From Rhodoferax sp. AJA081-3 (GTDB lineage Bacteria > Pseudomonadota > Gammaproteobacteria > Burkholderiales > Burkholderiaceae_C), in NCBI RefSeq assembly GCF_017798165.1, contig NZ_CP059068.1:4774001-4838000 (forward strand): a DNA stretch of 64,000 bases, read 5' to 3'. This document shows, one piece after another, positions 1 through 64,000 of this stretch (position 1 is its first letter; each line of letters starts with the position of its first letter). The translations under genes were made by a program, and so were the position numbers. Below the pieces are notes generated by a model. That model was not told the DNA's origin, did not search any database, and saw only the letters and a list, made by a program, of their open reading frames with translations.

Positions 1-374
1 CGGCTCAGGGGTTTGGTTGCTGTGGGAGACGCAGCAACGGATGCCAACGCGTCCGTGCCTTCGGCGGGTTTGCGAAAGCGCGCAAAAGCCTGCGCACCGT
101 AGAAGAGCAAAAACACAGCGCCCCCGGCGATCAGTGCGGCTTTGAGTGCGGGAGACAAGCCACCCAACTGGGCCACGCCAAATACACCGAGCGCAATCAG
201 CACGATGTCGGAGGCGATGCACAGCACCACGGTCAACAGCACATGCTGGCCCTGCAGCCCCATGCGAATGACATGTGTGTTTTGTGCGCCCAGCGCCATG
301 ATGAGGGACAGGCACAGAGCCAGGCCTGCATTGAAGGCGGGCGCCATGGGTACAAGGTTCGCGAAGCTGGACAT
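1..374 (-). CDS. argO: LysE/ArgO-family amino-acid exporter, N-terminal part (truncated by window edge)
   Basis: The reading frame starts at an ATG at 374 on the minus strand and stays open to base 1, so 124 codons are visible of a family usually about 200-210 residues long. The visible part has a hydrophobic first helix (residues about 13-31) ending in the LysE-family signature LGAQN (28-32). A second hydrophobic segment follows at about 45-62 and a third at about 71-86. LysE/ArgO proteins export basic amino acids (arginine, lysine) across the inner membrane. The gene diverges from a LysR regulator of the ArgP type, the standard activator of argO, which supports this member of the family. 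Function is inferred from family and context; the C-terminal half is outside the window. Confidence 0.85.
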   Translation of the reverse strand, partial: MSSFANLVPMAPAFNAGLALCLSLIMALGAQNTHVIRMGLQGQHVLLTVVLCIASDIVLIALGVFGVAQLGGLSPALKAALIAGGAVFLLFYGAQAFARFRKPAEGTDALASVAASPTATKPLS

Positions 375-491
375 GGGGTTCCAATGGTTGGGATACGGGA
401 TGGCTTGACTGTGCACCCGGCGGGTTACTTTGGAAACACTTTTAAATTAAACTGATATTGATTTAAAAAAAGTTAACTCTTTGGGGTACAC
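375..491. promoter_or_regulatory. argO-argP divergent promoter region
   Basis: This 117-bp stretch separates the divergent argO and argP starts. Its argP-proximal part (about 430-482) is strikingly A/T rich in an otherwise GC-rich window, with runs such as TTTTAAATTAAA and TTTAAAAAAAG. ArgP normally binds upstream of argO and of its own gene, so the operator is expected here. I cannot point to a definite ArgP box. Confidence 0.4.
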
Positions 492-1391
492 ATGCTGGAC
501 GGCAAACAATTGGAGGCGCTGGCGGCTGTGCTGGAGCACGGTGGTTTTGGCCCTGCAGCCGGTGCTTTGAACCTGACCTTGGCCGCGGTGTCCTTGCGTA
601 TCAAGAGCCTGGAGGCCACCTTGGGTCAGCGCCTGCTGGTGCGGGGCAAGGTGGTGCGGGCCACGGCCGCTGGCCAGGCCTTGCTGGCCCACATCAAACA
701 GCTGCAGTTGATGGAAGCCGATTTACTGTCCGACAGTGCCACCGGGCGCGGCGTTGTTGCGCAATTGCAGCGCCTCAGTGTGGCTGTCAATGCCGATTCG
801 CTATCGAGCTGGCTGCTGCCTGGCGTGGCCCCTGCACTGGCGCGCCACCATTTGCTGCTGGATGTGGTGATTGACGACCAGGAGCACACCCATGAGTTCT
901 TAAAAAGTGGTGATGTGGTGGCGTGTGTCAGCACCCACCCTGCGCCGATGCGGGGCTGTGTGGCCGAGCCGCTGGGCGTGATGCGCTACCGCTGTGTAGG
1001 CGCACCCGCACTGGTGCGCAAATGCCAGACCAAGACCGGTGCCGTGTCACCCCACCGCCTGCTGGCCACACCGGCCGTCATCTTCAACCGCAAGGACGGC
1101 CTGCAAGACCTCTTTTTGAGCCAGCACTTTGGCTTGCAAACACCGCAGTACCCGCGTCACTTTGTACCGGCCGTGGACGCTTTTGAGAGCGCGCTTGCCA
1201 ACGGCATGGGTTGGGGCATGGTGCATGAACTGCATTTGTCCGCGCGCAGCGGCCGTTTGCCCTTGGTGGAGATGCTGCCGGGCAGTACGGTCGATGTACC
1301 GCTGTACTGGCACCACTGGGCACGGGAGCCGGCGTCGGCCCAGCGCCTCACCCAAGCGGTCAAACACGCGGCCAAGGCCTTAAGCGCGTAA
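492..1391 (+). CDS. argP: LysR-family regulator ArgP (IciA)
   Basis: A 299-residue protein of normal LysR length. The N-terminal winged helix-turn-helix spans residues about 1-60 (the LEAL...FGPAAGALNLTLAAVSLRIKSLE region) and a LysR substrate-binding domain fills the rest. The N-terminus MLDGKQLEALAAVLE resembles ArgP/IciA rather than other LysR groups. ArgP senses basic amino acids and activates argO, which diverges immediately upstream. The product is a cytoplasmic DNA-binding dimer/tetramer. Its 3' end overlaps the convergent eamA-like gene by 12 bp. The ArgP assignment rests on the N-terminus plus the argO neighbour. Confidence 0.85.
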   Translation: MLDGKQLEALAAVLEHGGFGPAAGALNLTLAAVSLRIKSLEATLGQRLLVRGKVVRATAAGQALLAHIKQLQLMEADLLSDSATGRGVVAQLQRLSVAVNADSLSSWLLPGVAPALARHHLLLDVVIDDQEHTHEFLKSGDVVACVSTHPAPMRGCVAEPLGVMRYRCVGAPALVRKCQTKTGAVSPHRLLATPAVIFNRKDGLQDLFLSQHFGLQTPQYPRHFVPAVDAFESALANGMGWGMVHELHLSARSGRLPLVEMLPGSTVDVPLYWHHWAREPASAQRLTQAVKHAAKALSA

Positions 1392-2267
1392 GGGGCCGCG
1401 CCACTGCTGCCACCAGCTGCCGCCAAAGCGGTTGACCAGCAGGCCCGCCAAAATGCAGGCCATGGCCAGCCATTTGTAGCCGGGCAGGCTTTCGCCAAAC
1501 AGCAGCACCGAGCCCAGCATGCCAAACACCGGCACAAACAGGGTCAGCGGGGCCACGGTGGAGACCGGATACTTCTTGAGCAGGCCGTTCCAGACTGCAT
1601 AACCCAGCAGCGTTGTGGGGTAGACCTGGAACAGTATGGAGAAGAGGGCCGTTCCGTCTATGCTGGCCAGCGATTGCGCCATGCGCTCTGGCCCCGCAAA
1701 CCCATACGACAACAGCAGCAAAGGCAGGGTTGCAACCAGGCTGGACCACACCATAAAACCAAACATGCTGGCAGGCTTGGCGCGTTTGACAACCAGGTTG
1801 GCCGCCGCCCAGGCCATGGCGCCCAAGATGACTAGGGTCAACCCCAGAACCGTCGCCTGGCCCTCCGCATGGGCAAACACCAATGCCACCCCGAAGAAAG
1901 CCAACAAGGTGCCCAGGACCATGGGCGCACTGACCTGTTCCCGGAAGAAAAACACGCCGCCCGCCATGGTGAAAAACACGGCCATCTGCAACACCAGGGA
2001 CGCCAGGCCGGCCGATAGCCCAAAGTAAATGCCGGCATACACGGCACCCCATTGCAACACGCCAAACAGCAGGCCATACACCACCCAGTAGTGCCAGGCC
2101 ACATTTGGCCTGGGCACGAAGAAGACGGCGGGCAGTGCACACAGCGCAAAACGGATGGCCGCCATCAGGTTCGGGTCCAGCGTGGCGAGCCCCAGTTTGA
2201 TGATGGAAAAGTTCAGGCCCCAGATGGCGGTGATCAGCAGGGCCAGGGTGGTGTCCAGGGGTTTCAT
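1380..2267 (-). CDS. EamA/DMT-family transporter
   Basis: About 295 residues with the ten hydrophobic segments and internal two-fold repeat (two EamA domains, about 8-140 and 150-285) of the drug/metabolite transporter superfamily. The start MKPLDTTLALLITAIWGLNF is typical of EamA proteins related to the E. coli O-acetylserine/cysteine exporter. An alternative in-frame ATG lies at 2312. Neither start has a clear ribosome-binding site; 2267 is preferred because it begins directly before the first membrane helix. The gene diverges from a GcvA-like LysR regulator that probably controls it, and a palindromic LysR-type site lies between them. The substrate cannot be read from the sequence. Confidence 0.85.
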   Translation of the reverse strand: MKPLDTTLALLITAIWGLNFSIIKLGLATLDPNLMAAIRFALCALPAVFFVPRPNVAWHYWVVYGLLFGVLQWGAVYAGIYFGLSAGLASLVLQMAVFFTMAGGVFFFREQVSAPMVLGTLLAFFGVALVFAHAEGQATVLGLTLVILGAMAWAAANLVVKRAKPASMFGFMVWSSLVATLPLLLLSYGFAGPERMAQSLASIDGTALFSILFQVYPTTLLGYAVWNGLLKKYPVSTVAPLTLFVPVFGMLGSVLLFGESLPGYKWLAMACILAGLLVNRFGGSWWQQWRGPLRA

Positions 2268-2327
2268 AGTTGAATAGAGCTCATGTTTTAGTTGCTGCAA
2301 ATTGTTGGTCATCAAGGTTTTCAGAAC

Positions 2328-2341
2328 AATCGAATTCGATT
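2328..2341. promoter_or_regulatory. palindromic operator candidate between eamA-like gene and gcvA-like regulator
   Basis: AATCGAATTCGATT is a perfect 14-bp palindrome in the divergent intergenic region. It contains the ATC-N6-GAT arrangement common in LysR-type boxes and lies about 35 bp upstream of the regulator start. The natural candidate ligand is the LysR protein encoded from 2376. The role is inferred. Confidence 0.45.
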
Positions 2342-2375
2342 AACCTAAATCGTTAGAAAAATTCACCTGTTGATA

Positions 2376-3272
2376 ATGACAACTCGTATTCCACCTTTGC
2401 CTGCCTTGCGCGCCTTTGAATCCGTGGCCCGGCACGGCAGTCTGCGCCTGGCTGCCGAAGAGTTACACGTGACACATGGCGCGGTCAGCCACCAGATCAA
2501 GTTTTTGCAACAGGCCTTGGGTGTGGAGTTGGTGGTGCGGCGGGGCCGGGGCGTGGTGCTGACACCGGCAGGCCAGCGGCTGGCGCCTGCGCTGGGCGAC
2601 GCGTTGTCGCGCCTGGCCCAGGTCATTGAAGCCGCGCAGCCCGACGCACAGGACAAGCCCTTGCGCATCTCGGTGTTGCCGTCCTTCGCCGCCAAATGGT
2701 TGTTGCCGCGGCTGTCGGCATTCATGGCCGAACACCCCGACATCGCATTGACGCTGGATGCCAATATGAGCGTGGTGAACCTGCACAACACCGGCATAGA
2801 CCTGGCCTTTAGGTATGGCCCTGGCCAGTGGCCCGGCGTACAAGCCGAACGCCTGATGGGGGAGGAGATGCTGGCCGTGTGCAGCCCGTCCTACCGCAAG
2901 GGCAAGCTGCCCACGCGGCCGCGCGACCTGCTGCGCCACCCGCTGTTACGGGACGAGTCCACACGGGCCTGGCACGATTGGTTTCGCGCGGCAGGCGTCA
3001 GCGGTGCTGTGCCCAAACCTTCGATGGCCTACAGCGACGCAGGCTTGTTGTTGCAGGCGGTATTGGCCGGCCAGGGCGTGGCTCTGGTGCGTTCGGTCCT
3101 GGCTCATGACGATATTGCCGCGGGCCGCCTGGTGGTGCTTCCGGGGCCACGCCTGCCTGCGGCCTATGCCTACTATGTGGTGACCGACTTGCGCGACACA
3201 CTGCCGCCCAAGGGCCAAGTGTTTGTGGACTGGGTGCGCGCCCAGGTCCGTGCCATGGCCCTGCCGGGCTAA
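2376..3272 (+). CDS. LysR-family transcriptional regulator, GcvA-like
   Basis: 298 residues from the ATG at 2376 (a TTG two codons upstream also opens the frame). The N-terminus PPLPALRAFESVARHGSLRL and the helix-turn-helix AAEELHVTHGAVSHQIK are characteristic of the GcvA/AmpR subgroup of LysR regulators. The C-terminal periplasmic-binding-protein-like effector domain follows from about residue 90. It diverges from an EamA exporter across about 110 bp containing a perfect palindrome, the usual arrangement for a LysR regulator and its target. The glycine-cleavage role of true GcvA is not implied, since no gcv genes are nearby. Confidence 0.85.
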   Translation: MTTRIPPLPALRAFESVARHGSLRLAAEELHVTHGAVSHQIKFLQQALGVELVVRRGRGVVLTPAGQRLAPALGDALSRLAQVIEAAQPDAQDKPLRISVLPSFAAKWLLPRLSAFMAEHPDIALTLDANMSVVNLHNTGIDLAFRYGPGQWPGVQAERLMGEEMLAVCSPSYRKGKLPTRPRDLLRHPLLRDESTRAWHDWFRAAGVSGAVPKPSMAYSDAGLLLQAVLAGQGVALVRSVLAHDDIAAGRLVVLPGPRLPAAYAYYVVTDLRDTLPPKGQVFVDWVRAQVRAMALPG

Positions 3273-3323
3273 GCTACGGAGTCAGACCCAACCGACAAAA
3301 CGCAACAACGAGGAGACAGAGTC

Positions 3324-3713
3324 ATGGCAATACGCGTTGTCCGACTGGGCAGTGAACGCACACCCGACGAAGGCCTGCGCATGGGTACGGTGCGCCGTCC
3401 ACCGCGCGGGGTGCCCAAGGCCGAATTTGCCAGCCAGAACTGGTACGACATCTGGTACCCCAACCTGGCGCCGAGTGCCGAGACCATGCAACTGGGTCAG
3501 GCGGTGGAGACGGATGCACAGTGGAATACCTTTGCCAAACGTTACCGCAGCGAAATGAAAGAGCCTGACGCGGCCCGCACGCTGGAGCTGCTGGCCAAGC
3601 TGTCACACGGTGCCAATTTCTCCATGGGGTGTTATTGCCAGAACGAGGCGCGTTGCCACCGTTCCCTGCTGCGTGCGTTGCTGGTGGAAAACGGCGCGGC
3701 GGTTATTGAGTAG
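3324..3713 (+). CDS. DUF488 family protein
   Basis: A 129-residue cytoplasmic protein preceded by a good ribosome-binding site (AGGAGA, 11 bases before the ATG). It has the DUF488 pattern: an N-terminal RVVRLGSERTPDEGLRMGTVRRPP segment, a central WYDIWYPNLAPS motif, and the C-terminal cysteine/histidine motif CYCQNEARCHR. The conserved cysteines and histidine suggest metal or nucleic-acid binding, but no biochemical function is established. It stands alone between the LysR gene and the convergent diguanylate cyclase gene. Confidence 0.8.
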   Translation: MAIRVVRLGSERTPDEGLRMGTVRRPPRGVPKAEFASQNWYDIWYPNLAPSAETMQLGQAVETDAQWNTFAKRYRSEMKEPDAARTLELLAKLSHGANFSMGCYCQNEARCHRSLLRALLVENGAAVIE

Positions 3714-3731
3714 GCCCGCCCAAGCACCAGC

Positions 3732-4904
3732 CTAAGCGTAGCAAAGCTCCACCCGGTTGCGCCCGCATTCCTTGGCTACATACAGCGCCTTGTCGGCGCG
3801 GCGCAGCACATCTTCAAAGTTGCGGTCGGTGGCGGCAATCTGCCCAATGCCGATGGACACGGTGATGGGCAACTGGGTTGGAAGGGACGCGTCTTTCAAC
3901 TGGAGCGGCAAGTCTTCTATGGCGGCGCGCATGCGTTCGGCGGCCACCCTGGCATCGTCCATGCTGCCGGCCTCCAGCAGTGCCACAAACTCTTCACCAC
4001 CCTGGCGGCCCACCATATTCGGGCCACGGCAGTTGTGGGCCAGCACCGCCGCCACATGCTGCAGCGCCAGGTCACCGACGTCGTGGCCAAAACGGTCGTT
4101 GACCCGCTTGAAGTGGTCAATGTCCACCACCGCAGCGGCAAAGGGTGTGCCGGCACGCTGCGCAGCATTGAAGCGCGTAATGCCAGTGCTGCTGATAGTG
4201 CGCCGGTTAGGCAAGCTGGTCAAAAAGTCTATCGTGGCCGCACGCTCCCATTCGTCGCGCAAGCGCTCGGAGCACAGCACCAGAAAGACCGTGGTGCCCA
4301 CCACGGGCAACACCGCAGCACACAGCGGCATCAGGGTGTTGAACCAGTTGCCGGGCGTCAGTATGGAATGCAGTTCGTGCGGGTCGAGGGCGAAATACGC
4401 GGCACGCCACACCATGAAGGTGGCGGTTGCCAGCAGGATGCCGACCATTGCGAATCGGCTCACTTCGCGTGAACGGTGGCGACCGCGGTAAAAATTGCTG
4501 GCCGCGCCCAGCAGCGTGATTGCCCCCGCGGCACTGGACAACATCACCCGCGCCGTGAAGTGGGGCTGTACCGCGGCGAACCAGATCACCCCCAGTGTCG
4601 CCACACCGGCGGGTGCAAATATCCACGCGGTCTCGGCCCGGCCGTCAAAGCGGCGCAGGGCACGCCAGTACAGTGCGATGCCCAGTAGCAGCCCCCCATT
4701 GCCCATGGGCAGAACCAGCCAGCGCGGGGCGATGTCCTGAATCGCAATCAGGATCGAACCGGCCGCAATCAACAGCGTGCCAATGCGCCAATCTTTGGCG
4801 GCGGGCTGCAGATCGCTGGACAGCCCTCTGTGCAACAACCCCAGCATGCCGCCATTGAGCAGCATCATGATGGTGGAGATGATAAATACGGTGCGTGGGT
4901 CCAT
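3732..4904 (-). CDS. membrane-bound diguanylate cyclase (GGDEF)
   Basis: 390 residues. The first about 220 residues hold six to seven hydrophobic segments forming a membrane sensor module of no named family that I recognise. A GGDEF domain occupies about 225-388, beginning with the ATIDFLTSLPNRR motif and carrying an intact active-site GGEEF. It should make cyclic di-GMP from two GTP at the inner membrane. The inhibitory-site motif RxxD, normally five residues before the active site, reads RGPN, so product inhibition is probably weakened. It lies 53 bp downstream of a periplasmic solute-binding protein gene on the same strand, and a histidine kinase precedes that, so the three may share a transcript. 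Confidence 0.9.
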   Translation of the reverse strand: MDPRTVFIISTIMMLLNGGMLGLLHRGLSSDLQPAAKDWRIGTLLIAAGSILIAIQDIAPRWLVLPMGNGGLLLGIALYWRALRRFDGRAETAWIFAPAGVATLGVIWFAAVQPHFTARVMLSSAAGAITLLGAASNFYRGRHRSREVSRFAMVGILLATATFMVWRAAYFALDPHELHSILTPGNWFNTLMPLCAAVLPVVGTTVFLVLCSERLRDEWERAATIDFLTSLPNRRTISSTGITRFNAAQRAGTPFAAAVVDIDHFKRVNDRFGHDVGDLALQHVAAVLAHNCRGPNMVGRQGGEEFVALLEAGSMDDARVAAERMRAAIEDLPLQLKDASLPTQLPITVSIGIGQIAATDRNFEDVLRRADKALYVAKECGRNRVELCYA

Positions 4905-4957
4905 GGAAAACCATTCTGCCAGAGCACTGCCGAGCCACGTGCCCGGTGACCTGCAGA

Positions 4958-5686
4958 CTACTTAGGAGGCACTATGGCTTCCTTGAGAACGGCTGGTGCC
5001 AACTTATCCCACAGGTCCGCATACTCCTTGTGCCGTGGATTCTTGCGGGAAAACGCAAGAAATACAGGCGCCTCGTAAAGGGCGGTTTTGGAGTAGCCCA
5101 CCAGTTTGCGTTGCTCTTCGGTCAGAAACTCCGTCAGCTCGACCATCATCACCTTGTCGGTATTGATGTGCACGTCTGCCCGTCCTCGGGCTACCAGTCC
5201 ATACGCTATGGCCGGTGTTGCCACCAATTCGTAGTTGGCATTGAGTTCTTTGAGTTTGGACGCGTACCAATAGGAGTCAATGCCAACGATGCGAACCTTC
5301 TTGGCGACCAGTTCCTCCAAAGACTTCACTTCCAGACCATTGGGGAACTTGGCCTTGTTGTAGACAACAATGTCTTTAATGATTTCAATCGGGACCTTGG
5401 GGTAATACAAATCAACCACGCGGCCCTCGGTTTTGAGCCAGGGAAAGCTGCCAGCCTTGACGCCTTTTTTAACCTCTTCATAGGTTCGAATCCAAGGCTG
5501 GATTTCAATCTGGGCGTCGATGTTGGCTTTGGCGAAGACTTTTCGTATGGCCTCTGCATGGGGCCCCTTGTTCGGAAGGTGAGACGAAACATAGGGTGGA
5601 AACTCCCCCGCGTTGATGGGGATGGTCTCCTCGGCATGCAGGGCCGGGCCGACCAAACACAACAAAATGCCCCAAATGAGTTTCAT
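4958..5686 (-). CDS. periplasmic solute-binding protein, family 3 (orphan)
   Basis: About 242 residues starting at the ATG at 5686 (an ATG four codons upstream at 5698 is also possible). A signal peptide (KLIWGILLCLVGPALHA) is followed by a family-3 solute-binding fold: INAGEFPPYVS near the N-terminus, then an ABC-amino-acid-type bilobal domain. No ABC permease or ATPase gene is nearby. It sits between a histidine kinase (upstream) and a membrane diguanylate cyclase (downstream), all on the minus strand, which hints that it delivers a periplasmic ligand signal rather than feeding a transporter. The ligand is unknown. Confidence 0.8.
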   Translation of the reverse strand: MKLIWGILLCLVGPALHAEETIPINAGEFPPYVSSHLPNKGPHAEAIRKVFAKANIDAQIEIQPWIRTYEEVKKGVKAGSFPWLKTEGRVVDLYYPKVPIEIIKDIVVYNKAKFPNGLEVKSLEELVAKKVRIVGIDSYWYASKLKELNANYELVATPAIAYGLVARGRADVHINTDKVMMVELTEFLTEEQRKLVGYSKTALYEAPVFLAFSRKNPRHKEYADLWDKLAPAVLKEAIVPPK

Positions 5687-5742
5687 TGTTTTCTCCAAAA
5701 AACACCGAACCTGAATCTGTCAACCATTCTCACACGCTACGC

Positions 5743-5770
5743 TCAAAAAAGGCTGGGCTTTTTTGGCTTT
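5743..5770 (-). terminator. hairpin between histidine kinase and solute-binding protein genes
   Basis: CAAAAAAG-GCTGGG-CTTTTTTG is an 8-bp inverted repeat with a 6-base loop in the 78-base gap between the kinase stop and the binding-protein start. The stem is A/T rich rather than GC rich, so it is a weak terminator or attenuator at best. Confidence 0.35.
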
Positions 5771-5776
5771 GTTCCA

Positions 5777-7330
5777 CTAGATATCGTCCGGGCCTTCGTG
5801 TTCGCTGGCCACACGCGGCATCAGCAGGATGAAGCGGGTGCCACGGCCCAGCGTGCTTTGCACCTGCACGGTGCCCCCCAGCACATCTTTCATCAGGTTG
5901 TAGACGATGTTGAGACCCAGCCCGCTGCCGCCCTGGCCCAGGCGGGTGGTGAAAAACGGGTCAAAAATCCGCCGCAAATTGGCCTCTGGCACGCCCACAC
6001 CGTCATCGGCTACCACCAGCTCCACGGTGTCGTCGTCGGTCTGGCGGGCGCTGATATGGATGGTGCCCTGCTTGTCGCCTGCAAAACCGTGCAGCACGGC
6101 ATTGTTGATGAGATTGGTCAGTATCTGCCCCAATTGGCCGGGGTAACTGGTCATGGATATGCCGGTGGGCACATCCACCTGAATCTGGTGCAGGCTACGC
6201 TTGAACGAGGGGCTCAAAATGAGCAGGGTTTCGGCCACCATGGCGTCGAGCTGGAATTCGCGCCGCTGCGCGTGGGTGCGGTCCACCGCCACCTGCTTGA
6301 AGCTGCGGATCAGGTCCACGGCCACGCCCAGGTTGCGGTTGAGCAGCTCGCTGGCATGGCGGGTGTTGTCTACAAACGAGGCCAGAGCCGAGCGGGTAAG
6401 GCCCGCAGTGCTGGCTTTGGCAAACTGCTTGCTGATATCTTGCAGTGTGCTGGCCACCGTGACGCAGTTGCCTATGGGTGTATTGAGTTCATGGGCCACA
6501 CCGGCCACCAAAGCGCCCAGCGCAGCCAGTCGCTCGGATCGCTGGATCTCGTCATGGGCATTTTTTAACGCGGCCATGGCACTCACCAGTTCCTGGTTGG
6601 CCGTGTTCAGTGACTGGGTGCGTTCGCTGACACGTTGCTCCAGCGTGGCGTTCAGGTCGCGCACATGGGAGATCTGCTCGTTCAGGTTTTCCCGCATGGT
6701 GTCCAGGCCCTGGGCCAGGGTGCCCATTTCGTCATGACGGATCACGGCGACCGGTTCGGTGAGCTCGCCGCTGGCGAGGCGTTTGGCATCGCCCAGCAAC
6801 TGGCGCAGTGGCCGCATCAGCCGGTGCTCAAACAGCAGAAACAGCAAACCAAAGGAGATCAGTACCTGCAGAACCAAGGCCACGGCTGCCGTGACCAGTT
6901 TTCCCAAGAACTGCTCTTGCACGTAGTGGGTGGTCATGTCGATGGTGACCCGGCCGATGGTGGCGCCGTCGCGCAGCACGGGGCGCACTTCTTGCACCAG
7001 TGTTCCGCCCGGGGGCACGGGCTTTTCAACCACGATGAACGGTCCCAGGGCCGCATCCTCAACCCGGACACGTATCACGTCGGGGTTGGACATCAGTGAA
7101 TTGACAAAAGACTCTGCCGCTGGCAGGTCCACATGCCAGATGGGTGTGGACATGCTCTGCGCCAGCATGGTGCCATACTGCTTGAGCAGGGTGGTGATGC
7201 GGGCGTCAATCTCGCGCTGGTAGCTATCCAGCGCCAGCACAGGGCCAACCGCCAGCACGGGTAAAAAAATACCCAAGGCCATGCCCAGAACGATCGCCCC
7301 TTTGAGCGACAGGGATCTCAACCAGCGCAT
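5777..7330 (-). CDS. sensor histidine kinase with HAMP domain (orphan)
   Basis: 517 residues. There is a membrane helix at about 10-35, a periplasmic sensing loop (about 36-155), a second helix (about 158-182), a HAMP linker (about 185-240), a coiled coil, and a kinase core. The phosphoacceptor motif is HELNTP, followed by N-box NLINNAVLHG, G1 DDGVGVP, F-box FDPFFTTR and G2 GGSGLGL, all intact. It belongs to the group whose H-box reads VAHELNTPIGN, often acting with Hpt or separate receivers. No response regulator gene is adjacent. The next gene on the same strand encodes a periplasmic binding protein and the one after a diguanylate cyclase, so ligand sensing coupled to c-di-GMP is plausible but unproven. 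Confidence 0.88.
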   Translation of the reverse strand: MRWLRSLSLKGAIVLGMALGIFLPVLAVGPVLALDSYQREIDARITTLLKQYGTMLAQSMSTPIWHVDLPAAESFVNSLMSNPDVIRVRVEDAALGPFIVVEKPVPPGGTLVQEVRPVLRDGATIGRVTIDMTTHYVQEQFLGKLVTAAVALVLQVLISFGLLFLLFEHRLMRPLRQLLGDAKRLASGELTEPVAVIRHDEMGTLAQGLDTMRENLNEQISHVRDLNATLEQRVSERTQSLNTANQELVSAMAALKNAHDEIQRSERLAALGALVAGVAHELNTPIGNCVTVASTLQDISKQFAKASTAGLTRSALASFVDNTRHASELLNRNLGVAVDLIRSFKQVAVDRTHAQRREFQLDAMVAETLLILSPSFKRSLHQIQVDVPTGISMTSYPGQLGQILTNLINNAVLHGFAGDKQGTIHISARQTDDDTVELVVADDGVGVPEANLRRIFDPFFTTRLGQGGSGLGLNIVYNLMKDVLGGTVQVQSTLGRGTRFILLMPRVASEHEGPDDI

Positions 7331-7441
7331 GCTAGATGCTTCCTGGGGGTCACTCTGCGGTGCATAGCGTCCTTCACGTCAATATCGACACCAGAAACTG
7401 AATTATCAGCCACATACTACCGGCCGGAGTGCTCCTTTCTG

Positions 7442-8749
7442 TCAAGCCCCGTTGCTGCGGGGCGCGGTTGTCTGCCAGCGCCAACGCAAGAGCCACAACG
7501 CCACACCAAGGTGCCCGGCGGCAATCACCATCGCTACCATGCCATTGCCAAACAAAGGCAGGGCCAGCCCGGCCAGTGCCGAACCACCCAGCGACCGCAG
7601 CAGCCAGGGCAACAAGGCATACAGCACCAACATCAGCACCGCAAAGGCCATCACCGGCCGACGGGTTTGGGGCGAAAACGCGAAGAACAAGGCCAGGGCG
7701 CAGTCCCGCCCCAACAGCAGTGCAAAGGCCACAGGTTGCAACAGCACCGCGTTGGACAGCGTCCACGGTACGGTGGCAAGCGGTTCGAGTGCCATGGCCG
7801 ACACCACGGCAAACACAAAGGCCAGCACCAGGGTGGTGGGCCAGCGTGGCAACTGCAACAACAGGGCCTGCCACTGTGCGGCACTGGCCCGGTTGAGCAC
7901 ACGTTGCCAATGGGGTCGGGTTTGGGGCTCGGTCAGCAGGGCGAAGTAGGTGAGCACCGCACACACACTGAGCCCCACCACACCGACCACGGGCACGCGT
8001 TGCGCCCATGCAAAACCGCTGATGTAGGCGGTAACGACCAGGGCCAGGGCCGGCCAGGCCCAGGGCAATTGCCGCACCGCCAGCACCTCAGCCATGGACC
8101 GCCAGGCCGCCACCAGGGCACACACGGTGAACAGGGCCAGAGAGGCTAACGCAAAGTCCAGCCGCCCCATGCTTTGGCCCCACCAGCCAATGTTTGCACC
8201 CCGCAGGGTTGCCATCACCATGCCGCTGCCCCATAACAACACCAGCAGCAGGGCCCACACACCACCGCGGCGCGACACCCGGCTGCCCGACTTGAGCAGC
8301 TGCAGGTTGATGGCGATCAACAGGGCCTGCAGAAACACACCGGCCAGCACGGCCATAACCGTTGCCTTCAGCACAAAGGGGAGCGGCTCTTGCACCAGTG
8401 CGCTGGGCAGGGCCACCAGCAAACACAGGGCACCGCCGTACCAGCCATACGCACTGGCACCGGCCAGTTTGCCCCAGGTCATGGCCCAAGGCTGCATGGC
8501 ACTCATGCGCTGCTGGTCCCAGGTGCGGTCGGCGATTTCGTCCATCACACTGCCACCGGCGGCAAACGTGCCCATGCCCAGCACCAAGACACCAAACAGC
8601 AACATGGCAACAGCGGCCAGCGGCTCGGCGGGCGCGGTCGGCACGCTCAGGTAGACCGTAAAGAAGGTGGCCGCCAGCAACAGCGGCAGGATGGCGAGCC
8701 GTGTGGCAGAAAACTGCAACCACAGCTGGCGGCGAAATTCGGGGTTCAT
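7442..8749 (-). CDS. ABC-2 type transporter permease
   Basis: 435 residues starting at the ATG at 8749, which overlaps the stop codon of the ATPase gene by four bases (ATGA), showing translational coupling. A longer in-frame extension to 8974 lies inside the ATPase gene and is not credible. The protein has about ten to twelve hydrophobic helices without recognisable soluble domains, as expected for an ABC-2 membrane subunit. With the upstream ATPase it would form an export-type ABC transporter in the inner membrane. The substrate is unknown. A GCCCCG/CGGGGC inverted repeat (7446-7463) spans the end of the gene. Confidence 0.8.
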   Translation of the reverse strand: MNPEFRRQLWLQFSATRLAILPLLLAATFFTVYLSVPTAPAEPLAAVAMLLFGVLVLGMGTFAAGGSVMDEIADRTWDQQRMSAMQPWAMTWGKLAGASAYGWYGGALCLLVALPSALVQEPLPFVLKATVMAVLAGVFLQALLIAINLQLLKSGSRVSRRGGVWALLLVLLWGSGMVMATLRGANIGWWGQSMGRLDFALASLALFTVCALVAAWRSMAEVLAVRQLPWAWPALALVVTAYISGFAWAQRVPVVGVVGLSVCAVLTYFALLTEPQTRPHWQRVLNRASAAQWQALLLQLPRWPTTLVLAFVFAVVSAMALEPLATVPWTLSNAVLLQPVAFALLLGRDCALALFFAFSPQTRRPVMAFAVLMLVLYALLPWLLRSLGGSALAGLALPLFGNGMVAMVIAAGHLGVALWLLRWRWQTTAPRSNGA

Positions 8750-9720
8750 GGCTGCATCCTTGGGGTGGTGCCCGTGGCGCGCTCGGCAGCCAAGGACTTC
8801 AGGTACGACTGTTGCAGGTTCTCTGTGATGCTGGCAACACTGACCAGGGCATGGCCTTCTGTTACGCAGGCCCTCACCAGCGCGGCCTGGGCCGAGCGGT
8901 CGCTGCTGAACGAGATATCCACCGCAGTACCCTGCACACGCTGCAGGACCACATGGGGCTGGGATTGCAGCCAAGGGGCTGTGGCATCGGCGGCATTCTC
9001 AAATTCCAATCGCAGCATCCGGTCTGCTGTTCCGGGGGACGATGCACCGGCCGATGCCGCTAGTGCCCGGTGCTCCAGCACCCGGCCCTGGTTGAGCGCC
9101 AGCATGTGGGTGGAGTACTCGTCCAGCTCCGCCAGGATGTGGCTGGACACCAGCAGGCTCATGCCCTGCGCCTGCAGCGCCTTGAACACATCGGCCAATG
9201 CGCTGCGGGCTTCCGGGTCCAGCCCACTGGCGGGTTCGTCCAGCAACAGCACCTTGGGGTTGTGGATGATGGCCTGGCCAATGGCCAGGCGCTGGCGCTG
9301 GCCGCGCGACAAGGTGTGGGCCAGGTTGCCCAGCTTGTCCCCCAGGCCCATGCGTTGGGCGGTGGCGCGCACGGCGGCAGGTACGGCGGCGTCTGGCAGG
9401 CCTTGCGAGCGGGCTGCGTATTCCAGGCCCTGGGCCACAGTCAAATCGCTGTACAGGCCAAAGTTGTCTGACAGATAACCCATCAGCCGGTGGACCTCGC
9501 GGGGCGACTCGTACACATCCAGGCCCATGACCCGCACCGAACCCGAGAGGGGCGTGTCCAGTGCGGCAATGCAGCGCAGCAAGGTGGTCTTGCCTGCGCC
9601 GTTGGGGCCGACCAGCGCCGTGACGCTGCCCGGTGTGATGGACAGGCTGACGCGGTCCAGCGCGCGAAAGCCAGGGTAATCGAAGGTGAGGTCGTGGACC
9701 TCAATGACGGCTTGGATCAA
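8746..9720 (-). CDS. ABC transporter ATP-binding protein (ABC-2/NatA type)
   Basis: 324 residues. The nucleotide-binding domain occupies about 5-215, with Walker A GPNGAGKTT, signature LSRGQRQRL, Walker B VLLLDEPASGLD and the switch histidine in SSHIL. A C-terminal extension of about 100 residues resembles the accessory region of NatA/CcmA-like exporter ATPases. It is the first gene of a two-gene operon with the permease that starts inside its stop codon. The pair probably exports a lipid, drug or polysaccharide-like substrate; nothing in the context narrows this. Confidence 0.9.
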   Translation of the reverse strand: MIQAVIEVHDLTFDYPGFRALDRVSLSITPGSVTALVGPNGAGKTTLLRCIAALDTPLSGSVRVMGLDVYESPREVHRLMGYLSDNFGLYSDLTVAQGLEYAARSQGLPDAAVPAAVRATAQRMGLGDKLGNLAHTLSRGQRQRLAIGQAIIHNPKVLLLDEPASGLDPEARSALADVFKALQAQGMSLLVSSHILAELDEYSTHMLALNQGRVLEHRALAASAGASSPGTADRMLRLEFENAADATAPWLQSQPHVVLQRVQGTAVDISFSSDRSAQAALVRACVTEGHALVSVASITENLQQSYLKSLAAERATGTTPRMQP

Positions 9721-9921
9721 GTGTTTCCCTTGTGTGCGGTACGGGTGTGTTTGTTTGGGGTGATTATGGGCATGCCTTGGGGCAACTGGAACGATGGACT
9801 AGCCTTGTCGGATCGTTTGGATGCACAAATCATGCACGAGAAGATGCAAACGACCACCAACTTGCACACCGTTTGCGCATGCTATTGACCAGAATCAAGT
9901 CTTCTTTAGGAAGGCAATGGT

Positions 9922-10626
9922 ATGGACATGCAAAACACAACTGTGGTGGTAACCGGTGCTGCCGGCAATCTGGGGCGCGCAGTGGCGTCGGCGTTTGCGC
10001 AGCGAGGGGCCAATCTGGTGCTGCTGGATCTGCAGCGCGAGAGCCTGCAGAAAAGTTATGGTGAAGAGACGGCGCAACAGATGCTGGTGCCTATCAACTT
10101 GCTGGAGCAAGAGCAGGTGCAAGCAACCGTGCACGCCGCCGTGGCGCGTTTTGGACGAATCGACGTGTTGTGCAACCTGGCCGGAGGTTTTCGCATGGGC
10201 GAGGCCGTGCACACAACACAGGACACCACCTGGGACTGGCTGATGGACCTCAACGCCCGCACGCTGCTGCACATGGCGCGCGCCGTGGTGCCGCATATGC
10301 TGGAGCACGGTGGTGGAAAAATCGTCAACGTAGGCGCTGCATCGGCCCAACGCGGGGTGGCGCATATGGGGGCCTACTGCGCATCCAAGAGCAGTGTGAT
10401 CCGCCTGACCGAAGCCATGGCCGGTGAGTTGCGTGAGCAGAACATCAACGTCAACTGCGTGTTGCCCACCATCATTGACACACCAGAAAACCGCGCTGCC
10501 ATGCCGGACGCCGACCCGGCGCGCTGGGTTGCACCACAAGACCTTGCCAACGTCATCGTCTTCCTGGCGTCCAGCGCGGCGCGTGCGGTGCATGGCGCCG
10601 CCGTGCCAGTGGCTGGTTTGAGCTGA
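9922..10626 (+). CDS. short-chain dehydrogenase/reductase
   Basis: 234 residues of the classical SDR family. The nucleotide-binding motif is TGAAGNLG (about 10-17) and the catalytic YCASK has Tyr152 and Lys156, with an upstream GAAS serine region. The C-terminus is short. It begins an apparent two-gene operon with an aromatic aminotransferase 15 bp downstream. It should carry out an NAD(P)-dependent oxidation or reduction of a carbonyl or alcohol; the partner gene suggests a keto or hydroxy acid linked to amino-acid metabolism, but that is inference. Confidence 0.85.
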   Translation: MDMQNTTVVVTGAAGNLGRAVASAFAQRGANLVLLDLQRESLQKSYGEETAQQMLVPINLLEQEQVQATVHAAVARFGRIDVLCNLAGGFRMGEAVHTTQDTTWDWLMDLNARTLLHMARAVVPHMLEHGGGKIVNVGAASAQRGVAHMGAYCASKSSVIRLTEAMAGELREQNINVNCVLPTIIDTPENRAAMPDADPARWVAPQDLANVIVFLASSAARAVHGAAVPVAGLS

Positions 10627-10641
10627 AGGCGCGTCTACGCC

Positions 10642-11835
10642 ATGTTCCAACACGTAGCGCCCTTTGCAGGCGACCACATTGTTTCGCTGAACGAGGCCTT
10701 TCAGCGCGATACCCGGCCCCACAAGGTCAACCTGTCCATCGGCATCTACGCGGATGAAAACGCCCGCTTGCCCACGCTGGATGCCGTGCACCAGGCCGAG
10801 CTGCGCCTGGCCACCGCGCGAATGGCCAAGCCCTACCTGCCCATGGAGGGTGCGACCAACTTCCGCAGCGCTGTGCAGACCCTGCTGTTTGGGGCGCGAC
10901 ACGAGGCGGTGGCCAGTGGCCGGGTCGTCACCATCCAAACCGTGGGCTCCAGCGGAGGGCTGAAGGCGGGTGCGGAGTTTTTGCGCCGGTGGTTTGCCTT
11001 CAGCGGTGTGTGGATCAGCGACCCCTCCTGGGACAACCACCGCAGCCTGTTCGAAAGCTCGCGCATCACCGTTCACACCTACCCCTACTACGACCCGGCC
11101 GGTGGGGTGTGTTTTGATGCCATGCTGGAGTGTCTGCGCACGCTGCCGCCGCGCAGTGTGGTGTTGTTGCATGCCTGCTGCCACAACCCCACGGGCGCTG
11201 ACCTGAGCACGGCGCAGTGGATCACCCTGATAACGATGATCCAGGAGCGCCAGCTGCTGCCTTTCCTGGACATGGCCTACCAGGGGTTTGGTGATGGTGT
11301 GGATACGGATGCCTTTGCCGTGCGTGCCCTGGCCCGGGCTGGCGTGCCATTTTTGATCGCCAATTCGTTCTCCAAAAGCATGGGTCTGTATGGCGAGCGC
11401 TGCGGTGCGCTCAGCGTGGTGTGCACCGATGCGCAGCAGGCCGAACATGTGTTGGGGCAGCTCAAGTTCACGGTGCGCCAAAGTTATTTCAGCCCACCGG
11501 CCCATGGCGGGCAGATTGTGGCCCAGGTGCTGGGTGACCCTTTGCTGCGTTTGTCGTGGGAGAGCGATCTGAACACCATGCGCGACCGCATCCGTGCCAT
11601 GCGGGTGCGCTTGCATGCTGCGCTGAGCCAGCGCATGCCGGATGCGGACTTCTCCTTCCTGCTCAGACAGCGCGGCATGTTCAGCTACACCGGCCTGCAG
11701 CCGTCGCAGGTGGACCACCTGCGCGATGCCCATGCCATCTACCTGGTGCACTCGGGCCGCATCTGCATACCCGGCCTGAATGCAAACAATGTGGACGCGG
11801 TGGCGGACGCGATCTGTGCCACCCTCTTGTTATAA
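10642..11835 (+). CDS. aromatic/aspartate aminotransferase, class I
   Basis: 397 residues, normal length for TyrB/AspC-type aminotransferases. The opening residues FQHVAPFAGDHIVSLNEAFQRDTRP and VNLSIGIYADE match the family, and the pyridoxal-phosphate lysine is Lys245 in NSFSKSMGLYGERCGAL. The CHNPTGAD motif lies at about 176-183. It transfers an amino group between aromatic amino acids or aspartate and 2-oxoglutarate in the cytoplasm. It follows the SDR gene by 15 bp and its end overlaps the convergent MFS gene by six bases. Confidence 0.9.
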   Translation: MFQHVAPFAGDHIVSLNEAFQRDTRPHKVNLSIGIYADENARLPTLDAVHQAELRLATARMAKPYLPMEGATNFRSAVQTLLFGARHEAVASGRVVTIQTVGSSGGLKAGAEFLRRWFAFSGVWISDPSWDNHRSLFESSRITVHTYPYYDPAGGVCFDAMLECLRTLPPRSVVLLHACCHNPTGADLSTAQWITLITMIQERQLLPFLDMAYQGFGDGVDTDAFAVRALARAGVPFLIANSFSKSMGLYGERCGALSVVCTDAQQAEHVLGQLKFTVRQSYFSPPAHGGQIVAQVLGDPLLRLSWESDLNTMRDRIRAMRVRLHAALSQRMPDADFSFLLRQRGMFSYTGLQPSQVDHLRDAHAIYLVHSGRICIPGLNANNVDAVADAICATLLL

Positions 11836-13158
11836 CGGCTGCGGTGCGGGGGCATCCGTCACCTGGCGCACGGGTGATGCCACCAGGGCCAGCAGCGCAA
11901 TACACACCAGCAATCCACCGCTGCCCACAAACAGTTGGGTCAGTGTGATGGTGCGCAGCATCCAGCCGGTGACCGCACCCGACAGCGGGGCCAGGCCCAG
12001 AAAGATGAACATGAACATGCCCATCACCCGGCCCATCAGTGCCGGCGGCGTGCGCTGCTGCAGCCAGGTGAAGATGGACACCTGCATGAAGCCGCCCAGC
12101 ACACCGATGGTGCCCAGCAAGACCGCACCCTGCCAGGTGGCGTTGATCAGACCCATGGGCATAAACAACACGCCCACCACTACGTCGATCAGCAGCATGG
12201 TCATGCCCAGTGTGCCCAGGCGCAGGCCGGGCCGCGCGCCCGACACGGCCATGCCCACCAGCGTGCCGGCACCGTGCGCACCCAACAAAATTCCCAGCGC
12301 CGCGGCGCCCAGGTTCAGCGTGGTGGCCAGCACCGGTACGGCGATATGCACCGGCCCGGTGATCAGCACCGCCACCACACCCCAGTAGATAAAACACAGG
12401 CGCATGTCGCGGTCGTTCCACAGGTGGCGCAGCCCGGTGCCCACCGCGGCAAACACTGCCTGGTCTGTGGGCGCTGGCGCGGCCGGGTTGACTGCCACCT
12501 GGCTGTGCAGGCGCACGTGGGAGAGCGTCCAGGCCGACACCAGAAAGCTCAGCGCGTCAAACGCAAATGCCACGCCCAGGCCGGTCGCGTCGGTCACCGC
12601 TCCGGCGTTGGCGCTGCCAGTTGGCCCATCGCCAAACAATACGATCAGCAGACCCGCCAACAGCGGACCGAGGAACATAGACAACTGGCGCAGACCCATC
12701 ATCACGCCATTGGCCGCGGGCAACTGGGCGCGCTGCACCACATGCGGCAACATCGATGTGGCAGACGGAATGCTGAAGGCCGTGGCCAGGCCAATGGCAA
12801 AGGCCAGCACGTACACCGTCCACAGCGTCAAGCCCCCCGTCAGCACCAGCACGGCCAGCACCGCCAGCAGCACGGCGTTGATGTACTTGGTAATCATCAA
12901 CACCTTCTTGGGTGAATAACGGTCCACCACGGCGCCGCCGATCAGGATGAAGGCGGCGCGCGGCAGGCTCATCAGCCCCAGCACGGTGCCCAGCACCAGC
13001 GTGTCGCCCGTCATGCGCAGCACCAGCCAGGGCAGGGCCACCAGTGTGAACTGGTCGCCCAGCATGGAGATGATGGCGCCGGCCATCAGCCAGACAAAGT
13101 TTTTGTCGCGCATCAGGGCCGCGCGGTCGGTATGGGGTGGTTTGTGTGGGTGACCCAT
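11830..13158 (-). CDS. MFS exporter (EntS/multidrug-like)
   Basis: 442 residues from the ATG at 13158, chosen because GAGAGGA lies seven bases upstream; a TTG five codons earlier would sit on that ribosome-binding site. Twelve hydrophobic helices, with the MFS loop motif GGAVVDRYSPKKV after helix 2, resemble the EntS-type drug:H+ antiporter subgroup. Expression is very likely controlled by the MerR-type regulator encoded upstream: the promoter has a 19-bp spacer holding a perfect CCTGACG-N3-CGTCAGG repeat that recurs at the regulator's own promoter. The regulator's probable drug-sensing domain suggests a drug or other toxic small molecule as substrate. Confidence 0.88.
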   Translation of the reverse strand: MGHPHKPPHTDRAALMRDKNFVWLMAGAIISMLGDQFTLVALPWLVLRMTGDTLVLGTVLGLMSLPRAAFILIGGAVVDRYSPKKVLMITKYINAVLLAVLAVLVLTGGLTLWTVYVLAFAIGLATAFSIPSATSMLPHVVQRAQLPAANGVMMGLRQLSMFLGPLLAGLLIVLFGDGPTGSANAGAVTDATGLGVAFAFDALSFLVSAWTLSHVRLHSQVAVNPAAPAPTDQAVFAAVGTGLRHLWNDRDMRLCFIYWGVVAVLITGPVHIAVPVLATTLNLGAAALGILLGAHGAGTLVGMAVSGARPGLRLGTLGMTMLLIDVVVGVLFMPMGLINATWQGAVLLGTIGVLGGFMQVSIFTWLQQRTPPALMGRVMGMFMFIFLGLAPLSGAVTGWMLRTITLTQLFVGSGGLLVCIALLALVASPVRQVTDAPAPQPL

Positions 13159-13197
13159 GGTCTGTCCTCTCAATGCGTTCAGATGTCTAAAACCGCA

Positions 13198-13228
13198 ATG
13201 GTCAGACCTGACGTTGCGTCAGGGTCAA
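13198..13228 (-). promoter_or_regulatory. MerR-type promoter and operator of the MFS exporter gene
   Basis: Read on the minus strand: -35 TTGACC (13228-13223), a 19-bp spacer, then -10 GACCAT (13203-13198). The spacer contains most of a perfect inverted repeat CCTGACG-TTG-CGTCAGG (13207-13223). A 19-bp spacer with a dyad inside is the hallmark of promoters that MerR proteins activate by untwisting DNA. The same dyad occurs at the regulator gene. Confidence 0.75.
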
Positions 13229-13237
13229 GGGCTGATT

Positions 13238-14275
13238 TCAACTATTTGCAAGAAGAGGCCTGGACAGCGGGTGACCCTGTGCATCCAGCGCCCTTTTGAT
13301 GATGTCTAGCGTTAGCGCGTCGAACACAGTGGTCCCCTGTAGCAGAGGTTCAGCCGTGTAAGCCACGATCAGTTTGCGCAGCAGCGCGGGCTGCTGCCCA
13401 CACACCACCATCATGAATTGCTCCCAGCGTGCGACCAATGCGCGCGCCGCCGGCCCGGCAAGGTCCACCTGTGCCGCATGCAGTGCATGGGCATCGTGTG
13501 CCAGCTGATCTATGTCGGCCTGTGGTCCGGTGCGCAACGTATGCAGTTCGGCCAGCGTGATGTGTCGCAGCATGGCTTCCACGCGCAGCGCGATGGCAGC
13601 GTTGATGAACTTCAGCACTTCGGGGCCGGGTCCGTTCTTGAACTGCCCCTTGGGTTCGGTGTTGTACATCTGGCCCCATCGCTCAATGAGCTTGAAGTCA
13701 TCGTCCATCATGGCCAACGTCAAGTTCATCCAGCGCAGGGCCAACGACTGCACGGTTTTGTTGTCGATGGCCAGTTGCTGCGCCATGGCCACCTTGACTT
13801 CGCCGATCAGGCGCATCCATATCGCTCCCTGGGCCTTGCGGTTGTCCAAGATGCGTTTGATCTCGGCAGCGCTGAAGTATTTGGAGTAGGTCGTCATCAA
13901 GGAGAGCGTTTCCAACCAGTCGGCCATATCGGGCGTGCTGCCAGTGGACAGGCGCTCCTGCAGCAGTTGCAGCCGCGCCTGCAGCTCGGTAGCCTGGCTG
14001 ATTTCGTGTCCCAGGGCGCGGATCTGCCGGGCGATGGTGTCGCCCAGGCCTTCGCCCCCGCGGGCCAGCATGTCGCCCACATCGGCCAGGGAAAGCCCCA
14101 TGTGGCGCAGCGCCTGGATGGCATGCAGCCGGGCCACATCGTCCTGGTTGTACAGGCGGTATCCCGCGTCCGAGCGCGCCGAAGGCTTGAGCAGTTCTAT
14201 GGCGTCGTAGTGGTGCAGCGTGCGCACCGTCAGACCCGTGCGGGCGGCGAGTTCTCCGACTTTGAGTGGTAGCAC
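13238..14275 (-). CDS. MerR-family regulator with long effector domain
   Basis: 345 residues from the GTG at 14275. The frame extends to an ATG at 14323, but that lies within the -10 element of the gene's own promoter, so it would not be in the mRNA. The N-terminal MerR helix-turn-helix reads KVGELAARTGLTVRTLHHYDAIELLKPSARSDAGYRLY, followed by a dimerisation coiled coil (about 75-125). The remaining about 215 residues form an effector-binding domain resembling the TipAS-like group. It most probably represses or activates itself and the adjacent MFS exporter through shared operators, in response to a toxic compound. The ligand is unknown. Confidence 0.85.
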   Translation of the reverse strand: MLPLKVGELAARTGLTVRTLHHYDAIELLKPSARSDAGYRLYNQDDVARLHAIQALRHMGLSLADVGDMLARGGEGLGDTIARQIRALGHEISQATELQARLQLLQERLSTGSTPDMADWLETLSLMTTYSKYFSAAEIKRILDNRKAQGAIWMRLIGEVKVAMAQQLAIDNKTVQSLALRWMNLTLAMMDDDFKLIERWGQMYNTEPKGQFKNGPGPEVLKFINAAIALRVEAMLRHITLAELHTLRTGPQADIDQLAHDAHALHAAQVDLAGPAARALVARWEQFMMVVCGQQPALLRKLIVAYTAEPLLQGTTVFDALTLDIIKRALDAQGHPLSRPLLANS

Positions 14276-14315
14276 AGCGCGTTCCCTATTGCTAATTCCT
14301 TGTGGACAGGCCTGC

Positions 14316-14346
14316 AGTATCAACCCTGACGTGGCGTGAGGGTCAA
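14316..14346 (-). promoter_or_regulatory. MerR-type promoter and operator of the merR-like gene
   Basis: Minus strand: -35 TTGACC (14346-14341), a 19-bp spacer, -10 GATACT (14321-14316). The spacer holds CCCTGACG-TGG-CGTGAGGG (14324-14342), an inverted repeat with one mismatch that matches the operator at the MFS gene. This predicts a transcript start near 14309, ruling out translation from 14323. Confidence 0.75.
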
Positions 14347-14456
14347 GTGACTGTGTAGGAGTGGTGCAGGATAGGCTTGGGGGGTCCGCCCTTTCTATGC
14401 CGGAAAATAGCGGTCACTCAACCGCCGGCGACTACTCGCCGTGCCACACCGTTATT

Positions 14457-15266
14457 ATGAAAAATATCCCTCTACGCCATATAGTTCTGAGCCTCGCCTT
14501 TACCTGCGCCCTGGGCACCGCCCACAGTGCTGACCAGCAGGAGTCTGCCGCTGTGCCGGCATCAGCGTCTGTTGCTGCACCAGCTTCGGCGCCTGTTGAG
14601 GTGCCTGCCTCTGCGCCGGGGTTGGTTCCCGTTGCGTCGTCTCCAAAGGGCTCTCTCACGGTAACGTATTCAACCGAATTCATCGATGGAAACCGGCTCA
14701 AGGCCACGCCCACAGAGGTTGGCATCGTCACACGATCGCAGTCCACAACCGCAGCTGCTGGGCAAGCGGCCGTGAACGTGCTTTCCCTGTTTGCAGTGGG
14801 TGGTATGAAGGTGGGAGGGTTTGGTAAGGAGGTTCTGGTTGGCGCACCCATAGAAGGCGTGCAGGAACGAGGCCATTTGCAAAACCCCGTACCTGAGGCA
14901 TTTGTGACGAGTTTGCAACGCGGCGTCAGTCAGTTTCTTGAGAACGATGCCAAATTGCGTGACACCGTCTTCAAGAAGCCTTTGATCGTCGCCGGAGGTA
15001 CCGCCAGTCTGGTGTATGAAACCCTGTCTAGCAAAGATGAAGAGCAGTACCTTTTGAAGGCATACGTGATGGTATATAAGGCAAAAGAACGCTGGTCGAT
15101 GATGCCCAATATGCCGGTGTATTGCGCCATGCAGTCGCAGCAGCCCATGCTGTTGGCGGATTGGGCTGTGGATAATTTTCGCGGCGTCAAAGCGCAGTTC
15201 GATGAAATGCTTGCTGGTTGCCAGACCAAGGTGATTGAAGGATTGCCGGTTATGCTCAAGAACTGA
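14457..15266 (+). CDS. exported protein of unknown function
   Basis: 269 residues from the ATG at 14457, which begins a clear signal peptide (KNIPLRHIVLSLAFTCALGTAHS); an upstream in-frame ATG at 14361 would bury it. After cleavage comes a low-complexity Ala/Pro/Val/Ser stretch (about 27-58), probably a flexible linker. A folded domain of about 200 residues follows, with several hydrophobic and glycine-rich segments (VNVLSLFAVGGMKVGGFGKE). I do not recognise the family. It precedes the LRR-kinase gene by 23 bp on the same strand, so the two may be co-expressed. Confidence 0.65.
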   Translation: MKNIPLRHIVLSLAFTCALGTAHSADQQESAAVPASASVAAPASAPVEVPASAPGLVPVASSPKGSLTVTYSTEFIDGNRLKATPTEVGIVTRSQSTTAAAGQAAVNVLSLFAVGGMKVGGFGKEVLVGAPIEGVQERGHLQNPVPEAFVTSLQRGVSQFLENDAKLRDTVFKKPLIVAGGTASLVYETLSSKDEEQYLLKAYVMVYKAKERWSMMPNMPVYCAMQSQQPMLLADWAVDNFRGVKAQFDEMLAGCQTKVIEGLPVMLKN

Positions 15267-15289
15267 TCGCAAGCGCACACCAGCCTTGC

Positions 15290-16597
15290 ATGCACACCCT
15301 TGAACAACTGCGAAGTGGCGCGCTGATGGGCACTCGCCGCCTGGACCTGTCCTGTGGTCTGGAGACACTGCCGCCCGAGGTGTTCGATTTGGCCGATACC
15401 TTGGAGGTGCTCAACCTCTCAGGCAACCGCCTCAGCACCCTGCCCCACGATCTGCCACGCCTGCGCCGGCTCAAAGCCATCTTCTGCTCCAACAACCCCT
15501 TCACCACATTGCCCGAAGTGTTGGGCGATTGCGCGGCGCTGCAACAGGTGGGTTTCAAGGCTTGCCAGATCACCCAAGTGACTGGCGCTGCTTTGCCGCC
15601 CCGTTTGCGCTGGCTGACATTGACCGACAACGCCATTACACAATTGACGCCGGAAGTGGGTCAACGCCCCGCCATGCAGAAGCTGATGCTGGCCGGCAAC
15701 CGGTTGTGCGATGTGCCCGCTGGCCTGGCAGATGCCCACAACCTGGAGCTGCTGCGCCTGTCCGCCAACCAGTTCACACAACTGCCGGGCTGGCTCACTG
15801 AGCTGCCGCGTCTGGCGTGGCTGGCGCTGGCTGGCAACCCGCTGGGTTGGCACCGCACAGAGCCCGCGCCCATGGGCCGTATGCCGTGGCCGCAATTGCG
15901 GGTGGATGGATTGCTGGGTGAAGGCGCATCCGGCCATATTTACCGTGTGCACCTAGAGGGCAGCACCGATGGGCTGGCGCTCAAGCTGTTCAAAGGCGCC
16001 GTCACCAGCGATGGCTTGCCGGAGCACGAACTGGCCGCCTGCCTGGCCGCCGGCCAGCACCCGGCCCTGTGCACACCCAGTGCGCAGCTGACCGACCACC
16101 CGCAAGGCACGCCCGGCCTGCTGCTGCCGCTGATTCCTTCCCACTATGCCAACCTGGCCGGGCCACCCAGCCTGGATAGTTGCACGCGCGATGTGTATGA
16201 CAGCGGCATGCGCATCCCGGTGCCCGCCATGCTGCGCCTGGCGCAGGACATGGCCGCGGCGTTGGCACACCTGCACCAGCGCGGCGTGTTGCACGGCGAC
16301 TTTTATGCCCACAACATCCTGTGGGACCCCGCCACCGGCCAAGGCCTGCTGAGCGACTTTGGCGCGGGTACGCTGCTGCCTGCGGACCAGCCCGCGTTGA
16401 GCCGCGCCCTGCAGGCGCTGGAGGTGCGGGCCTTTGGCTACCTGCTGGAGGAGTTGGTGGCATGTACCGAAGCGCCCGATGCATCCCACGCGGAACCGCT
16501 GGCCGCGGTGGACGCACTGGCGCAGGCCTGCCTGCTTACCAGCCCGCGGGAGCGGCCGACAATGGCGGACGTGATGGCCACATTGGCTGGCCTTTGA
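15290..16597 (+). CDS. leucine-rich-repeat protein kinase
   Basis: 435 residues with two parts. Residues about 14-190 contain seven leucine-rich repeats of the bacterial LxxLxLxxNxLxxLP type (for example LEVLNLSGNRLSTLP, LELLRLSANQFTQLP). Residues about 203-435 form a Hanks-type kinase domain: glycine loop GEGASG (210-215), Lys232, catalytic loop HGDFYAHN (Asp337, Asn342) and DFG (356-358). The HRD arginine is Gly, giving an RD-minus-like loop as in aminoglycoside phosphotransferase-like kinases. There is no signal peptide or membrane helix, so it is cytoplasmic. Substrates are unknown. Confidence 0.85.
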   Translation: MHTLEQLRSGALMGTRRLDLSCGLETLPPEVFDLADTLEVLNLSGNRLSTLPHDLPRLRRLKAIFCSNNPFTTLPEVLGDCAALQQVGFKACQITQVTGAALPPRLRWLTLTDNAITQLTPEVGQRPAMQKLMLAGNRLCDVPAGLADAHNLELLRLSANQFTQLPGWLTELPRLAWLALAGNPLGWHRTEPAPMGRMPWPQLRVDGLLGEGASGHIYRVHLEGSTDGLALKLFKGAVTSDGLPEHELAACLAAGQHPALCTPSAQLTDHPQGTPGLLLPLIPSHYANLAGPPSLDSCTRDVYDSGMRIPVPAMLRLAQDMAAALAHLHQRGVLHGDFYAHNILWDPATGQGLLSDFGAGTLLPADQPALSRALQALEVRAFGYLLEELVACTEAPDASHAEPLAAVDALAQACLLTSPRERPTMADVMATLAGL

Positions 16598-16626
16598 AGG
16601 CGTGGGGGCTTTTGTTGTTTGAGTAA

Positions 16627-16676
16627 TGCTACTGTTTTGATAGCTAAACAGGTATATTGTTCGGGGGCTAATAGCA
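16627..16676 (-). repeat. short interspersed repeat, copy A (TAGCCCCCG-N15-TAGCTA family)
   Basis: Read on the minus strand this 50-bp copy contains TAGCCCCCG, a 15-base spacer with AATATA, then TAGCTATCAAAACAGTAG. It lies in the 182-bp gap between the LRR-kinase and the Clp-N genes. Its ends TGCTA/TAGCA form a short terminal inverted repeat. Four other copies in the window have identical geometry. Confidence 0.7.
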
Positions 16677-16779
16677 CTTTTCGCTTGAATGAATTTGGGT
16701 ACCATCGCCTTTCGTCAATTCGCGCGGCTGTCTGGTGCCTTGCTTACCTGTCCACCATCTTCTTCTTAGGAGTCCCACT

Positions 16780-17313
16780 GTGTTTGAAACCATCAAGCGG
16801 CGTTTTGGAGACATGAGCATCATCAAGACCCTGTGTCTGGCCGCTGAGAAACACGCCAATGCCGATGGGCAGCAAGAGCCTGGCGCCGAGCACTTTGTGC
16901 TGGCCGCTCTGGAGTCGCCGGACGGTACGGCGCGCAAGGCTTTTGAACACATCGGTGCGGACCCCAGCGGTTTTCGCGCGGCCATCGACCAGCAGCGCGC
17001 GGATACGCTGAAGGCAGACGGAATAGAGTTGCAGCCGGGCGCTATGGGCGCCGGTGAAGCGGTGGTCGCTGTACCGCCCGGCACGGGTCTTTACAAGGCA
17101 CAGGCCTCTGCTCAGACCATGGTGCAGCAGCTGGCCAGTCAGCAAAAAGCCAATGCCGGTGCGCCCTTGTTGAGTGCCCATGTGTTGGTAGCCGTTGCCG
17201 CCGCGCAGCACGGCGTGGCTCTGCGTGCATTCAGGGCCATGGGCATTGACCCCAAGGCGTTGGCAGAAGCCGCAACAATAGAAATCTGTGCGGTGACCGT
17301 TTACGAAGTATGA
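16780..17313 (+). CDS. stand-alone Clp N-terminal (R) domain protein
   Basis: 177 residues from the GTG at 16780, preceded by TAGGAG at nine bases; an ATG at 16813 is an alternative. It carries two Clp N-domain-like helical repeats: IIKTLCLAAEKHANADGQQEPGAEHFVLAAL (about 14-44) and AQTMVQQLASQQ...LLSAHVLVAV (about 110-145). There is no ATPase module, so this is not ClpA/ClpB itself. Such proteins resemble ClpS-like or ClpC-adaptor modules that recognise substrates, but the role of solo versions is not known. It has no obvious functional neighbours. Confidence 0.7.
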   Translation: MFETIKRRFGDMSIIKTLCLAAEKHANADGQQEPGAEHFVLAALESPDGTARKAFEHIGADPSGFRAAIDQQRADTLKADGIELQPGAMGAGEAVVAVPPGTGLYKAQASAQTMVQQLASQQKANAGAPLLSAHVLVAVAAAQHGVALRAFRAMGIDPKALAEAATIEICAVTVYEV

Positions 17314-17340
17314 CCAAACACGGTGCCCTCAACCCAAGGT

Positions 17341-17913
17341 ATGCCTGAACCCATGTCCCACACCATACGTTTTGAATTGGCAAACGCTGCCACCCACCGT
17401 GATGCACTCCTGAGCGCAAACCTGGAATACATGTCCTGGGTGGCTGCCGGCATCGAGCAGACATTTGGATTGACGTCTAAGGAATTGTTGGGCATGGAGC
17501 TGCCCCAATACGTGGCCAGCGTGATCGACAAGGTGTGCGGAGAGCCACCACCGCGTGGCGCGTTTTACCTGGTCTATGTGGATGGCGCCTTGGCAGGCAT
17601 GGGCGGATTGCGACCCCTGGATAACGGAGCGTGCGAAATCAAACGTATCTATGTGCGGCCCGCCGCCCGTGGCTTGCATATGGGGCAGACCATTCTCAGA
17701 CGTTTGCTGGCGGATGCCCAAGCCTTTGGCTACCAACGGGTCTGCCTGGATTCGGCACCCTTTATGCAGTCGGCGCAGCGTATCTATGCGGCTGAGGGGT
17801 TTGTAGACTGCGACCCCTATGCTGGTGTGGAAGTACCTGCGGTGTTGCACGCGGGGTGGCGGTTTATGCAGCGGGCGCTTGAACAGCCAGCGCCCCTGCC
17901 AAAGTCTGTTTAG
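17341..17913 (+). CDS. GNAT-family N-acetyltransferase
   Basis: 190 residues from the ATG at 17341; a GTG at 17323 and an ATG at 17353 are alternative starts. The GNAT acetyl-CoA fold is visible in the segment ACEIKRIYVRPAARGLHMGQ, which contains the R/QxxGxG/A-like pantetheine loop (RPAARGLHMG), followed by LLRRLLADAQAFGYQRVCLDSA. Such enzymes transfer acetyl groups to amines of small molecules, peptides or antibiotics. The acceptor is unknown and the flanking genes do not suggest one. Confidence 0.8.
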   Translation: MPEPMSHTIRFELANAATHRDALLSANLEYMSWVAAGIEQTFGLTSKELLGMELPQYVASVIDKVCGEPPPRGAFYLVYVDGALAGMGGLRPLDNGACEIKRIYVRPAARGLHMGQTILRRLLADAQAFGYQRVCLDSAPFMQSAQRIYAAEGFVDCDPYAGVEVPAVLHAGWRFMQRALEQPAPLPKSV

Positions 17914-17937
17914 ATAAAAAGAGGCGAGTGAGCAAAC

Positions 17938-18213
17938 ATGTTCAAAATCTACTGGACCGATAACAACAACGTGGTGCATGGTCAAGAGGCATCAGAGATC
18001 GTGCAAGCCCTGCAGATCACCAAAGAGAAACGCGACGCCGGCTACACCTTTGTGACCATGGCCAATGAGAACCCGCAGCATGTTGGCAAGCAGGGTGTAG
18101 ACACCATCGTGGATGGCAAAACACCGGATGGACAAGACTACGACTGGTCCAAGGCCGGGCGCGCGGGCAAACCGCGCCGCAACGACCGCATCATCACCAA
18201 AAAAGACAACTGA
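17938..18213 (+). CDS. small conserved hypothetical protein
   Basis: 91 residues, hydrophilic, preceded by GAGGCGAG about 10 bases before the ATG. It has an N-terminal sequence FKIYWTDNNNVVHGQEASEIVQALQITKEKRDAGYTFVTMA and a basic tail (KAGRAGKPRRNDRIITKKDN). No signal peptide, membrane helix or known motif is apparent. It lies 24 bp after the GNAT gene and 10 bp before the methyltransferase gene, so the three likely form an operon. Function unknown. Confidence 0.65.
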   Translation: MFKIYWTDNNNVVHGQEASEIVQALQITKEKRDAGYTFVTMANENPQHVGKQGVDTIVDGKTPDGQDYDWSKAGRAGKPRRNDRIITKKDN

Positions 18214-18223
18214 GGCCAACGGC

Positions 18224-18961
18224 ATGCGCTACTTTGAAGCCCATGAGGCAATCTATGCGCGCCGCCTGGCGTCGGGTGCCGCGGGTTGGGATGACGGTAG
18301 CTACGACGCGCCCGCGTTGCGCAACCAGGTCGAGCGGTGGCTGGAAGCATCCCCTGCAGCCAAACCCGGTGCACGCATGTTGGAGCTGGGTTGTGGCACA
18401 GGGGCGCTTGCCTGCATGCTGGCCCAGCGCGGATTTGATGTCGCGGCTATCGACATATCCCACTCTGCCATTGCCTTTGCGCGTGGCATGGCCGCACAGC
18501 GTGGATTGCCTGTTCAGTTTGATGTGGCCGAGGCTTGTACCTGGGCGCCTGCACTGGGGTCGTTTGATGTAGTTATTGATTCGCACCTGCTGCACTGCAT
18601 CGCCATCGCCGGTGAACGAAAGCAGTTGTTGGAGAGTGTGGCGCGAAGCCTGGCGGTTGGCGGCGAGTTCTGGACCGAAACCATGGTGACGGCGGGTGCT
18701 GAAGTCGCTACAGCAGCGTCCTCACGGCGCATGGACGCCGATGGCAGGGTTTGGGCCAAGCTCACCGATCCCGATACCTGTGTTGACGCCACGCTGATGG
18801 AAGGCAGTTGGTGGATGCCCATGCGCTACATCGCACCCAACGCCGCGGTGTTGTTGGCAGAGTTTGCGACGGCCGGGCTGGAGGTTATCGAATGGTCAGT
18901 GCAGGCGCCCACTGCAGCGGGTGAGGCCGCGGACTTCAGAGGCAGGTTTAGGCGCGCATAA
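18224..18961 (+). CDS. class I SAM-dependent methyltransferase
   Basis: 245 residues from the ATG at 18224; the upstream frame overlaps the previous gene and lacks family sequence. The Rossmann-like methyltransferase core shows motif I MLELGCGTGALACML (about 54-68), acidic motif II (VAAIDIS) and a motif IV-like SFDVVIDSHLLHCI region. It uses S-adenosylmethionine; the methyl acceptor cannot be predicted. It is closely spaced after the small hypothetical gene. Confidence 0.85.
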   Translation: MRYFEAHEAIYARRLASGAAGWDDGSYDAPALRNQVERWLEASPAAKPGARMLELGCGTGALACMLAQRGFDVAAIDISHSAIAFARGMAAQRGLPVQFDVAEACTWAPALGSFDVVIDSHLLHCIAIAGERKQLLESVARSLAVGGEFWTETMVTAGAEVATAASSRRMDADGRVWAKLTDPDTCVDATLMEGSWWMPMRYIAPNAAVLLAEFATAGLEVIEWSVQAPTAAGEAADFRGRFRRA

Positions 18962-19070
18962 GACGCAAACAAGAGCCGGCTCGCTACTTCAATCACAGGT
19001 CCGAAAACGGCGAGGCCTTTCCCAGTGCGTCCCTTACGCTACGTGCAACATAAGGGAAGGGCGCAACGCT

Positions 19071-19823
19071 ATGAATATTATTCTGCTCCACGGCAGCTGG
19101 CACGGTGCCTGGTGCTGGCACAAGGTGGTGCCGCATCTGCAAGCGGCGGGCCATCACATCCACGTGCCGGATTTGCCGGCCCACGGCCGCAACTGGCGCT
19201 TTGCGCGGGGCCGCACACGTTTGGCCCATATGGCATCCCACGTGTGCGAAATATTGGACCGCCTGGAGACACCGGCCCTGCTGGTTGCGCACAGCCGCGG
19301 CGGCATTGTTGCGTCTACGGTGGCCGAGATGCGTCCGCAGGCATTGCATGGCACGGCCTATCTGGCCGCCTACCTGCTGCGCAACAATGAGCGGGTGGCG
19401 GACTACTTCCGCAAAGACAAGGACTCGCTGGTGCGCTCCAACATCCGCATCAACAAGCTGACGCTGACCGATAGCCTGCGCGAGGAGGCCTATCAGCCTG
19501 CCTTGTATGCCGATTGCAGCGATGCCGATGTGGCCCTGGCGCGCAGCCTGCTGACGCCTGAGCCCTTGTTGCCAGCGCTGACCCGGTTGCGCCTGTCGGA
19601 GCGCAACTACGGCCGGGTGCTGCGCCACTACATCGAACTCACCCAAGACCGGGCGGTTACCCTCGCACTGCAACGCAGCATGGTCGCCCATTCACCGTGC
19701 CAGACGGTGTCGTCGATTGAGGCGAGTCACTCGGCCTACTTCTCCAAGCCCCGGGAACTGGCTGATGCCATCAGCACCATTGCAGCAACGGCGAGCGCAA
19801 TAAACACTAGGTCCGCGACCTAG
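19071..19823 (+). CDS. alpha/beta hydrolase, plant methylesterase/hydroxynitrile-lyase-like
   Basis: 250 residues from the ATG at 19071 (upstream extension is non-homologous). The start NIILLHGSWHGAWCWHKV gives the oxyanion motif HGxWHGAWCW typical of the salicylate/jasmonate methylesterase and hydroxynitrile lyase group. The nucleophile elbow is AHSRGG with Ser75; His220 in EASHSAYFSKP is the likely catalytic histidine. It should hydrolyse an ester, or cleave a C-C bond, of a small molecule. It is cytoplasmic (no signal peptide). Its 3' end contains a perfect inverted repeat CTAGGTC-CGC-GACCTAG (19807-19823). Confidence 0.82.
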   Translation: MNIILLHGSWHGAWCWHKVVPHLQAAGHHIHVPDLPAHGRNWRFARGRTRLAHMASHVCEILDRLETPALLVAHSRGGIVASTVAEMRPQALHGTAYLAAYLLRNNERVADYFRKDKDSLVRSNIRINKLTLTDSLREEAYQPALYADCSDADVALARSLLTPEPLLPALTRLRLSERNYGRVLRHYIELTQDRAVTLALQRSMVAHSPCQTVSSIEASHSAYFSKPRELADAISTIAATASAINTRSAT

Positions 19824-19870
19824 GCCCATGCTGTAAGTTGGTGTAGAAGTTGCAGTGCGATACTGCTTGC

Positions 19871-20488
19871 ATGGACTCCAGCGAAACCCCAACACCCCCC
19901 AGACACCGCACCTACGAAGACATACAGGCCCTGCTCACGGGCACCCTGTTTGTGGCGCTGGGCATCAGCATGTTTGGGCATACTGGGTTGCTCACCGGAG
20001 GCACAGCAGGCGTGGCATTTTTATTGCACTATGCCACCGGCTGGAACTTTGGTCTGCTGTTTTTTGCAGTGAATGTGCCGTTTTATGGCCTGGCCTGGAA
20101 ACGCATGGGCAGGGCCTTCACCCTCAAGACGTTTGTTGCGGTGGGCTTGTTGGCACTGCTGACCAATGTGCTGCCCACGCTGGTGCACTTTGATGCCCTC
20201 CATCCACTATTCAGCGCGGTGATGGGCGGGCTCCTGATGGGGGCCGGCATGCTGATCCTGTTTCGCCACCGGGCCAGCCTGGGCGGGTTCAACGTGCTGG
20301 TGTTGTACCTGCAGGAGCGTTTTGGCTGGCGCGCTGGGCGCATCCAGATGGTGCTGGACTGCACGATTGTGTTGTGTTCGTTCGCCGTGGTGGACTGGCA
20401 GCACACAGCGCTGTCGGTGCTGGGCGCCGTGGTGCTCAACCAGACACTGGCCACCAACCACCGGGCGGGGCGTTACATGGGGCTTTAG
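19871..20488 (+). CDS. YitT-family membrane protein
   Basis: 205 residues from the ATG at 19871; the frame also opens at a TTG at 19850. Five to six hydrophobic helices are present, with the YitT/DUF161 motif GISMFGHTGLLTGGTAGVAFLLHY near the N-terminus and a second related half containing RHRASLGGFNVLVLYLQER. Many family members carry a C-terminal DUF2179 domain, which is absent here, so this is the short form. It is an inner-membrane protein of unknown transport function. Confidence 0.8.
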   Translation: MDSSETPTPPRHRTYEDIQALLTGTLFVALGISMFGHTGLLTGGTAGVAFLLHYATGWNFGLLFFAVNVPFYGLAWKRMGRAFTLKTFVAVGLLALLTNVLPTLVHFDALHPLFSAVMGGLLMGAGMLILFRHRASLGGFNVLVLYLQERFGWRAGRIQMVLDCTIVLCSFAVVDWQHTALSVLGAVVLNQTLATNHRAGRYMGL

Positions 20489-20606
20489 TGTGTCATTAGT
20501 GCCTCTTTATACGAATTGACAGGGGTTGAGAATGCCCCTAGCCTCTGGTACAGGGAGCCGCAAGTGCAAATGCACGCGGCGCAGTCGTTTGCCTGCCAAG
20601 GGGACT

Positions 20607-21389
20607 ATGCGAGTACTACAACAACAAGCGATTCGTTTTGCGGTGGCCGCCGCCTGCCTGGTGCTCGGCGTGCCCGCGCTCCTGGCTGAGCCGCTGCACA
20701 TCCGCACCGTGTCGCAAGACAACAATGTCCTGAAGTTTGACCAGTCCAACCCCCAGAAGCCGGGTATTTGTGTAGAGGTGATCCGGGCCGTGGAGCGGCT
20801 GGACCCCGGCCTGCAATTTTGGGGCTGGGACCAGCCCATGGCCTTGCCCAGGGTGGAGCAGCAATTGGCACTCAACCAGTTGGATGCCTTTTGTGCGTTG
20901 ATCAAGACGCCAGACCGTGAAAGCCGTTTTGCTTTCATCGATGTGCCCATCTACCAGGTGCACCACCGCATTGCGGTGCGGGCAGACGACGCGGTGCAGG
21001 TGGGTAGCCTGGATGACATCCGCAAGCTGGGTGCGCAGGGGGTGGTCATTGTGGGCAAGGGCACTTCGCACGAGACCTTTCTGCGCAACCAGGGTGGCCT
21101 GCTGTTGGAGGCCAGCAGTGGCAGCACCGATGTCAATCTGCGCATGTTGGCCGGTGGGCGTGGTCGCTTTTTGTACCACACTGAAAACGCGCTGTTGCGC
21201 TACATTGAAGACGGAAAACTGGGGAGCAAGGTCAAATTGTTGCCTACGGTTTTTAAGTCCGAGGTCTTGCAGTTTGCGGTGTCTCCGGCTTGGCCCAAAA
21301 GCCACAGGGACCGGTTGGAGGCTGCGCTGGCCAAACTCTCCCAGCGCGGCGACCTGGCCAAGATCTTTGCCAACTACCGGGAGAACTAG
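20607..21389 (+). CDS. periplasmic solute-binding protein, family 3 (orphan)
   Basis: 260 residues from the ATG at 20607, which has AAGGGG immediately upstream and starts a signal peptide (residues about 1-26, ending ALLAEP). The mature part has the two-lobed family-3 fold, with ICVEVIRAVERLDPGLQFWG and QLALNQLDAFCALIKTPDRE matching lobe I. No ABC transporter genes are linked. It converges with a GAF-GGDEF diguanylate cyclase gene 10 bp away, echoing the binding-protein/cyclase neighbourhood at 3.7-5.7 kb. Ligand unknown. Confidence 0.75.
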   Translation: MRVLQQQAIRFAVAAACLVLGVPALLAEPLHIRTVSQDNNVLKFDQSNPQKPGICVEVIRAVERLDPGLQFWGWDQPMALPRVEQQLALNQLDAFCALIKTPDRESRFAFIDVPIYQVHHRIAVRADDAVQVGSLDDIRKLGAQGVVIVGKGTSHETFLRNQGGLLLEASSGSTDVNLRMLAGGRGRFLYHTENALLRYIEDGKLGSKVKLLPTVFKSEVLQFAVSPAWPKSHRDRLEAALAKLSQRGDLAKIFANYREN

Positions 21390-21399
21390 CAACAGCCCG

Positions 21400-22446
21400 T
21401 TAGCCCGCTGCCGAAGCCCAGGCCAGTCGGTTGCGCCCGGACTGCTTGGCCGTGTAAAGGGCCTGGTCGGCTGCACGCATCAGTGTGGTCAGTGCTTCGG
21501 CGTCGGCGTCGCCTGGGCTTGCCGGCGCCAGTGTCGCCAAACCGATGCTGGTGGTCACATGCAGCACAACGCCGACGTCGTGAATACGTTCGGCCTCCAC
21601 CAGTTGGCGCAGGCCCTCAGCCACGCGACTGGCGCCTTCAATACTGGTACCCGGCAGCAGCACCGCGAACTCTTCACCCCCCAGCCGGCCAACCACATCG
21701 GTGGCCCGCAGAGAGGTTGACAGCAGTTGGCCCAGTGCGCGCAGCACGGCATCGCCAGCCGGATGACCATAGGAGTCGTTGACCATTTTGAAATGGTCCA
21801 CGTCCAGCATCATCAAGCACAGCGGTGTGCCCAGGCGCCTGGCCAATTGCAACTGTTGTTGTGCTTCGGCCAGCCAGGCACGGCGGTTGCGCAGCCCGGT
21901 GAGCTCATCTTCATGGGCCAGGCGGCTGACCTCGACCAGCGCGCTCTTCAACTCGCGGTCCATCAGCCGCAATTCCATCAGTGCAATGACCTGTCGCGCC
22001 AGACGCCGCAGCAGGCGCTGCTGGTTGGTGGTCAGCTGCCGGGGCTGGGTATCCATCACACACAACACGCCCACGCGGTAGCCGTCCGCACTGATCAGGT
22101 TCACGCCGTTGTACATGCGGAACTGTGGGCCAGATGTGGTGGACGCCAAATTGGCGGTACGCACATCGGCCGTCAGGTCGGGGATGCTGAGCTCTTCGTC
22201 CTCCAGGATGGACCAGGCGCAGTAGTCCTGGTCACGCGGCATCTGTTCCCGGGTGTTGGCGCCGTAACGGCTTTTGAACCATACGCGGTCTGCATCCACA
22301 AGCGACACAAAGGAGTAGGGCGCGCCGCACAGCTCGGCGGCTAGTTCGGTCAGCAGGTCAAACTCGTCATCGGCCTCGGTGTCCAGCAGCATGTAGCTGT
22401 GCAGGGCTGCAAGACGCAAGGGTTCGTCGGGCGGGCGTGGAATCAT
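21400..22446 (-). CDS. GAF-domain diguanylate cyclase
   Basis: 348 residues, cytoplasmic. A GAF domain spans about 25-165 (ALCGAPYSFVSLVDADRVWFKS...DYCAWSI...VGVLCVMD), followed by a short coiled coil and a GGDEF domain at about 180-345. The active site is GGEEF and the inhibitory RxxD motif is intact (RATD), unlike the cyclase at 3.7 kb. It should make c-di-GMP in response to a small molecule, redox state or light sensed by the GAF domain. Confidence 0.9.
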   Translation of the reverse strand: MIPRPPDEPLRLAALHSYMLLDTEADDEFDLLTELAAELCGAPYSFVSLVDADRVWFKSRYGANTREQMPRDQDYCAWSILEDEELSIPDLTADVRTANLASTTSGPQFRMYNGVNLISADGYRVGVLCVMDTQPRQLTTNQQRLLRRLARQVIALMELRLMDRELKSALVEVSRLAHEDELTGLRNRRAWLAEAQQQLQLARRLGTPLCLMMLDVDHFKMVNDSYGHPAGDAVLRALGQLLSTSLRATDVVGRLGGEEFAVLLPGTSIEGASRVAEGLRQLVEAERIHDVGVVLHVTTSIGLATLAPASPGDADAEALTTLMRAADQALYTAKQSGRNRLAWASAAG

Positions 22447-22489
22447 GGTGTGTCACCGCGTGGTGCCTCCATTTTGTGGCGCAACAGGC

Positions 22490-23044
22490 CTATTCGTCAA
22501 ACAGCCCTGGCCCATTAAAGCGCGCCCGCTCAATCAGCAACATGCGCAGCTTGGTGGATACCCCGCCATTGGCCGAGAAGCCGCCCGAGCGGCCATTGGC
22601 AGCCAGCACGCGGTGGCAGGGCACCACCGGCGCAAAGGGGTTGGCTCCCAGCGCTTGGCCCACAGCGCGCGCGGCGCCAGGCTCACCCAAGCGGCGGGCC
22701 AGTTCACCATAGGTCCGTGTTTCACCGGGTGGTATCTGGCGCGCCAGGGCATAGACACGCTGGTGAAAGGGCGGCACACCGTCCATGTCGAGCACCAGGT
22801 GGGTCAAGTTCGTGGGTTGGGGTGGGTTGCCGTCCAGCAGAGCGGTCACTGCGGCAATGGCTTCTTGCACGGCCGGTGGTGGCAATGCAGATTCTTCACT
22901 CTGCGGGAACCGCCGCACCATGCGCTCGTGCGTAGTGGCCTCGTCCTGCTCTGGCAGTTGTACGCCGGTCAAACCATTGGCTCCCCAGGCGATGCCACAG
23001 TGGCCCAGTGCCGTGGGGAAAAGGGTGAAGGCCAGGGTTTTTAT
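22490..23044 (-). CDS. methylated-DNA-protein cysteine methyltransferase-like protein with non-canonical start
   Basis: About 184 residues if read from an ATA codon at 23044. The only canonical start in frame is a TTG at 22972 (160 residues). The upstream 24 codons read FTLFPTALGHCGIAWGANG, which looks like the conserved N-terminus of this protein group, so they are probably translated. Active-site motif PCHRV is intact, as are GETRTYGELA and the glycine-rich GRSGGFSANGG, so it can act as an O6-alkylguanine alkyl acceptor. The ATA overlaps the TAA stop of the preceding binding-protein gene. The group is related to the Ada C-domain. The exact start is uncertain. Confidence 0.7.
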   Translation of the reverse strand: MKTLAFTLFPTALGHCGIAWGANGLTGVQLPEQDEATTHERMVRRFPQSEESALPPPAVQEAIAAVTALLDGNPPQPTNLTHLVLDMDGVPPFHQRVYALARQIPPGETRTYGELARRLGEPGAARAVGQALGANPFAPVVPCHRVLAANGRSGGFSANGGVSTKLRMLLIERARFNGPGLFDE

Positions 23045-24156
23045 TCGCGCACCCGCCCGGTCGAGTCGATCACGCCCAGCTGGACCAGTTTGGAGGCCAC
23101 ACGGTCTTGTGCAAAGTGGACCCGAAAGTCGCCGATGTTGACATCGTTCAAGGCGTCCATGGCGCTCTTGAGCTTGGCGCGCGTTGGGTCCTTGCCGGCA
23201 TTGCGCAGCGCAAACGCGTAGACGCGGGCGGCAATATAACCCTCCAGCAAATACACATTGGGTTTGCCCAATTTGGCTGCAGCCAGGTCAGCCTGCAGCT
23301 CCCGCACCAGTGCAAACTTGGCGTTGTCGCTCTTGGGCACCACCCGGGCCACAATCACGCCGGCGCCACCGGTCCCCAACTGGTCGGCCAGCAGGCTCTC
23401 TCCGGTGTTGGAGAAGCCATAGACCGGACCACGGAACAAGCGGGTGCGCAGCTCTTTGATGGCGGTGGCCGCACCCTTGGGGTCGCTGATCACCAGCACA
23501 GACTCGGGTTTGGCCTGCAGGGCTTTGTCGACATTCTCGATTGGCGTCTTGATCAACAAATTGGCCCCCAGGCCGGTCATGGTGCGTTCAGCCGATTCCA
23601 GTGCCGCCATGGATTCACCATCGGCCGAATGCAGGATGGCCAGTTTGCGCACACCCAGGGTTTCGGCATGCCGGGTGATGGCGGCGGCCTCTTCCGAGTA
23701 ACCGGGGCGTATCGAATAGACATTGGGGTACAACATGCCGCGGAACTCATCGGCGGCGGCCATGGGTGCAAAAAACATCACATCGCTTCCCTTGACGGCG
23801 GCGTAGGCCGCGGTCAGCTGCGGCGAGCCATAGTAGCCAAACAGGGTAAAGACGCCCTGTGCCAACAGCTTGCGGGTGTTGGCCTCGGTGTTGGCGGGCA
23901 GACCCTCATCGTCCAGCGTGACCAGGTCGATGGTGCGGCCGTTGACACCGCCTGTGGCGTTGAGGCGGTCAAAGTACAGCTTGGCACCCAGCGCAAACGA
24001 CTGCCCCAATTGGCTGGACGATCCGGTCAGTGCAACGGACTGCCCCAAGACGATACTGGTCTTGGTGACACCTTCCTGCGCGTGGGAAAGGCCACCCAAG
24101 CCCAACAGGGCGGCGGCCAATAGCAGCAGATTCTTCAGGGGTTTGAGTGAAGTCAC
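23041..24156 (-). CDS. ABC transporter substrate-binding protein, branched-chain amino-acid type
   Basis: 371 residues. A signal peptide (KNLLLLAAALLGLGGLSHAQE) is followed by a LivK-type family-1 binding fold: IVLGQSVALTGSSSQLGQSFALGAKLYFDRLNATGGVNGR at the start, then VTLDDEGLP. These periplasmic proteins bind branched-chain amino acids, amides or aromatic acids for an ABC importer. No permease or ATPase genes are nearby, so it is an orphan in this window. It overlaps the downstream MGMT-like gene at its stop. Confidence 0.85.
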   Translation of the reverse strand: MTSLKPLKNLLLLAAALLGLGGLSHAQEGVTKTSIVLGQSVALTGSSSQLGQSFALGAKLYFDRLNATGGVNGRTIDLVTLDDEGLPANTEANTRKLLAQGVFTLFGYYGSPQLTAAYAAVKGSDVMFFAPMAAADEFRGMLYPNVYSIRPGYSEEAAAITRHAETLGVRKLAILHSADGESMAALESAERTMTGLGANLLIKTPIENVDKALQAKPESVLVISDPKGAATAIKELRTRLFRGPVYGFSNTGESLLADQLGTGGAGVIVARVVPKSDNAKFALVRELQADLAAAKLGKPNVYLLEGYIAARVYAFALRNAGKDPTRAKLKSAMDALNDVNIGDFRVHFAQDRVASKLVQLGVIDSTGRVRE

Positions 24157-24209
24157 GGTCTACCTCAGGCTTGTTTTTATCTACAGGCCCAACACGCCTG
24201 TGATCTGCA

Positions 24210-24824
24210 CTATAGACCCATGTCGCGGGCATGGTCGTTGGGGTTTTCACGCCCCGAAGGTGTGTGAATCTGTTCCAAAAGTTCGGCAGTGTTCAGCACT
24301 GTGGCGTACTCTCCCCGTAGATTGCTCAGCGACATCACATGCACATCCTCCGCCAGGCGCAGCAGACCGCTGATGTCCTGCATGTCGAACGTAAACGTGG
24401 CGTCGGAAACCACGGTGGTGTGGAACCCCAGGTTGCCGGAGGACCGGACCGTGGCCTCCACTGAATAGTTAGTACTGACGCCTACGACGTACAGATCCCG
24501 GATGCCGCGCACATGCAACCAGCGCTCCAGGCCTGAACACACAAAGGCGTCCGTCACATTCTTCTCCACCACATGTTCCGTGGCCAGTGGCTCAAAACGC
24601 GGCTGAAATTCCGCACCAGTCTGGCCTGGCCAAAAGGCGGATGTGGGGGAGCGCGACAGGTGGCGCACATGAACCACCGGCTGCCCAGCCTGGCGCCAGG
24701 CGGCGAGCAGGCGCGCGATGTTGTCCTCGGCCTGTGGGTTGTTTCTGCGCCCGGCCTTGGCATCGGCCATGCCGCGTTGCATGTCAATGATGAGTAGCGC
24801 TTGGGGTGAAGTGGTGGGGTTCAT
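24210..24824 (-). CDS. isochorismatase-fold protein lacking the catalytic cysteine
   Basis: 204 residues with the isochorismatase/cysteine-hydrolase fold. Asp14 (ALLIIDMQRG) and Lys88 (VVEKNVTDAF) of the catalytic triad are present. The nucleophile position, normally Cys in a motif like GVxTNxCVExT, is Ser121 in VGVSTNYSVEATVR. The protein could be a serine variant, an isochorismatase-like (non-cysteine) hydrolase, or a binding protein. The gene is monocistronic, preceded by a small palindrome TAGTCC-AAAC-GGACTA (24847-24862). Confidence 0.75.
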   Translation of the reverse strand: MNPTTSPQALLIIDMQRGMADAKAGRRNNPQAEDNIARLLAAWRQAGQPVVHVRHLSRSPTSAFWPGQTGAEFQPRFEPLATEHVVEKNVTDAFVCSGLERWLHVRGIRDLYVVGVSTNYSVEATVRSSGNLGFHTTVVSDATFTFDMQDISGLLRLAEDVHVMSLSNLRGEYATVLNTAELLEQIHTPSGRENPNDHARDMGL

Positions 24825-24948
24825 AGGTTGGTGAAAGGCAGCTGACTAGTCCAAACGGACTATTGTCCCCAAAGGCCGACAGCCATAAATTGACCATCAG
24901 AGCGCTAATCCTGGTGCTTCATTATTTGCTGCATTTCAGGGGAAGCCA

Positions 24949-25503
24949 ATGTTCAAGAAATTTGTGAAAGCGGCCATTGCGGCCAGCATTCTGGTGGGTG
25001 GTGCGGCAAACGCGCTGTCCATTCTGGATACCGTCAGTTACAACGGCAATACGTACCAACTGTTGTCGGCTGGTTCCTGGACCGAGAGCGAGGCCTATGC
25101 CGTGTCCTTGGGTGGTCATCTGGTCACCGTCAACGATGCAGCTGAAAACTCTTTTCTGACCACCACCTGGGGCGCGCAACAACCGTTGTGGCTGGGTCTG
25201 TTCCGCACCGCCCCCCATGCGCCCACCTTCGCCTGGTCCAGTGGCCAGACCGTGAGCTACACCAACTGGGCCGCCGGTGAACCCAACGACTGCTGCTCCG
25301 GTGAAGACTACACACACACCTATGGTGATGGCACGTGGAATGACGTGGCCAATTTTGAAAGCTACCCCGGCCCCAAGCACGGTGTGGTTGAAATCACCAC
25401 CGCAGTTCCTGAGCCAGAAACCTACGCGCTGATGCTGGCCGGTTTGGGTGTGGTCGGTGGCATCGCCCGTCGGCGTACCAAGAAGGCAGCTACTGCCGCA
25501 TAA
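24949..25503 (+). CDS. PEP-CTERM protein with C-type lectin-like domain
   Basis: 184 residues. A signal peptide (residues 1-23) is followed by a C-type-lectin-like domain (about 30-150). That domain contains SWTESEAYAVSLGGHLVTV, WLGLF, SYTNWAAGEPNDC and GDGTWND, including the WND motif associated with calcium and sugar binding. The C-terminus is the sorting signal VPEPETYALMLAGLGVVGG followed by the basic RRRTKK. Such proteins are processed by exosortase and sent to the surface or extracellular matrix; no exosortase gene is in this window. A perfect hairpin terminator follows. Confidence 0.88.
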   Translation: MFKKFVKAAIAASILVGGAANALSILDTVSYNGNTYQLLSAGSWTESEAYAVSLGGHLVTVNDAAENSFLTTTWGAQQPLWLGLFRTAPHAPTFAWSSGQTVSYTNWAAGEPNDCCSGEDYTHTYGDGTWNDVANFESYPGPKHGVVEITTAVPEPETYALMLAGLGVVGGIARRRTKKAATAA

Positions 25504-25521
25504 GCGTTTACTCTGTTGAGG

Positions 25522-25559
25522 CCAAGCAAAACGGGAACTTCGGTTCCCGTTTTGCTTGG
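25522..25559. terminator. strong bidirectional terminator
   Basis: A perfect 17-bp inverted repeat (CCAAGCAAAACGGGAAC and its complement) around a TTCG tetraloop. It sits between the convergent PEP-CTERM gene (+) and pbpC (-). The A/T-rich stretches on both sides of the GGGAAC core give a U-rich tail on either strand. Confidence 0.85.
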
Positions 25560-25575
25560 GGCGGCGCGGCAGCGC

Positions 25576-27873
25576 TTAACGCTTGGCCGCCACCCCCGCC
25601 CCCCGCACCTCCAGCCGCACCTCATCCAGCACCTGGCCTTTGGCATCCACGATCTGCACCACGTGCCGGCCCGGCCAGGGCAGCCACTGTGCCGATGTGC
25701 CTTTGGCAAACGGCTTGCCGTCCATCAGCCAGCGCAGGTTGTTGCCCTGGGCGGCAAAACTGACGCGCTGGTGTTTGGGGGGGATGTCGGGGTCCAGCGC
25801 AATGATGGTGCCGGTGGTGGGGGCGGTGATACGGGCGGCTTGCTGGGTGGCCTCTTTGGCAGAGGGGCTTGAGCCTTTTTGGCCTCTAGCCCCCGAATAA
25901 TATGACGCATTAGCTACTGAGTTGATAGCAAATGTGGTTTGCTGCGTGCCCTGTACAAACCACTCGGCCCGTGCCGCCTCCAGCGGCGTAGCGCCGCCCG
26001 CCTTGGCGCTGGGGTCGGCAAACTGCACGGCGGCCTGCACTACACCCGGCGGCGCCTTGGGTGGGCGGCTGGGCTGCTTGGCGTGCAGGTGGTTCATCAC
26101 CGCTGCCCAGATGGGTGCTGCACCCGTGGTGCCACTGACGTCCCACATGGGCGCGCCACTGGCATTGCCCACCCACACGCCCACCGTGTAGCGTTGCGAA
26201 TAACCCATGGCCCAGTTGTCGCGCATGTCCTTGCTGGTGCCGGTTTTGACGGCGCTCCAGAAGCGGGTGGCCAGCACACTGTCGGTGCCGAAGGTGCGGG
26301 CGCGGGCGTAGGGGTCGCTCAGGATGTCGCCGACGATAAAGGCGGCGCGTGGGTCCAGCGCCTGCACGGCGGGCCTCTTGGGCACAGGGGCGACCAGTGA
26401 CGTGGCGCTGACCCGCCCACCGTTTGCCAGGGCGCGGTAGGCATTCGTCAGGTTCAGCAGCGATACCTCGGCACTGCCCAGCGCCAGGCTATAGCCGTAG
26501 TAATCACCGCTTTCCTTGAAAGGAATGCCGAGTTTGACCAACTGCTTTTGAAACGCGTCGGGCGACACCATGATCAGGGTGCGCACAGAGGGCACATTCA
26601 GCGACGCGCCCAGCGCCGTGCGGGCCGACACCCAGCCCTTGAACTGGTGATCGTAGTTTTGCGGGATGTAGAGGCCGGCCGAGGTTTGTATTTGGGTGCC
26701 CGAGTCTTCCAGCAGCGACGCGGCGGTGATGCGCCGCTCGGCAATGGCCTGGCCAAACAGAAATGGCTTGAGGGTGGAGCCGGGCTGTCGCAGTGCGGTG
26801 ACACCATCCACCTCGGCGGCATTGCTGAGCGCGCCGGACGAGCCTACCCAGGCCAGCACCTCGCCCGTGGCGTTGTCCAGCACCACCAGTGCGCCGTCTT
26901 CGACATGGCGGCCCGCCAACTCACGCAGGTGCTGCTGCAGGGTTTGTACGGCAAAACGTTGCAGCGGGGCGTGCAGGCTGGTCTTGAACGTGCGGGGGAT
27001 AGGCGCAGGGGCCGGGCGGGTGGCTCCCTGCACCAGTTGCCGCGCCACATGGGGTGCGAAACCTTCGCTGGCCGCGTAGTCGCGCCGCTGCAGCACGGCG
27101 GTGGTGAACAGGTCCAGCGCCTCGCAGTCGGCCATACCCGTGCCGCGTTTGGTGCCGGCAGGTGCCAGACTCTGCAACACCGCGCAGGCCCTTTGCACCA
27201 CCTGGGCCTGCTTGGCGTTGGGGGCGCGCACCAGCGCGGCGGCCACCGCGGCCTCGCGTGCGTCCAGCCCATGGGGCGCCTTGTCAAACAGGGTCTGGCT
27301 CATGGCATCTATGCCTACCAGCTCGCCGCGGAACGGCACCAGGTTCAGGTAAGCCTCCAGGATCTGGTCCTTGCGCCAGCTGCGCTCCAGCACGCTGGCC
27401 GACACCGTCTGGCCAATCTTCTGCACCACGCTGCGCCCACCGGCATTGCGCTTCAAATCCTCGTCCAGCAAGCCGGCCAGCTGCATGGTGATGGTGGATG
27501 CACCGCGTGTTTTGGTGTTCCACAGGTTGGCCCAGGCGGCGCTGGTGGCGGCCTGCCAGTCGACACCGCTGTGTTCGTAAAAACGTTTGTCTTCCGACAA
27601 CACCAGCGCCGTGCGCAGCGCGGGTGATATGTCGGCCAGCGCCACCCATTGGCCGCGGCGCACCGTGGCATCGATGCGCAGGCGGTGCAGCACTTCGCCA
27701 TTGCGGTCCAGCACCAGAGTGTCCGATGGCTGGTAGCTGGAACGTGTTTGGTTAAATGTGGCTGTAGACCCCGTTGAATGGACGTGTATAGCTACTAACA
27801 ATATAGCAAATACCAGCCGAACACCGATGGGGCGATTGGCAAGGTAAGGGCGGTGGGTGTGCGGGGTTGGCAT
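25576..27873 (-). CDS. pbpC: penicillin-binding protein 1C (glycosyltransferase/transpeptidase)
   Basis: 765 residues from the ATG at 27873, close to the 770 of E. coli PbpC. A short hydrophobic anchor (about 18-30) is followed by the GT51 glycosyltransferase (Glu94 in SEDKRFYEH; RGASTITMQLAG). The penicillin-binding transpeptidase has Ser366 and Lys369 in GSTLKP, an SLN motif (GASLNVPS) and KTGTS. A C-terminal BiPBP_C-type domain ends the protein. It polymerises and cross-links peptidoglycan in the periplasm. The alpha-2-macroglobulin partner, adjacent in E. coli, is 14 kb away on the same strand. Two copies of the interspersed repeat lie within the coding sequence, encoding residues 22-38 (anchor) and 648-665 (linker). 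Confidence 0.92.
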   Translation of the reverse strand: MPTPHTHRPYLANRPIGVRLVFAILLVAIHVHSTGSTATFNQTRSSYQPSDTLVLDRNGEVLHRLRIDATVRRGQWVALADISPALRTALVLSEDKRFYEHSGVDWQAATSAAWANLWNTKTRGASTITMQLAGLLDEDLKRNAGGRSVVQKIGQTVSASVLERSWRKDQILEAYLNLVPFRGELVGIDAMSQTLFDKAPHGLDAREAAVAAALVRAPNAKQAQVVQRACAVLQSLAPAGTKRGTGMADCEALDLFTTAVLQRRDYAASEGFAPHVARQLVQGATRPAPAPIPRTFKTSLHAPLQRFAVQTLQQHLRELAGRHVEDGALVVLDNATGEVLAWVGSSGALSNAAEVDGVTALRQPGSTLKPFLFGQAIAERRITAASLLEDSGTQIQTSAGLYIPQNYDHQFKGWVSARTALGASLNVPSVRTLIMVSPDAFQKQLVKLGIPFKESGDYYGYSLALGSAEVSLLNLTNAYRALANGGRVSATSLVAPVPKRPAVQALDPRAAFIVGDILSDPYARARTFGTDSVLATRFWSAVKTGTSKDMRDNWAMGYSQRYTVGVWVGNASGAPMWDVSGTTGAAPIWAAVMNHLHAKQPSRPPKAPPGVVQAAVQFADPSAKAGGATPLEAARAEWFVQGTQQTTFAINSVANASYYSGARGQKGSSPSAKEATQQAARITAPTTGTIIALDPDIPPKHQRVSFAAQGNNLRWLMDGKPFAKGTSAQWLPWPGRHVVQIVDAKGQVLDEVRLEVRGAGVAAKR
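25881..25930 (+). repeat. short interspersed repeat, copy B, inside pbpC
   Basis: TAGCCCCCG, a 15-base spacer with AATATG, then TAGCTACTGAGTTGATAGCA. It lies within pbpC and, read in the gene's frame, encodes FAINSVANASYYSGARG in the linker before the C-terminal domain. Confidence 0.7.
27760..27808 (+). repeat. short interspersed repeat, copy C, inside pbpC 5' end
   Basis: The most diverged copy (TAGACCCCG, 15 bases, TAGCTACTAACAATATAGCA). Read in the pbpC frame it encodes FAILLVAIHVHSTGSTA, which makes up most of the hydrophobic membrane anchor. It uses the same orientation and reading frame as copy B. Confidence 0.65.
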
Positions 27874-28024
27874 GGTGCGGTGCCAGAGAATAGCGTGATT
27901 CCGCAGCCCGTTCACCGGCGTGTGTTGGGGCCGCAGCCCCTATCTTCTCGACAGCCTACAATTTTGGGCTCAACAGGTATATACCCACGATGGCTTTACC
28001 CAAAAGCCGCAGGAGGAGTCACCC

Positions 28025-29230
28025 ATGCAACACCCCACACTTTCCGCTACCAACCGAAACCCCGCACGGCGCAAGCTGGTCTGGCTGGCCGTGACCGCCT
28101 TGGTTGTTGTGGGTGGCACAGCAGCTTTTTTTGTCTCCAAGAATTCCGCAGCCCGTTCGGCCGATGCGGCCAAAAAAAATGCACCCGCCGTCACGCTGGA
28201 GTTCACCCCGGCTGACATTGCCAAGGTCGCCTTGCAGCCTCTGGTGCGCACCAGCAGTGTGTCGGGCACGCTGACACCCGTTACCCAGGCCGTGGTAAAA
28301 GCCACCGTGGCCGGTGAAGTGCGCAAAGTGCTGGTGCGCGAAGGCATGAATGTTAAACAGGGCGATGTGCTGGCCGAGCTGGACACCACCGACCTGCGCA
28401 CCCGGCTGGATGCGGCCCAGGCCGATCAGGCCGAGCGGCGCGCCAAGCTGGCCATTGCCGAGCGCAACCGCGACACCAACCAGGCCCTGCTGAAGCAGAA
28501 CTTCATCTCGCAAAGCGCCTTTGACCAACTGCTCAGCACCTACCAGGGTAGCGAGGCCGCCGTGCGCTGGAGCGATGCCCAGGTGCAGCTGGCCAAGAAG
28601 GCGATGGACGACGCCGTGGTGCGCGCCCCCATCAGCGGCACGGTGTCCAAACGCATGGTCAATGGGGGCGAGCGGGTGTTGCCCGACGCCGCCTTGGTGG
28701 CGATTGTGGATTTGTCACGCCTGGAGCTGGAGGCCTCTGTGCCCGCATCCGACATCGCCAGCATTGCGCTGGGCCAGGCCGTGCGTTTTACCGTGGACGG
28801 TTTTGGCGACCGCACGTTTGACGGCAAGGTGGAGCGCATCAACCCCGTGGCGGATGCCGGCTCGCGCGCCATCAAGCTCTTTGTGGCCGTGCCCAATACC
28901 AGCGGTTTGCTCAAGGGCGGCATGTTTGCCCAGGGGCAGATCACGCTGTCGCAATCCAAACCCGTGCCCGTGGTCCCCGCTACCGCGCTGTTTGAAGAGG
29001 CCGGACAAAATTATGTGTTCACTGTGGAGGCCGGCAAGATCGCCAAGAAGGCCGTGGGCCTGGGTGCGCGAGACGAGGTAAATGGCCTGGTCGAAGTGAA
29101 CAGCGGCCTGGCCCAGGGGGCGGATGTGGTCCGCGTGCGTATGGGCAGTCTGAAGGTGGGCGCCCCGGCCGTGGTGCGTGCCAATGCCGCACCGGCCGCA
29201 GTGCCCGCCAGCGCAGCCAAGCCCGCCTGA
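28025..29230 (+). CDS. RND efflux periplasmic adaptor (HlyD/MFP family)
   Basis: 401 residues from the ATG at 28025, preceded by the strong ribosome-binding site AGGAGGAG. An N-terminal membrane anchor (about 17-37) leads into barrel-sandwich, helical-hairpin and beta-barrel domains of a membrane fusion protein; GEVRKVLVREGMNVKQGDVLAEL is the lipoyl-type half and ISGTVSKRMVNGGERV the second half. It connects an inner-membrane RND pump with an outer-membrane channel in drug or solvent efflux. The pump gene follows by 16 bp. It diverges from pbpC across about 150 bp. Confidence 0.9.
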   Translation: MQHPTLSATNRNPARRKLVWLAVTALVVVGGTAAFFVSKNSAARSADAAKKNAPAVTLEFTPADIAKVALQPLVRTSSVSGTLTPVTQAVVKATVAGEVRKVLVREGMNVKQGDVLAELDTTDLRTRLDAAQADQAERRAKLAIAERNRDTNQALLKQNFISQSAFDQLLSTYQGSEAAVRWSDAQVQLAKKAMDDAVVRAPISGTVSKRMVNGGERVLPDAALVAIVDLSRLELEASVPASDIASIALGQAVRFTVDGFGDRTFDGKVERINPVADAGSRAIKLFVAVPNTSGLLKGGMFAQGQITLSQSKPVPVVPATALFEEAGQNYVFTVEAGKIAKKAVGLGARDEVNGLVEVNSGLAQGADVVRVRMGSLKVGAPAVVRANAAPAAVPASAAKPA

Positions 29231-29246
29231 GTAGAGGGAACACCTT

Positions 29247-32200
29247 ATGTGGATCACCAAAACCAGTATCAACCAGCCCGTCTTCGCCACCATGGTCATG
29301 CTGGCCCTGATGGTGCTGGGCGTTATCTCCTACAGCCGCCTGGGCGTGGAGCAGATGCCCGACATCCAGGTGCCCGGCATCTGGATGCAGGTGCGTTACC
29401 CCGGCGCATCGCCCGAACAGGTAGAGGCCGACCTGGTCAAGCCGCTGGAAGAGGCGGTCAACACCGTGAACGGCGTGCGCAATATCTTCAGCAACTCGCT
29501 GGAAGGCCGCGCCGAAATCTGGACCGAATTCGCGCTGTCCACCGACATGACCAAGGCCGTGCAGGACATGCGCGACAAGGTGGCGCAGATTCGACCCATG
29601 TTTCCGCGGGATGCCAAAGACCCGCTGATCGTGCGTGGCCAGTTTGACAATGCCGAGCCCACGGCCACCTTTGGCGTGTTGTCCAATACGCGCAGCATGC
29701 GCGAGTTGTCCACCTTTGCCGACCAGCAAATTGTCAAGCGCTTGCAGGGTGTGTCTGGTGTGGGCCAGGTGACGATGGGCGGCGCGGTGCAGCGCCAGGT
29801 GTCCATCTCGCTCAAGCCCCAGCAGATGCTGGCCTACCAGATTGGTGTGGACGAAATTGTTACTGCCGTCCGCCAGATCAACCAGGACATGCCGGCCGGT
29901 TCGCTGCGTGCCACCGAGCAGGAGCAGCTGGTGCGGGTAGAGGGCAAGCTCAAGAGTGTGGACGCCTTTCGCCACATCATCGTGGCGCGGCGCAACGGCA
30001 CAGCGGTCACGCTGGACCAGCTGGCCACCATCAAGGACGGTGAACGAGAGCTGCAGTCCATTGGCCGCATCAACGGCCAGCCCGCGCTGACCCTGAGCGT
30101 GTTCAAAACGCAGGATGCGAATCTGGTGGTGGTGGGTGACGACGTGGCCAAGGCGGTGGAGAACCTGCGCAAGCAGCTGCCGCCCGATGTGGAGATACGC
30201 CCCATCTCCGAGAACGCAAGTTACGTCAAGAAGTCACTGGCTAGCGTCAAAAGCACCATTGTGGAAGGCGGCCTGCTGACCATCCTGATCGTGTTTTTGT
30301 TCCTGCACTCGTGGCGCAGCACCATCATCACCGGCATCACACTGCCGATCTCGGTGGTGTCCACCTTTATCGCCATGTATGCCTTTGGCTTCACCATCAA
30401 CGCGGTGACGCTGATGGCCTTGTCGCTGTGTATCGGCCTGCTGATTGACGACGCGATTGTGGTGCGCGAAAACATCGTGCGCCACGTGGGCATGGGCAAG
30501 GACCATGTGACTGCGGCCCGCGACGGTACCCAAGAGATTGGCCTGGCCGTGCTGGCTACCACGCTGGCCATCTGCGCGGTGTTTATCCCCGTGGCCTTCA
30601 TGACCGGCATCATCGGCAAGATCTTTTTTCAGTTTGGCATTACCGTCACCGTGGCGGTGCTGGTGTCGCTGTTTGTCAGCTTCACGCTGGACCCGATGCT
30701 GTCATCGGTGTGGAAAGACCCGGTGGAGTCGCGCTTCAGCTGGGCACCCTGGTTGGGCCGTTTGATGGAGCGGGTGGAGCACCGGGTGGATTGGCTACAC
30801 GTCGTCTACGGGCGCCTGCTGGAGCGCACGCTGGTGCGCCGCAAGACCACGCTGGCCGTGGCGGCCGCCATTTTTGCGGCCAGCCTGGGACTGGTGCCGC
30901 TGGTGGGTGGTGAATTCATGCCCAAGACCGACCAGGGTGTGTTCGCCCTTAAGATCAAGACGCCGGTGGGCACCAGCCTGCTCTATACCGACAACAAGGT
31001 GCGCCAGGTGGAGCAGGCCATCAAGGAGTTCCCTGAGATCGAGCTGGTCAGCACCACGGTGGGTAACAACAACCGCAACGAGGCCGAGTTGCTGATCAAG
31101 CTGGTAGACAAACGCACTACCGTGCGGCGCAGCCAGAAAGAGGTAGAGACCGCGGTACGGGAGCGTCTGAAAAGCATTCCCGGCATAGAACCTTCGCTGG
31201 GCTTTGACAAGCCCATCTGGATCAACCTGATCGGCCCTGCCTCTGCGGAGCTGCCCAAGCTGCTGGACGATGTCATGGGCCAGATACGTGCGGTGCCGGG
31301 CATTGTGGACCTGGAGCACAGCCTGCAGGCCGCCAACCCTGCGGTCATCATCAAGGTCAACCAGGCGGCGGCCAGTGACCTGGGTCTGTCGCTGGAGCGT
31401 GTGGGCAGTGCGCTGCGCCCCTTTGTCAATGGCGACCAGGTCAGCAACTGGCTGGCGCCCGATGGCCAGAACTACGAGGTGAATGTGCAACTGCCCCCAT
31501 CGGGCCGGCAAAAGCTTTCAGATCTGGGCGACTTGTACATCTCCACCAGCCGGGTGGATGCCAACGGCACACCCATCATGGTGCCGCTGCGCCAGGTGGT
31601 GGAATTCATCCCATCAACCAGCCCGCAGGTCATCAAACGCCAGAACCTGGAGCGCCGCGTGGGCATCTACGCGAATGTGGAAGGTCGCCCCACAGGCGAC
31701 GCGGCTAAGGAGGTGAAGAAGGTGGTGCAGGCCATCAACCTGCCCCAAGGCTACCGGTTTGACATCAAGGGCGAGGCCGAGCAGAACGACGAGGCCGGCG
31801 CCGCCGCCATGGTGGCCATGGTGCTGGCGGTGATCTTCATCTACTTCATCCTGGCGTCACAATTTGCCAGCTTCTTGCAGCCCATCGCCATCATGGCCTC
31901 GCTGCCGTTCACACTGGTGGGTGTGATGGCGGCGTTGATATTGACGGGCTCCACGTTGAACCTGTTCTCCATCATCGGCTTCATCATGCTGATGGGCCTG
32001 GTGGTGAAGAACGCGATTTTGCTTGTGGACTTTGCCAACCAGTCGCAGCGTGAGGGCCTCAACCAGCATGACGCCGTGTTGCGTGCCGGCCAGGTGCGGC
32101 TGCGGCCCATCATCATGACCACGCTGGCCATGATTTTTGGCATGTTGCCCATGGCCATTGGCTGGGGGGAGGGCAGTGAGGCTCAGGCGCCAATGGGCCG

Positions 32201-32354
32201 CGCGGTCATTGGCGGGCTGATCACCAGCACCCTGCTGACGCTGGTCGTGGTGCCGGTGTTGTATACCTACCTGGACAACCTGCCACGCTGGTTCAAACGC
32301 CGGTTTGGGGCGCAAAAAACGGGCGTGGAGCCTGCGGCAGCGCCCCTGGCATAG
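29247..32354 (+). CDS. RND efflux pump inner-membrane subunit (HAE1/AcrB family)
   Basis: 1035 residues, usual for AcrB/MdtB-type pumps. The first helix (PVFATMVMLALMVLGVISY) is followed by the porter domain, then helices 2-6, including the proton-relay aspartates in LLIDDAIVVREN (TM4). A second periplasmic domain and helices 8-12 (LVVKNAILLVDFANQ) follow. It uses the proton gradient to expel drugs or toxic compounds with the adaptor encoded just upstream. No outer-membrane factor (TolC/OprM type) is encoded here, so the system probably borrows one from elsewhere. No linked regulator is seen. Confidence 0.93.
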   Translation: MWITKTSINQPVFATMVMLALMVLGVISYSRLGVEQMPDIQVPGIWMQVRYPGASPEQVEADLVKPLEEAVNTVNGVRNIFSNSLEGRAEIWTEFALSTDMTKAVQDMRDKVAQIRPMFPRDAKDPLIVRGQFDNAEPTATFGVLSNTRSMRELSTFADQQIVKRLQGVSGVGQVTMGGAVQRQVSISLKPQQMLAYQIGVDEIVTAVRQINQDMPAGSLRATEQEQLVRVEGKLKSVDAFRHIIVARRNGTAVTLDQLATIKDGERELQSIGRINGQPALTLSVFKTQDANLVVVGDDVAKAVENLRKQLPPDVEIRPISENASYVKKSLASVKSTIVEGGLLTILIVFLFLHSWRSTIITGITLPISVVSTFIAMYAFGFTINAVTLMALSLCIGLLIDDAIVVRENIVRHVGMGKDHVTAARDGTQEIGLAVLATTLAICAVFIPVAFMTGIIGKIFFQFGITVTVAVLVSLFVSFTLDPMLSSVWKDPVESRFSWAPWLGRLMERVEHRVDWLHVVYGRLLERTLVRRKTTLAVAAAIFAASLGLVPLVGGEFMPKTDQGVFALKIKTPVGTSLLYTDNKVRQVEQAIKEFPEIELVSTTVGNNNRNEAELLIKLVDKRTTVRRSQKEVETAVRERLKSIPGIEPSLGFDKPIWINLIGPASAELPKLLDDVMGQIRAVPGIVDLEHSLQAANPAVIIKVNQAAASDLGLSLERVGSALRPFVNGDQVSNWLAPDGQNYEVNVQLPPSGRQKLSDLGDLYISTSRVDANGTPIMVPLRQVVEFIPSTSPQVIKRQNLERRVGIYANVEGRPTGDAAKEVKKVVQAINLPQGYRFDIKGEAEQNDEAGAAAMVAMVLAVIFIYFILASQFASFLQPIAIMASLPFTLVGVMAALILTGSTLNLFSIIGFIMLMGLVVKNAILLVDFANQSQREGLNQHDAVLRAGQVRLRPIIMTTLAMIFGMLPMAIGWGEGSEAQAPMGRAVIGGLITSTLLTLVVVPVLYTYLDNLPRWFKRRFGAQKTGVEPAAAPLA

Positions 32355-32397
32355 GGTTGGTACGGGCCGTGCTTGCCCGGTACAAACCACTACGAAT

Positions 32398-32418
32398 GGG
32401 CGCGCGAATCGCGCGCCC
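32398..32418. terminator. GC-rich hairpin after the RND operon
   Basis: GGGCGCGCG-AAT-CGCGCGCCC is a perfect 9-bp inverted repeat in the 84-base gap between the RND pump gene and yejA. No U-run follows, so it may be a Rho-independent terminator of weak type or an mRNA-stabilising hairpin. Confidence 0.5.
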
Positions 32419-32438
32419 TATGCACTACCATACGCGCC

Positions 32439-34382
32439 ATGCTAAATATCCCCACTCGTATCGGGTCGGGCTTTGTCGGTGTTTGCCTTTCTCTCACAAT
32501 GAGTCTGGCCCTGGGCGCTACCCCTGCCTTTGCCGCATCCGCAGCCCCGGTTTCATCCAAACCGCCTCTGATAAAAGCGCCAGTAGCACCTATTCAAACG
32601 GGTGTCTGGACACACGCCATATCGGCCTATGTGCCGCCCAAGTACCCGGCCGACTTCAAACACTTTGAGTACGTCAAACCGGACGCACCCAAGGGCGGCA
32701 CGCTGAACCTGAAACAGCCGGACCGGCGCACCAGCTTCGACAAGTTCAATCCGTTCACTACTCGGGGTAACGCACCGGCCGCGATGAAGATATTCGTATT
32801 CGAGTCGCTGGCCATCCGGTCCATGGACGAACCTTTGGCGATGTATGGCCTGCTGGCCGAATCGTTTTTTGTCGCGCCCGACCTGTCATCCATATCGTTT
32901 CGCATAAACCCCAAAGCGAGGTTTAGTAACGGCGATGCGGTCACTCCCAAGGACGTTGTCTACTCGTTGGAGCGGCTCAAGAGCAAGGAAGCAGGGCCCG
33001 ACACCCAGGCCGAAGTAGCGGACCTGGAACGCGCTGTAGTGGTGGATGAACGCACGGTGCGTATTGACCTGTCGGCCAAGTCTGTGAACGCGGTTTTTGC
33101 CGCGGGAAGCATGTGGGTTTTTTCGCACAAATGGGGTGCCGGCAAGAAGTTTGACGAGGTGGTGACCGATGAGCCGATCGCTACCGGCGCCTATGTCATC
33201 GATACCTATGAAATGCCCAGCCGTATCGTTTTTAAACGTACCACAGACTATTGGGGCAAAGACCTTCCCTCGCGCAGCGGCCACTTCAACTTTGACCGGG
33301 TGCGTTACCGCATGTACAGCGACCATGCGGTAGCTTGGGAGGCCTTCAAAGCGGGTGAGTTTGATATCTTCAAGGACTATCGTGCTAGTTCCTGGGTGCG
33401 CAAACATAAAGGCCCCAAGTGGGACAACGGCACCCTGATCAAAAAAGCATTTAAGACTGAGACTGGTCAGGGCTTGCAGTCCTTGAACCTGAACACGCGC
33501 CGCCCCCTGTTTCAAGACATTCGGGTGCGCGAGGCGCTTATGCTGGCATGGGACTTTGACCGATACAACCAGTACGGCACGTTTACCCACAGCTACAGCG
33601 TTTTCAACAACTCCCAATTTGCCGCCACCGGCACGCCGTCTGCTGAGGAGCTGGCGCTGCTGGAGCCTTTCCGTGCCGAGTTACCACCCCGAGTCTTTGG
33701 TCCTGCATTTGTGCCGCCGGATAACCTAACTAGTCCCAATGCTTTGCGGGAGCACCTGCGCAAGGCACGGGACCTGTTGGCGCAAGCGGGATGGAAAGTT
33801 GCCACCGACGGCAAATTACGCAATGCCAAAGGTGAGGCGTTTGAATTCGAGTACATGTCGTCTAACCTGCCCGGCACTTTGATTGACTACCAGCGCAACC
33901 TGGAAAAACTGGGCATCAGCATGAAAGAGCGCATCGTCGACTTTGCCTTGTTCCGCCGACGGTTGGAGCAATATGACTTTGATCTCATCATCATTGTGGA
34001 GCCCGACTTCACTCTTCCCAACGCTGCGGAATTGGCTTCGCTCTATGGCAGCAAGTCGGCAGATGAACCTGGAAACAACAACGCCCGTGGTGTGAAGAGC
34101 CGTGCCGTGGATGCATTGACCGAGCGTATAGGCGCGGCGACCAATCTGGACGAACTACGCACTGCCACGCGGGCCTTTGACCGGGTCGTGATGTGGAATT
34201 TTTGGCAAGTGCCACAGATATTCGTGGCCGAAGAGCAAATCTCGTACCGCAACCGCTTTGGCATGCCCAAGACGCAGGCCAAGGTTTTTTCTGCAGACAA
34301 TTTCCTCGAAGCCAGTACACCTCCATGGCCCCTGTGGACCTGGTGGAACCAAGAACCCGGCGACGCCGCACCGCGGAAGTAA
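32439..34382 (+). CDS. yejA: peptide/microcin C ABC importer, periplasmic binding protein YejA
   Basis: 647 residues from the ATG at 32439, which starts a signal peptide (residues about 1-33, ending AFAASA); the frame extends upstream without homology. The large family-5 binding fold is typical of YejA: HFEYVKPDAPKGGTLNLK, then FDKFNPFTTRGN and the FESLAIRSMDEP segment. It binds oligopeptides, including microcin C in E. coli, and delivers them to YejBEF. It is the first gene of yejABEF, with six bases before yejB. Confidence 0.93.
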   Translation: MLNIPTRIGSGFVGVCLSLTMSLALGATPAFAASAAPVSSKPPLIKAPVAPIQTGVWTHAISAYVPPKYPADFKHFEYVKPDAPKGGTLNLKQPDRRTSFDKFNPFTTRGNAPAAMKIFVFESLAIRSMDEPLAMYGLLAESFFVAPDLSSISFRINPKARFSNGDAVTPKDVVYSLERLKSKEAGPDTQAEVADLERAVVVDERTVRIDLSAKSVNAVFAAGSMWVFSHKWGAGKKFDEVVTDEPIATGAYVIDTYEMPSRIVFKRTTDYWGKDLPSRSGHFNFDRVRYRMYSDHAVAWEAFKAGEFDIFKDYRASSWVRKHKGPKWDNGTLIKKAFKTETGQGLQSLNLNTRRPLFQDIRVREALMLAWDFDRYNQYGTFTHSYSVFNNSQFAATGTPSAEELALLEPFRAELPPRVFGPAFVPPDNLTSPNALREHLRKARDLLAQAGWKVATDGKLRNAKGEAFEFEYMSSNLPGTLIDYQRNLEKLGISMKERIVDFALFRRRLEQYDFDLIIIVEPDFTLPNAAELASLYGSKSADEPGNNNARGVKSRAVDALTERIGAATNLDELRTATRAFDRVVMWNFWQVPQIFVAEEQISYRNRFGMPKTQAKVFSADNFLEASTPPWPLWTWWNQEPGDAAPRK

Positions 34383-34388
34383 CACAGC

Positions 34389-35429
34389 ATGTTTGCCTAT
34401 CTTTTTAAACGACTCCTGCTGATGGTGCCCACGCTGCTGGGTGTGCTGACAGTGACTTTTATCGTGATCCAGTTTGTACCCGGCGGGCCGGTAGAGCAAG
34501 TGATGGCCGAAGCCCGTGCTTCGCAGAAGGGCGGTGACGGTGGTGGATCCTACAAGGCTGGCCGCGATATCAGCAAGAAGCAGATGGAGGAACTGAAGAA
34601 GCTGTACGGCTTTGACAAGCCCGCACATGTGCGCTATTTCGAAATGCTCAGTAACTTTGCACGCTTCGACCTGGGTCGCAGCTTCATGCAGAACAAGGAT
34701 GTCTGGACCCTGATCAAGGACAAACTGCCGGTCTCCATTAGCCTGGGTTTGTGGGCCTTTTTGATCTCGTATCTGATATCCATTCCCATGGGCATCACCA
34801 AGGCGGTGCGCGAAGGCAGTGCATTTGACAATGTGACCACCTTGCTCGTGTTGGTAGGCTTTGCCATTCCAGGTTTTGTGCTGGGTGTGTTGCTGATCGT
34901 GTTGTTTGCCGGTGGTTCGTTCTGGGATGTATTGCCGCTGCGTGGCCTCACCTCCGACAACTGGGCCGACCTCACCTGGGGTGGCAAGATAAAAGACTAC
35001 TTCTGGCATCTGGCCATGCCACTGACCTGTCTGACCATTGGTAGTTTTGCGACCATCACCTTGCTGACCAAAAACACCTTTGTGGAAGAGATCCGCAAAC
35101 AATATGTATTGGTGGCCCGCGCCAAGGGCTTGAGCCAAGACCGCGTGCTCTACAAACATATCTTCCGCAACGCATTGATCCCGCTGGTGACCGGTTTGCC
35201 TGCGGCGTTCATTGGCGCTTTTTTTGCCGGCTCGGTGTTGATCGAAACCCTGTTTTCGTTGGATGGCCTGGGCTTGCTCGGTTATGAGGCGGTGATTCGC
35301 CGTGACTACCCCGTAGTGCTGGGCTCCCTGTATGTCTTTACCTTGCTAGGTCTGGTGGTGAAATTGGTGGCGGATATGTTGTACGTGGTTGTTGACCCAC
35401 GGGTGCAGTTTGAGGCGGTGTCACGATGA
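34389..35429 (+). CDS. yejB: ABC importer permease YejB
   Basis: 346 residues, a DppB-type permease with six hydrophobic helices. The N-terminal TM1 is followed by a periplasmic loop, and the cytoplasmic EAA motif reads RAKGLSQDRVLYKHIFRNALIPL. It forms half of the membrane channel of the Yej peptide importer. Its stop overlaps the yejE start by four bases (ATGA), implying translational coupling. Confidence 0.93.
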   Translation: MFAYLFKRLLLMVPTLLGVLTVTFIVIQFVPGGPVEQVMAEARASQKGGDGGGSYKAGRDISKKQMEELKKLYGFDKPAHVRYFEMLSNFARFDLGRSFMQNKDVWTLIKDKLPVSISLGLWAFLISYLISIPMGITKAVREGSAFDNVTTLLVLVGFAIPGFVLGVLLIVLFAGGSFWDVLPLRGLTSDNWADLTWGGKIKDYFWHLAMPLTCLTIGSFATITLLTKNTFVEEIRKQYVLVARAKGLSQDRVLYKHIFRNALIPLVTGLPAAFIGAFFAGSVLIETLFSLDGLGLLGYEAVIRRDYPVVLGSLYVFTLLGLVVKLVADMLYVVVDPRVQFEAVSR

Positions 35430-36463
35430 GCGCAGTTGCAGACGTCTCCCGCTCCCCAGGCCAGCGTGCCTGGGCCCGTTTCAAGCGCAACCGCATGGGT
35501 TATCTGTCCCTGTGGTTGTTTTCGGTGTTGCTGGTGCTGGCCACCTTTGGTGAGCTGGTCAGCAATGACAAACCCTTTGTGGCCAAGGTCAATGGCACCA
35601 CCTATTTCCCGATCCTGAACAATCCCAGTGACCAGGCATTGGATGGTGATTTCGCCACGCCAGCGGACTGGAAAGACCCGTTCATCACCGGCCTGCTGGC
35701 GCAACCGGGTAACTGGAAAGTGGGTGCCATCAACCCGCATTCGGCCATGTCGATCGACTACTTCAGCAAGAACCCCAACCCGGCGGCCCCCAATGCGGAC
35801 AACTGGCTGGGCACTGACAAGTTCGGGCGCGACATGTTGGCGCGCCTGCTGTATGGGTTTCGGGTCAGCATCTGGTTTGCAATCGCACTCACTGTGGCCG
35901 GCACGTTGATTGGTGTGGTCATGGGTGCCATCCAGGGCTACTTTGGTGGTCGTATGGATTTGACCGTGCAGCGCTTGATCGAGATTTGGGGTGCGGTGCC
36001 CGAGCTGTACTTGCTGATCATCGTGGCGTCCATTTTTGAGCCGTCTTTGTTGCTGCTCCTGATACTGTTGTCGCTCTTTGGCTGGATCGGTTTGTCGGAC
36101 TATGTGCGTGCTGAGTTTTTGCGCAACCGCAATCTGGAGTTTGTAAAGGCGGCACGTGCCTTGGGTCTGTCCAACCTGCAAATCATCCGCCGCCATGTGT
36201 TGCCCAACTCGTTGACGCCAGTCATCACCTTCCTGCCGTTTCGCATGAGTGGTGCCATCTTTGCACTGACGTCGTTGGACTTTCTGGGCCTGGGAGTGCC
36301 GTCCAGCGTGCCGTCCCTCGGTGAATTGTTAAACCAGGGCAAGGACTGGCTGGATGCCTGGTGGATCATCGTCCCCACCTTTTTGGTTCTCACCGTCTCG
36401 ATGACGCTGCTCACCTTTATCGGCGACGCCCTACGCGACGCCTTCGACACACGTAAATCATGA
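35426..36463 (+). CDS. yejE: ABC importer permease YejE
   Basis: 345 residues, a DppC-type permease. The N-terminus RMGYLSLWLFSVLLVLATFGEL is the first helix, followed by a periplasmic loop typical of YejE (VNGTTYFPIL...NWLGTDKFGRDMLARLLYG). The EAA motif reads RALGLSNLQIIRRHVLPNSLTP. Partner of YejB in the membrane channel. It overlaps yejB and yejF by four bases at each end. Confidence 0.93.
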   Translation: MSAVADVSRSPGQRAWARFKRNRMGYLSLWLFSVLLVLATFGELVSNDKPFVAKVNGTTYFPILNNPSDQALDGDFATPADWKDPFITGLLAQPGNWKVGAINPHSAMSIDYFSKNPNPAAPNADNWLGTDKFGRDMLARLLYGFRVSIWFAIALTVAGTLIGVVMGAIQGYFGGRMDLTVQRLIEIWGAVPELYLLIIVASIFEPSLLLLLILLSLFGWIGLSDYVRAEFLRNRNLEFVKAARALGLSNLQIIRRHVLPNSLTPVITFLPFRMSGAIFALTSLDFLGLGVPSSVPSLGELLNQGKDWLDAWWIIVPTFLVLTVSMTLLTFIGDALRDAFDTRKS

Positions 36464-38061
36464 TGAGTAGCCAGCCCAATCTATTGGATATCGAGCACCT
36501 GACGGTGCGCTTCGGGTCATCCACTGTTGTCAATGACGTGTCGTTCGCCATTCGCCCTGGCGAGAAGTTTGCGCTGGTCGGTGAATCCGGTTCAGGTAAG
36601 TCCATCACGGCAATGTCCATCCTGCGCCTGGCCGATGCGGCCACCACCACGGGTGCCATCCGTTTCAACGGTGCCGACTTGCTGACCAAGAGTGAACGCG
36701 AGATGCGTGCGATCCGCGGTGGCGACATCGGCATGATCTTCCAGGAGCCTATGACGGCACTGAACCCGCTGTACACCGTGGGCAACCAGATTGGAGAAGT
36801 GCTGGAGCTGCACGAAGCCATGCGCCCCAATGCCGCCCGAGCGCGCGCCATTGAGCTGCTGGCCCAGACCGGCATACCCGAGCCCGAGCGCCGCATCGAC
36901 TACTACCCGCACCAGCTCTCGGGTGGTCAGCGCCAACGCGCCATGATCGCCATGGCATTGGCCTGCCGCCCCAAACTGTTGATTTGTGATGAGCCCACCA
37001 CGGCGTTGGACGTGACCATCCAGGCCCAGATTCTGGACCTGCTGGATGCGCTGCAGCGCGACATGGGCATGGCCCTGCTGTTCATCACCCACGACCTGAA
37101 TCTGGTGCGGCGCTTCACGCACCGTGTGGGTGTGATGGAGCGCGGCAAACTGGTGGAGATTGGCGATACCGAAGCCGTTTTTGCCAACCCGCAACACGCC
37201 TACACCCAAAAGCTGATGGCCAGCCGGCCGCAGCGTGTGGTGGTCGATTTGCAGCCGGATGCGCCGGTGTTGTTGTCGGGCAAAGATGTTGCGGTCAGCT
37301 TCAGCAGCGCCGAGGGCTGGTTTGGCAAACGCCACTTCAAGGCCGTGGCGGGGGCTACGCTACAACTGCGCCGGGGCGAGACGCTGGGCATTGTGGGTGA
37401 GTCCGGCTCCGGCAAGACCACGCTGGGTATGGCCCTGTTGTCGCTGCAGCAGATTTCCGGGGGCGAAATTGCGATGGGTGGCGAACGCATAGACAACGCG
37501 GACCGCAAGGCTCTGCAGGCCATGCGCAAACGCATGCAGGTGGTGTTCCAAGACCCGTTTGCATCGCTGAGCCCGCGCATGACCGTGGGCCAGATTGTGG
37601 GTGAGGGCCTGGCGCTGCACCGCACAGACCTGGACAAGGCGGCACGCGACGCGCTGGTGCTGCAAATGTTGGACGAAGTGGGTTTGAGTGAGCGCAGCGG
37701 CGTGACCAATGCGATGCAGCGTTACCCGCATGAGTTTTCCGGTGGACAGCGCCAACGTATTTCGATTGCACGCGCCATGGTGCTGCGCCCCGAGGTGCTG
37801 GTGCTGGACGAACCCACTTCGGCGCTGGACGTGTCGGTGCAGCAGCAGGTGCTCAAGCTGCTGGCCGAGTTGCAGCAGCGGTATGGCCTGAGTTATGTGT
37901 TCATCAGCCACGACCTGGCGGTTGTGCGCGCCATGTCGCACCGGGTCATGGTGATGAAAAACGGGGGCGTGATCGAAGAGGGCGAAGCCCAGGCCCTGTT
38001 TGATGCGCCGCAGCAGCCCTACACCAAGGCTTTGCTGGCGGCAGCCCATTTGGCCGCCTAG
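36460..38061 (+). CDS. yejF: ABC importer ATP-binding protein YejF (two ATPase domains)
   Basis: 533 residues carrying two fused ABC ATPase domains. The first has Walker A GESGSGKS, signature [15 protein letters not shown] and Walker [13 protein letters not shown]. The second has [23 protein letters not shown] and [12 protein letters not shown]. Both are complete. The protein energises the YejBE channel from the cytoplasm. Translation begins at one of two adjacent ATGs (36460 or 36463) within the yejE stop. The 3' end overlaps the convergent M50-like gene by four bases. Confidence 0.93.
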
Positions 38062-38729
38062 GTTCTGGAGACGCCCCAGGCGGCAACGGCCAAAGAAAAC
38101 AGCGCCACCACACCGCCCCAGAACCAATACGGCAGCCACAGGGCCTGGGCAATGACGCTGCTGTCCGATGGCATGGCCACACCGTTGACAACGGCCTGCG
38201 CCGAGAACAGATACCCCAAGTGGTTGAACCACGACAGGCACAACGTGGCCGCGATGAAGTGCAATACAAACGCCGCAGCGGCGGGGGACAGCAACCGCGC
38301 GGCAATGCCCAGGGTGGCGGCCACGGCCAGCAAAAAAGCCACGCCAAACACATTGCGCGACCACAGCACCACCGTCACCACGATAAGGGCCGCCACGCTG
38401 GCCAGAACCGTGCGCGCAAAGCGCGGCTTGCGAGACACAAGCAAGAGGCCAATACCGGCGAAGGTAGGCCCCACCAGACCACCGGCAGCTATCAAGGCGG
38501 TGGCCAGGCGCCCCGGGTTGCCGCGCCATGCAGCCATGCCCGAGCCATCGGCATTCAGTACCAGATGGTCAAACTCTGAACCGGTCAGCATCGCCGTGAT
38601 GCCGTGCCCCATCTCGTGTGCATAGGTGGCCAGCAGCGTCAGCGGGTACAACAACTGGCGGCCATAGGGCACCTGCCAGAGCACCACAACGGCGAGGGTC
38701 GACAGGATGAGCAGGCTGCGGGATTGCAT
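38058..38729 (-). CDS. M50-family (M50B-like) membrane metallopeptidase
   Basis: 223 residues from the ATG at 38729; an upstream ATG-less extension to 38771 is possible. About six hydrophobic helices are present, and the zinc-binding HEMGH motif (YAHEMGHGITAML) sits in an early helix, as in M50B-type intramembrane or membrane-associated proteases. The second, distal metal ligand motif is not obvious to me, so activity is likely but not certain. It diverges from a DUF4384 lipoprotein gene across only 35 bp. Confidence 0.75.
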   Translation of the reverse strand: MQSRSLLILSTLAVVVLWQVPYGRQLLYPLTLLATYAHEMGHGITAMLTGSEFDHLVLNADGSGMAAWRGNPGRLATALIAAGGLVGPTFAGIGLLLVSRKPRFARTVLASVAALIVVTVVLWSRNVFGVAFLLAVAATLGIAARLLSPAAAAFVLHFIAATLCLSWFNHLGYLFSAQAVVNGVAMPSDSSVIAQALWLPYWFWGGVVALFSLAVAAWGVSRT

Positions 38730-38764
38730 GGAGGTGTTGAAAAAACCGAATGGTATCCTTTTGC

Positions 38765-39274
38765 ATGACAAAAGTTTCTACCACCGTTGCGGGCTGTGCC
38801 CTGGGTTTGGTACTGGTGTTTGGTGGCTGCGCCGTACCGTCCAAAGATGCGCCAGTAGACGCCAATTGGCTGCAGCGCATGGATGGTGTGCTGCGCAAGG
38901 CCACACCCGCGCTACAGGTGCGGGTACAGCCCGCCGCCAACCCGGTCAAACAGGGCGAGGTGCTGAAGCTGCGTGTGTTTTCGAACACCGCTGGTTTTGT
39001 CTACTTGTTGCAGCTGGACAGCGATGGCAAGGCCCTGCGTTTGGTGTTCCCCAATGCAATGGACGATGCCAACTTCATGGGCGCCGGTTACATCGATCTG
39101 CCCCGCGGCAACTGGCAACTGCCCGCCCGCGGCCCGACCGGGGTGGCCTACTTGATGGCCGTCATGTCGCCCACCCAGTTGGATCTGCCAGCGCTGCAGG
39201 CCCAACTGGCGTATGGCCGGTTTGAGTTAATGGGGACCTATGGCGCGGCCATGGTGCCGCTGCGGGGAATGTAA
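38765..39274 (+). CDS. DUF4384 lipoprotein
   Basis: 169 residues from the ATG at 38765 (an ATG at 38750 is possible). A lipoprotein signal peptide ends in LVFGGC, so Cys21 or so would be lipidated. The DUF4384 core is visible in LKLRVFSNTAGFVYLLQLDSDGKALRLVFPN...FMGAGYIDLPRGNWQL. DUF4384 domains often accompany caspase-like or kinase proteins in bacterial envelopes, but no such partner is adjacent here (caspase-fold genes are 13 kb away). Function unknown. Confidence 0.75.
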   Translation: MTKVSTTVAGCALGLVLVFGGCAVPSKDAPVDANWLQRMDGVLRKATPALQVRVQPAANPVKQGEVLKLRVFSNTAGFVYLLQLDSDGKALRLVFPNAMDDANFMGAGYIDLPRGNWQLPARGPTGVAYLMAVMSPTQLDLPALQAQLAYGRFELMGTYGAAMVPLRGM

Positions 39275-39296
39275 AACTCTGGTCGTGGTCACAAGC

Positions 39297-39941
39297 TCAG
39301 GCGTCGGCCAGGCCGTTGTCGCGCAAGAATTTTTGCAATTCATTGCTGTTTTCCACGCCCAGCTTCAAGTACACGTTGGAGCGGTAGTTCTCAATCGTGC
39401 GGTAGTTGATGGGGCGATTCGGGTCCCGCGTCGTGAGTATTTTTGCAATCTCCTTGGCGGTTTTTCCCAGCGCGTCGAGCAAGGCGGTGTCGACTTCTCG
39501 CGGCGTCAGGGTGTCCCACAATTTCCGTGCGCTGCGCTGGTTGCTGCGCCGAATGCTGTCGGCTGTGGCGGTTTGCATGGCGCGCTGAACCTGATCCAGC
39601 AACTCGGTCTCGTCGCAGGGTTTGGGCAACCAGCCGAATGCCCCGTCCTTGACGGCTTGAACGGCTTGCGGAATGGTGCCATGCCCCGACAGAAACAAGA
39701 CCAGCAGCGGGCAACCCATGGCGCGCAACGTATTGAATACGGCAATGCCCCCCATGCCCGGGTCCATGCGCAGGTCCAGGATGACAACCCCCTCCGACGC
39801 TGCAGAAACCGCGGTCAGAAAAAGTTCACCCGACTTGAATGCACGCACCGAGTAGCCCCGGGCAACGAACTGGCTACCCAGACCGGTGCGAACAGCTTCG
39901 TCGTCGTCAACAATGTAGAGATTCAAATGAACGTTGTTCAT
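39297..39941 (-). CDS. FixJ/DctR-type response regulator
   Basis: 214 residues. The receiver domain (about 5-125) has the acidic DDDE, phosphoacceptor Asp56 in VILDLRMDPG and Lys in LPKP. A LuxR-type helix-turn-helix output (about 140-205) contains LTPREVDTALLDALGKTAKEIAKIL and RTIENYRSNVYLKLG. It is activated by the kinase encoded just upstream, whose stop overlaps this start by four bases. The arrangement (dCache/PAS kinase plus FixJ-like regulator) resembles DctS/DctR, regulators of C4-dicarboxylate uptake, but no dctPQM genes are in the window. Confidence 0.88.
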   Translation of the reverse strand: MNNVHLNLYIVDDDEAVRTGLGSQFVARGYSVRAFKSGELFLTAVSAASEGVVILDLRMDPGMGGIAVFNTLRAMGCPLLVLFLSGHGTIPQAVQAVKDGAFGWLPKPCDETELLDQVQRAMQTATADSIRRSNQRSARKLWDTLTPREVDTALLDALGKTAKEIAKILTTRDPNRPINYRTIENYRSNVYLKLGVENSNELQKFLRDNGLADA

Positions 39942-42103
39942 GGTGCTATGGGTAGGTAGGCAGTGAAAATGGTTCCACCTTGGGGCTTATTTTCAAATTC
40001 GAGGCGGCCGCCATGTCCCTCCAGTATGGTGCGGCAGATCTTCAGGCCCAGGCCCAAGCCATCCGGCTTGGTTGTGAAAAATGCCTGAAAAAGCTGACTT
40101 GCAATTTCCGGCGCGATGCCCGTGCCGTTATCCGCAACACGGATCCAGACCAGTGTGGCATCTGCCCCCACCCGAATGTCAACTACGCGCTTGGCCACTG
40201 GTGTTGCCTGCATGGCCTGCAGGCCGTTGACTATCAGGTTCATGACGACTTGTTCAAGCATTACTCGATCTGCATGCACGTGCGGCAGGGGGTCGGCATA
40301 GTGCACCAGCACGCGGGCTTTGCGCTGGCGCAGGTCAAAGCGCATGAGTGCCAGCACATTGGTGACTACCGCATGCAGATCACAGGGTTGAAAGCCCGGT
40401 GTCTGTTGTTTGGCAGCCAGCCGGATGCGGTCAATGATGGTGCGAGCCCGCAGAGCCTGCGCCTTGATGGAGTCCAAGCTTTCCACCAACTGGATTGGCT
40501 TATTCTGTTCCGAATAAACGCGCGCCGCGCTTGCAAAGCTGGCCATGGCCATCAGCGGCTGGTTGATCTCGTGCGCCAGGGTCGACGCCATTTCGCCCAG
40601 GCTGGCCAGGCGTCCGGCGCGCTGCATTTGTTCGACATGCTGGCGTTGCTGCTCTTCGGCGCGTTTTTGTGCAGTGATATCGACGACCGAACTCATCCAG
40701 CCTTTGTGTGTGCCCGCAGCGTCTATCAACGGCGTGGTGTAGATCATCGTGAATACATCGTGGCCGTCCCGGTGGCGAAAGCGCGACTCGTAGCCGGTCA
40801 AGCCTGCCCGACCACTCAGGTCGGCACGGTTGTCAGCCCAGTGTTTTTCTGTTTCGTCCGGGTGCCAGTAGGGGTAGGGTGGCAGGCGCCCCAGCAATTC
40901 GTCAGCGCGGTAGCCGGTCATCTCGCAAATGGCAGGGTTGACATAGATCACATGGCCTTCCAGGTCGCGCGCCCGCACGCCCACCAGCAGCGAGTCTTCC
41001 ATGGCCTTGCGGAAGCTGACTTCCTCCTCCAGGTCTTTGGTGCGTTCGCGCACCCGCTGCTCCAGTTGCTCGCGGGCACTGCGCAATTCCCGAAAGCGCT
41101 TCTCCCGTTGGCGCAGGTACATGGCGGCAAACAGCACAAATCCGCTGGCTAGCGTGGCCGATGTGATGGCGCTCCAGCGCTCGCCTTTGGTAGTGGCCAC
41201 ATCCGAAATCTGGATCAGTGTCCATGGCCATTGACCCAGCCGGGTATCCAGCGCTAGAAAGTCCCGCTCAACGCCCTGGATGGTGGTGGACACCTCGTAG
41301 TGGCCGTCGGCCTTGTCGCGCTTTACCCGCCACGGTATGGGTGCAAAGGTCCGACTCTTGCCATACTGCCGCGAGGCGTTCAGCTGTTGGACCACGTCAG
41401 CCCCCAAGGGCTCGGTGGTGGTGTACAACCAGTCCGGCTCCGAGCTGAGGAAAACGACGCCAAGGTCGTCCGCCAGCACAACCGGGCTGCCGCGCTGGCG
41501 CCAGGCGCTTTGAACGGCATCCAGGCGCACGGTCAGAACCATCACGCCAATAACGGTGTCTCCGTTTTGTACCGGTTGTGCGATGTGAAGGCCAGCCAAG
41601 CCCGTGCGCGCATCGACGGCGTAGCTCAGGCCAAGCCTCCCGGCGCGGGCCTGTTTGAACTCCGGGCGATCCGAATAATTCTCGGGGGCCTGGTTCAGGC
41701 GGGATTGCCAGTTGCTGGAAGCGACCACCTCACCTTTGACATCCAGCAGCACCAGCAACTCGGTTCCCAGGCGACGGTTAACGTCTTGCAGGTAGGGGTC
41801 AAACTTGTCCTGCAAATGCACATTCTGCGCGTCTGCCAAAAAATCCCAAGCCAACCGGTCCCGTGCCACGGCATATGGAAAATCCTGGTACCGGGTGATG
41901 GCGCTCTCCAGCGCGGGTAACAGCACATCCAGGTTACGGTGCATGCCGGCCACCTGGGCGGTGACGGCGCGCCGAAAGGCCCATTCGCCATAAGCGGCCA
42001 TCAACCCCATCCAGATCACAAGCGGCAGCAACCAGCGTGCCCAGCGTCGCCGTCCAGGTTTGGGCGTGTGGGATTGCGGCAAAGGATATTCAGGTTCGGG
42101 CAT
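39938..42103 (-). CDS. DctS-like sensor histidine kinase
   Basis: 721 residues. TM1 is at about 22-42. The periplasmic sensing region (about 45-320) resembles a double Cache domain, with EWAFRRAVTAQVAGMHRNLDVL as its first helix. TM2 (about 328-345) is followed by a coiled coil, a PAS domain (about 370-475) and a kinase core. The phosphoacceptor is His511 in LAHEINQPLMAMAS; N-box NLIVNGLQAM, G1 DNGTGIAP and G2 DGLGLGL are intact. It belongs to the DctB/DctS-like group that senses periplasmic dicarboxylates or related acids. It is co-translated with its FixJ-like response regulator. Confidence 0.88.
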   Translation of the reverse strand: MPEPEYPLPQSHTPKPGRRRWARWLLPLVIWMGLMAAYGEWAFRRAVTAQVAGMHRNLDVLLPALESAITRYQDFPYAVARDRLAWDFLADAQNVHLQDKFDPYLQDVNRRLGTELLVLLDVKGEVVASSNWQSRLNQAPENYSDRPEFKQARAGRLGLSYAVDARTGLAGLHIAQPVQNGDTVIGVMVLTVRLDAVQSAWRQRGSPVVLADDLGVVFLSSEPDWLYTTTEPLGADVVQQLNASRQYGKSRTFAPIPWRVKRDKADGHYEVSTTIQGVERDFLALDTRLGQWPWTLIQISDVATTKGERWSAITSATLASGFVLFAAMYLRQREKRFRELRSAREQLEQRVRERTKDLEEEVSFRKAMEDSLLVGVRARDLEGHVIYVNPAICEMTGYRADELLGRLPPYPYWHPDETEKHWADNRADLSGRAGLTGYESRFRHRDGHDVFTMIYTTPLIDAAGTHKGWMSSVVDITAQKRAEEQQRQHVEQMQRAGRLASLGEMASTLAHEINQPLMAMASFASAARVYSEQNKPIQLVESLDSIKAQALRARTIIDRIRLAAKQQTPGFQPCDLHAVVTNVLALMRFDLRQRKARVLVHYADPLPHVHADRVMLEQVVMNLIVNGLQAMQATPVAKRVVDIRVGADATLVWIRVADNGTGIAPEIASQLFQAFFTTKPDGLGLGLKICRTILEGHGGRLEFENKPQGGTIFTAYLPIAP

Positions 42104-42172
42104 TGGTCTTGAAGCCTGGGTGAATCCACTGTTCGGGTTGGCTATTCTGCCAGGGTTCCTTTACGGAAAATT

Positions 42173-42221
42173 GGGCTGTAGCCCCCGTGAAATATGGTGG
42201 ATTAGCTATCAAAATAGTAGT
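42173..42221 (+). repeat. short interspersed repeat, copy D
   Basis: TAGCCCCCG, 15 bases including AATATG, then TAGCTATCAAAATAGTAG, in the 129-bp gap between the sensor-kinase start and the end of the alpha-2-macroglobulin gene. This is the copy closest to the consensus. Confidence 0.75.
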
Positions 42222-42232
42222 GAACTCATCGT

Positions 42233-45200
42233 TTACTTTGCAGCCTCCACCCGCACCCGCGCATTCGGCGACTCGCCAAACATCTCTGGCGCATACATGG
42301 CCTCCACCCGCGACGGTGGCAGCGAGAACTCGCCCACATTGTTCAGGCGTATGGTGTATTCCATCTTCACGACTCCCTTGGGCAAGAACTGGTAGTAGCT
42401 GCGGAAGGATTCAAAACTGCGCTCTTCAAACGCTAACCAGCCATCGCCGTCCTTCTTCTCCCCTTGTGTCGCAATCTCGCTGTCGCGGCCCAGGCCGCTG
42501 CCCAGAATCGTCGCGCCACCGGGCACGGGGTCGGTGATGACGGCCCAGGTCATGTCGGCGCTGGCGTTCACCTCCAGCGTGATGCGCAGCACATCACCCC
42601 GTGTGTAGCTGCCGGCAGGCAAAGCTTTGTTGGCCTGCTCCACCGGCGTGATGGTTTTCTTGATCTGGTAGCCCGCATTGAAGGGCTCCTTGAGTTGTAC
42701 CGCGGCTACCGACTGCAGTGTCAGCCAGGGCTTGCCGGGGCCCTGGTGCGTCACGCTCAGGGTGTCCTTGGGCAGTGTCTTGCTCCAGGGCAGGAACATG
42801 CTGTTGTTGCGCAGGTTGCCGGGTGATGCAGGCGCGCCAAACCAGGTTGTCTGGTGCGCTGCGCCCGACGCATCCGTTGTCTTGATGCGCTCCACTTTGC
42901 TCCACTCCACGCTGCCAGTGCCCGTGCTCATGGCGGCCTTGGTGGAACCCGCCACGGTGACGGCCTCAAACTTGGCGGAGAACTTCTCTAGTGCCAGCCC
43001 GCCCCACAGGTTGGCCGTGGTGGTGTGCCATGCGCCGGCTTGCTGGCGACCGATAAAGCCGTTGGCCAGGCGACCCATGTCGTCTTTCCAGGCCGGGTCA
43101 TCCATCACGCTGAGCATCAGGCGCGCGGTATTGACGTCGCCGTTTTGCATCAGCCACCACCAGTAGTCGTCCTTCTCGGTGCTGAAGATCATCTTGGTGC
43201 CCTGGTAGCTGATGCGGCCGCGCAGGATCTGGTTGGCCTCGGCGATGCGTTTGTCGCGATCAGGTACATCCTGCACACGTTTTAGGATATTGAGCCAGTC
43301 AATCACCGCATGGGTGGGCCACTGATTGGGCGCGATGGTGATGGAACCCACCATACGGCCCTGTGCCTTGCCGTAGCGCGACAGCGCTTCCAGCGCGGCC
43401 AGCTTGCGTATGTCCAGGTCTTTGCGCGGACTCCAGAAGTCGCGTTGGATGCGACCCTCCACAAACGCAATCAGACCACGCTCCATCGGGGCGCGTACGG
43501 TGTCGCTCAGCGCAAAGGCAGGGTTGATGCTCGCCGCCTCGTGCGTGGAGGCCAGAAGGTACGCTGTCAGTGTGTCGCTGCCGCGGTTGCCATCCCCATC
43601 GCGTGGCGGGAAGTAGTTGGCCAGGCCATCGCTGTCCAGATAACTGGGGATTTGTGCGGCTACGGTTTCCCATAACTTGCCATCCCGCAGGCCGACACTC
43701 TTGCTGGTCTTTTGCTCCAGGCAAATAAAAGGGTAACGCGCAAACCAGTCGCGCACGCCCGGCAGTCCTTCGGCCAGCTTGGGTTGCAACGACATTTTCA
43801 GCCCCCCGCGTCCCGGTATCGCATCAGCTGGGGCGTTTACGTCCAGCGTGAAGGGACCATCCAGCTGCACCAGTGTGGCCTGTTGTACTGTCAGTGGCAC
43901 GGCGGGGATGATGCGCTGGCGCGCCTTCAGTGCATCGCGTGCACCGCTGACCGTGTCTTTGGCTTCTATCTCCCACAAGATGGCCTCGGAGCGGATTTGG
44001 GCCAGTTGGGCGGGGGCGGTCACCATCCACGCCAGTTCACGCGCGTCTCCGGCGGGAATCTCCACCGTTTGCATGGGCAGCTCCAGCAGCGTGGCGCGCG
44101 GGGTCACTTCGACCTTCATCGCCTGTTTGGTGGTATTTCGCAGTGTGATCTGGGCACGGAACTGGTCGTCCTCACGCACCAGGGGTGGCAAGCCGCTGAT
44201 GATCTGCAGGTCTTGGGTGGCACGGATGCTGGTGGTGCCCGTGCCAAACAAGCCGGTCGATGCATCGGCCACGGCAACGATCTTGAAGGTGGTCAATGCG
44301 TCGTTCAGTGGCACGTTGACTACCGCCTGGCCATTGGCATCCAGCTTCACGCTGGGGTTCCACAGCAACAGGGTCTCCAGTAGCTCACGTGCGCCACTCT
44401 TGCCACCGCCACCACCGGCGGGTACGGCCTTGCGGCCATAGTGCCTGCGGCCAATGATTTCCATTTGTGCGGTGGATGTTTCCACGCCCCAGGATCGGCG
44501 TTGCAACATGGCGTCCAGCAGGTTCCAGCTGCTGTTGGGCATCAGCTCCAGCAGGGCCTGGTCTACGGCTGCCAGTGCTACTTCAGCATTCGCTGCGGGT
44601 TGGCCATTGGGTAACTTGACGCTTATCGTGACCTTGGCCTGGCTGCGCACCGCGTAGCTCTCCTTGTCGGCCTTCACACTCACATCCAACTGGTGGGCTT
44701 TTGTACCCACGCGGATTTCGGCCACCCCCAATCGGAAGGCGGGCTTGCTCAAATCCACCAATGCAGTGGGGGCCACGTATTCACGGCCCTCGTACCAGAA
44801 GGACGTCCACCATTCACGCGGTGCCTTGTAGCCCCAGGTGAAGAACGAATACCACGGCACTTCGCGCAGGCGGCCGCGCAGGGCGAGCACACTCACGTAC
44901 ACGTTGGGTCCCCAGCCGTCCTTGATCTTCAGACTAATGGTCGGGTCTTGGCCGTTGAGTTGCACCACTTCGGTCTGCACAATGCCTTCGCGCTCCACGG
45001 CGACCAGCGCGGTCGCAAAGCGGAAGGGCATGCGCACCTGGAACTTGGCGGTCTCGCCCGGCTGATAGCTCTTCTTCTCGGGCAGCAGGTCGATGCGGTC
45101 ATGGTTCTCCCCGCCGAACCACAGCTCGCCCTGCTTGGTGACATAGACCGAGGATGCGGCCTGTATGCTGTTGCCCGCGCTGTCCTTGGCGGTAACAACC

Positions 45201-48200
45201 AGTTCTACCTCACCTGCTTCATTGAGCGCGGTTTCACACAGCAGCAGGCCACGTGAATCGCTCTTGCCGGTGCAGACCGTGCCCAGTTCCTTCACGCTGG
45301 TCTTGTTGTCATAGGTGTAGAACCCTCCCACCATGCGTTTGCGTGTAGTGGTGACGATACGGGCCGTGGCTTTGACCTCCATGGCCACGTCGGCTTGTGG
45401 CTTGCCAGACAGGTCCAATGCCAATGCCTGGAACTTGATGCGCTGGCTGCTCGACACCCAGCCCTCGGTCTTGATGCCGGCCACCACCCCCGCAGGCCAC
45501 AGGGTTTGTGTGCTGCGAATGGTTTGCACCTCGCCGTTGGGGTCGGAGTAGGTGGCCTCCAGCAACAGGTCTTGTGGCTGGCGGCTGGTGGGCACCTTGT
45601 CGACAGTCACTTTGCCGGCGCCATTCTTGTCCAGCGTCAGCGGAAGCTTGTCGGCGATCACCCTGGCATCGGCTGTGGCGTCGGGTTCTTCTTCACCTTC
45701 GGGGCGGTTGTCGCGGGTACCGCGTGGCGCCTGGAAGTTGAATTCTGAAAAGTCTGCATAGTTCAGGTACTTGCCACGCACCAGGGCCGATACCCGCACC
45801 GGCAGGTTATTGGCACCGCCGCCAGACACATAGTTGATCTGCACATCCACGGGCACGGTCTTCACATTGACCAGGGCTTTCTTTTCAGTGGGCGTGATAC
45901 GGCCTTCAAGCACCGGCAGACGGAACTCTTCGACCCGGAACGAGCTCGTGGTGAAGTTGCGTTCGCCGTTGTTGGCAGACTGCAGCTCCACCTGGTACAC
46001 CCCCAACTTGGCAGCAGGGGGAATGGCGAATGTGTTCTCAGCACTTTGACCGCCCGTGGCCGTCTTGCGCCACACCAGGTCTTGCGTGTACTGCTGGCCA
46101 CTGCCCACATGGGTAATGACCAGCACGGCGGGCTGCGTTTTCGTCAGACCAAAGCCCTGACTGGTTTCGCTGCGCAAGATGTGCTTCATGGACACGGTCT
46201 CGCCGGCGCGCAACAGTGTGCGGTCGAAGATGGTGTGGGCCCGTTCGTCGGGCCGCGCCTCGCGGCTGGTGGGCAGGTTGAAGCGCCAGGGCTCTATGCC
46301 GCGGTTCCAGTCGCTCCAGGTGAAGGCCATATCGTCCACCACGCCCTTGCCGTCACCAGCCGGTTGCTGGGCACGTGCGCTGACAAAGTAGGCGTTGGTA
46401 TAGCTGCCGTCTCCATTGCAGTTGGGTGGCTCTGGCGAAATACCGCTCAGGTTGGCAATGCCCTGCGCATTGGTCTTGGCACTGCCCACCTCATTGCCCC
46501 TGCAGTCGGACACACGCACCTGGGCATTGGCCACGGGTGTGCCTTTGTCCAGCGTGGTCACCCAGGCCAGCGCGTTCTCACGGCCCAGCTTGAAGTGCAC
46601 GCCCAGGTTGGTCACCAGGGCTGAAGTGCGGACCACCATGGTTCGGCCGCTACCGTGGCGTTCATCCAGCAGCGAGCTGCCCAACTTTTGCGAGCTGATT
46701 TCGACCACATGGAAACCTGGGGCGAGCGGAATGCCTACCACCTCAAACGGCCGTGGGTCGTTGCTGGCAGGTTTGGGTAGGTCCAGCGTCTTCACATTCG
46801 GCTGGCCGCCCAGCAACGAGACCATGCGCGACTGCACTACGTTGCTGTCATATGCATCCACTGGCTGGGGCAGTGGTCCCTTAACGTCCCGGGCCGCAAG
46901 CTTGCGCGACACCGTGAAGTTGTCGTAGCGCTGCACCTTCAAAAACCACTGTATGATCTCGGCATCCGTAGCTGGCGTGACAGTGCTGACCTTGCCCTGT
47001 TCGACTTTGAGCCCCTGCGTTGCCAGGGCCGCTTCTACATTGCGCAGCGTAACGGGCAACATGGCCACGCCATCAGGTTCGGCAAAACGTTCGACGATGC
47101 CAAAGGGCGCGGCGGCAAACTTGGCCAGGGGTGGCATGGCACCGGTGGCTACCTTGAGCGGAAAGCTGTCTGCGTTGCGCAGTGCGCGGCCCGAAGCGTC
47201 TTTGAAGCCCTTTGGCAGTTCCACGGTGAACGCGGTTTGCTCAGGGAAAATGGTGTTGAAGCTTATGCTGTTTTGCACAGTGTCTTCGTCCTCAGACCCG
47301 CCGCTGTTGGCGTCTGGCGTGGGCTTGAGGGAATCCTTGTCCGACTTCAGGCGTATGGCGGCCAGCAGTTTTGCCGACACCGGAGCATTGAAACTGAGCC
47401 GCATGGGGCGTATGGGCAGGCAGGCGCTTTGCGCATTCTCCCGCTCGCAGCTGAAGGTGGCGGCAAAGGGCTCGCGCACCTGGAAGTTGAAACGCTTCTC
47501 TACTGAGTTGGCTACACCATTGGCGTTGCTGCCGCTGGCCGGTGTGCTGACCCCCTGGCCGAACACGATTTGCACTTTGGCCGATGGTGTGAGTGTGCGG
47601 TTGCAGGCCATGGTGATGAAGCTCAAGGGGTCTTTGGCGGCTGCAGCCTCCAGCCCTTGTGATTTGAGCAGGGCAGCACGGTCCTTGCCATCGATCAGGC
47701 GTATGGCCACGCGTTCGCCCAGGCCCTCCACCGAGCACCACACATTGGCCTGCACGCTGGCCAATGTGGCGGGGCCATTGAGCCGCAGCGTGAAAAACTG
47801 CTCTTCGTCAATGCGGTTGCCGCTGTAGGGCTGGGTGCTTTGTACAAAGGGTCCACCGGTATTGAACTTGAAACTGGTGGGGCCAGACAATTCTGCGCCC
47901 TTGGCAGACTTGAAGCCGCTGCGCACTTGCAGGTTGCAGGTCACACCCGGTGGCAGGTCGTTCTCAAACTCATAGGCCCAACTGCGGTCGGTCACCCAGC
48001 GGCCTGATCCCTTGGTGACCTGGGCATCGCTACAACTTAGCGTTAACGGCGCCTCGGCCTTGGGGTCGCCAAAATTGACAGCACTCTCGTCAAACTTGGC
48101 CACCACCTGGCGTACCCGCGCCACCTCGCCCTGTGGTGACAGGTTAATGATCTGAATGGCCTGCGCCTGGAATGCTGCAGTCGCCACCAGCGCCGCGCAA

Positions 48201-48223
48201 ATTTTTGTAACGGTATTGCCCAC
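42233..48223 (-). CDS. alpha-2-macroglobulin family protein with thioester motif
   Basis: 1996 residues, larger than E. coli YfhM (about 1650). A type I signal peptide (about 1-22, ending AFQAQA) without a lipobox cysteine is followed by a long series of macroglobulin (MG) beta domains. The bait region and A2M thioester domain follow: the thioester Cys1501-Leu-Glu-Gln1504 lies in YPFICLEQKTS. The C-terminal receptor-like domain ends in MYAPEMFGESPNARVRVEAA. It is thought to trap attacking proteases in the periplasm covalently, defending the envelope together with PbpC. The pbpC gene is 14 kb away. Confidence 0.93.
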   Translation of the reverse strand: MGNTVTKICAALVATAAFQAQAIQIINLSPQGEVARVRQVVAKFDESAVNFGDPKAEAPLTLSCSDAQVTKGSGRWVTDRSWAYEFENDLPPGVTCNLQVRSGFKSAKGAELSGPTSFKFNTGGPFVQSTQPYSGNRIDEEQFFTLRLNGPATLASVQANVWCSVEGLGERVAIRLIDGKDRAALLKSQGLEAAAAKDPLSFITMACNRTLTPSAKVQIVFGQGVSTPASGSNANGVANSVEKRFNFQVREPFAATFSCERENAQSACLPIRPMRLSFNAPVSAKLLAAIRLKSDKDSLKPTPDANSGGSEDEDTVQNSISFNTIFPEQTAFTVELPKGFKDASGRALRNADSFPLKVATGAMPPLAKFAAAPFGIVERFAEPDGVAMLPVTLRNVEAALATQGLKVEQGKVSTVTPATDAEIIQWFLKVQRYDNFTVSRKLAARDVKGPLPQPVDAYDSNVVQSRMVSLLGGQPNVKTLDLPKPASNDPRPFEVVGIPLAPGFHVVEISSQKLGSSLLDERHGSGRTMVVRTSALVTNLGVHFKLGRENALAWVTTLDKGTPVANAQVRVSDCRGNEVGSAKTNAQGIANLSGISPEPPNCNGDGSYTNAYFVSARAQQPAGDGKGVVDDMAFTWSDWNRGIEPWRFNLPTSREARPDERAHTIFDRTLLRAGETVSMKHILRSETSQGFGLTKTQPAVLVITHVGSGQQYTQDLVWRKTATGGQSAENTFAIPPAAKLGVYQVELQSANNGERNFTTSSFRVEEFRLPVLEGRITPTEKKALVNVKTVPVDVQINYVSGGGANNLPVRVSALVRGKYLNYADFSEFNFQAPRGTRDNRPEGEEEPDATADARVIADKLPLTLDKNGAGKVTVDKVPTSRQPQDLLLEATYSDPNGEVQTIRSTQTLWPAGVVAGIKTEGWVSSSQRIKFQALALDLSGKPQADVAMEVKATARIVTTTRKRMVGGFYTYDNKTSVKELGTVCTGKSDSRGLLLCETALNEAGEVELVVTAKDSAGNSIQAASSVYVTKQGELWFGGENHDRIDLLPEKKSYQPGETAKFQVRMPFRFATALVAVEREGIVQTEVVQLNGQDPTISLKIKDGWGPNVYVSVLALRGRLREVPWYSFFTWGYKAPREWWTSFWYEGREYVAPTALVDLSKPAFRLGVAEIRVGTKAHQLDVSVKADKESYAVRSQAKVTISVKLPNGQPAANAEVALAAVDQALLELMPNSSWNLLDAMLQRRSWGVETSTAQMEIIGRRHYGRKAVPAGGGGGKSGARELLETLLLWNPSVKLDANGQAVVNVPLNDALTTFKIVAVADASTGLFGTGTTSIRATQDLQIISGLPPLVREDDQFRAQITLRNTTKQAMKVEVTPRATLLELPMQTVEIPAGDARELAWMVTAPAQLAQIRSEAILWEIEAKDTVSGARDALKARQRIIPAVPLTVQQATLVQLDGPFTLDVNAPADAIPGRGGLKMSLQPKLAEGLPGVRDWFARYPFICLEQKTSKSVGLRDGKLWETVAAQIPSYLDSDGLANYFPPRDGDGNRGSDTLTAYLLASTHEAASINPAFALSDTVRAPMERGLIAFVEGRIQRDFWSPRKDLDIRKLAALEALSRYGKAQGRMVGSITIAPNQWPTHAVIDWLNILKRVQDVPDRDKRIAEANQILRGRISYQGTKMIFSTEKDDYWWWLMQNGDVNTARLMLSVMDDPAWKDDMGRLANGFIGRQQAGAWHTTTANLWGGLALEKFSAKFEAVTVAGSTKAAMSTGTGSVEWSKVERIKTTDASGAAHQTTWFGAPASPGNLRNNSMFLPWSKTLPKDTLSVTHQGPGKPWLTLQSVAAVQLKEPFNAGYQIKKTITPVEQANKALPAGSYTRGDVLRITLEVNASADMTWAVITDPVPGGATILGSGLGRDSEIATQGEKKDGDGWLAFEERSFESFRSYYQFLPKGVVKMEYTIRLNNVGEFSLPPSRVEAMYAPEMFGESPNARVRVEAAK

Positions 48224-48289
48224 ATTTGCTCCCTGTGTGAATGGGCGAGGTTAGCCGATTTAAGGCAGACTATGACAAGTGGTGGCGCC

Positions 48290-49054
48290 CTACAAGTAGC
48301 GGGCCCGGATTTTGCGGTAGGTGCCGTCTGCAATGATGGCCCTGAAACCTTTGTCAAACAGCGGGACCAAGTCTGCATGTCCCTTTGCCTTGTTGAATAC
48401 CAGGTAGGTTGGTGTTATCTGCACGGATGGGGACAGGGCCACAATTTCGTGATTGCCCAAGAGGTCCAGGGCCTCAAATCCGACCTCCCGGTTGGACAGA
48501 ACTGCCTGTATCCGTTCACGGGCGAGTTTCTCGAAATTTTGCTTATCAGTGTTGACCTCTTCCAGCTTGATGTAGCCCTGCTCAACCATGGTCTGCATGG
48601 CGGCAGGCAATTTGAAGCCCCGGCGAATACCAACGGTCTTGCCTTTGAGGTCGTCAATCCCATTGAACGACTGGAAGCTGCCTCTACGGGCAAAGATATT
48701 CAACTCGGTCAATTTGACCGGTACCGTGGTGAAGTCCATGTAAGTTTTGCGTATGTCCGTCACGGTGTAGGCGAATGCACATTCAACCTCACTTGCGGTG
48801 CCCATGGCGATGTCGCGCTCCAGCCGGACCCAGGGCAGCAGTTGAAAGCTCACCTTGATTCCGACCCTGCGGCCCGCCTCAGCAATGGCATCCACGTCAA
48901 TTCCCCGAATCTCGCCACCGTCCAGCGTGACATAAGGCGCAAACACATCGCTGTAACAGGTGATCGATCTGGTTTGTGCCCAACCGGGTGCTGCTAGCAG
49001 ACCAGCCAATGCGCATACGGCAAGTAGTTGACGGTTCTTGTGCAGTACGGGCAT
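48290..49054 (-). CDS. periplasmic solute-binding protein, family 3 (tandem copy 3)
   Basis: 254 residues from the ATG at 49054, beginning a signal peptide (LAVCALAGLLAAPGWAQ). It has the two-lobed family-3 fold: ITCYSDVFAPYVTLDGGEIRGIDVDAIAEAGRRVG in lobe I and KLPAAMQTMVEQGYIKLEE in lobe II. It is the last of three tandem, diverged family-3 genes on the minus strand, 30 bp after the second. No ABC permease or ATPase is linked. Confidence 0.8.
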   Translation of the reverse strand: MPVLHKNRQLLAVCALAGLLAAPGWAQTRSITCYSDVFAPYVTLDGGEIRGIDVDAIAEAGRRVGIKVSFQLLPWVRLERDIAMGTASEVECAFAYTVTDIRKTYMDFTTVPVKLTELNIFARRGSFQSFNGIDDLKGKTVGIRRGFKLPAAMQTMVEQGYIKLEEVNTDKQNFEKLARERIQAVLSNREVGFEALDLLGNHEIVALSPSVQITPTYLVFNKAKGHADLVPLFDKGFRAIIADGTYRKIRARYL

Positions 49055-49084
49055 TTGGGTATCGTAAACGGGTTCAGCCCCCAA

Positions 49085-49849
49085 CTAATTGTCCAGACCA
49101 TACTTGGCCCAGAGTTGTTTGAGCACACCAGCCGACTCCATTCGGTCAAATATCGCGTCGAGTTCTTGTGGACTGGGTTTGCTACCCCGTTTAACCACCG
49201 CAGAGTGTGCGTAGGTTTGGTCGAATCGCTCAGAGACCAAGAGGCGGGACACTGCCTGAGGGTCCTTCAGCAGGTAACTCTTGAGATACGACTTGGTGAT
49301 CACTGCTACGTCGCCCCGCCCCGCGAGCAGATTGCGCAGGCTCACCGCATTGTCTGGGCTGAAGCTGATGTTGAACTGCTGCGCGAGGCGCTCCGGGTCC
49401 GCGGTAAAGTTGGCGAATCCATAGTGGTAGCCGCTGACACCCAGAATGTGTTTACCTTGTAGTGTCTTGAAGTATTCCTGGCCGCGGCCCTGCTGGCTAA
49501 GGGCTACATACACTTCTCCGTCGCCTTGCAAGAATACCTTGCTGGCCTGCACCAAGGCGGGGTCCCATCCCCACTTGATATTCTCAAACAACACCATGCT
49601 GAAAGACCCATCGGCCATGTCGCGGTAACGGCGTTTGGAGGATGTGTTTACCAGCTGGAAGGTGTAGTCTTTTTGAATCGCATTCATTGCTACCAACAAA
49701 TCGCTGGTCAGTCCACCTGACGGGTCTACAAAAGGCAGGAATGGATAACCACCTACACGCACCAGTTCACCTGATTGCACCGGCTGCCCAGCCGCCATTA
49801 ACGCGAGCAGAAGGGTCAATATTCTGCCAAGCTGTCGGACCGTGGTCAC
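49085..49849 (-). CDS. periplasmic solute-binding protein, family 3 (tandem copy 2)
   Basis: 254 residues from a GTG at 49849, which overlaps the stop of the upstream paralog (GTGA), so translation is coupled. Signal peptide LTLLLALMAAGQPVQS. The mature part has a family-3 fold with VRVGGYPFLPFVDPSGGLTSDLL as the lobe I opening. It differs clearly from its two neighbours, so the cluster is not a recent tandem duplication. Confidence 0.8.
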   Translation of the reverse strand: MTTVRQLGRILTLLLALMAAGQPVQSGELVRVGGYPFLPFVDPSGGLTSDLLVAMNAIQKDYTFQLVNTSSKRRYRDMADGSFSMVLFENIKWGWDPALVQASKVFLQGDGEVYVALSQQGRGQEYFKTLQGKHILGVSGYHYGFANFTADPERLAQQFNISFSPDNAVSLRNLLAGRGDVAVITKSYLKSYLLKDPQAVSRLLVSERFDQTYAHSAVVKRGSKPSPQELDAIFDRMESAGVLKQLWAKYGLDN

Positions 49850-50595
49850 CGCACAGCCCTTTCCACTCCGTATTTTCTGAAAATCCTGTCATAGGTGCCA
49901 TTGGCCTTGATGACCTCCAGCCCCTTATTGAATGCACCAATGATCTCCTGTGCTTTGGGGTTTTGCAGCCCGGCGGTGACGTACAAGGGATTGACCGACA
50001 GCGGCGTTCTGACAAATTCAATCTGCTCCAGGGCCAACGGGTCTTCCGCGCTGATGGCGGCACGTGCCACGATTTCGTCCTCCAGCGTCAGATCTATCCG
50101 GTTGCGTAGCAGTTTTTTGATATTGGTTGTGAGGTCTTTGCCGTTCTCGCGGACAAAGGCGGTTGACTGCATAAACGCGTCGCCGTACCCATATCCCAAA
50201 ACGGTACCTATACGCTTTCCGTTCAGGCTCTCCAGACCGTTGAATTCAAACGGATCACCCTTGCGTTTGATAAAGCGCACATTGCCCACTGCAAACGCGG
50301 AGCTGAACAGCAATACCTTGGCCCGTGCTTCGGTGCGCCAGGTAAAAGGCACGATGTCGTAGGAGCCGTTTTTGACACCCGCCTCGGCCCGCGCCCACGG
50401 CACGTACTCCATGGTCACTTCATGCCCCTGGGTTTTGTAGGCAGCGCGGATAATCTCCATGCCCAGACCTCCATCGGGTATCTTGGGGTCTCCATAAGGC
50501 GGGTAGGGGTCTCCAGCCGCGGTGATGGTCATGGCATTGCTGGCTACAGCCAGAGCCATTAGGCAGGCGGCAAGCAGCCGCGGGGGCACTTTCAT
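49846..50595 (-). CDS. periplasmic solute-binding protein, family 3 (tandem copy 1)
   Basis: 249 residues from the ATG at 50595. Signal peptide RLLAACLMALAVASNA, then the fold opening ITAAGDPYPPYGDPKIPDGGLGMEIIRAAYKTQG with a typical ligand-pocket segment VTMEYVPWARAEAGVKNGSYDIVPFTW. The frame extends to 50631 but without support. It is the first of three tandem binding-protein genes, diverging from the histone-deacetylase-like gene across 68 bp. Confidence 0.8.
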   Translation of the reverse strand: MKVPPRLLAACLMALAVASNAMTITAAGDPYPPYGDPKIPDGGLGMEIIRAAYKTQGHEVTMEYVPWARAEAGVKNGSYDIVPFTWRTEARAKVLLFSSAFAVGNVRFIKRKGDPFEFNGLESLNGKRIGTVLGYGYGDAFMQSTAFVRENGKDLTTNIKKLLRNRIDLTLEDEIVARAAISAEDPLALEQIEFVRTPLSVNPLYVTAGLQNPKAQEIIGAFNKGLEVIKANGTYDRIFRKYGVERAVR

Positions 50596-50663
50596 GTGTC
50601 TCTCCAACGTGTGGGCAAACTCTCGCAGCATGGGGTGGGCCTGTCAAGCGCCAGAATACCCCC

Positions 50664-51605
50664 ATGCAAGCTTTTTACAGTGACCAGTTCGTTTTGCCCC
50701 TGCCCGAGGGCCACCGTTTCCCCATGGCCAAGTACCGGATGCTGCGCGAGCAATTGGCTGTTCACCTGCCGGCCGTACAGTGTTTGGAGGCTCCTCGCGC
50801 CAGTGACGGCGAGTTGGCCTATGCCCACAGCCCTGGTTATGTAGAGGCCATCGCCCAGGGCACGGCCAGCCCGGCGGTGTTGCGTGAGATTGGCTTCCCC
50901 TGGAGCGAGGCCATGGCTGAACGGGCCCGACGCTCGGTAGGTGCCACCATCGCCGCCGCGCGTGTGGCGCTGGTGCAGGGTGTGTCGGCCAACCTGGCGG
51001 GCGGCACGCACCACGCCTACGCCGACAAGGGCGGTGGGTTTTGTGTCTTCAACGACGTGGCGGTGGCCAGCCGGGTGGTGCAGGCAGAGTGGGGCAGGCG
51101 CCAGCCACGTGGTGCGGAACCCCTGCGTGTGGCGGTCATTGATCTGGATGTGCACCAGGGCAATGGGACGGCACACATCTTCCAAGGCGACGACAGCGTG
51201 TTCACGCTATCCCTACACGGCGACAAGAATTTTCCGTTCCGCAAAGAGGCTAGCGATCTGGATGTGCCACTGCCTGATGGCTGTGCAGATGCGGACTACC
51301 TGGCCGCACTGGATGGTGCGCTGGCTGAGCTGGACAGACGATTTGCGCCTGGTCTGGTGATGTACCTGGCAGGGGCCGACCCGTACGAGGGCGACCGCCT
51401 GGGCCGCCTCAAGCTGAGTATGGCCGGCATGCAGGCGCGGGACCAGCGGGTGTTTGACTGGTGCGGTGCACGCAATCTGCCGGTGGTGGTGTTGATGGCG
51501 GGCGGGTATGGGGTGCGTATTGACGAGACAGTGGCGGTGCAGCTCAATACGTATCGGGTGGCGCTGGCCTACTGGAAGGGCTTCCAGCGGGATTCTTCCT
51601 TGTGA
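50664..51605 (+). CDS. histone deacetylase-superfamily protein (class II/acetylpolyamine amidohydrolase-like)
   Basis: 313 residues, the normal length of bacterial HDAC-fold enzymes. The zinc site is intact: DLDVHQGNGT supplies Asp and His and GADPYEGD supplies the second Asp. The catalytic dyad HH lies in GGTHHAYADKGGGFCVFND. The enzyme removes acyl groups from amines such as acetylpolyamines or acetyl-lysine in the cytoplasm. It is monocistronic; repeat copy E follows its stop. Confidence 0.88.
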   Translation: MQAFYSDQFVLPLPEGHRFPMAKYRMLREQLAVHLPAVQCLEAPRASDGELAYAHSPGYVEAIAQGTASPAVLREIGFPWSEAMAERARRSVGATIAAARVALVQGVSANLAGGTHHAYADKGGGFCVFNDVAVASRVVQAEWGRRQPRGAEPLRVAVIDLDVHQGNGTAHIFQGDDSVFTLSLHGDKNFPFRKEASDLDVPLPDGCADADYLAALDGALAELDRRFAPGLVMYLAGADPYEGDRLGRLKLSMAGMQARDQRVFDWCGARNLPVVVLMAGGYGVRIDETVAVQLNTYRVALAYWKGFQRDSSL

Positions 51606-51610
51606 AATAT

Positions 51611-51657
51611 GCCGCTAGCCCCCGTGGAATATGAAGTTATAGCTATAAAAAGTGTAG
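51611..51657 (+). repeat. short interspersed repeat, copy E
   Basis: TAGCCCCCG, 15 bases with AATATG, then TAGCTATAAAAAGTGTAG, in the 70-bp gap between the HDAC-like gene (+) and the caspase-fold gene (-). It begins six bases after the HDAC-like stop. Confidence 0.7.
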
Positions 51658-51675
51658 TTTTTCGCTGCTGCACCG

Positions 51676-53388
51676 TCAGCCACCAACCCGCTCCTTGAAG
51701 GTCATCTCCATGGTTTCCAGTTCGGGCCCGCCCCAGCGGCGTCGCACCTCGCGTTTCATTTTGATGGGGAAGCCCCAGCTGGGCAACATCCAGCGCGTCA
51801 ATTTGACAAAGGTTCCCTCATGTGAGAACTCTTCCAGTTCCACGCGGTAGGCTTTGAAATTGCCTGCGGGAACGGACACTTCTTCCAGTGCCGCGACGCG
51901 GGCTGTGCCATGCACCACCTGGGGGATTCCGGAAGTTTGGCCCGAAGCTGCGGTCTGGTGTAAACGGTAGTTCCAGCGTTTGCCGACGGTGTACTCACTT
52001 GCCGGCAATTCCAGACGGGGTGGGTCCATCCGCGAAATGTAGCGGTTTCGAATGCCCGCGCCTTCCCGCGTATAAAGGTCTTGGCCATGGTTGACTTCGA
52101 CCGTGTCTTCGTTGACCTTGGTGACTTGCATCAATCCAAAGCGGTTGGTTTTAGTCAGTTCGTCCCGCACGGTGAAGTAGTGCTTGTCGCCCATGCGGAA
52201 CCTGTCGCGTCCGGACACCTGGACCATGCCATCTTTGTCGGCAACATGGGTGATGCGCGCGTGTTCCAGTCGTTCCAGCGCGGCGCTGGCCAGTTCGCTG
52301 ATACTGCCGCTCGGATAGCGCAGCAGGTAGTCATAAAAATCGTCCGGATTGCGGCTGTTGGCTATGCGGTCCCAGTCCGCCTTTTCACGTTTGAAAGCCT
52401 GTTCAGCTGCATCTTGCTTGGAAAGCTTGGCAATGGCCTTGGCTTCTTCCATGGCACGCTCATAGTCTAATTTTCGTCCACTATCGGCCTGATCCAAACC
52501 TTGGGGGGCCAGCGCTACTGCCTCAGCGCGCGTTGGTTGCGGCTTGCGCAGCTGCTCCAGGTCTTCTGACCTAAAGGTGTGTTTGACACCGTCGTTGAAA
52601 ACGAAATCCTCTTCCAGGCTGGTGCTCTCCCACGGCACCTGCCGGCCTTTGCTGCTTTGCCGAACCTGCAGCCGAACGCGCTTGAATACATCTTCTATCT
52701 TGGAGGCCGGACGGGTTAGCTCCCGCAGCAGGAATCCGGTGTACAGGCCGTTGGTGCCCATGGCGCCATCTTCCGCCACATTGCCCGGTGCGGTGGCGTA
52801 GGCCAGGAATGTGCCGGGTGGTGCATCCATCTGGGCCAGACCTTTTGCGCCTGTGGTGGCAGAGAACGGGTTGTCCCTGCAGGCGTCCAAAATCACAATA
52901 TTCATGCGGCTTCCGGCGGTCTTGAAGGTCTGCAACACAACGTCCAGGTCCACGGCTTGGCTTGGAACCTCGGAGGCGTTGGCTAATGTGGCGTTCACCG
53001 GAACCATGTAGTTACGCCAGTCCATCTGCAGACCATGACCTGCGTAGTACAGCACGCCAACGCCGGACTTGGCGCGCAGGCCGTCACCCATGGATTGGAT
53101 GGCTTCCAGCATCTGGGTGCGTGAACCGTTGTTGATCTGGATCACGGAAAAACCCAGCCGCTTCAGCGCAGCGGCCATCGCCGTTGCATCGTTTGCCGGG
53201 TTGTCCAGCGCGGCAGCGCCCGCGTAGGCGGAATTGCCGATGACCAAAGCCACGCGTATGTCGAGCGGTGCCACTGCCGATGCCGAAAAACTGCACAAGG
53301 CTGCAACGGCAAATGCCAACCGCAGGAGTTTGGGAATTGGCTTGGGTGGGCGCGCGCTGCGCTGTAGGTGACAGGCGGGTGTAGGCAT
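51676..53388 (-). CDS. periplasmic caspase-fold (peptidase C14) protein, paralog 1
   Basis: 570 residues from the ATG at 53388 (an ATG at 53403 is also possible). The open frame runs on to 53796 inside the opposite gene, which is not credible. A basic N-terminus and signal peptide (about 20-41, ending SASAVA) are followed by a caspase p20-like domain with His118 (YYAGHGLQMDWRNY) and Cys170 (ILDACRDNPF), both intact. A long C-terminal region (about 300-570) is predicted all-beta and contains a coiled stretch (about 290-320). It shares about half its caspase-domain residues by eye with the divergent paralog at 53498. Proteolytic target unknown. Confidence 0.85.
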   Translation of the reverse strand: MPTPACHLQRSARPPKPIPKLLRLAFAVAALCSFSASAVAPLDIRVALVIGNSAYAGAAALDNPANDATAMAAALKRLGFSVIQINNGSRTQMLEAIQSMGDGLRAKSGVGVLYYAGHGLQMDWRNYMVPVNATLANASEVPSQAVDLDVVLQTFKTAGSRMNIVILDACRDNPFSATTGAKGLAQMDAPPGTFLAYATAPGNVAEDGAMGTNGLYTGFLLRELTRPASKIEDVFKRVRLQVRQSSKGRQVPWESTSLEEDFVFNDGVKHTFRSEDLEQLRKPQPTRAEAVALAPQGLDQADSGRKLDYERAMEEAKAIAKLSKQDAAEQAFKREKADWDRIANSRNPDDFYDYLLRYPSGSISELASAALERLEHARITHVADKDGMVQVSGRDRFRMGDKHYFTVRDELTKTNRFGLMQVTKVNEDTVEVNHGQDLYTREGAGIRNRYISRMDPPRLELPASEYTVGKRWNYRLHQTAASGQTSGIPQVVHGTARVAALEEVSVPAGNFKAYRVELEEFSHEGTFVKLTRWMLPSWGFPIKMKREVRRRWGGPELETMEMTFKERVGG

Positions 53389-53447
53389 AGGTTGTGACCA
53401 CATGTGCGCCAGTATGGCATGCCTTTTTGTGGGGGGCTTCGAGAGAC

Positions 53448-53477
53448 TTGCTGTTAAATTGCGGCCATACATACACT
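53448..53477 (+). promoter_or_regulatory. candidate promoter of caspase paralog 2
   Basis: -35 TTGCTG (53448-53453), an 18-bp spacer, -10 TACACT (53472-53477), ending 20 bp before the ATG of the + strand caspase gene. The 94-bp intergenic gap must also serve the divergent paralog, whose promoter I cannot place. Confidence 0.4.
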
Positions 53478-53497
53478 TTTTCAGGGCGGCGGTACAG

Positions 53498-55033
53498 ATG
53501 AAACCGGTCATTGCGTTCTTCAGGATTTGCCGTCTGCCGATGCTCTTTGGTGGCTTGCTGACGGTGGCTGCCGCGGCGCAGGCGCCCGTTGATCTGCGCA
53601 TGGCACTGGTTATTGGCAACTCGCAATACCCCGGCAACTCCCTGGTGAACCCCGCTAACGACGCAAAGGCCATGGGAGCGTCGCTACGCAGCCTGGGCTT
53701 TTCGGTGGTCGAGTTGCGGGACGCCCCCAAGCACCAGATGGAGGCCGCCGTTTCCAGCATGCGTGATGCGCTGAAGGACAAAAACGGCATTGGCATGCTG
53801 TATTACGCGGGGCACGGTCTGCAGATGGACTGGCGCAACTACATGGTTCCCGTGGATGCCAAGCCGACCAAGGCTTCCGAGGTTGCTGCGCAGAGTGTGG
53901 ATGTGGGTGCGGTAATAGACGCGTTCAAGTTCGCAGGCAACCGCATGAACATTGTGGTGCTGGACGCCTGCCGGGACAACCCGTTTACGGATGCAGTGGT
54001 GAACAAGGGGCTGGCCCCCATGGATGCGCCGGCGGGCACTTTTTTGGCCTATGCGACGGCACCCGGCAATGTGGCGGATGACGGTGATGCAACCGGTGGC
54101 AACGGGCTCTATACCCGGTATCTGCTGCAGGAGCTGACCAAACCGGTTGCGCGGATTGAAGACGTTTTCAAGCGTGTGCGCCTCAGTGTGCGACAGCAAA
54201 GCAAGGGCCGGCAAATCCCATGGGAAAGCACCAGTCTGGAGGAAGATTTTTACTTCAACGACGGCAGGATAGTGCAACCGGCCAAGCCCAGCGAAGCCGA
54301 ACTCGTCCGTGCTTTTTCTGTGGAGAAGCAGGACTGGGCCCGCATCAGCGATTCCAAAAATGTGACCGACTTTTTTGACTACTTGCAGAAGTACCCGAAG
54401 GGGTTTTTGAGCGAACAGGCACAGTTCAAGCTGGACCAACTGCAAAAGGCCCAGCTAACGGTGTCCGCGGACAAGCATGGTGTGAAGCAGTTGCCCAGCG
54501 GAAGCCGCCGGTTCCAGTTGGGGGATGAAATGGTCTGGGAAATAACCGATGGATTCACCAAGGAGCGTCGCCGTTATACACAGAAGGTCACCTACGCCGA
54601 CGACGACAGAGTGGAGATGAATGGCGGCGATGTCCTGACGGATCAGATGGGCGGGGTCAAGAAAAATCGCAGTGGCATGAAGATGGACCCCGCCTTGTCG
54701 CTGGCTCCGGCAGACATTGCCCTGGGCAAGACCTGGCGCATGGCCGGCACCAGCGAGTGGCCCGACGGCCGGCGTGGAGAAAATTTCTCCGATCTCAAGG
54801 TTGTGGCATTGGAAGAAATCGCAGCACTGGGACGCATGGTCAAGTCCTACAAGGTGCGGCAAACGGGGTATATCCAGTATCCCCGGTATGTCGTTTTTGT
54901 GGACATGACGTATTGGATTGACCCCAGTGCCATGCGCGTGATCCGCAACGACAGAATGGTTCGTTCGGGTGGAAAGATTGTCGAATACGACAGCGCAGTG
55001 ATGGTTGATGCCAATTCTGCCGCACAACAGTAG
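53498..55033 (+). CDS. periplasmic caspase-fold (peptidase C14) protein, paralog 2
   Basis: 511 residues from the ATG at 53498, beginning a signal peptide (about 1-29, ending AAAAQAP). The caspase domain has His106 (YYAGHGLQMDWRNY) and Cys158 (VLDACRDNPF), with ALVIGNSQYPGN as the first strand. The C-terminal half (about 270-511) matches the counterpart of the divergent paralog: an alpha-helical VEKQDWARI...DFFDYLQKYPKG segment, then a beta-rich domain. It precedes by 12 bp a FecR-domain gene and is probably co-translated with it. Likely a periplasmic cysteine peptidase of the metacaspase/paracaspase-like class; cleavage targets unknown. Confidence 0.87.
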   Translation: MKPVIAFFRICRLPMLFGGLLTVAAAAQAPVDLRMALVIGNSQYPGNSLVNPANDAKAMGASLRSLGFSVVELRDAPKHQMEAAVSSMRDALKDKNGIGMLYYAGHGLQMDWRNYMVPVDAKPTKASEVAAQSVDVGAVIDAFKFAGNRMNIVVLDACRDNPFTDAVVNKGLAPMDAPAGTFLAYATAPGNVADDGDATGGNGLYTRYLLQELTKPVARIEDVFKRVRLSVRQQSKGRQIPWESTSLEEDFYFNDGRIVQPAKPSEAELVRAFSVEKQDWARISDSKNVTDFFDYLQKYPKGFLSEQAQFKLDQLQKAQLTVSADKHGVKQLPSGSRRFQLGDEMVWEITDGFTKERRRYTQKVTYADDDRVEMNGGDVLTDQMGGVKKNRSGMKMDPALSLAPADIALGKTWRMAGTSEWPDGRRGENFSDLKVVALEEIAALGRMVKSYKVRQTGYIQYPRYVVFVDMTYWIDPSAMRVIRNDRMVRSGGKIVEYDSAVMVDANSAAQQ

Positions 55034-55045
55034 AGGATTACCTTC

Positions 55046-56281
55046 GTGACATTGACACATCGCATCCATGTATTGCTTTGGATTGTGGCCCAGTCACTCT
55101 TGGCCTGCCATGCCCAAGCGGCCGACGCCAGCAAAAGTTTTGCGCAGGTGTGGCGCATCACCGGCAGCGTGAGCGCTACGGCGGTGGAGCCGACCCTGAC
55201 CCGTGGGCTCCGCGCGGGCGACACCGTTTATGTGGGGGAGCAGCTACAAGCCGCGGCCAATGGTGAGGCCGTCTTGCGTATGGAAGACGGTGGCTACCTG
55301 GCGGTGCGCCCGGGTGCCCAGTTTCGGGTCGAAGATTTTGCTGCAGACAAAAGCGCTACCGACCGACTCTCCGTGCACTTGGTGCAAGGCGGTCTGCGCT
55401 TTATCACCGGATGGGTTGCCAAGCTCAACCCCAAAGGCTACCGAGTGCGCACGCCGTCTGCCACCATCGGCGTGCGGGGTACAGACCACGAGACCTATTT
55501 TTTGACCGACCCCTTGGCGCAGGCCTGGTCACAAAGGGCAGGCACCTACGACAAGGTGACTTCCGGCCAGACCTATCTGGAGACGCCAGACGGCAGTGTG
55601 GATATCGCACCGGGTCAGGTGGGCTTTGTACGTGCGCCGCCCGTTGCCAAAACACGGGCGCTCATCACACTGCTGTTACCCGTGGTGCTGGACAAGGTGC
55701 CGGAGTTTTTTGTGCCCGGTCAGTTTGACGGCGAGCTGGACCAGCTTTCACCGGCAGTGGCAAGCGAAGCGGTTTCCGTCGCCACCGCTGCGGGGGTAGG
55801 CGCTCAGCCAGCCGCTGGACCCCTGGTGGCAGCACCGGCGCAGCCCGTGCCAGCCAGATTGACCGACGGCCGCTGCAATGCGCAGGCTGTAGCCCAAACC
55901 TGGTTGGCCCAACTGGATGGCGCCATGGCCCGCAGGAACGCGCCAGGCGTTTTGGCACTGTTTGCCGCAGATGTGGAGATTCGTGCGGTGGTTGCCGACG
56001 GATCGGGTGGCACCAGGACCGTCAGTTTGGGTCGGGACGAGTTTGCTGCCGGCGCAGTGGCCGCGCTAAAAAACCTCAGTGACTACAGCCAGCGCCGCCT
56101 GTCGGTTGCCGGTATGGTGCAGGCGGTCGACCCCTGTGAGACCGTGTCCGTTACATCTTTGGTCCTGGAGCAGGGCACGCAAAGTGGCAAGCCCTACCGT
56201 TTTGAGACGGTCGAGGAGTACCGCCTGGTAGAAGTGAAGGGCCAGTGGCTGGCCACCAAAGCGCTGACACGTCAACCTTGA
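55046..56281 (+). CDS. exported FecR-domain protein with C-terminal SnoaL-like domain
   Basis: 411 residues from the GTG at 55046, with AGAGGA nine bases upstream and 12 bp after the caspase stop. A signal peptide (about 1-25) is followed by a FecR domain (about 35-150): GLRAGDTVYVGEQLQAAANGEAVLRMEDGGYLAVRPGAQFRVEDF and VRTPSATIGVRGTDHE. Then come a low-complexity Ala/Pro linker (about 235-270) and a C-terminal SnoaL/NTF2-like domain (about 280-411; WLAQLDGAMARRNAPGVLALFAADVEI). FecR domains sit in the periplasm and relay signals. Here no sigma factor gene is adjacent; it is paired with the caspase-fold protein instead. Confidence 0.8.
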   Translation: MTLTHRIHVLLWIVAQSLLACHAQAADASKSFAQVWRITGSVSATAVEPTLTRGLRAGDTVYVGEQLQAAANGEAVLRMEDGGYLAVRPGAQFRVEDFAADKSATDRLSVHLVQGGLRFITGWVAKLNPKGYRVRTPSATIGVRGTDHETYFLTDPLAQAWSQRAGTYDKVTSGQTYLETPDGSVDIAPGQVGFVRAPPVAKTRALITLLLPVVLDKVPEFFVPGQFDGELDQLSPAVASEAVSVATAAGVGAQPAAGPLVAAPAQPVPARLTDGRCNAQAVAQTWLAQLDGAMARRNAPGVLALFAADVEIRAVVADGSGGTRTVSLGRDEFAAGAVAALKNLSDYSQRRLSVAGMVQAVDPCETVSVTSLVLEQGTQSGKPYRFETVEEYRLVEVKGQWLATKALTRQP

Positions 56282-56303
56282 CGCGCGGGAGGTGCAGGGG
56301 TGT

Positions 56304-56789
56304 TCAGGGCATCACCTCGGCCACGCCGTCCCATGCCTCGGGCGCCAGGCGCCCTTCGTACCGGGCAATCACTTTGCCCTTGGCATCCACCAGCAAGGTC
56401 AGCGGTAGTTTGGCTGGCGGGGCTTGCCCGTTGTCCTGGCGTACAGAGATCAGTCCTTTGGATGGCATCAGGGTTTTGCCCTGGATGCGTTCATAGGCCA
56501 GCCAGTCCTCGGCTTTCTTGTCTACGTTGACGGTAACCAGCGCAAAGGGCTTGTCGCGCCAGCCGTTCAGGTTGGTGCGCAACTCGGGCAGGCTGTCCCG
56601 GCAAACCGCGCAGGACGTGGACCAGTAGAAGACGATGGCCACCTTGCCGCGGATGCGGTCTGCATTGAACTTCTCACCGTTGCTGCCCGTGGCGCTCAGG
56701 TTCAGCGGGGGCGGTGCAGTTTGTGCAGGTGCCAGGGCTGGAGTGCAGCAGGCAAGCAAGGCGATAAGGCTGGGAATCAGGATGTTCAT
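56304..56789 (-). CDS. TlpA/ResA-like thiol:disulfide protein
   Basis: 161 residues from the ATG at 56789, starting a signal peptide (residues about 1-24, ending APAQT). A thioredoxin fold with redox motif CAVC (WSTSCAVCRDSLPEL) follows. The cysteines are intact, so it probably reduces or oxidises periplasmic disulfides, for example in cytochrome c maturation or stress defence. The partner protein is unknown. It diverges from ybaK across 48 bp. Longer in-frame starts upstream (56819, 56951) overlap ybaK. Confidence 0.82.
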   Translation of the reverse strand: MNILIPSLIALLACCTPALAPAQTAPPPLNLSATGSNGEKFNADRIRGKVAIVFYWSTSCAVCRDSLPELRTNLNGWRDKPFALVTVNVDKKAEDWLAYERIQGKTLMPSKGLISVRQDNGQAPPAKLPLTLLVDAKGKVIARYEGRLAPEAWDGVAEVMP

Positions 56790-56837
56790 GGGCGTTGGTC
56801 GTGGCAAACGTCGATTCATTACAGGGAAAATACTGCC

Positions 56838-57329
56838 ATGGCCAAAAAAGATCATGTTTCCGAAACGCCCGCCACCCAGATGCTCAAGGCGCACAAGATT
56901 ACCTTCACCGAGCACCCCTACGAATACCTGGAGCACGGCGGCGCTCAGCACAGCGCGCAGGTGCTGGGTTTTGACCCCTTTGCCGTCGTCAAAACCCTGG
57001 TCATGCAGGACCAGGATGCCAAGCCGCTACTGGTGCTGATGCATGGCAACCGCAAGGTGTCCACCAAAAACCTGGCCCGGCAAATCGGTGCCAAATCGGT
57101 GGAGCCCTGTGCCCCGGAGGTGGCCAACCGGCACAGCGGTTATCTGGTGGGCGGCACGTCCCCCTTTGGTACGCGCCGCGACATGCCGGTGTACATCGAA
57201 GAGAGCATCCTGGCCCTGCCAAAAATCCTGATCAACGGGGGGCGGCGGGGCTACCTGGTAGGGATTTCGCCTAGCGTTTGTGTGCAGTTGCTGGCGGCAA
57301 AGCAGGTACAGTGCGCACTGGCTGACTGA
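56838..57329 (+). CDS. ybaK: Cys-tRNA(Pro)/Cys-tRNA(Cys) deacylase YbaK
   Basis: 163 residues from the ATG at 56838. The YbaK/ProX domain is clear: TPATQMLKAHKITFTEHPYEY at the N-terminus, FAVVKTLVM containing the catalytic lysine, and GGTSPFGTRRDMPVYIEESIL near the end. It hydrolyses Cys mischarged onto tRNA(Pro) by prolyl-tRNA synthetase, a translation quality-control step in the cytoplasm. It precedes plsY by 33 bp on the same strand. Confidence 0.93.
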   Translation: MAKKDHVSETPATQMLKAHKITFTEHPYEYLEHGGAQHSAQVLGFDPFAVVKTLVMQDQDAKPLLVLMHGNRKVSTKNLARQIGAKSVEPCAPEVANRHSGYLVGGTSPFGTRRDMPVYIEESILALPKILINGGRRGYLVGISPSVCVQLLAAKQVQCALAD

Positions 57330-57362
57330 CAGCCCCGACCGTCATATTCAGGAGAACTGGTT

Positions 57363-58004
57363 TTGGATTCCCTTCGCGCTTTGTATCCCTTGTTTGCCGT
57401 TATTGCCGCTTATCTGGTGGGCTCTTTGTCGTTTGCCGTCATCGTGAGCCGCAGCATGGGCCTGAACGACCCGCGCACCTATGGCAGCAAAAACCCCGGA
57501 GCTACCAATGTGCTGCGCTCTGGCTCCAAGGCTGCAGCCATCGTTACCCTGTTGCTGGATGCGTTCAAGGGCTGGTTGCCCGTGATGCTGGTGAAGTGGT
57601 TTGGCCAGCCCTACGGACTGGGCGACGGCACGGTGGCCATGGTGGGCCTGGCAGCATTTCTGGGCCATCTGTTCCCGGTGTTCTTCCGGTTTGTGGGCGG
57701 CAAGGGTGTAGCAACCGCCTTGGGCGTGCTGCTGGCCACCAGCTGGATACTGGGCCTGGCCACCGGCGCCACCTGGCTCATCGTTGCCTACTTTTTCCGC
57801 TACTCGTCCCTGGCATCCCTGGTGGCGGCAGTGTTTGCGCCGGTGTATTACGTCTTTGGGGGTGGGGTGGTCTGGCCCATGGATAAGAGCATTGCGTTGT
57901 CGACCGTGGTCATGTCTGCACTACTGGTCTGGCGCCATGCTGAAAACATCTCGCGCCTGATCAAGGGCACCGAATCCAAGCTGGGCAGTAAGAAGAAGGG
58001 CTAG
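57363..58004 (+). CDS. plsY: glycerol-3-phosphate acyltransferase PlsY
   Basis: 213 residues from a TTG at 57363, with AGGAG eight bases upstream. Five hydrophobic helices plus the conserved PlsY loops GSKNPGATNVLRSG and GHLFPVFFRFVGGKGVAT are intact. It transfers the acyl group of acyl-phosphate to glycerol-3-phosphate, the first committed step of phospholipid synthesis, in the inner membrane. Its stop overlaps the convergent HD-domain gene by four bases. Confidence 0.93.
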   Translation: MDSLRALYPLFAVIAAYLVGSLSFAVIVSRSMGLNDPRTYGSKNPGATNVLRSGSKAAAIVTLLLDAFKGWLPVMLVKWFGQPYGLGDGTVAMVGLAAFLGHLFPVFFRFVGGKGVATALGVLLATSWILGLATGATWLIVAYFFRYSSLASLVAAVFAPVYYVFGGGVVWPMDKSIALSTVVMSALLVWRHAENISRLIKGTESKLGSKKKG

Positions 58005-58963
58005 GACTGTTGCGCGGCGAAGGCGCCTAGGCGCAGCATCTGGAAGTGGTTTAGACGTGCCCGCACCGCGGATGCAGGTAGCGCCGTCTTGATTTTGGAG
58101 CCCTTGTTGGTCGCCGTGTTGTGCAAGCGGGGGCTGTGCACCATCTCACCGGCCGGGTTGGCGATGATGGCTACATAGGGGTGGTTGTGCTGGGCACTGC
58201 GGCGCAGCACCACAGCCGTTTCATCGTTGTCCATGCGCACATAGGTGCCAGGCGGGCACAGGCCCACGGCGCGCACCAGGGCGTGGCCTATTTCGTCGGT
58301 TTTGGCCGATGCATTGGCTATCAGCGCGCGGGCAGACTCTGTGGCCGTGCGGCCCGCACGCGACATCCGCGGGCTGATCATGGCCGCATAACGGTCTACT
58401 ATTTTGAGTATGCGGGTCAGGCGAACTACGGGCGGGGCCGAGCGCAGATCGGCCTTGTCAATGGCCGCGTCGTGGTGGGCCGACACAATGTCCAACCAAT
58501 GGGCATCGGTTACCCCCAGATTACCCAGCATCAATGCCCCCTTTGCGGCGTGCAAACGGATGGCATCCTGTTGTTCTGGCGTGGGTTTTTCCACCTGCGT
58601 GGCCAGCGCATCCTGCATGGCTGTCATGCCAATATTCATGGTCAGCGCGGCATGCACCAGGCTGTCGCGTTCGGCTTTGGCAATGCCTAGTTCGATAGTT
58701 ATCAAATGGCTCAGCACCGCACACACCAGTGCGTGGGATGCGCTGTAACCTACCGGCGAATTGCCTGCAAGCTGGAACAGCAGGTATAGGCCCACATCGG
58801 GGTCACGCTGCAGCAGGCTTTGCATCCACCGGTCGTACTGCAAAACCCGGTGGCCAAATTCCTGGGTACTGGCCGGGCTGCCCAGAATCACACCCAGACC
58901 CGACTCCAGGTCTGACCACAGTGCCAGCAGGTCTTCGTATTCGTTTTCGCTCTGGATGCTCAC
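58001..58963 (-). CDS. degenerate HD-GYP domain protein
   Basis: 320 residues from the GTG at 58963, placed by AGGA nine bases upstream (a TTG at 58972 also opens the frame). The central region aligns with an HD-GYP domain but the catalytic signature is lost: the HD of AALLHDIGK reads AALTMNIGM, and the HHxxxDGxGYP segment reads HHDAAIDKADLRSAPP. The following RILKIVDRYAAMISPR is retained. This looks like a c-di-GMP-phosphodiesterase-derived pseudo-enzyme that may still bind protein partners or nucleotide. It follows the retropepsin and yajQ genes (itself a c-di-GMP-binding protein) on the same strand. Confidence 0.75.
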   Translation of the reverse strand: MSIQSENEYEDLLALWSDLESGLGVILGSPASTQEFGHRVLQYDRWMQSLLQRDPDVGLYLLFQLAGNSPVGYSASHALVCAVLSHLITIELGIAKAERDSLVHAALTMNIGMTAMQDALATQVEKPTPEQQDAIRLHAAKGALMLGNLGVTDAHWLDIVSAHHDAAIDKADLRSAPPVVRLTRILKIVDRYAAMISPRMSRAGRTATESARALIANASAKTDEIGHALVRAVGLCPPGTYVRMDNDETAVVLRRSAQHNHPYVAIIANPAGEMVHSPRLHNTATNKGSKIKTALPASAVRARLNHFQMLRLGAFAAQQS

Positions 58964-58974
58964 AGCGTGCAATC

Positions 58975-59628
58975 CTAGTAGCGTCTTTCCAGCACCATCT
59001 GGTCATTGGCGCGGGTCATCTGGAAGCGGGTCAGAAAAGTATTGCCCAGCAGCACATAGGGCATGGAGCCGGCCGACACCGCGGCCTCCACCCCATGCAC
59101 CACCACATCCCCCACCCGCACCGAGTTGAGCTTGATCACCCAGCCCTGAATGACACCATTGGCCGTGCTCATTTGTATGGGTTGCCCCGACTTGTATTCG
59201 ATGCCCAGGCGCTGGGCCTCGGCCACACTCATGGCCACCGAGGTGGCACCGGTGTCCACCACCATCTGGGTGGATTTGCCATTGATCTGGCCCAGTGCAA
59301 AGAAGTGCCCCCCACCACCTGCGGTAAGCACAATACGGTTGCCGCTGGGGGCTGCGCTGCCAGCACTGCTGCCCACACTGGCAGGTGCATCACCCACGCG
59401 CAGGGTGTGGCGCTTGCCATCAATCTCGATCACCGCTTCGTCACCCTGGGTCGAAACGATCTTCACACCCTTGTGGCTTTCGCCAGCGGCCACGGCTTTG
59501 GGTGCGCCACCGTCCACAATCACCAGTGCCTTGCCGCCCAGCATGCCCGACAGGCCCACCGACTGGGCCCAAGCGGCTTGGCTTATGCAGCAGGTCAGGG
59601 TGAGCGAGAGCAGGGCGGCGGGTTTCAT
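58975..59628 (-). CDS. retropepsin-like aspartic protease (TIGR02281 family)
   Basis: 217 residues. A signal peptide (about 1-21, ending AAWAQ) is followed by a small beta domain (DUF4124-like GGAPKAVAAGESHKGVKIVS). The protease domain (about 105-215) has the catalytic triplet Asp125-Thr-Gly in QMVVDTGATSVAMS and the second-strand LLGNTFLTRF. These clan AA proteins act as homodimers in the periplasm; a physiological substrate is not established. It lies three bases after yajQ and 11 bases before the HD-domain gene. Confidence 0.85.
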   Translation of the reverse strand: MKPAALLSLTLTCCISQAAWAQSVGLSGMLGGKALVIVDGGAPKAVAAGESHKGVKIVSTQGDEAVIEIDGKRHTLRVGDAPASVGSSAGSAAPSGNRIVLTAGGGGHFFALGQINGKSTQMVVDTGATSVAMSVAEAQRLGIEYKSGQPIQMSTANGVIQGWVIKLNSVRVGDVVVHGVEAAVSAGSMPYVLLGNTFLTRFQMTRANDQMVLERRY

Positions 59629-59631
59629 GTA

Positions 59632-60117
59632 TCAGTCGCGGAAGTTGTTGAAGCTCAGCGGCAGATCGGCAATGTCCTTGCGGATCAGCGCCATGGCGGC
59701 CTGCAGATCATCGCGCTTGGCGCCGGTGAACCGCACGGCATCGCCCTGGATGGCGGCCGTCACCTTGATCTTGCTGTCCTTGATGAGGCGCTGGATTTTT
59801 TTTGACACCTCGGTCTCAATGCCATTGCGCACCTTGATGACCACCTTCACCTTGTCGCCGCCCATTTTCTGCACATCACCCTTGTCCAGAAAACGCACGT
59901 CCACTTCCTGCTTGGTGAGCTTGTTGCGCAGTACGTCTTCAATCTGGTCCAGCTGGAATTCGGCGTCGCCAATGAGCGTGATTTCCTTGTCTTTGAGGCT
60001 GATGGCGGCTGATGTGCCTTTGAAGTCAAAACGTGTGGTGATTTCCTTGGTGGTGTTGTCCACCCCGTTCTTGACTTTGGAGAGTTCTGCTTCGCAGACG
60101 GTATCAAAAGAAGGCAT
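59632..60117 (-). CDS. yajQ: YajQ-family cyclic-di-GMP-binding protein
   Basis: 161 residues from the ATG at 60117, the standard YajQ length and start ([21 protein letters not shown]). Two ferredoxin-like folds are present, with the conserved C-terminal [20 protein letters not shown]. In Xanthomonas a YajQ protein binds c-di-GMP and works with a transcription factor in virulence control; in E. coli it binds nucleic acid. It heads a minus-strand group with the retropepsin and the degenerate HD-GYP gene, and diverges from murB across 82 bp. Confidence 0.93.
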
Positions 60118-60199
60118 GTTGGTTCTAGGTAAAAAAAGTTGGTGTGCAAGTCGCAGGGCACCCGGGAATGGCCCATTGCGTGGATGCGACAATCCTGCC

Positions 60200-61270
60200 A
60201 TGTTAGTCGAGAAAAACGTCCCACTCCAGCCCTTTAACACCTTCCATATCGTGGCCAAGGCTCTCGCTTTGGTGCGCGTCAGTGGTGAGGAAGATGTGCA
60301 GGCGCTGCTGGCCGACCCAGAGTGGGCTGCTCAACCCAAGTTTGTGCTGGGCGGGGGCAGTAATCTGGTGCTGACGGGTGATGTCAAACCGCTGGTGCTG
60401 AAGGTCGAAATCATGGGCCGCCGCCTGGTAGGTGAAACTGCGCGGCACTTTGTGGTGGAAGCCGGGGCCGGTGAGGCCTGGCACGATTTTGTGGCCTGGA
60501 CGCTGGAGCAAGGCTACACGGGGCTAGAAAACATGGCGCTGATACCCGGCACCGTGGGCGCATCACCGGTTCAAAACATTGGGGCCTATGGCGTGGAGCT
60601 GCAGGACCGTTTCGAATCCTTGGACGCCTTGGACCTGCAGACCGGCCAGGTGTTCACGCTGAACGCCGCCCAATGCGCCTTTGGATACCGCGATTCGGTG
60701 TTCAAACATGGCGGCACCGTGACCAGCGGTGGCCAACAAACCCTGGGCCTGAAAGACCGTGCGCTGATCCTGCGTGTGCGTTTTGCGCTGCCCAAGGTCT
60801 GGAAGCCGGTGCTGGGTTATGCCGATATCGAGAAAAAAATGGCCGAGCATGGCGTCACCGAGCCCACGGCGCAGCAGATTTTTGACTGGGTGTGTGCCAT
60901 ACGCCGCGCCAAGCTGCCTGACCCGGCGGTTATTGGCAATGCGGGTAGTTTCTTCAAGAACCCCCAGGTATCACCCGAGCAATGCGCCGACATCATTGCC
61001 CGCGAGCCCCGGGTTGTGCACTACCACCTGGCCGATGGCTCTATCAAGTTGGCGGCAGGCTGGTTGATTGATTCGTGCGGCTGGAAGGGCAAGTCCGTAG
61101 GCCAGGCCGGGGTGTACGAAAAACAAGCCCTGGTGTTGGTGAACCGCGGTGCAGGCTCGGACGGCAATGGCGCCACCGGTGGCGAGGTGATGACGCTGGC
61201 CAAAGCCATCCAGACCAGCGTGTACGAGCGTTTTGGCATTCTGCTGGAGCCGGAGCCGGTGGTGCTGTAA
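60200..61270 (+). CDS. murB: UDP-N-acetylenolpyruvoylglucosamine reductase MurB
   Basis: 356 residues from the ATG at 60200, normal for the type I (E. coli-like) enzyme. The FAD-binding domain is clear: [15 protein letters not shown] at the start, [10 protein letters not shown] and [24 protein letters not shown]. The catalytic region FGYRDSVFK and the C-terminal SFFKNPQV (catalytic Ser) and EPEPVVL are complete. It reduces UDP-GlcNAc-enolpyruvate to UDP-MurNAc in peptidoglycan synthesis, using NADPH. It is the only cytoplasmic cell-wall precursor enzyme in the window. Confidence 0.95.
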
Positions 61271-61314
61271 CCGGACGGCAGGTTGTGGGTTTAGACCTGG
61301 CGGGTCGCAGGGGG

Positions 61315-61364
61315 TTGTTGTTACTTATGTAGCATGCTACACTTGCAGCATGCTACATAAGTAG
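61315..61364 (+). promoter_or_regulatory. BlaI-type operator and promoter of the hydrolase-blaI-blaR1-like operon
   Basis: A perfect 17-bp inverted repeat (TACTTATGTAGCATGCT, 61322-61338, and its complement, 61347-61363) surrounds an 8-base loop. It can be read as two opposed boxes, TTACTTATGTAG (61321-61332) and CTACATAAGTAG (61353-61364), which resemble the TACATATGTA core of BlaI/MecI operators. Their centres are 32 bp apart, about three helical turns. A plausible promoter is -35 TTGTTG (61315-61320), a 17-bp spacer, -10 TACACT (61338-61343), so bound repressor would cover the -10 and start site. A BlaI-type repressor is encoded in the downstream operon. Confidence 0.8.
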
Positions 61365-61392
61365 CAATCACTTTCAACCCTATTCGCCCGCC

Positions 61393-62667
61393 ATGAAACG
61401 CTTTCTGCCCCCATTACTGCTCGGTTTGTCCTTCTTGCTGGGTGCGCCCGGCACTTCCATCGCCCAAGAGTCCGATACCTTTGTCCACGTCGCCCAAGGC
61501 AAACTCCATGTTGTTCAGGCCGGTGAAGGCCCCTACACCGTAGTTTTTGAAGCCGGTTTTGTCAGCGACCTGCGAGTCTGGAACAAGGTAGCCCCGGCGG
61601 TTGCCAAAAATGCACGCATCCTGGCCTATTCGCGCGCCGGGGTGGGCAAGTCGCCGGACCGTGGTCAAACCCTGAACCTGGTGCAGCATGCCGAAGAACT
61701 GCAGCAGCTCTTTGCCGCCGCCAAAGTCAAAACCCCCGTCATTCTGGTAGGCCACTCCTACGGCGGTTTTGTGGTGCGGCAATTTGCGGCGACCTATCCG
61801 AGCTTGGTGGCTGGTTTGGTCATGGTTGACCCGGCCCAGGAAACGCTGGAAGTGGAGCTCAAGAAGCTCGATGCCAGCAAGGTCGAAGAAGACCAAAAAC
61901 GCCTGGCCAGCCTGGCACCGCCCTCCGCCAAAGCCGACCTGGCCTTGGTGGAGGCCATCTTTGCACAGGCCAAGCTGCCAAACACAGCCACCTTGCCCGA
62001 TGTGCCCACTGTTGTGCTGACCTCGGTACAACCCACACGCAACAACCCGTTTTTTCAGGAAACGGCCCCCGCCTTGTTGGTCAAGCGTGATCTACACGCC
62101 CAGTTTGCCCGCCAGTTCTCGAACAGCACTCACACGGTCACCAGCCGCAGCAGCCACCATATTCAGTCGGATGAGCCCCATCTGGTGGTCGCCGCCATCC
62201 AACAGGTCATCACCAGCCTGACGGTGGAAGCAGAAAAACAAGCCCGCCAGAAAGCCAAACAGTTGGCACGCCAAGCGGTGATGGCGTCGCTGGAAAAGGC
62301 GGGTGCCGAGTTGCAGGCCAACCAGGCCCAGGCGGCCAAAGACACGGTGCACGCGGCGCTCAAGGCCTCCGCGTTTTCCGAGGCTGAGATCAACCAACTG
62401 GGCTTTGACGTGCTGGGCAAAGCCAAACAGCCCGTGTTGGCAGAGCTGGTGCTGGGCTTTAACGTGATCCAGTTCCCGCAGTCGGACAATGCCTATGACA
62501 GCCATGGCGAAGCCTTGCTGGAACTGCGCCGCCCGCTGGACGCCAAAGCGCAGTTCCTGAAAGCCGTAGAGCTAGGCAAGGCCAACTCACAACGTAGCCC
62601 CAAGGCACTGCGCGGTTTTGAGGAGAATCTGCAAAAGGCAGAGGCGGCCATCAAGGCGACGCCCTAA
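61393..62667 (+). CDS. secreted alpha/beta hydrolase with C-terminal helical extension
   Basis: 424 residues from the ATG at 61393. A signal peptide (about 1-24, ending SIAQE) leads into an alpha/beta hydrolase domain (about 28-265) with nucleophile Ser122 in VGHSYGG, an acid residue likely in MVDPAQE, and His in SRSSHHIQSDEP. The C-terminal region (about 270-424) is rich in Ala/Lys/Gln helices and ends with a tetratricopeptide-like repeat (NAYDSHGEALLELRRPLDAKAQFLKAVELG). It is the first gene behind the BlaI-type operator and precedes the repressor gene by 19 bp. Its substrate, perhaps an antibiotic, lactone or ester, is not known. Confidence 0.8.
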   Translation: MKRFLPPLLLGLSFLLGAPGTSIAQESDTFVHVAQGKLHVVQAGEGPYTVVFEAGFVSDLRVWNKVAPAVAKNARILAYSRAGVGKSPDRGQTLNLVQHAEELQQLFAAAKVKTPVILVGHSYGGFVVRQFAATYPSLVAGLVMVDPAQETLEVELKKLDASKVEEDQKRLASLAPPSAKADLALVEAIFAQAKLPNTATLPDVPTVVLTSVQPTRNNPFFQETAPALLVKRDLHAQFARQFSNSTHTVTSRSSHHIQSDEPHLVVAAIQQVITSLTVEAEKQARQKAKQLARQAVMASLEKAGAELQANQAQAAKDTVHAALKASAFSEAEINQLGFDVLGKAKQPVLAELVLGFNVIQFPQSDNAYDSHGEALLELRRPLDAKAQFLKAVELGKANSQRSPKALRGFEENLQKAEAAIKATP

Positions 62668-62686
62668 ACAGAACAAGGACCTACCT

Positions 62687-63073
62687 ATGGAAAAAGTCAG
62701 TATCGAAGACCTGCCCTGGCGCGAGCGCCAGGTGATGGACGTGGTCTACCGCCTGAACGAGGCGACCGCCACCCAGATTCAGGAACAACTGGAAGAGCCC
62801 CCCAGCAACTCCGCCATCCGCGCCATGCTCAGTCGGCTGGAGGAAAAGGGTGTGTTGACCCACCGGGAGGATGGCCAGCGCTACCTGTACAAAGCCGTTC
62901 AGGCAAAGAAAAAGGTGGCGGATTCTGCGTTGAAGAAATTGGTAGGCGTCTTTTTTAACGACTCGCCCACCTCGGCCGCCACCGCTTTGTTGGGCATGTC
63001 GGGCAAGCTCAGCGCGCAAGAGATAGACCAGTTGCAAGCCCTGATCGACAAGGCCAAACAAGAGGGGCGTTAG
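62687..63073 (+). CDS. BlaI/MecI/CopY-family transcriptional repressor
   Basis: 128 residues from the ATG at 62687, with AAGGA about nine bases upstream; the frame opens earlier without homology. The winged-helix domain (about 1-75) contains LPWRERQVMDVVYRLNEATATQIQEQLEE and NSAIRAMLSRLEEKGVLTHREDGQRYLYKA. The C-terminal dimerisation/cleavage region (about 80-128) contains KLVGVFFNDSPTSAATALL, where BlaR1-type proteases cut in BlaI relatives. It is likely the repressor that binds the operator at 61321-61364. It is followed after two bases by the sensor-protease gene. Confidence 0.9.
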   Translation: MEKVSIEDLPWRERQVMDVVYRLNEATATQIQEQLEEPPSNSAIRAMLSRLEEKGVLTHREDGQRYLYKAVQAKKKVADSALKKLVGVFFNDSPTSAATALLGMSGKLSAQEIDQLQALIDKAKQEGR

Positions 63074-63075
63074 CC

Positions 63076-64000
63076 ATGAACCCCGCGTCGCAGCCGTGGA
63101 CGGTGCTGGACCTGATCAGCGTGGTGAGCAAGAGCAGCGTGGTGCTGCTGGTCTTGTTGTTGGTCTTGGCCGTGTTGCGCCACCAGTCCGCCGCGCGCCG
63201 TGTGGTCGCAGCCCAGTTGGGCCTGGCTGCGCTGCTGGCTTTGCCCTTGGTCTGGAGCCTGTTGCCCAGTGCCACGGTGGCATTGCCGCTGGCCTGGTCC
63301 GCCGTGACCGATGCACCTCTGGTATTGCCAGATTTGCCGGGCCTTGCTGTGTTGGCCGCGCCGCCTTCGGGCGATGATGCGGATGGCATGTCTGTGCCCT
63401 TCGTGCTGGTGTGGGTGTATGCGGTGGTGGTAGGTTTGTTACTGCTGCAGTGGGGTATTGCCACTTTGCGTTTGGCGCGCTTGAAACAGGCACAGTCGGG
63501 TGTGGCGACAGACCCAGGTTTACATCCAGCACACCAGCGCTGGCTGGCCACACTGGAGCAATTGCGCGCAGCATTTGGCATCCAACGCCCGGTCCAACTG
63601 CTGGTGTCGGACCAGGTGCGCGCACCCGTCAGTTGGGGCGTGTTGCGCCCGGTCATATTGGTCGACACGGTCACGGTGCAGAACATTGCGCCCGATGACG
63701 TCTTACGCCACGAGCTGGCCCATATCGCCCGGTTGGACTGGCTGAGCCTGATGCTGGCGCGCATGGTGGTGGCCCTGTATTGGTTTCACCCTCTGGCCTG
63801 GCTGATGCTGCGGCAGCTGCAGTTCAACATGGAATGCGCCACCGATGACGCGGTGATAAAAACTGGGGGAGTGCCCTCGGCCTACGCCAAAACCTTGATC
63901 ACCATCTCGCAGTTGGCGCACCGCCCCGAGCGCTGGGTCACACCACTGGCAGCCCAAGGCAAGACCTTAGCCACCCGCATCATGGCCATTCTGGAGCCCC
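63076..64000 (+). CDS. M56 BlaR1-like sensor metallopeptidase, N-terminal part (truncated by window edge)
   Basis: 308 codons are visible from the ATG at 63076 to the window end. Several membrane helices are present, at about 14-35, 45-62 and 108-126, with a further one after the zinc site. The zinc site His212-Glu-Leu-Ala-His216 lies in a cytoplasmic loop typical of BlaR1/MecR1, and MECATDD supplies the third ligand region. In BlaR1 the extracellular C-terminal domain binds beta-lactam and triggers cleavage of the repressor. The sensing C-terminus is beyond the window, so the inducer is unknown. The gene is in an operon with BlaI-like and hydrolase genes. Confidence 0.88.
   Translation, partial: MNPASQPWTVLDLISVVSKSSVVLLVLLLVLAVLRHQSAARRVVAAQLGLAALLALPLVWSLLPSATVALPLAWSAVTDAPLVLPDLPGLAVLAAPPSGDDADGMSVPFVLVWVYAVVVGLLLLQWGIATLRLARLKQAQSGVATDPGLHPAHQRWLATLEQLRAAFGIQRPVQLLVSDQVRAPVSWGVLRPVILVDTVTVQNIAPDDVLRHELAHIARLDWLSLMLARMVVALYWFHPLAWLMLRQLQFNMECATDDAVIKTGGVPSAYAKTLITISQLAHRPERWVTPLAAQGKTLATRIMAILEP

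Follow-up and report, generated by a model that had tools for sequence, protein, structure and literature searches.

The two repeat copies that lie within pbpC of Rhodoferax sp. AJA081-3 are most likely a local view of a DNA signal that extends throughout the genome. The initial annotation had described them as mobile repeats domesticated by the gene; in-gene copies of the motif, however, are largely gapless when aligned with orthologs that lack it. We lean towards the view that the motif is a genome-wide signal of the genus and of other Comamonadaceae, which would have been spread by drive arising from biased uptake of DNA. The motif is present in high copy number with fixed internal spacing, arose in place at 7 of the 12 sites compared within genes, exists in dialects and is patchily distributed among genomes.

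The motif and its two copies in pbpC

pbpC encodes penicillin-binding protein 1C (765 aa; TIGR02073 above cut-off) at positions 25576–27873, reverse strand, of the window, the 64,000-nucleotide stretch of DNA that was analysed. The protein comprises Transgly (residues 60–236), Transpeptidase (327–570) and BiPBP_C (672–753) domains. Motif copy B (25866–25934; profile E=4.2e-11) and copy C (27744–27812; E=5.7e-8) are both on the forward strand and so antisense to the gene, with cores TAGCCCCCG (25887–25895) and TAGACCCCG (27765–27773), respectively. The TAGCCCCCG-TAGCTA pattern is exact in copy B (25887–25916, forward) and, through its TAGACCCCG core, has one mismatch in copy C (27765–27794, forward). 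pbpC does carry two repeat copies in one orientation and one frame, as the initial annotation had noted. Given the domain positions, copy B (approximately residues 648–664) corresponds to the linker segment directly ahead of BiPBP_C and copy C (approximately residues 22–38) to the N-terminal hydrophobic segment. The starting residues 648 and 22 were correctly assigned, but since each peptide is 17 residues long the linker segment ends at 664 and not 665. Of the FAI..VA start common to the two peptides, the 'FA' in the linker copy derives at least in part from the host, since motif-poor PbpC orthologs often have F-A-M or F-A-L at this position. The common frame is largely forced because usually only one antisense frame of the motif is stop-free. 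When 68 copies are read antisense, the pbpC frame is free of stops in 49, compared with 12 and 5 for the remaining two frames, and it is the frame used by 9 of the 14 in-gene copies that lie antisense. Read sense, two frames are open in 34 and 32 of the 68 copies and the third in 3.

Exact matches to TAGCCCCCG-N(10-20)-TAGCTA number four in the window compared with none in 100 shuffles. The 5.17 Mb genome has 89 exact copies with N15 and 90 places with N10–20, two of them overlapping. Allowing up to 3 mismatches, TAGCCCCCG-N15-TAGCTA-N9-TAG is found at 577 places in the genome (290 forward, 287 reverse) compared with 5 for the reversed pattern. An iterated profile search of a 464-kb sample (the window and 20 stretches of 20 kb at even intervals) yielded 69 copies at E<0.01, which extrapolates to ∼770 per genome, while the reversed sample had no match at E<1; the motif is over-represented relative to the reversed control on both strands, in and between genes. 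The further copies that the initial annotation had proposed searching for are therefore abundant, and the shuffles and the reversed-pattern and reversed-sample controls rule out chance as their origin. The profile was trained on copies from this genome, inflating its own scores but not those of congeners. Three other copies in the window were found by pattern match, profile and 69-column alignment alike: at 16623–16691 (reverse, intergenic), at 42158–42226 (forward, intergenic, on the 3′ end side of the 42233–48223 gene) and at 51595–51663 (forward, overlapping the 3′ end of the 50664–51605 gene). None was seen at the corresponding places in the syntenic loci that were read.

The motif spans ∼61–69 bp (about 65) and consists of rigid blocks, AAAT / GGCCTC-TAGCCCCCG / GCTAT / TAGCA, at fixed spacing, with a consensus of approximately AAGCCAAATTGGCCTCTAGCCCCCG-N15-TTGCTATCAATTTAATAGCAA. 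Columns with at least 1 bit number 22 of 61, the near-random spacers holding little information, and there are no indels among the 69 aligned copies. At positions −11 to −9, AAA and TTT replace each other as whole blocks, a pattern suggesting that DNA shape is recognised. These features, together with occurrence on both strands (in near-equal numbers, as above) and formation in place, would also suit a site selected place by place as the target of a DNA-binding protein, for instance one that organises the chromosome. We regard such a site as unlikely. The motif carries ∼50 bits of information, whereas ∼14 bits would by our own arithmetic suffice to mark 770 sites in this genome, an excess that is hard to reach through selection for binding alone. 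Moreover, strand polarity is not strong in either half of the genome (11 forward and 20 reverse copies, and 20 and 18), the copies within conserved genes follow no obvious order, and entire sister genomes lack the motif.

Of the 69 copies, 34 are intergenic and 21 are contained entirely in genes, 14 of these antisense and 7 sense; a further 13 extend across the 3′ end of a gene and 1 across a 5′ end. Gene calling in the 464-kb sample relied on a codon-usage script of ours that places the pbpC start too late, at 27714, so that copy C is tallied here as intergenic. Coding DNA is depleted of the motif, with 21 of 69 copies wholly in genes where 87% of the sample is coding. The excess at 3′ over 5′ ends, the frequency of copies in convergent spacers (8 of 30) and weak 3′-terminal pairing (GCTAT...ATAGC) in the motif could point to an RNA-level element, be it a terminator, an mRNA stabiliser or a small RNA. 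This explanation is very improbable. The consensus fold has a free energy of −0.37 kcal/mol with 3 pairs and no compensatory changes, the named base pairs do not exceed shuffles, and in-gene copies occur in both orientations. Nor is a hairpin or terminal inverted repeat supported across the motif, and the window has no Rfam match at the gathering threshold. RNA structure was rejected as the basis of the motif on the grounds of the missing fold and Rfam match.

Origin of copies within and between genes

We compared pbpC across relatives by searching 61 genomes for PbpC and aligning the resulting 22 loci. At the DNA level, every one of the 11 motif-rich congeners that have pbpC carries both motif copies at matching positions, the weakest being those of G025 (E=0.049 and 0.19). 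Neither site is detected at E≤5 in the DNA of the three motif-poor congeners (G005, G006 and G032) or of the eight loci from other families of the order. As the initial annotation had anticipated, the residues at both sites differ in these orthologs. The alternative it gave, that anchor and linker would be shorter in the absence of the repeat, holds for the linker, which is shorter by 20, 11 and 7 aa in G032, G005 and G006 rather than by a uniform 21–22, but not for the anchor. Whether or not the motif is present, the anchor region is about equally long. In motif-poor orthologs, a segment judged by eye to be hydrophobic precedes the same conserved T/S-F-x-E-V; that of G006, FAATLLLASTHVLATP-TFNEV, is 16 residues compared with 17 in the source genome. 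Judging from these alignments, the pbpC anchor was recoded in place, and was neither supplied nor invented by the motif. The proposal that a mobile repeat had provided the membrane anchor is supported neither by these anchors of similar length nor by the gapless alignments at 7 of the 12 other sites within genes.

The linker copy lies in an indel-rich stretch and could have arisen by insertion or in place. Matches to the motif at E<0.05 occur at the linker in 10 of 80 named loci, from Rhodoferax, Polaromonas, Simplicispira, Ottowia and unnamed Comamonadaceae. This spread across several genera suggests that the linker site is probably old.

For the remaining in-gene copies, we took the 14 with E<5e-7, leaving out one cut by the end of a stretch and weaker ones (E>5e-7), and compared them with orthologs in three motif-rich and six motif-poor congeners, four of the latter without a profile match, G021 with at least 1 and G006 with at least 3. 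The comparison covers 12 sites, pbpC (site 0) being treated apart and the N terminus of a BepA-like protease (site 7) having no ortholog row; gaps were measured over the motif plus 10 residues on either side, and the motif-poor rows vary by site. At 7 of the 12 sites there is no net gap relative to motif-poor orthologs, save in one row of 29 (+8). These are in a U32 peptidase (site 3; 2/2 motif-poor rows gapless), an M61 peptidase (site 4; 3/3), NAD synthase (site 6; 5/6, the sixth being the +8 row), a BenE transporter (site 8; 3/3), the large subunit of xanthine dehydrogenase (site 9; 6/6), HpnC (site 10; 3/3) and LolD (site 11; 6/6). LolD still shows, beneath the motif, residues recognisable from its motif-poor orthologs. 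DNA profile scores separate the two classes: 42.7–59.8 bits at nine in-gene sites of the source genome (inflated, as these copies trained the profile), 16.8 to 60.0 bits in motif-rich congeners that keep the motif (outside the training set), and −24.8 to −100.8 bits in all 31 motif-poor rows scored, those in which a gap interrupts the motif (four, at sites 1 and 12) having been left out. Four motif-rich rows lack the motif with length unchanged (U32 peptidase in G034, M61 peptidase in G022 and G034, and xanthine dehydrogenase large subunit in G003). Gapless alignment with orthologs devoid of the motif indicates that at these seven sites it formed in place by substitution.

The other five sites differ in length. 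Net gaps are −1, +6, +12 and +21 at the small subunit of xanthine dehydrogenase (site 1) and −2 and −4 at HpnE (site 12). Motif-poor rows are 13 aa shorter at Mfd (site 2), 6–11 aa shorter at YgiQ (site 5) and 12–24 aa shorter in a protein of no family (site 13); motif-rich G034 is also shorter at Mfd, by 16, and at site 13, by 17. A uniform step of 21–22 aa, equivalent to an insertion of 63–66 bp, is absent at all 12 sites.

Copies between genes present a different picture. Convergent spacers have a median length of 94 bp with a copy (n=13) compared with 10.5 bp without (n=48). Five of the 13 queried spacers were read in other genomes (at least one more, L085:3726, also has both flanks elsewhere), and those holding the motif are ∼45–105 bp longer than orthologous spacers without it, several spacer ends being the homologous position of a start codon and not the start codon itself. 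Spacer L082:15607 measures 82 bp in the source genome, 80 and 65 in rich congeners, and −1, −13 and −9 in poor congeners; for L087:9845 the values are 92 bp in the source, 92 and 89 in rich and 9 and 39 in poor congeners. L082:11594 is 75 bp, compared with −1 in a rich congener that lacks the motif and −1, 11 and 11 in poor congeners. L081:13635 is 102 bp (−4 and 61 in rich congeners; 0, 51 and 58 in poor), and L071:1205 is 92 bp compared with 29 in one rich congener. The longer spacers make it look as if intergenic copies coincide either with DNA gained along with the motif or with DNA lost elsewhere.

Such spacers are what would be expected if a small repeat, mobile or selfish in the manner of a MITE or a Rickettsia palindromic element, had inserted both within and between genes and become domesticated in pbpC, its internal spacers having since drifted. 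The shorter pbpC linker and sites 2, 5 and 13 of motif-poor genomes fit this too, as do two pairs of copies with long common stretches (38/38 bases in one, 87% over 63 bp in the other) that are more alike than expected and have dissimilar flanks. Each pair has one member outside the set of 108 distinct copies that we compared, and together they hint at some copying. We nevertheless consider a mobile repeat improbable. It is already contradicted at the gapless sites, including LolD with its recognisable residues, and neither indels among aligned copies nor a supported hairpin or terminal inverted repeat accompanies the motif. Near-identical copies are absent among the 108, where the best pair has 54 of 70 bases in common and there is no sign of a recent burst of copying; mean identity in a 68-copy sample is 52%. 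Descent in copy lineages was likewise rejected. Column associations exceed z 5 in 42 of 2,415 pairs, 27 of which are at most 3 columns apart, and 14 of the remaining 15 distant pairs, when examined, had mutual information up to 0.22 and mostly involved near-invariant columns. Drive acting on any motif-bearing DNA can accommodate the longer spacers, but leaves the source of the extra DNA unexplained.

Distribution and dialects

With up to 50 candidates scored in each, 26 of the 61 genomes of the genus (the source included) have at least 43 motif matches, 3 have 11–16, 8 have 1–3 and 24 lack any, as do 40 genomes of other families. Motif-rich genomes among those named include Rhodoferax BLA1 (at least 148 matches) and U11-2br (at least 139), Polaromonas A23 (at least 130), Ottowia GY511 (at least 115), Acidovorax temperans (at least 106), Acidovorax MR-S7 (at least 71) and Simplicispira (at least 43). 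Among the matches listed for motif-poor genomes there is at least 1 in Polaromonas JS666 and in Limnohabitans and at least 6 in Variovorax 110B, and among up to 150 candidates scored per genome the profile finds none in Delftia, Curvibacter, Ottowia thiooxydans, Variovorax OV329, Pandoraea or Burkholderia ambifaria. A 38-row PbpC tree requires 6 changes of the rich/poor label, fewer than in any of 500 shuffles, and motif-poor Limnohabitans falls within a motif-rich clade.

The motif also varies by genus. The core is TAGCGCccG with AAGCGC in Acidovorax and TAGCCCttG with GCGC in Polaromonas, spacing being unchanged in both; these consensuses derive from 20 of 106 and 20 of 130 listed matches, respectively, found with the model of the source genome. 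The module TGCTAT-N7-ATAGCA occurs at 25 places in the source genome, at 0–2 in eight motif-poor Rhodoferax and at 5 in Variovorax 110B. Since motif-rich G034 has it at only 2 places, the module is a weak test of a hidden dialect in motif-poor genomes. The 305-kb second replicon of G001 holds 1 of the 77 matches listed for that genome (149 in all), compared with ∼5.8 expected by length.

Biased DNA uptake as the likely force

Molecular drive by sequence-biased DNA uptake is the force that we infer from these observations. Competent cells would preferentially take up DNA bearing the motif, and recombination would then spread alleles closer to it. Inside conserved genes, substitutions would draw existing codons towards the motif; in pbpC, the drive would have recoded residues of a pre-existing anchor and come to occupy an indel-tolerant linker. 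An ungapped motif that combines AT blocks with a strong core, occurs hundreds of times on both strands, forms in place within conserved genes and has dialects and a history of repeated loss is as biased-uptake drive would predict. Parts of the type IV pilus and competence machinery are natural candidates for the recogniser. ComEC and ComP_DUS-family pilins were each found in 19 of 20 genomes, rich and poor alike (ComEC was not found in motif-rich G026), and no link emerged in these 20 genomes between the motif and the presence of either; uptake specificity is hence put forward here as a proposal.

Precedents exist. Two families, Pasteurellaceae and Neisseriaceae, are described as strongly favouring DNA that bears short motifs (PMC7811141). 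The uptake signal sequences (USS) of the former combine a core with AT tracts, effects of DNA shape and molecular drive, modelling in H. influenzae finds biased uptake alone able to build their distributions, and they are rare in constrained coding DNA and in newly acquired DNA (PMC7811141). USS favour one orientation in genes and are biased towards gene ends (PMC2346458), and the drive acting on uptake sequences is treated in PMC1939737. The Rhodoferax motif resembles the USS of Haemophilus influenzae and Pasteurellaceae in its hundreds to thousands of copies in and between genes, strong core, flanking AT tracts and scarcity in coding DNA (PMC7811141), and in favouring one orientation within genes and positions at gene ends (PMC2346458). 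Its sequence, however, is unrelated, and a multi-block motif of 61–69 bp stands against a 9-bp core with short flanks in H. influenzae; moreover, intergenic copies are here accompanied by extra DNA, and the uptake role is a putative one. As with the DUS of Neisseriaceae, a family-wide motif has species or genus dialects around a common core (PMC3630211), but DUS are ∼12 bp long and read by the pilin ComP, whereas ComP_DUS-family pilins occur here with and without the motif. The motif is several times longer than known uptake motifs, which counts against an uptake role.

Two kinds of repeat invite comparison as well. Rickettsia palindromic elements are also a repeat family found in frame within many unrelated proteins (PMC10969869), but are insertions of ∼150 bp with a palindromic fold, whereas most in-gene copies here are neither inserted nor folded. 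The Betaproteobacterial repeat element BRE is likewise interspersed in Comamonadaceae with some copies in coding sequences; it is described as 75–91 bp long, ∼69% GC, partly tandem and present in at most 29 copies per genome, with its maximum in Polaromonas JS666 (PMC3110155), in which our motif has at least 1 match. Identity with BRE (Bordetella repeat) was rejected because length, GC content, copy number and genomes differ, the two being set apart by the available description and not by sequence. Our literature search found no paper joining uptake sequences with Comamonadaceae or Burkholderiales and one on competence and Comamonadaceae (PMC10257627).

More tentatively, Comamonadaceae may be a third family with uptake signals for self-recognition, bearing a motif several-fold longer than those known, with genus dialects and repeated loss. 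Drive may there have rewritten residues of conserved proteins in place, giving rise to an antisense-encoded peptide, similar to FAI..VA....TGA.GQ, that recurs across unrelated proteins, including in the anchor and linker of a cell-wall enzyme. If so, bacteria of freshwater and soil would provide a third, independent and patchy case of an uptake signal. Sister genomes of which one has the motif and the other lacks it (Polaromonas A23 and JS666; Ottowia GY511 and thiooxydans) would then offer a route to the receptor, and the family a test of how far drive at the level of DNA can rewrite proteins. For pbpC itself the consequence is modest, its anchor having, judging by the alignments, been recoded and not invented. 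More generally, peptides common to unrelated Comamonadaceae proteins may reflect DNA signals rather than protein function or domesticated transposons.

Gene neighbourhood of pbpC

The penicillin-binding protein 1C gene pbpC (25576..27873, minus strand), which holds two copies of the motif, is adjoined by a gene at 24949-25503 whose product, by Pfam, is a small C-type lectin domain protein that ends in a PEP-CTERM sorting motif at the C-terminus. In the window, pbpC and the large gene at 42233-48223 are some 14 kb apart, with other genes in the interval (27920-42233), whereas in two genomes, G022 and G031, the homolog of this large gene immediately adjoins pbpC. Gene order in a third, G003, is the same as in the window, at least for the two genes adjoining pbpC.

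Motif copies elsewhere

A motif match at C1:1455170-1455232 of genome G001 falls within the segment 1454736-1455593, which gave a match to the competence gene comEC. Two pairs of copies from the window's genome, L346/L348 and L347/L349, have common stretches of 63 bp (87%) and 38 bp (100%), respectively, with dissimilar flanks; every other pair compared differs from these two.

Palindromes in motif-poor genomes

The spacer orthologous to the motif-bearing intergenic spacer L081:13635 retains, in the motif-poor genomes G032 (L286) and G006 (L287), a TTGCTAC...ATAGCA palindrome without the TAGCCCCCG core, which is perhaps a remnant or else a different signal. Most motif-poor Rhodoferax genomes searched carry the palindrome TGCTATCSGAYGGATAGCA, or a near form of it, once per genome (L331-L337); these occurrences possibly represent a single conserved site.
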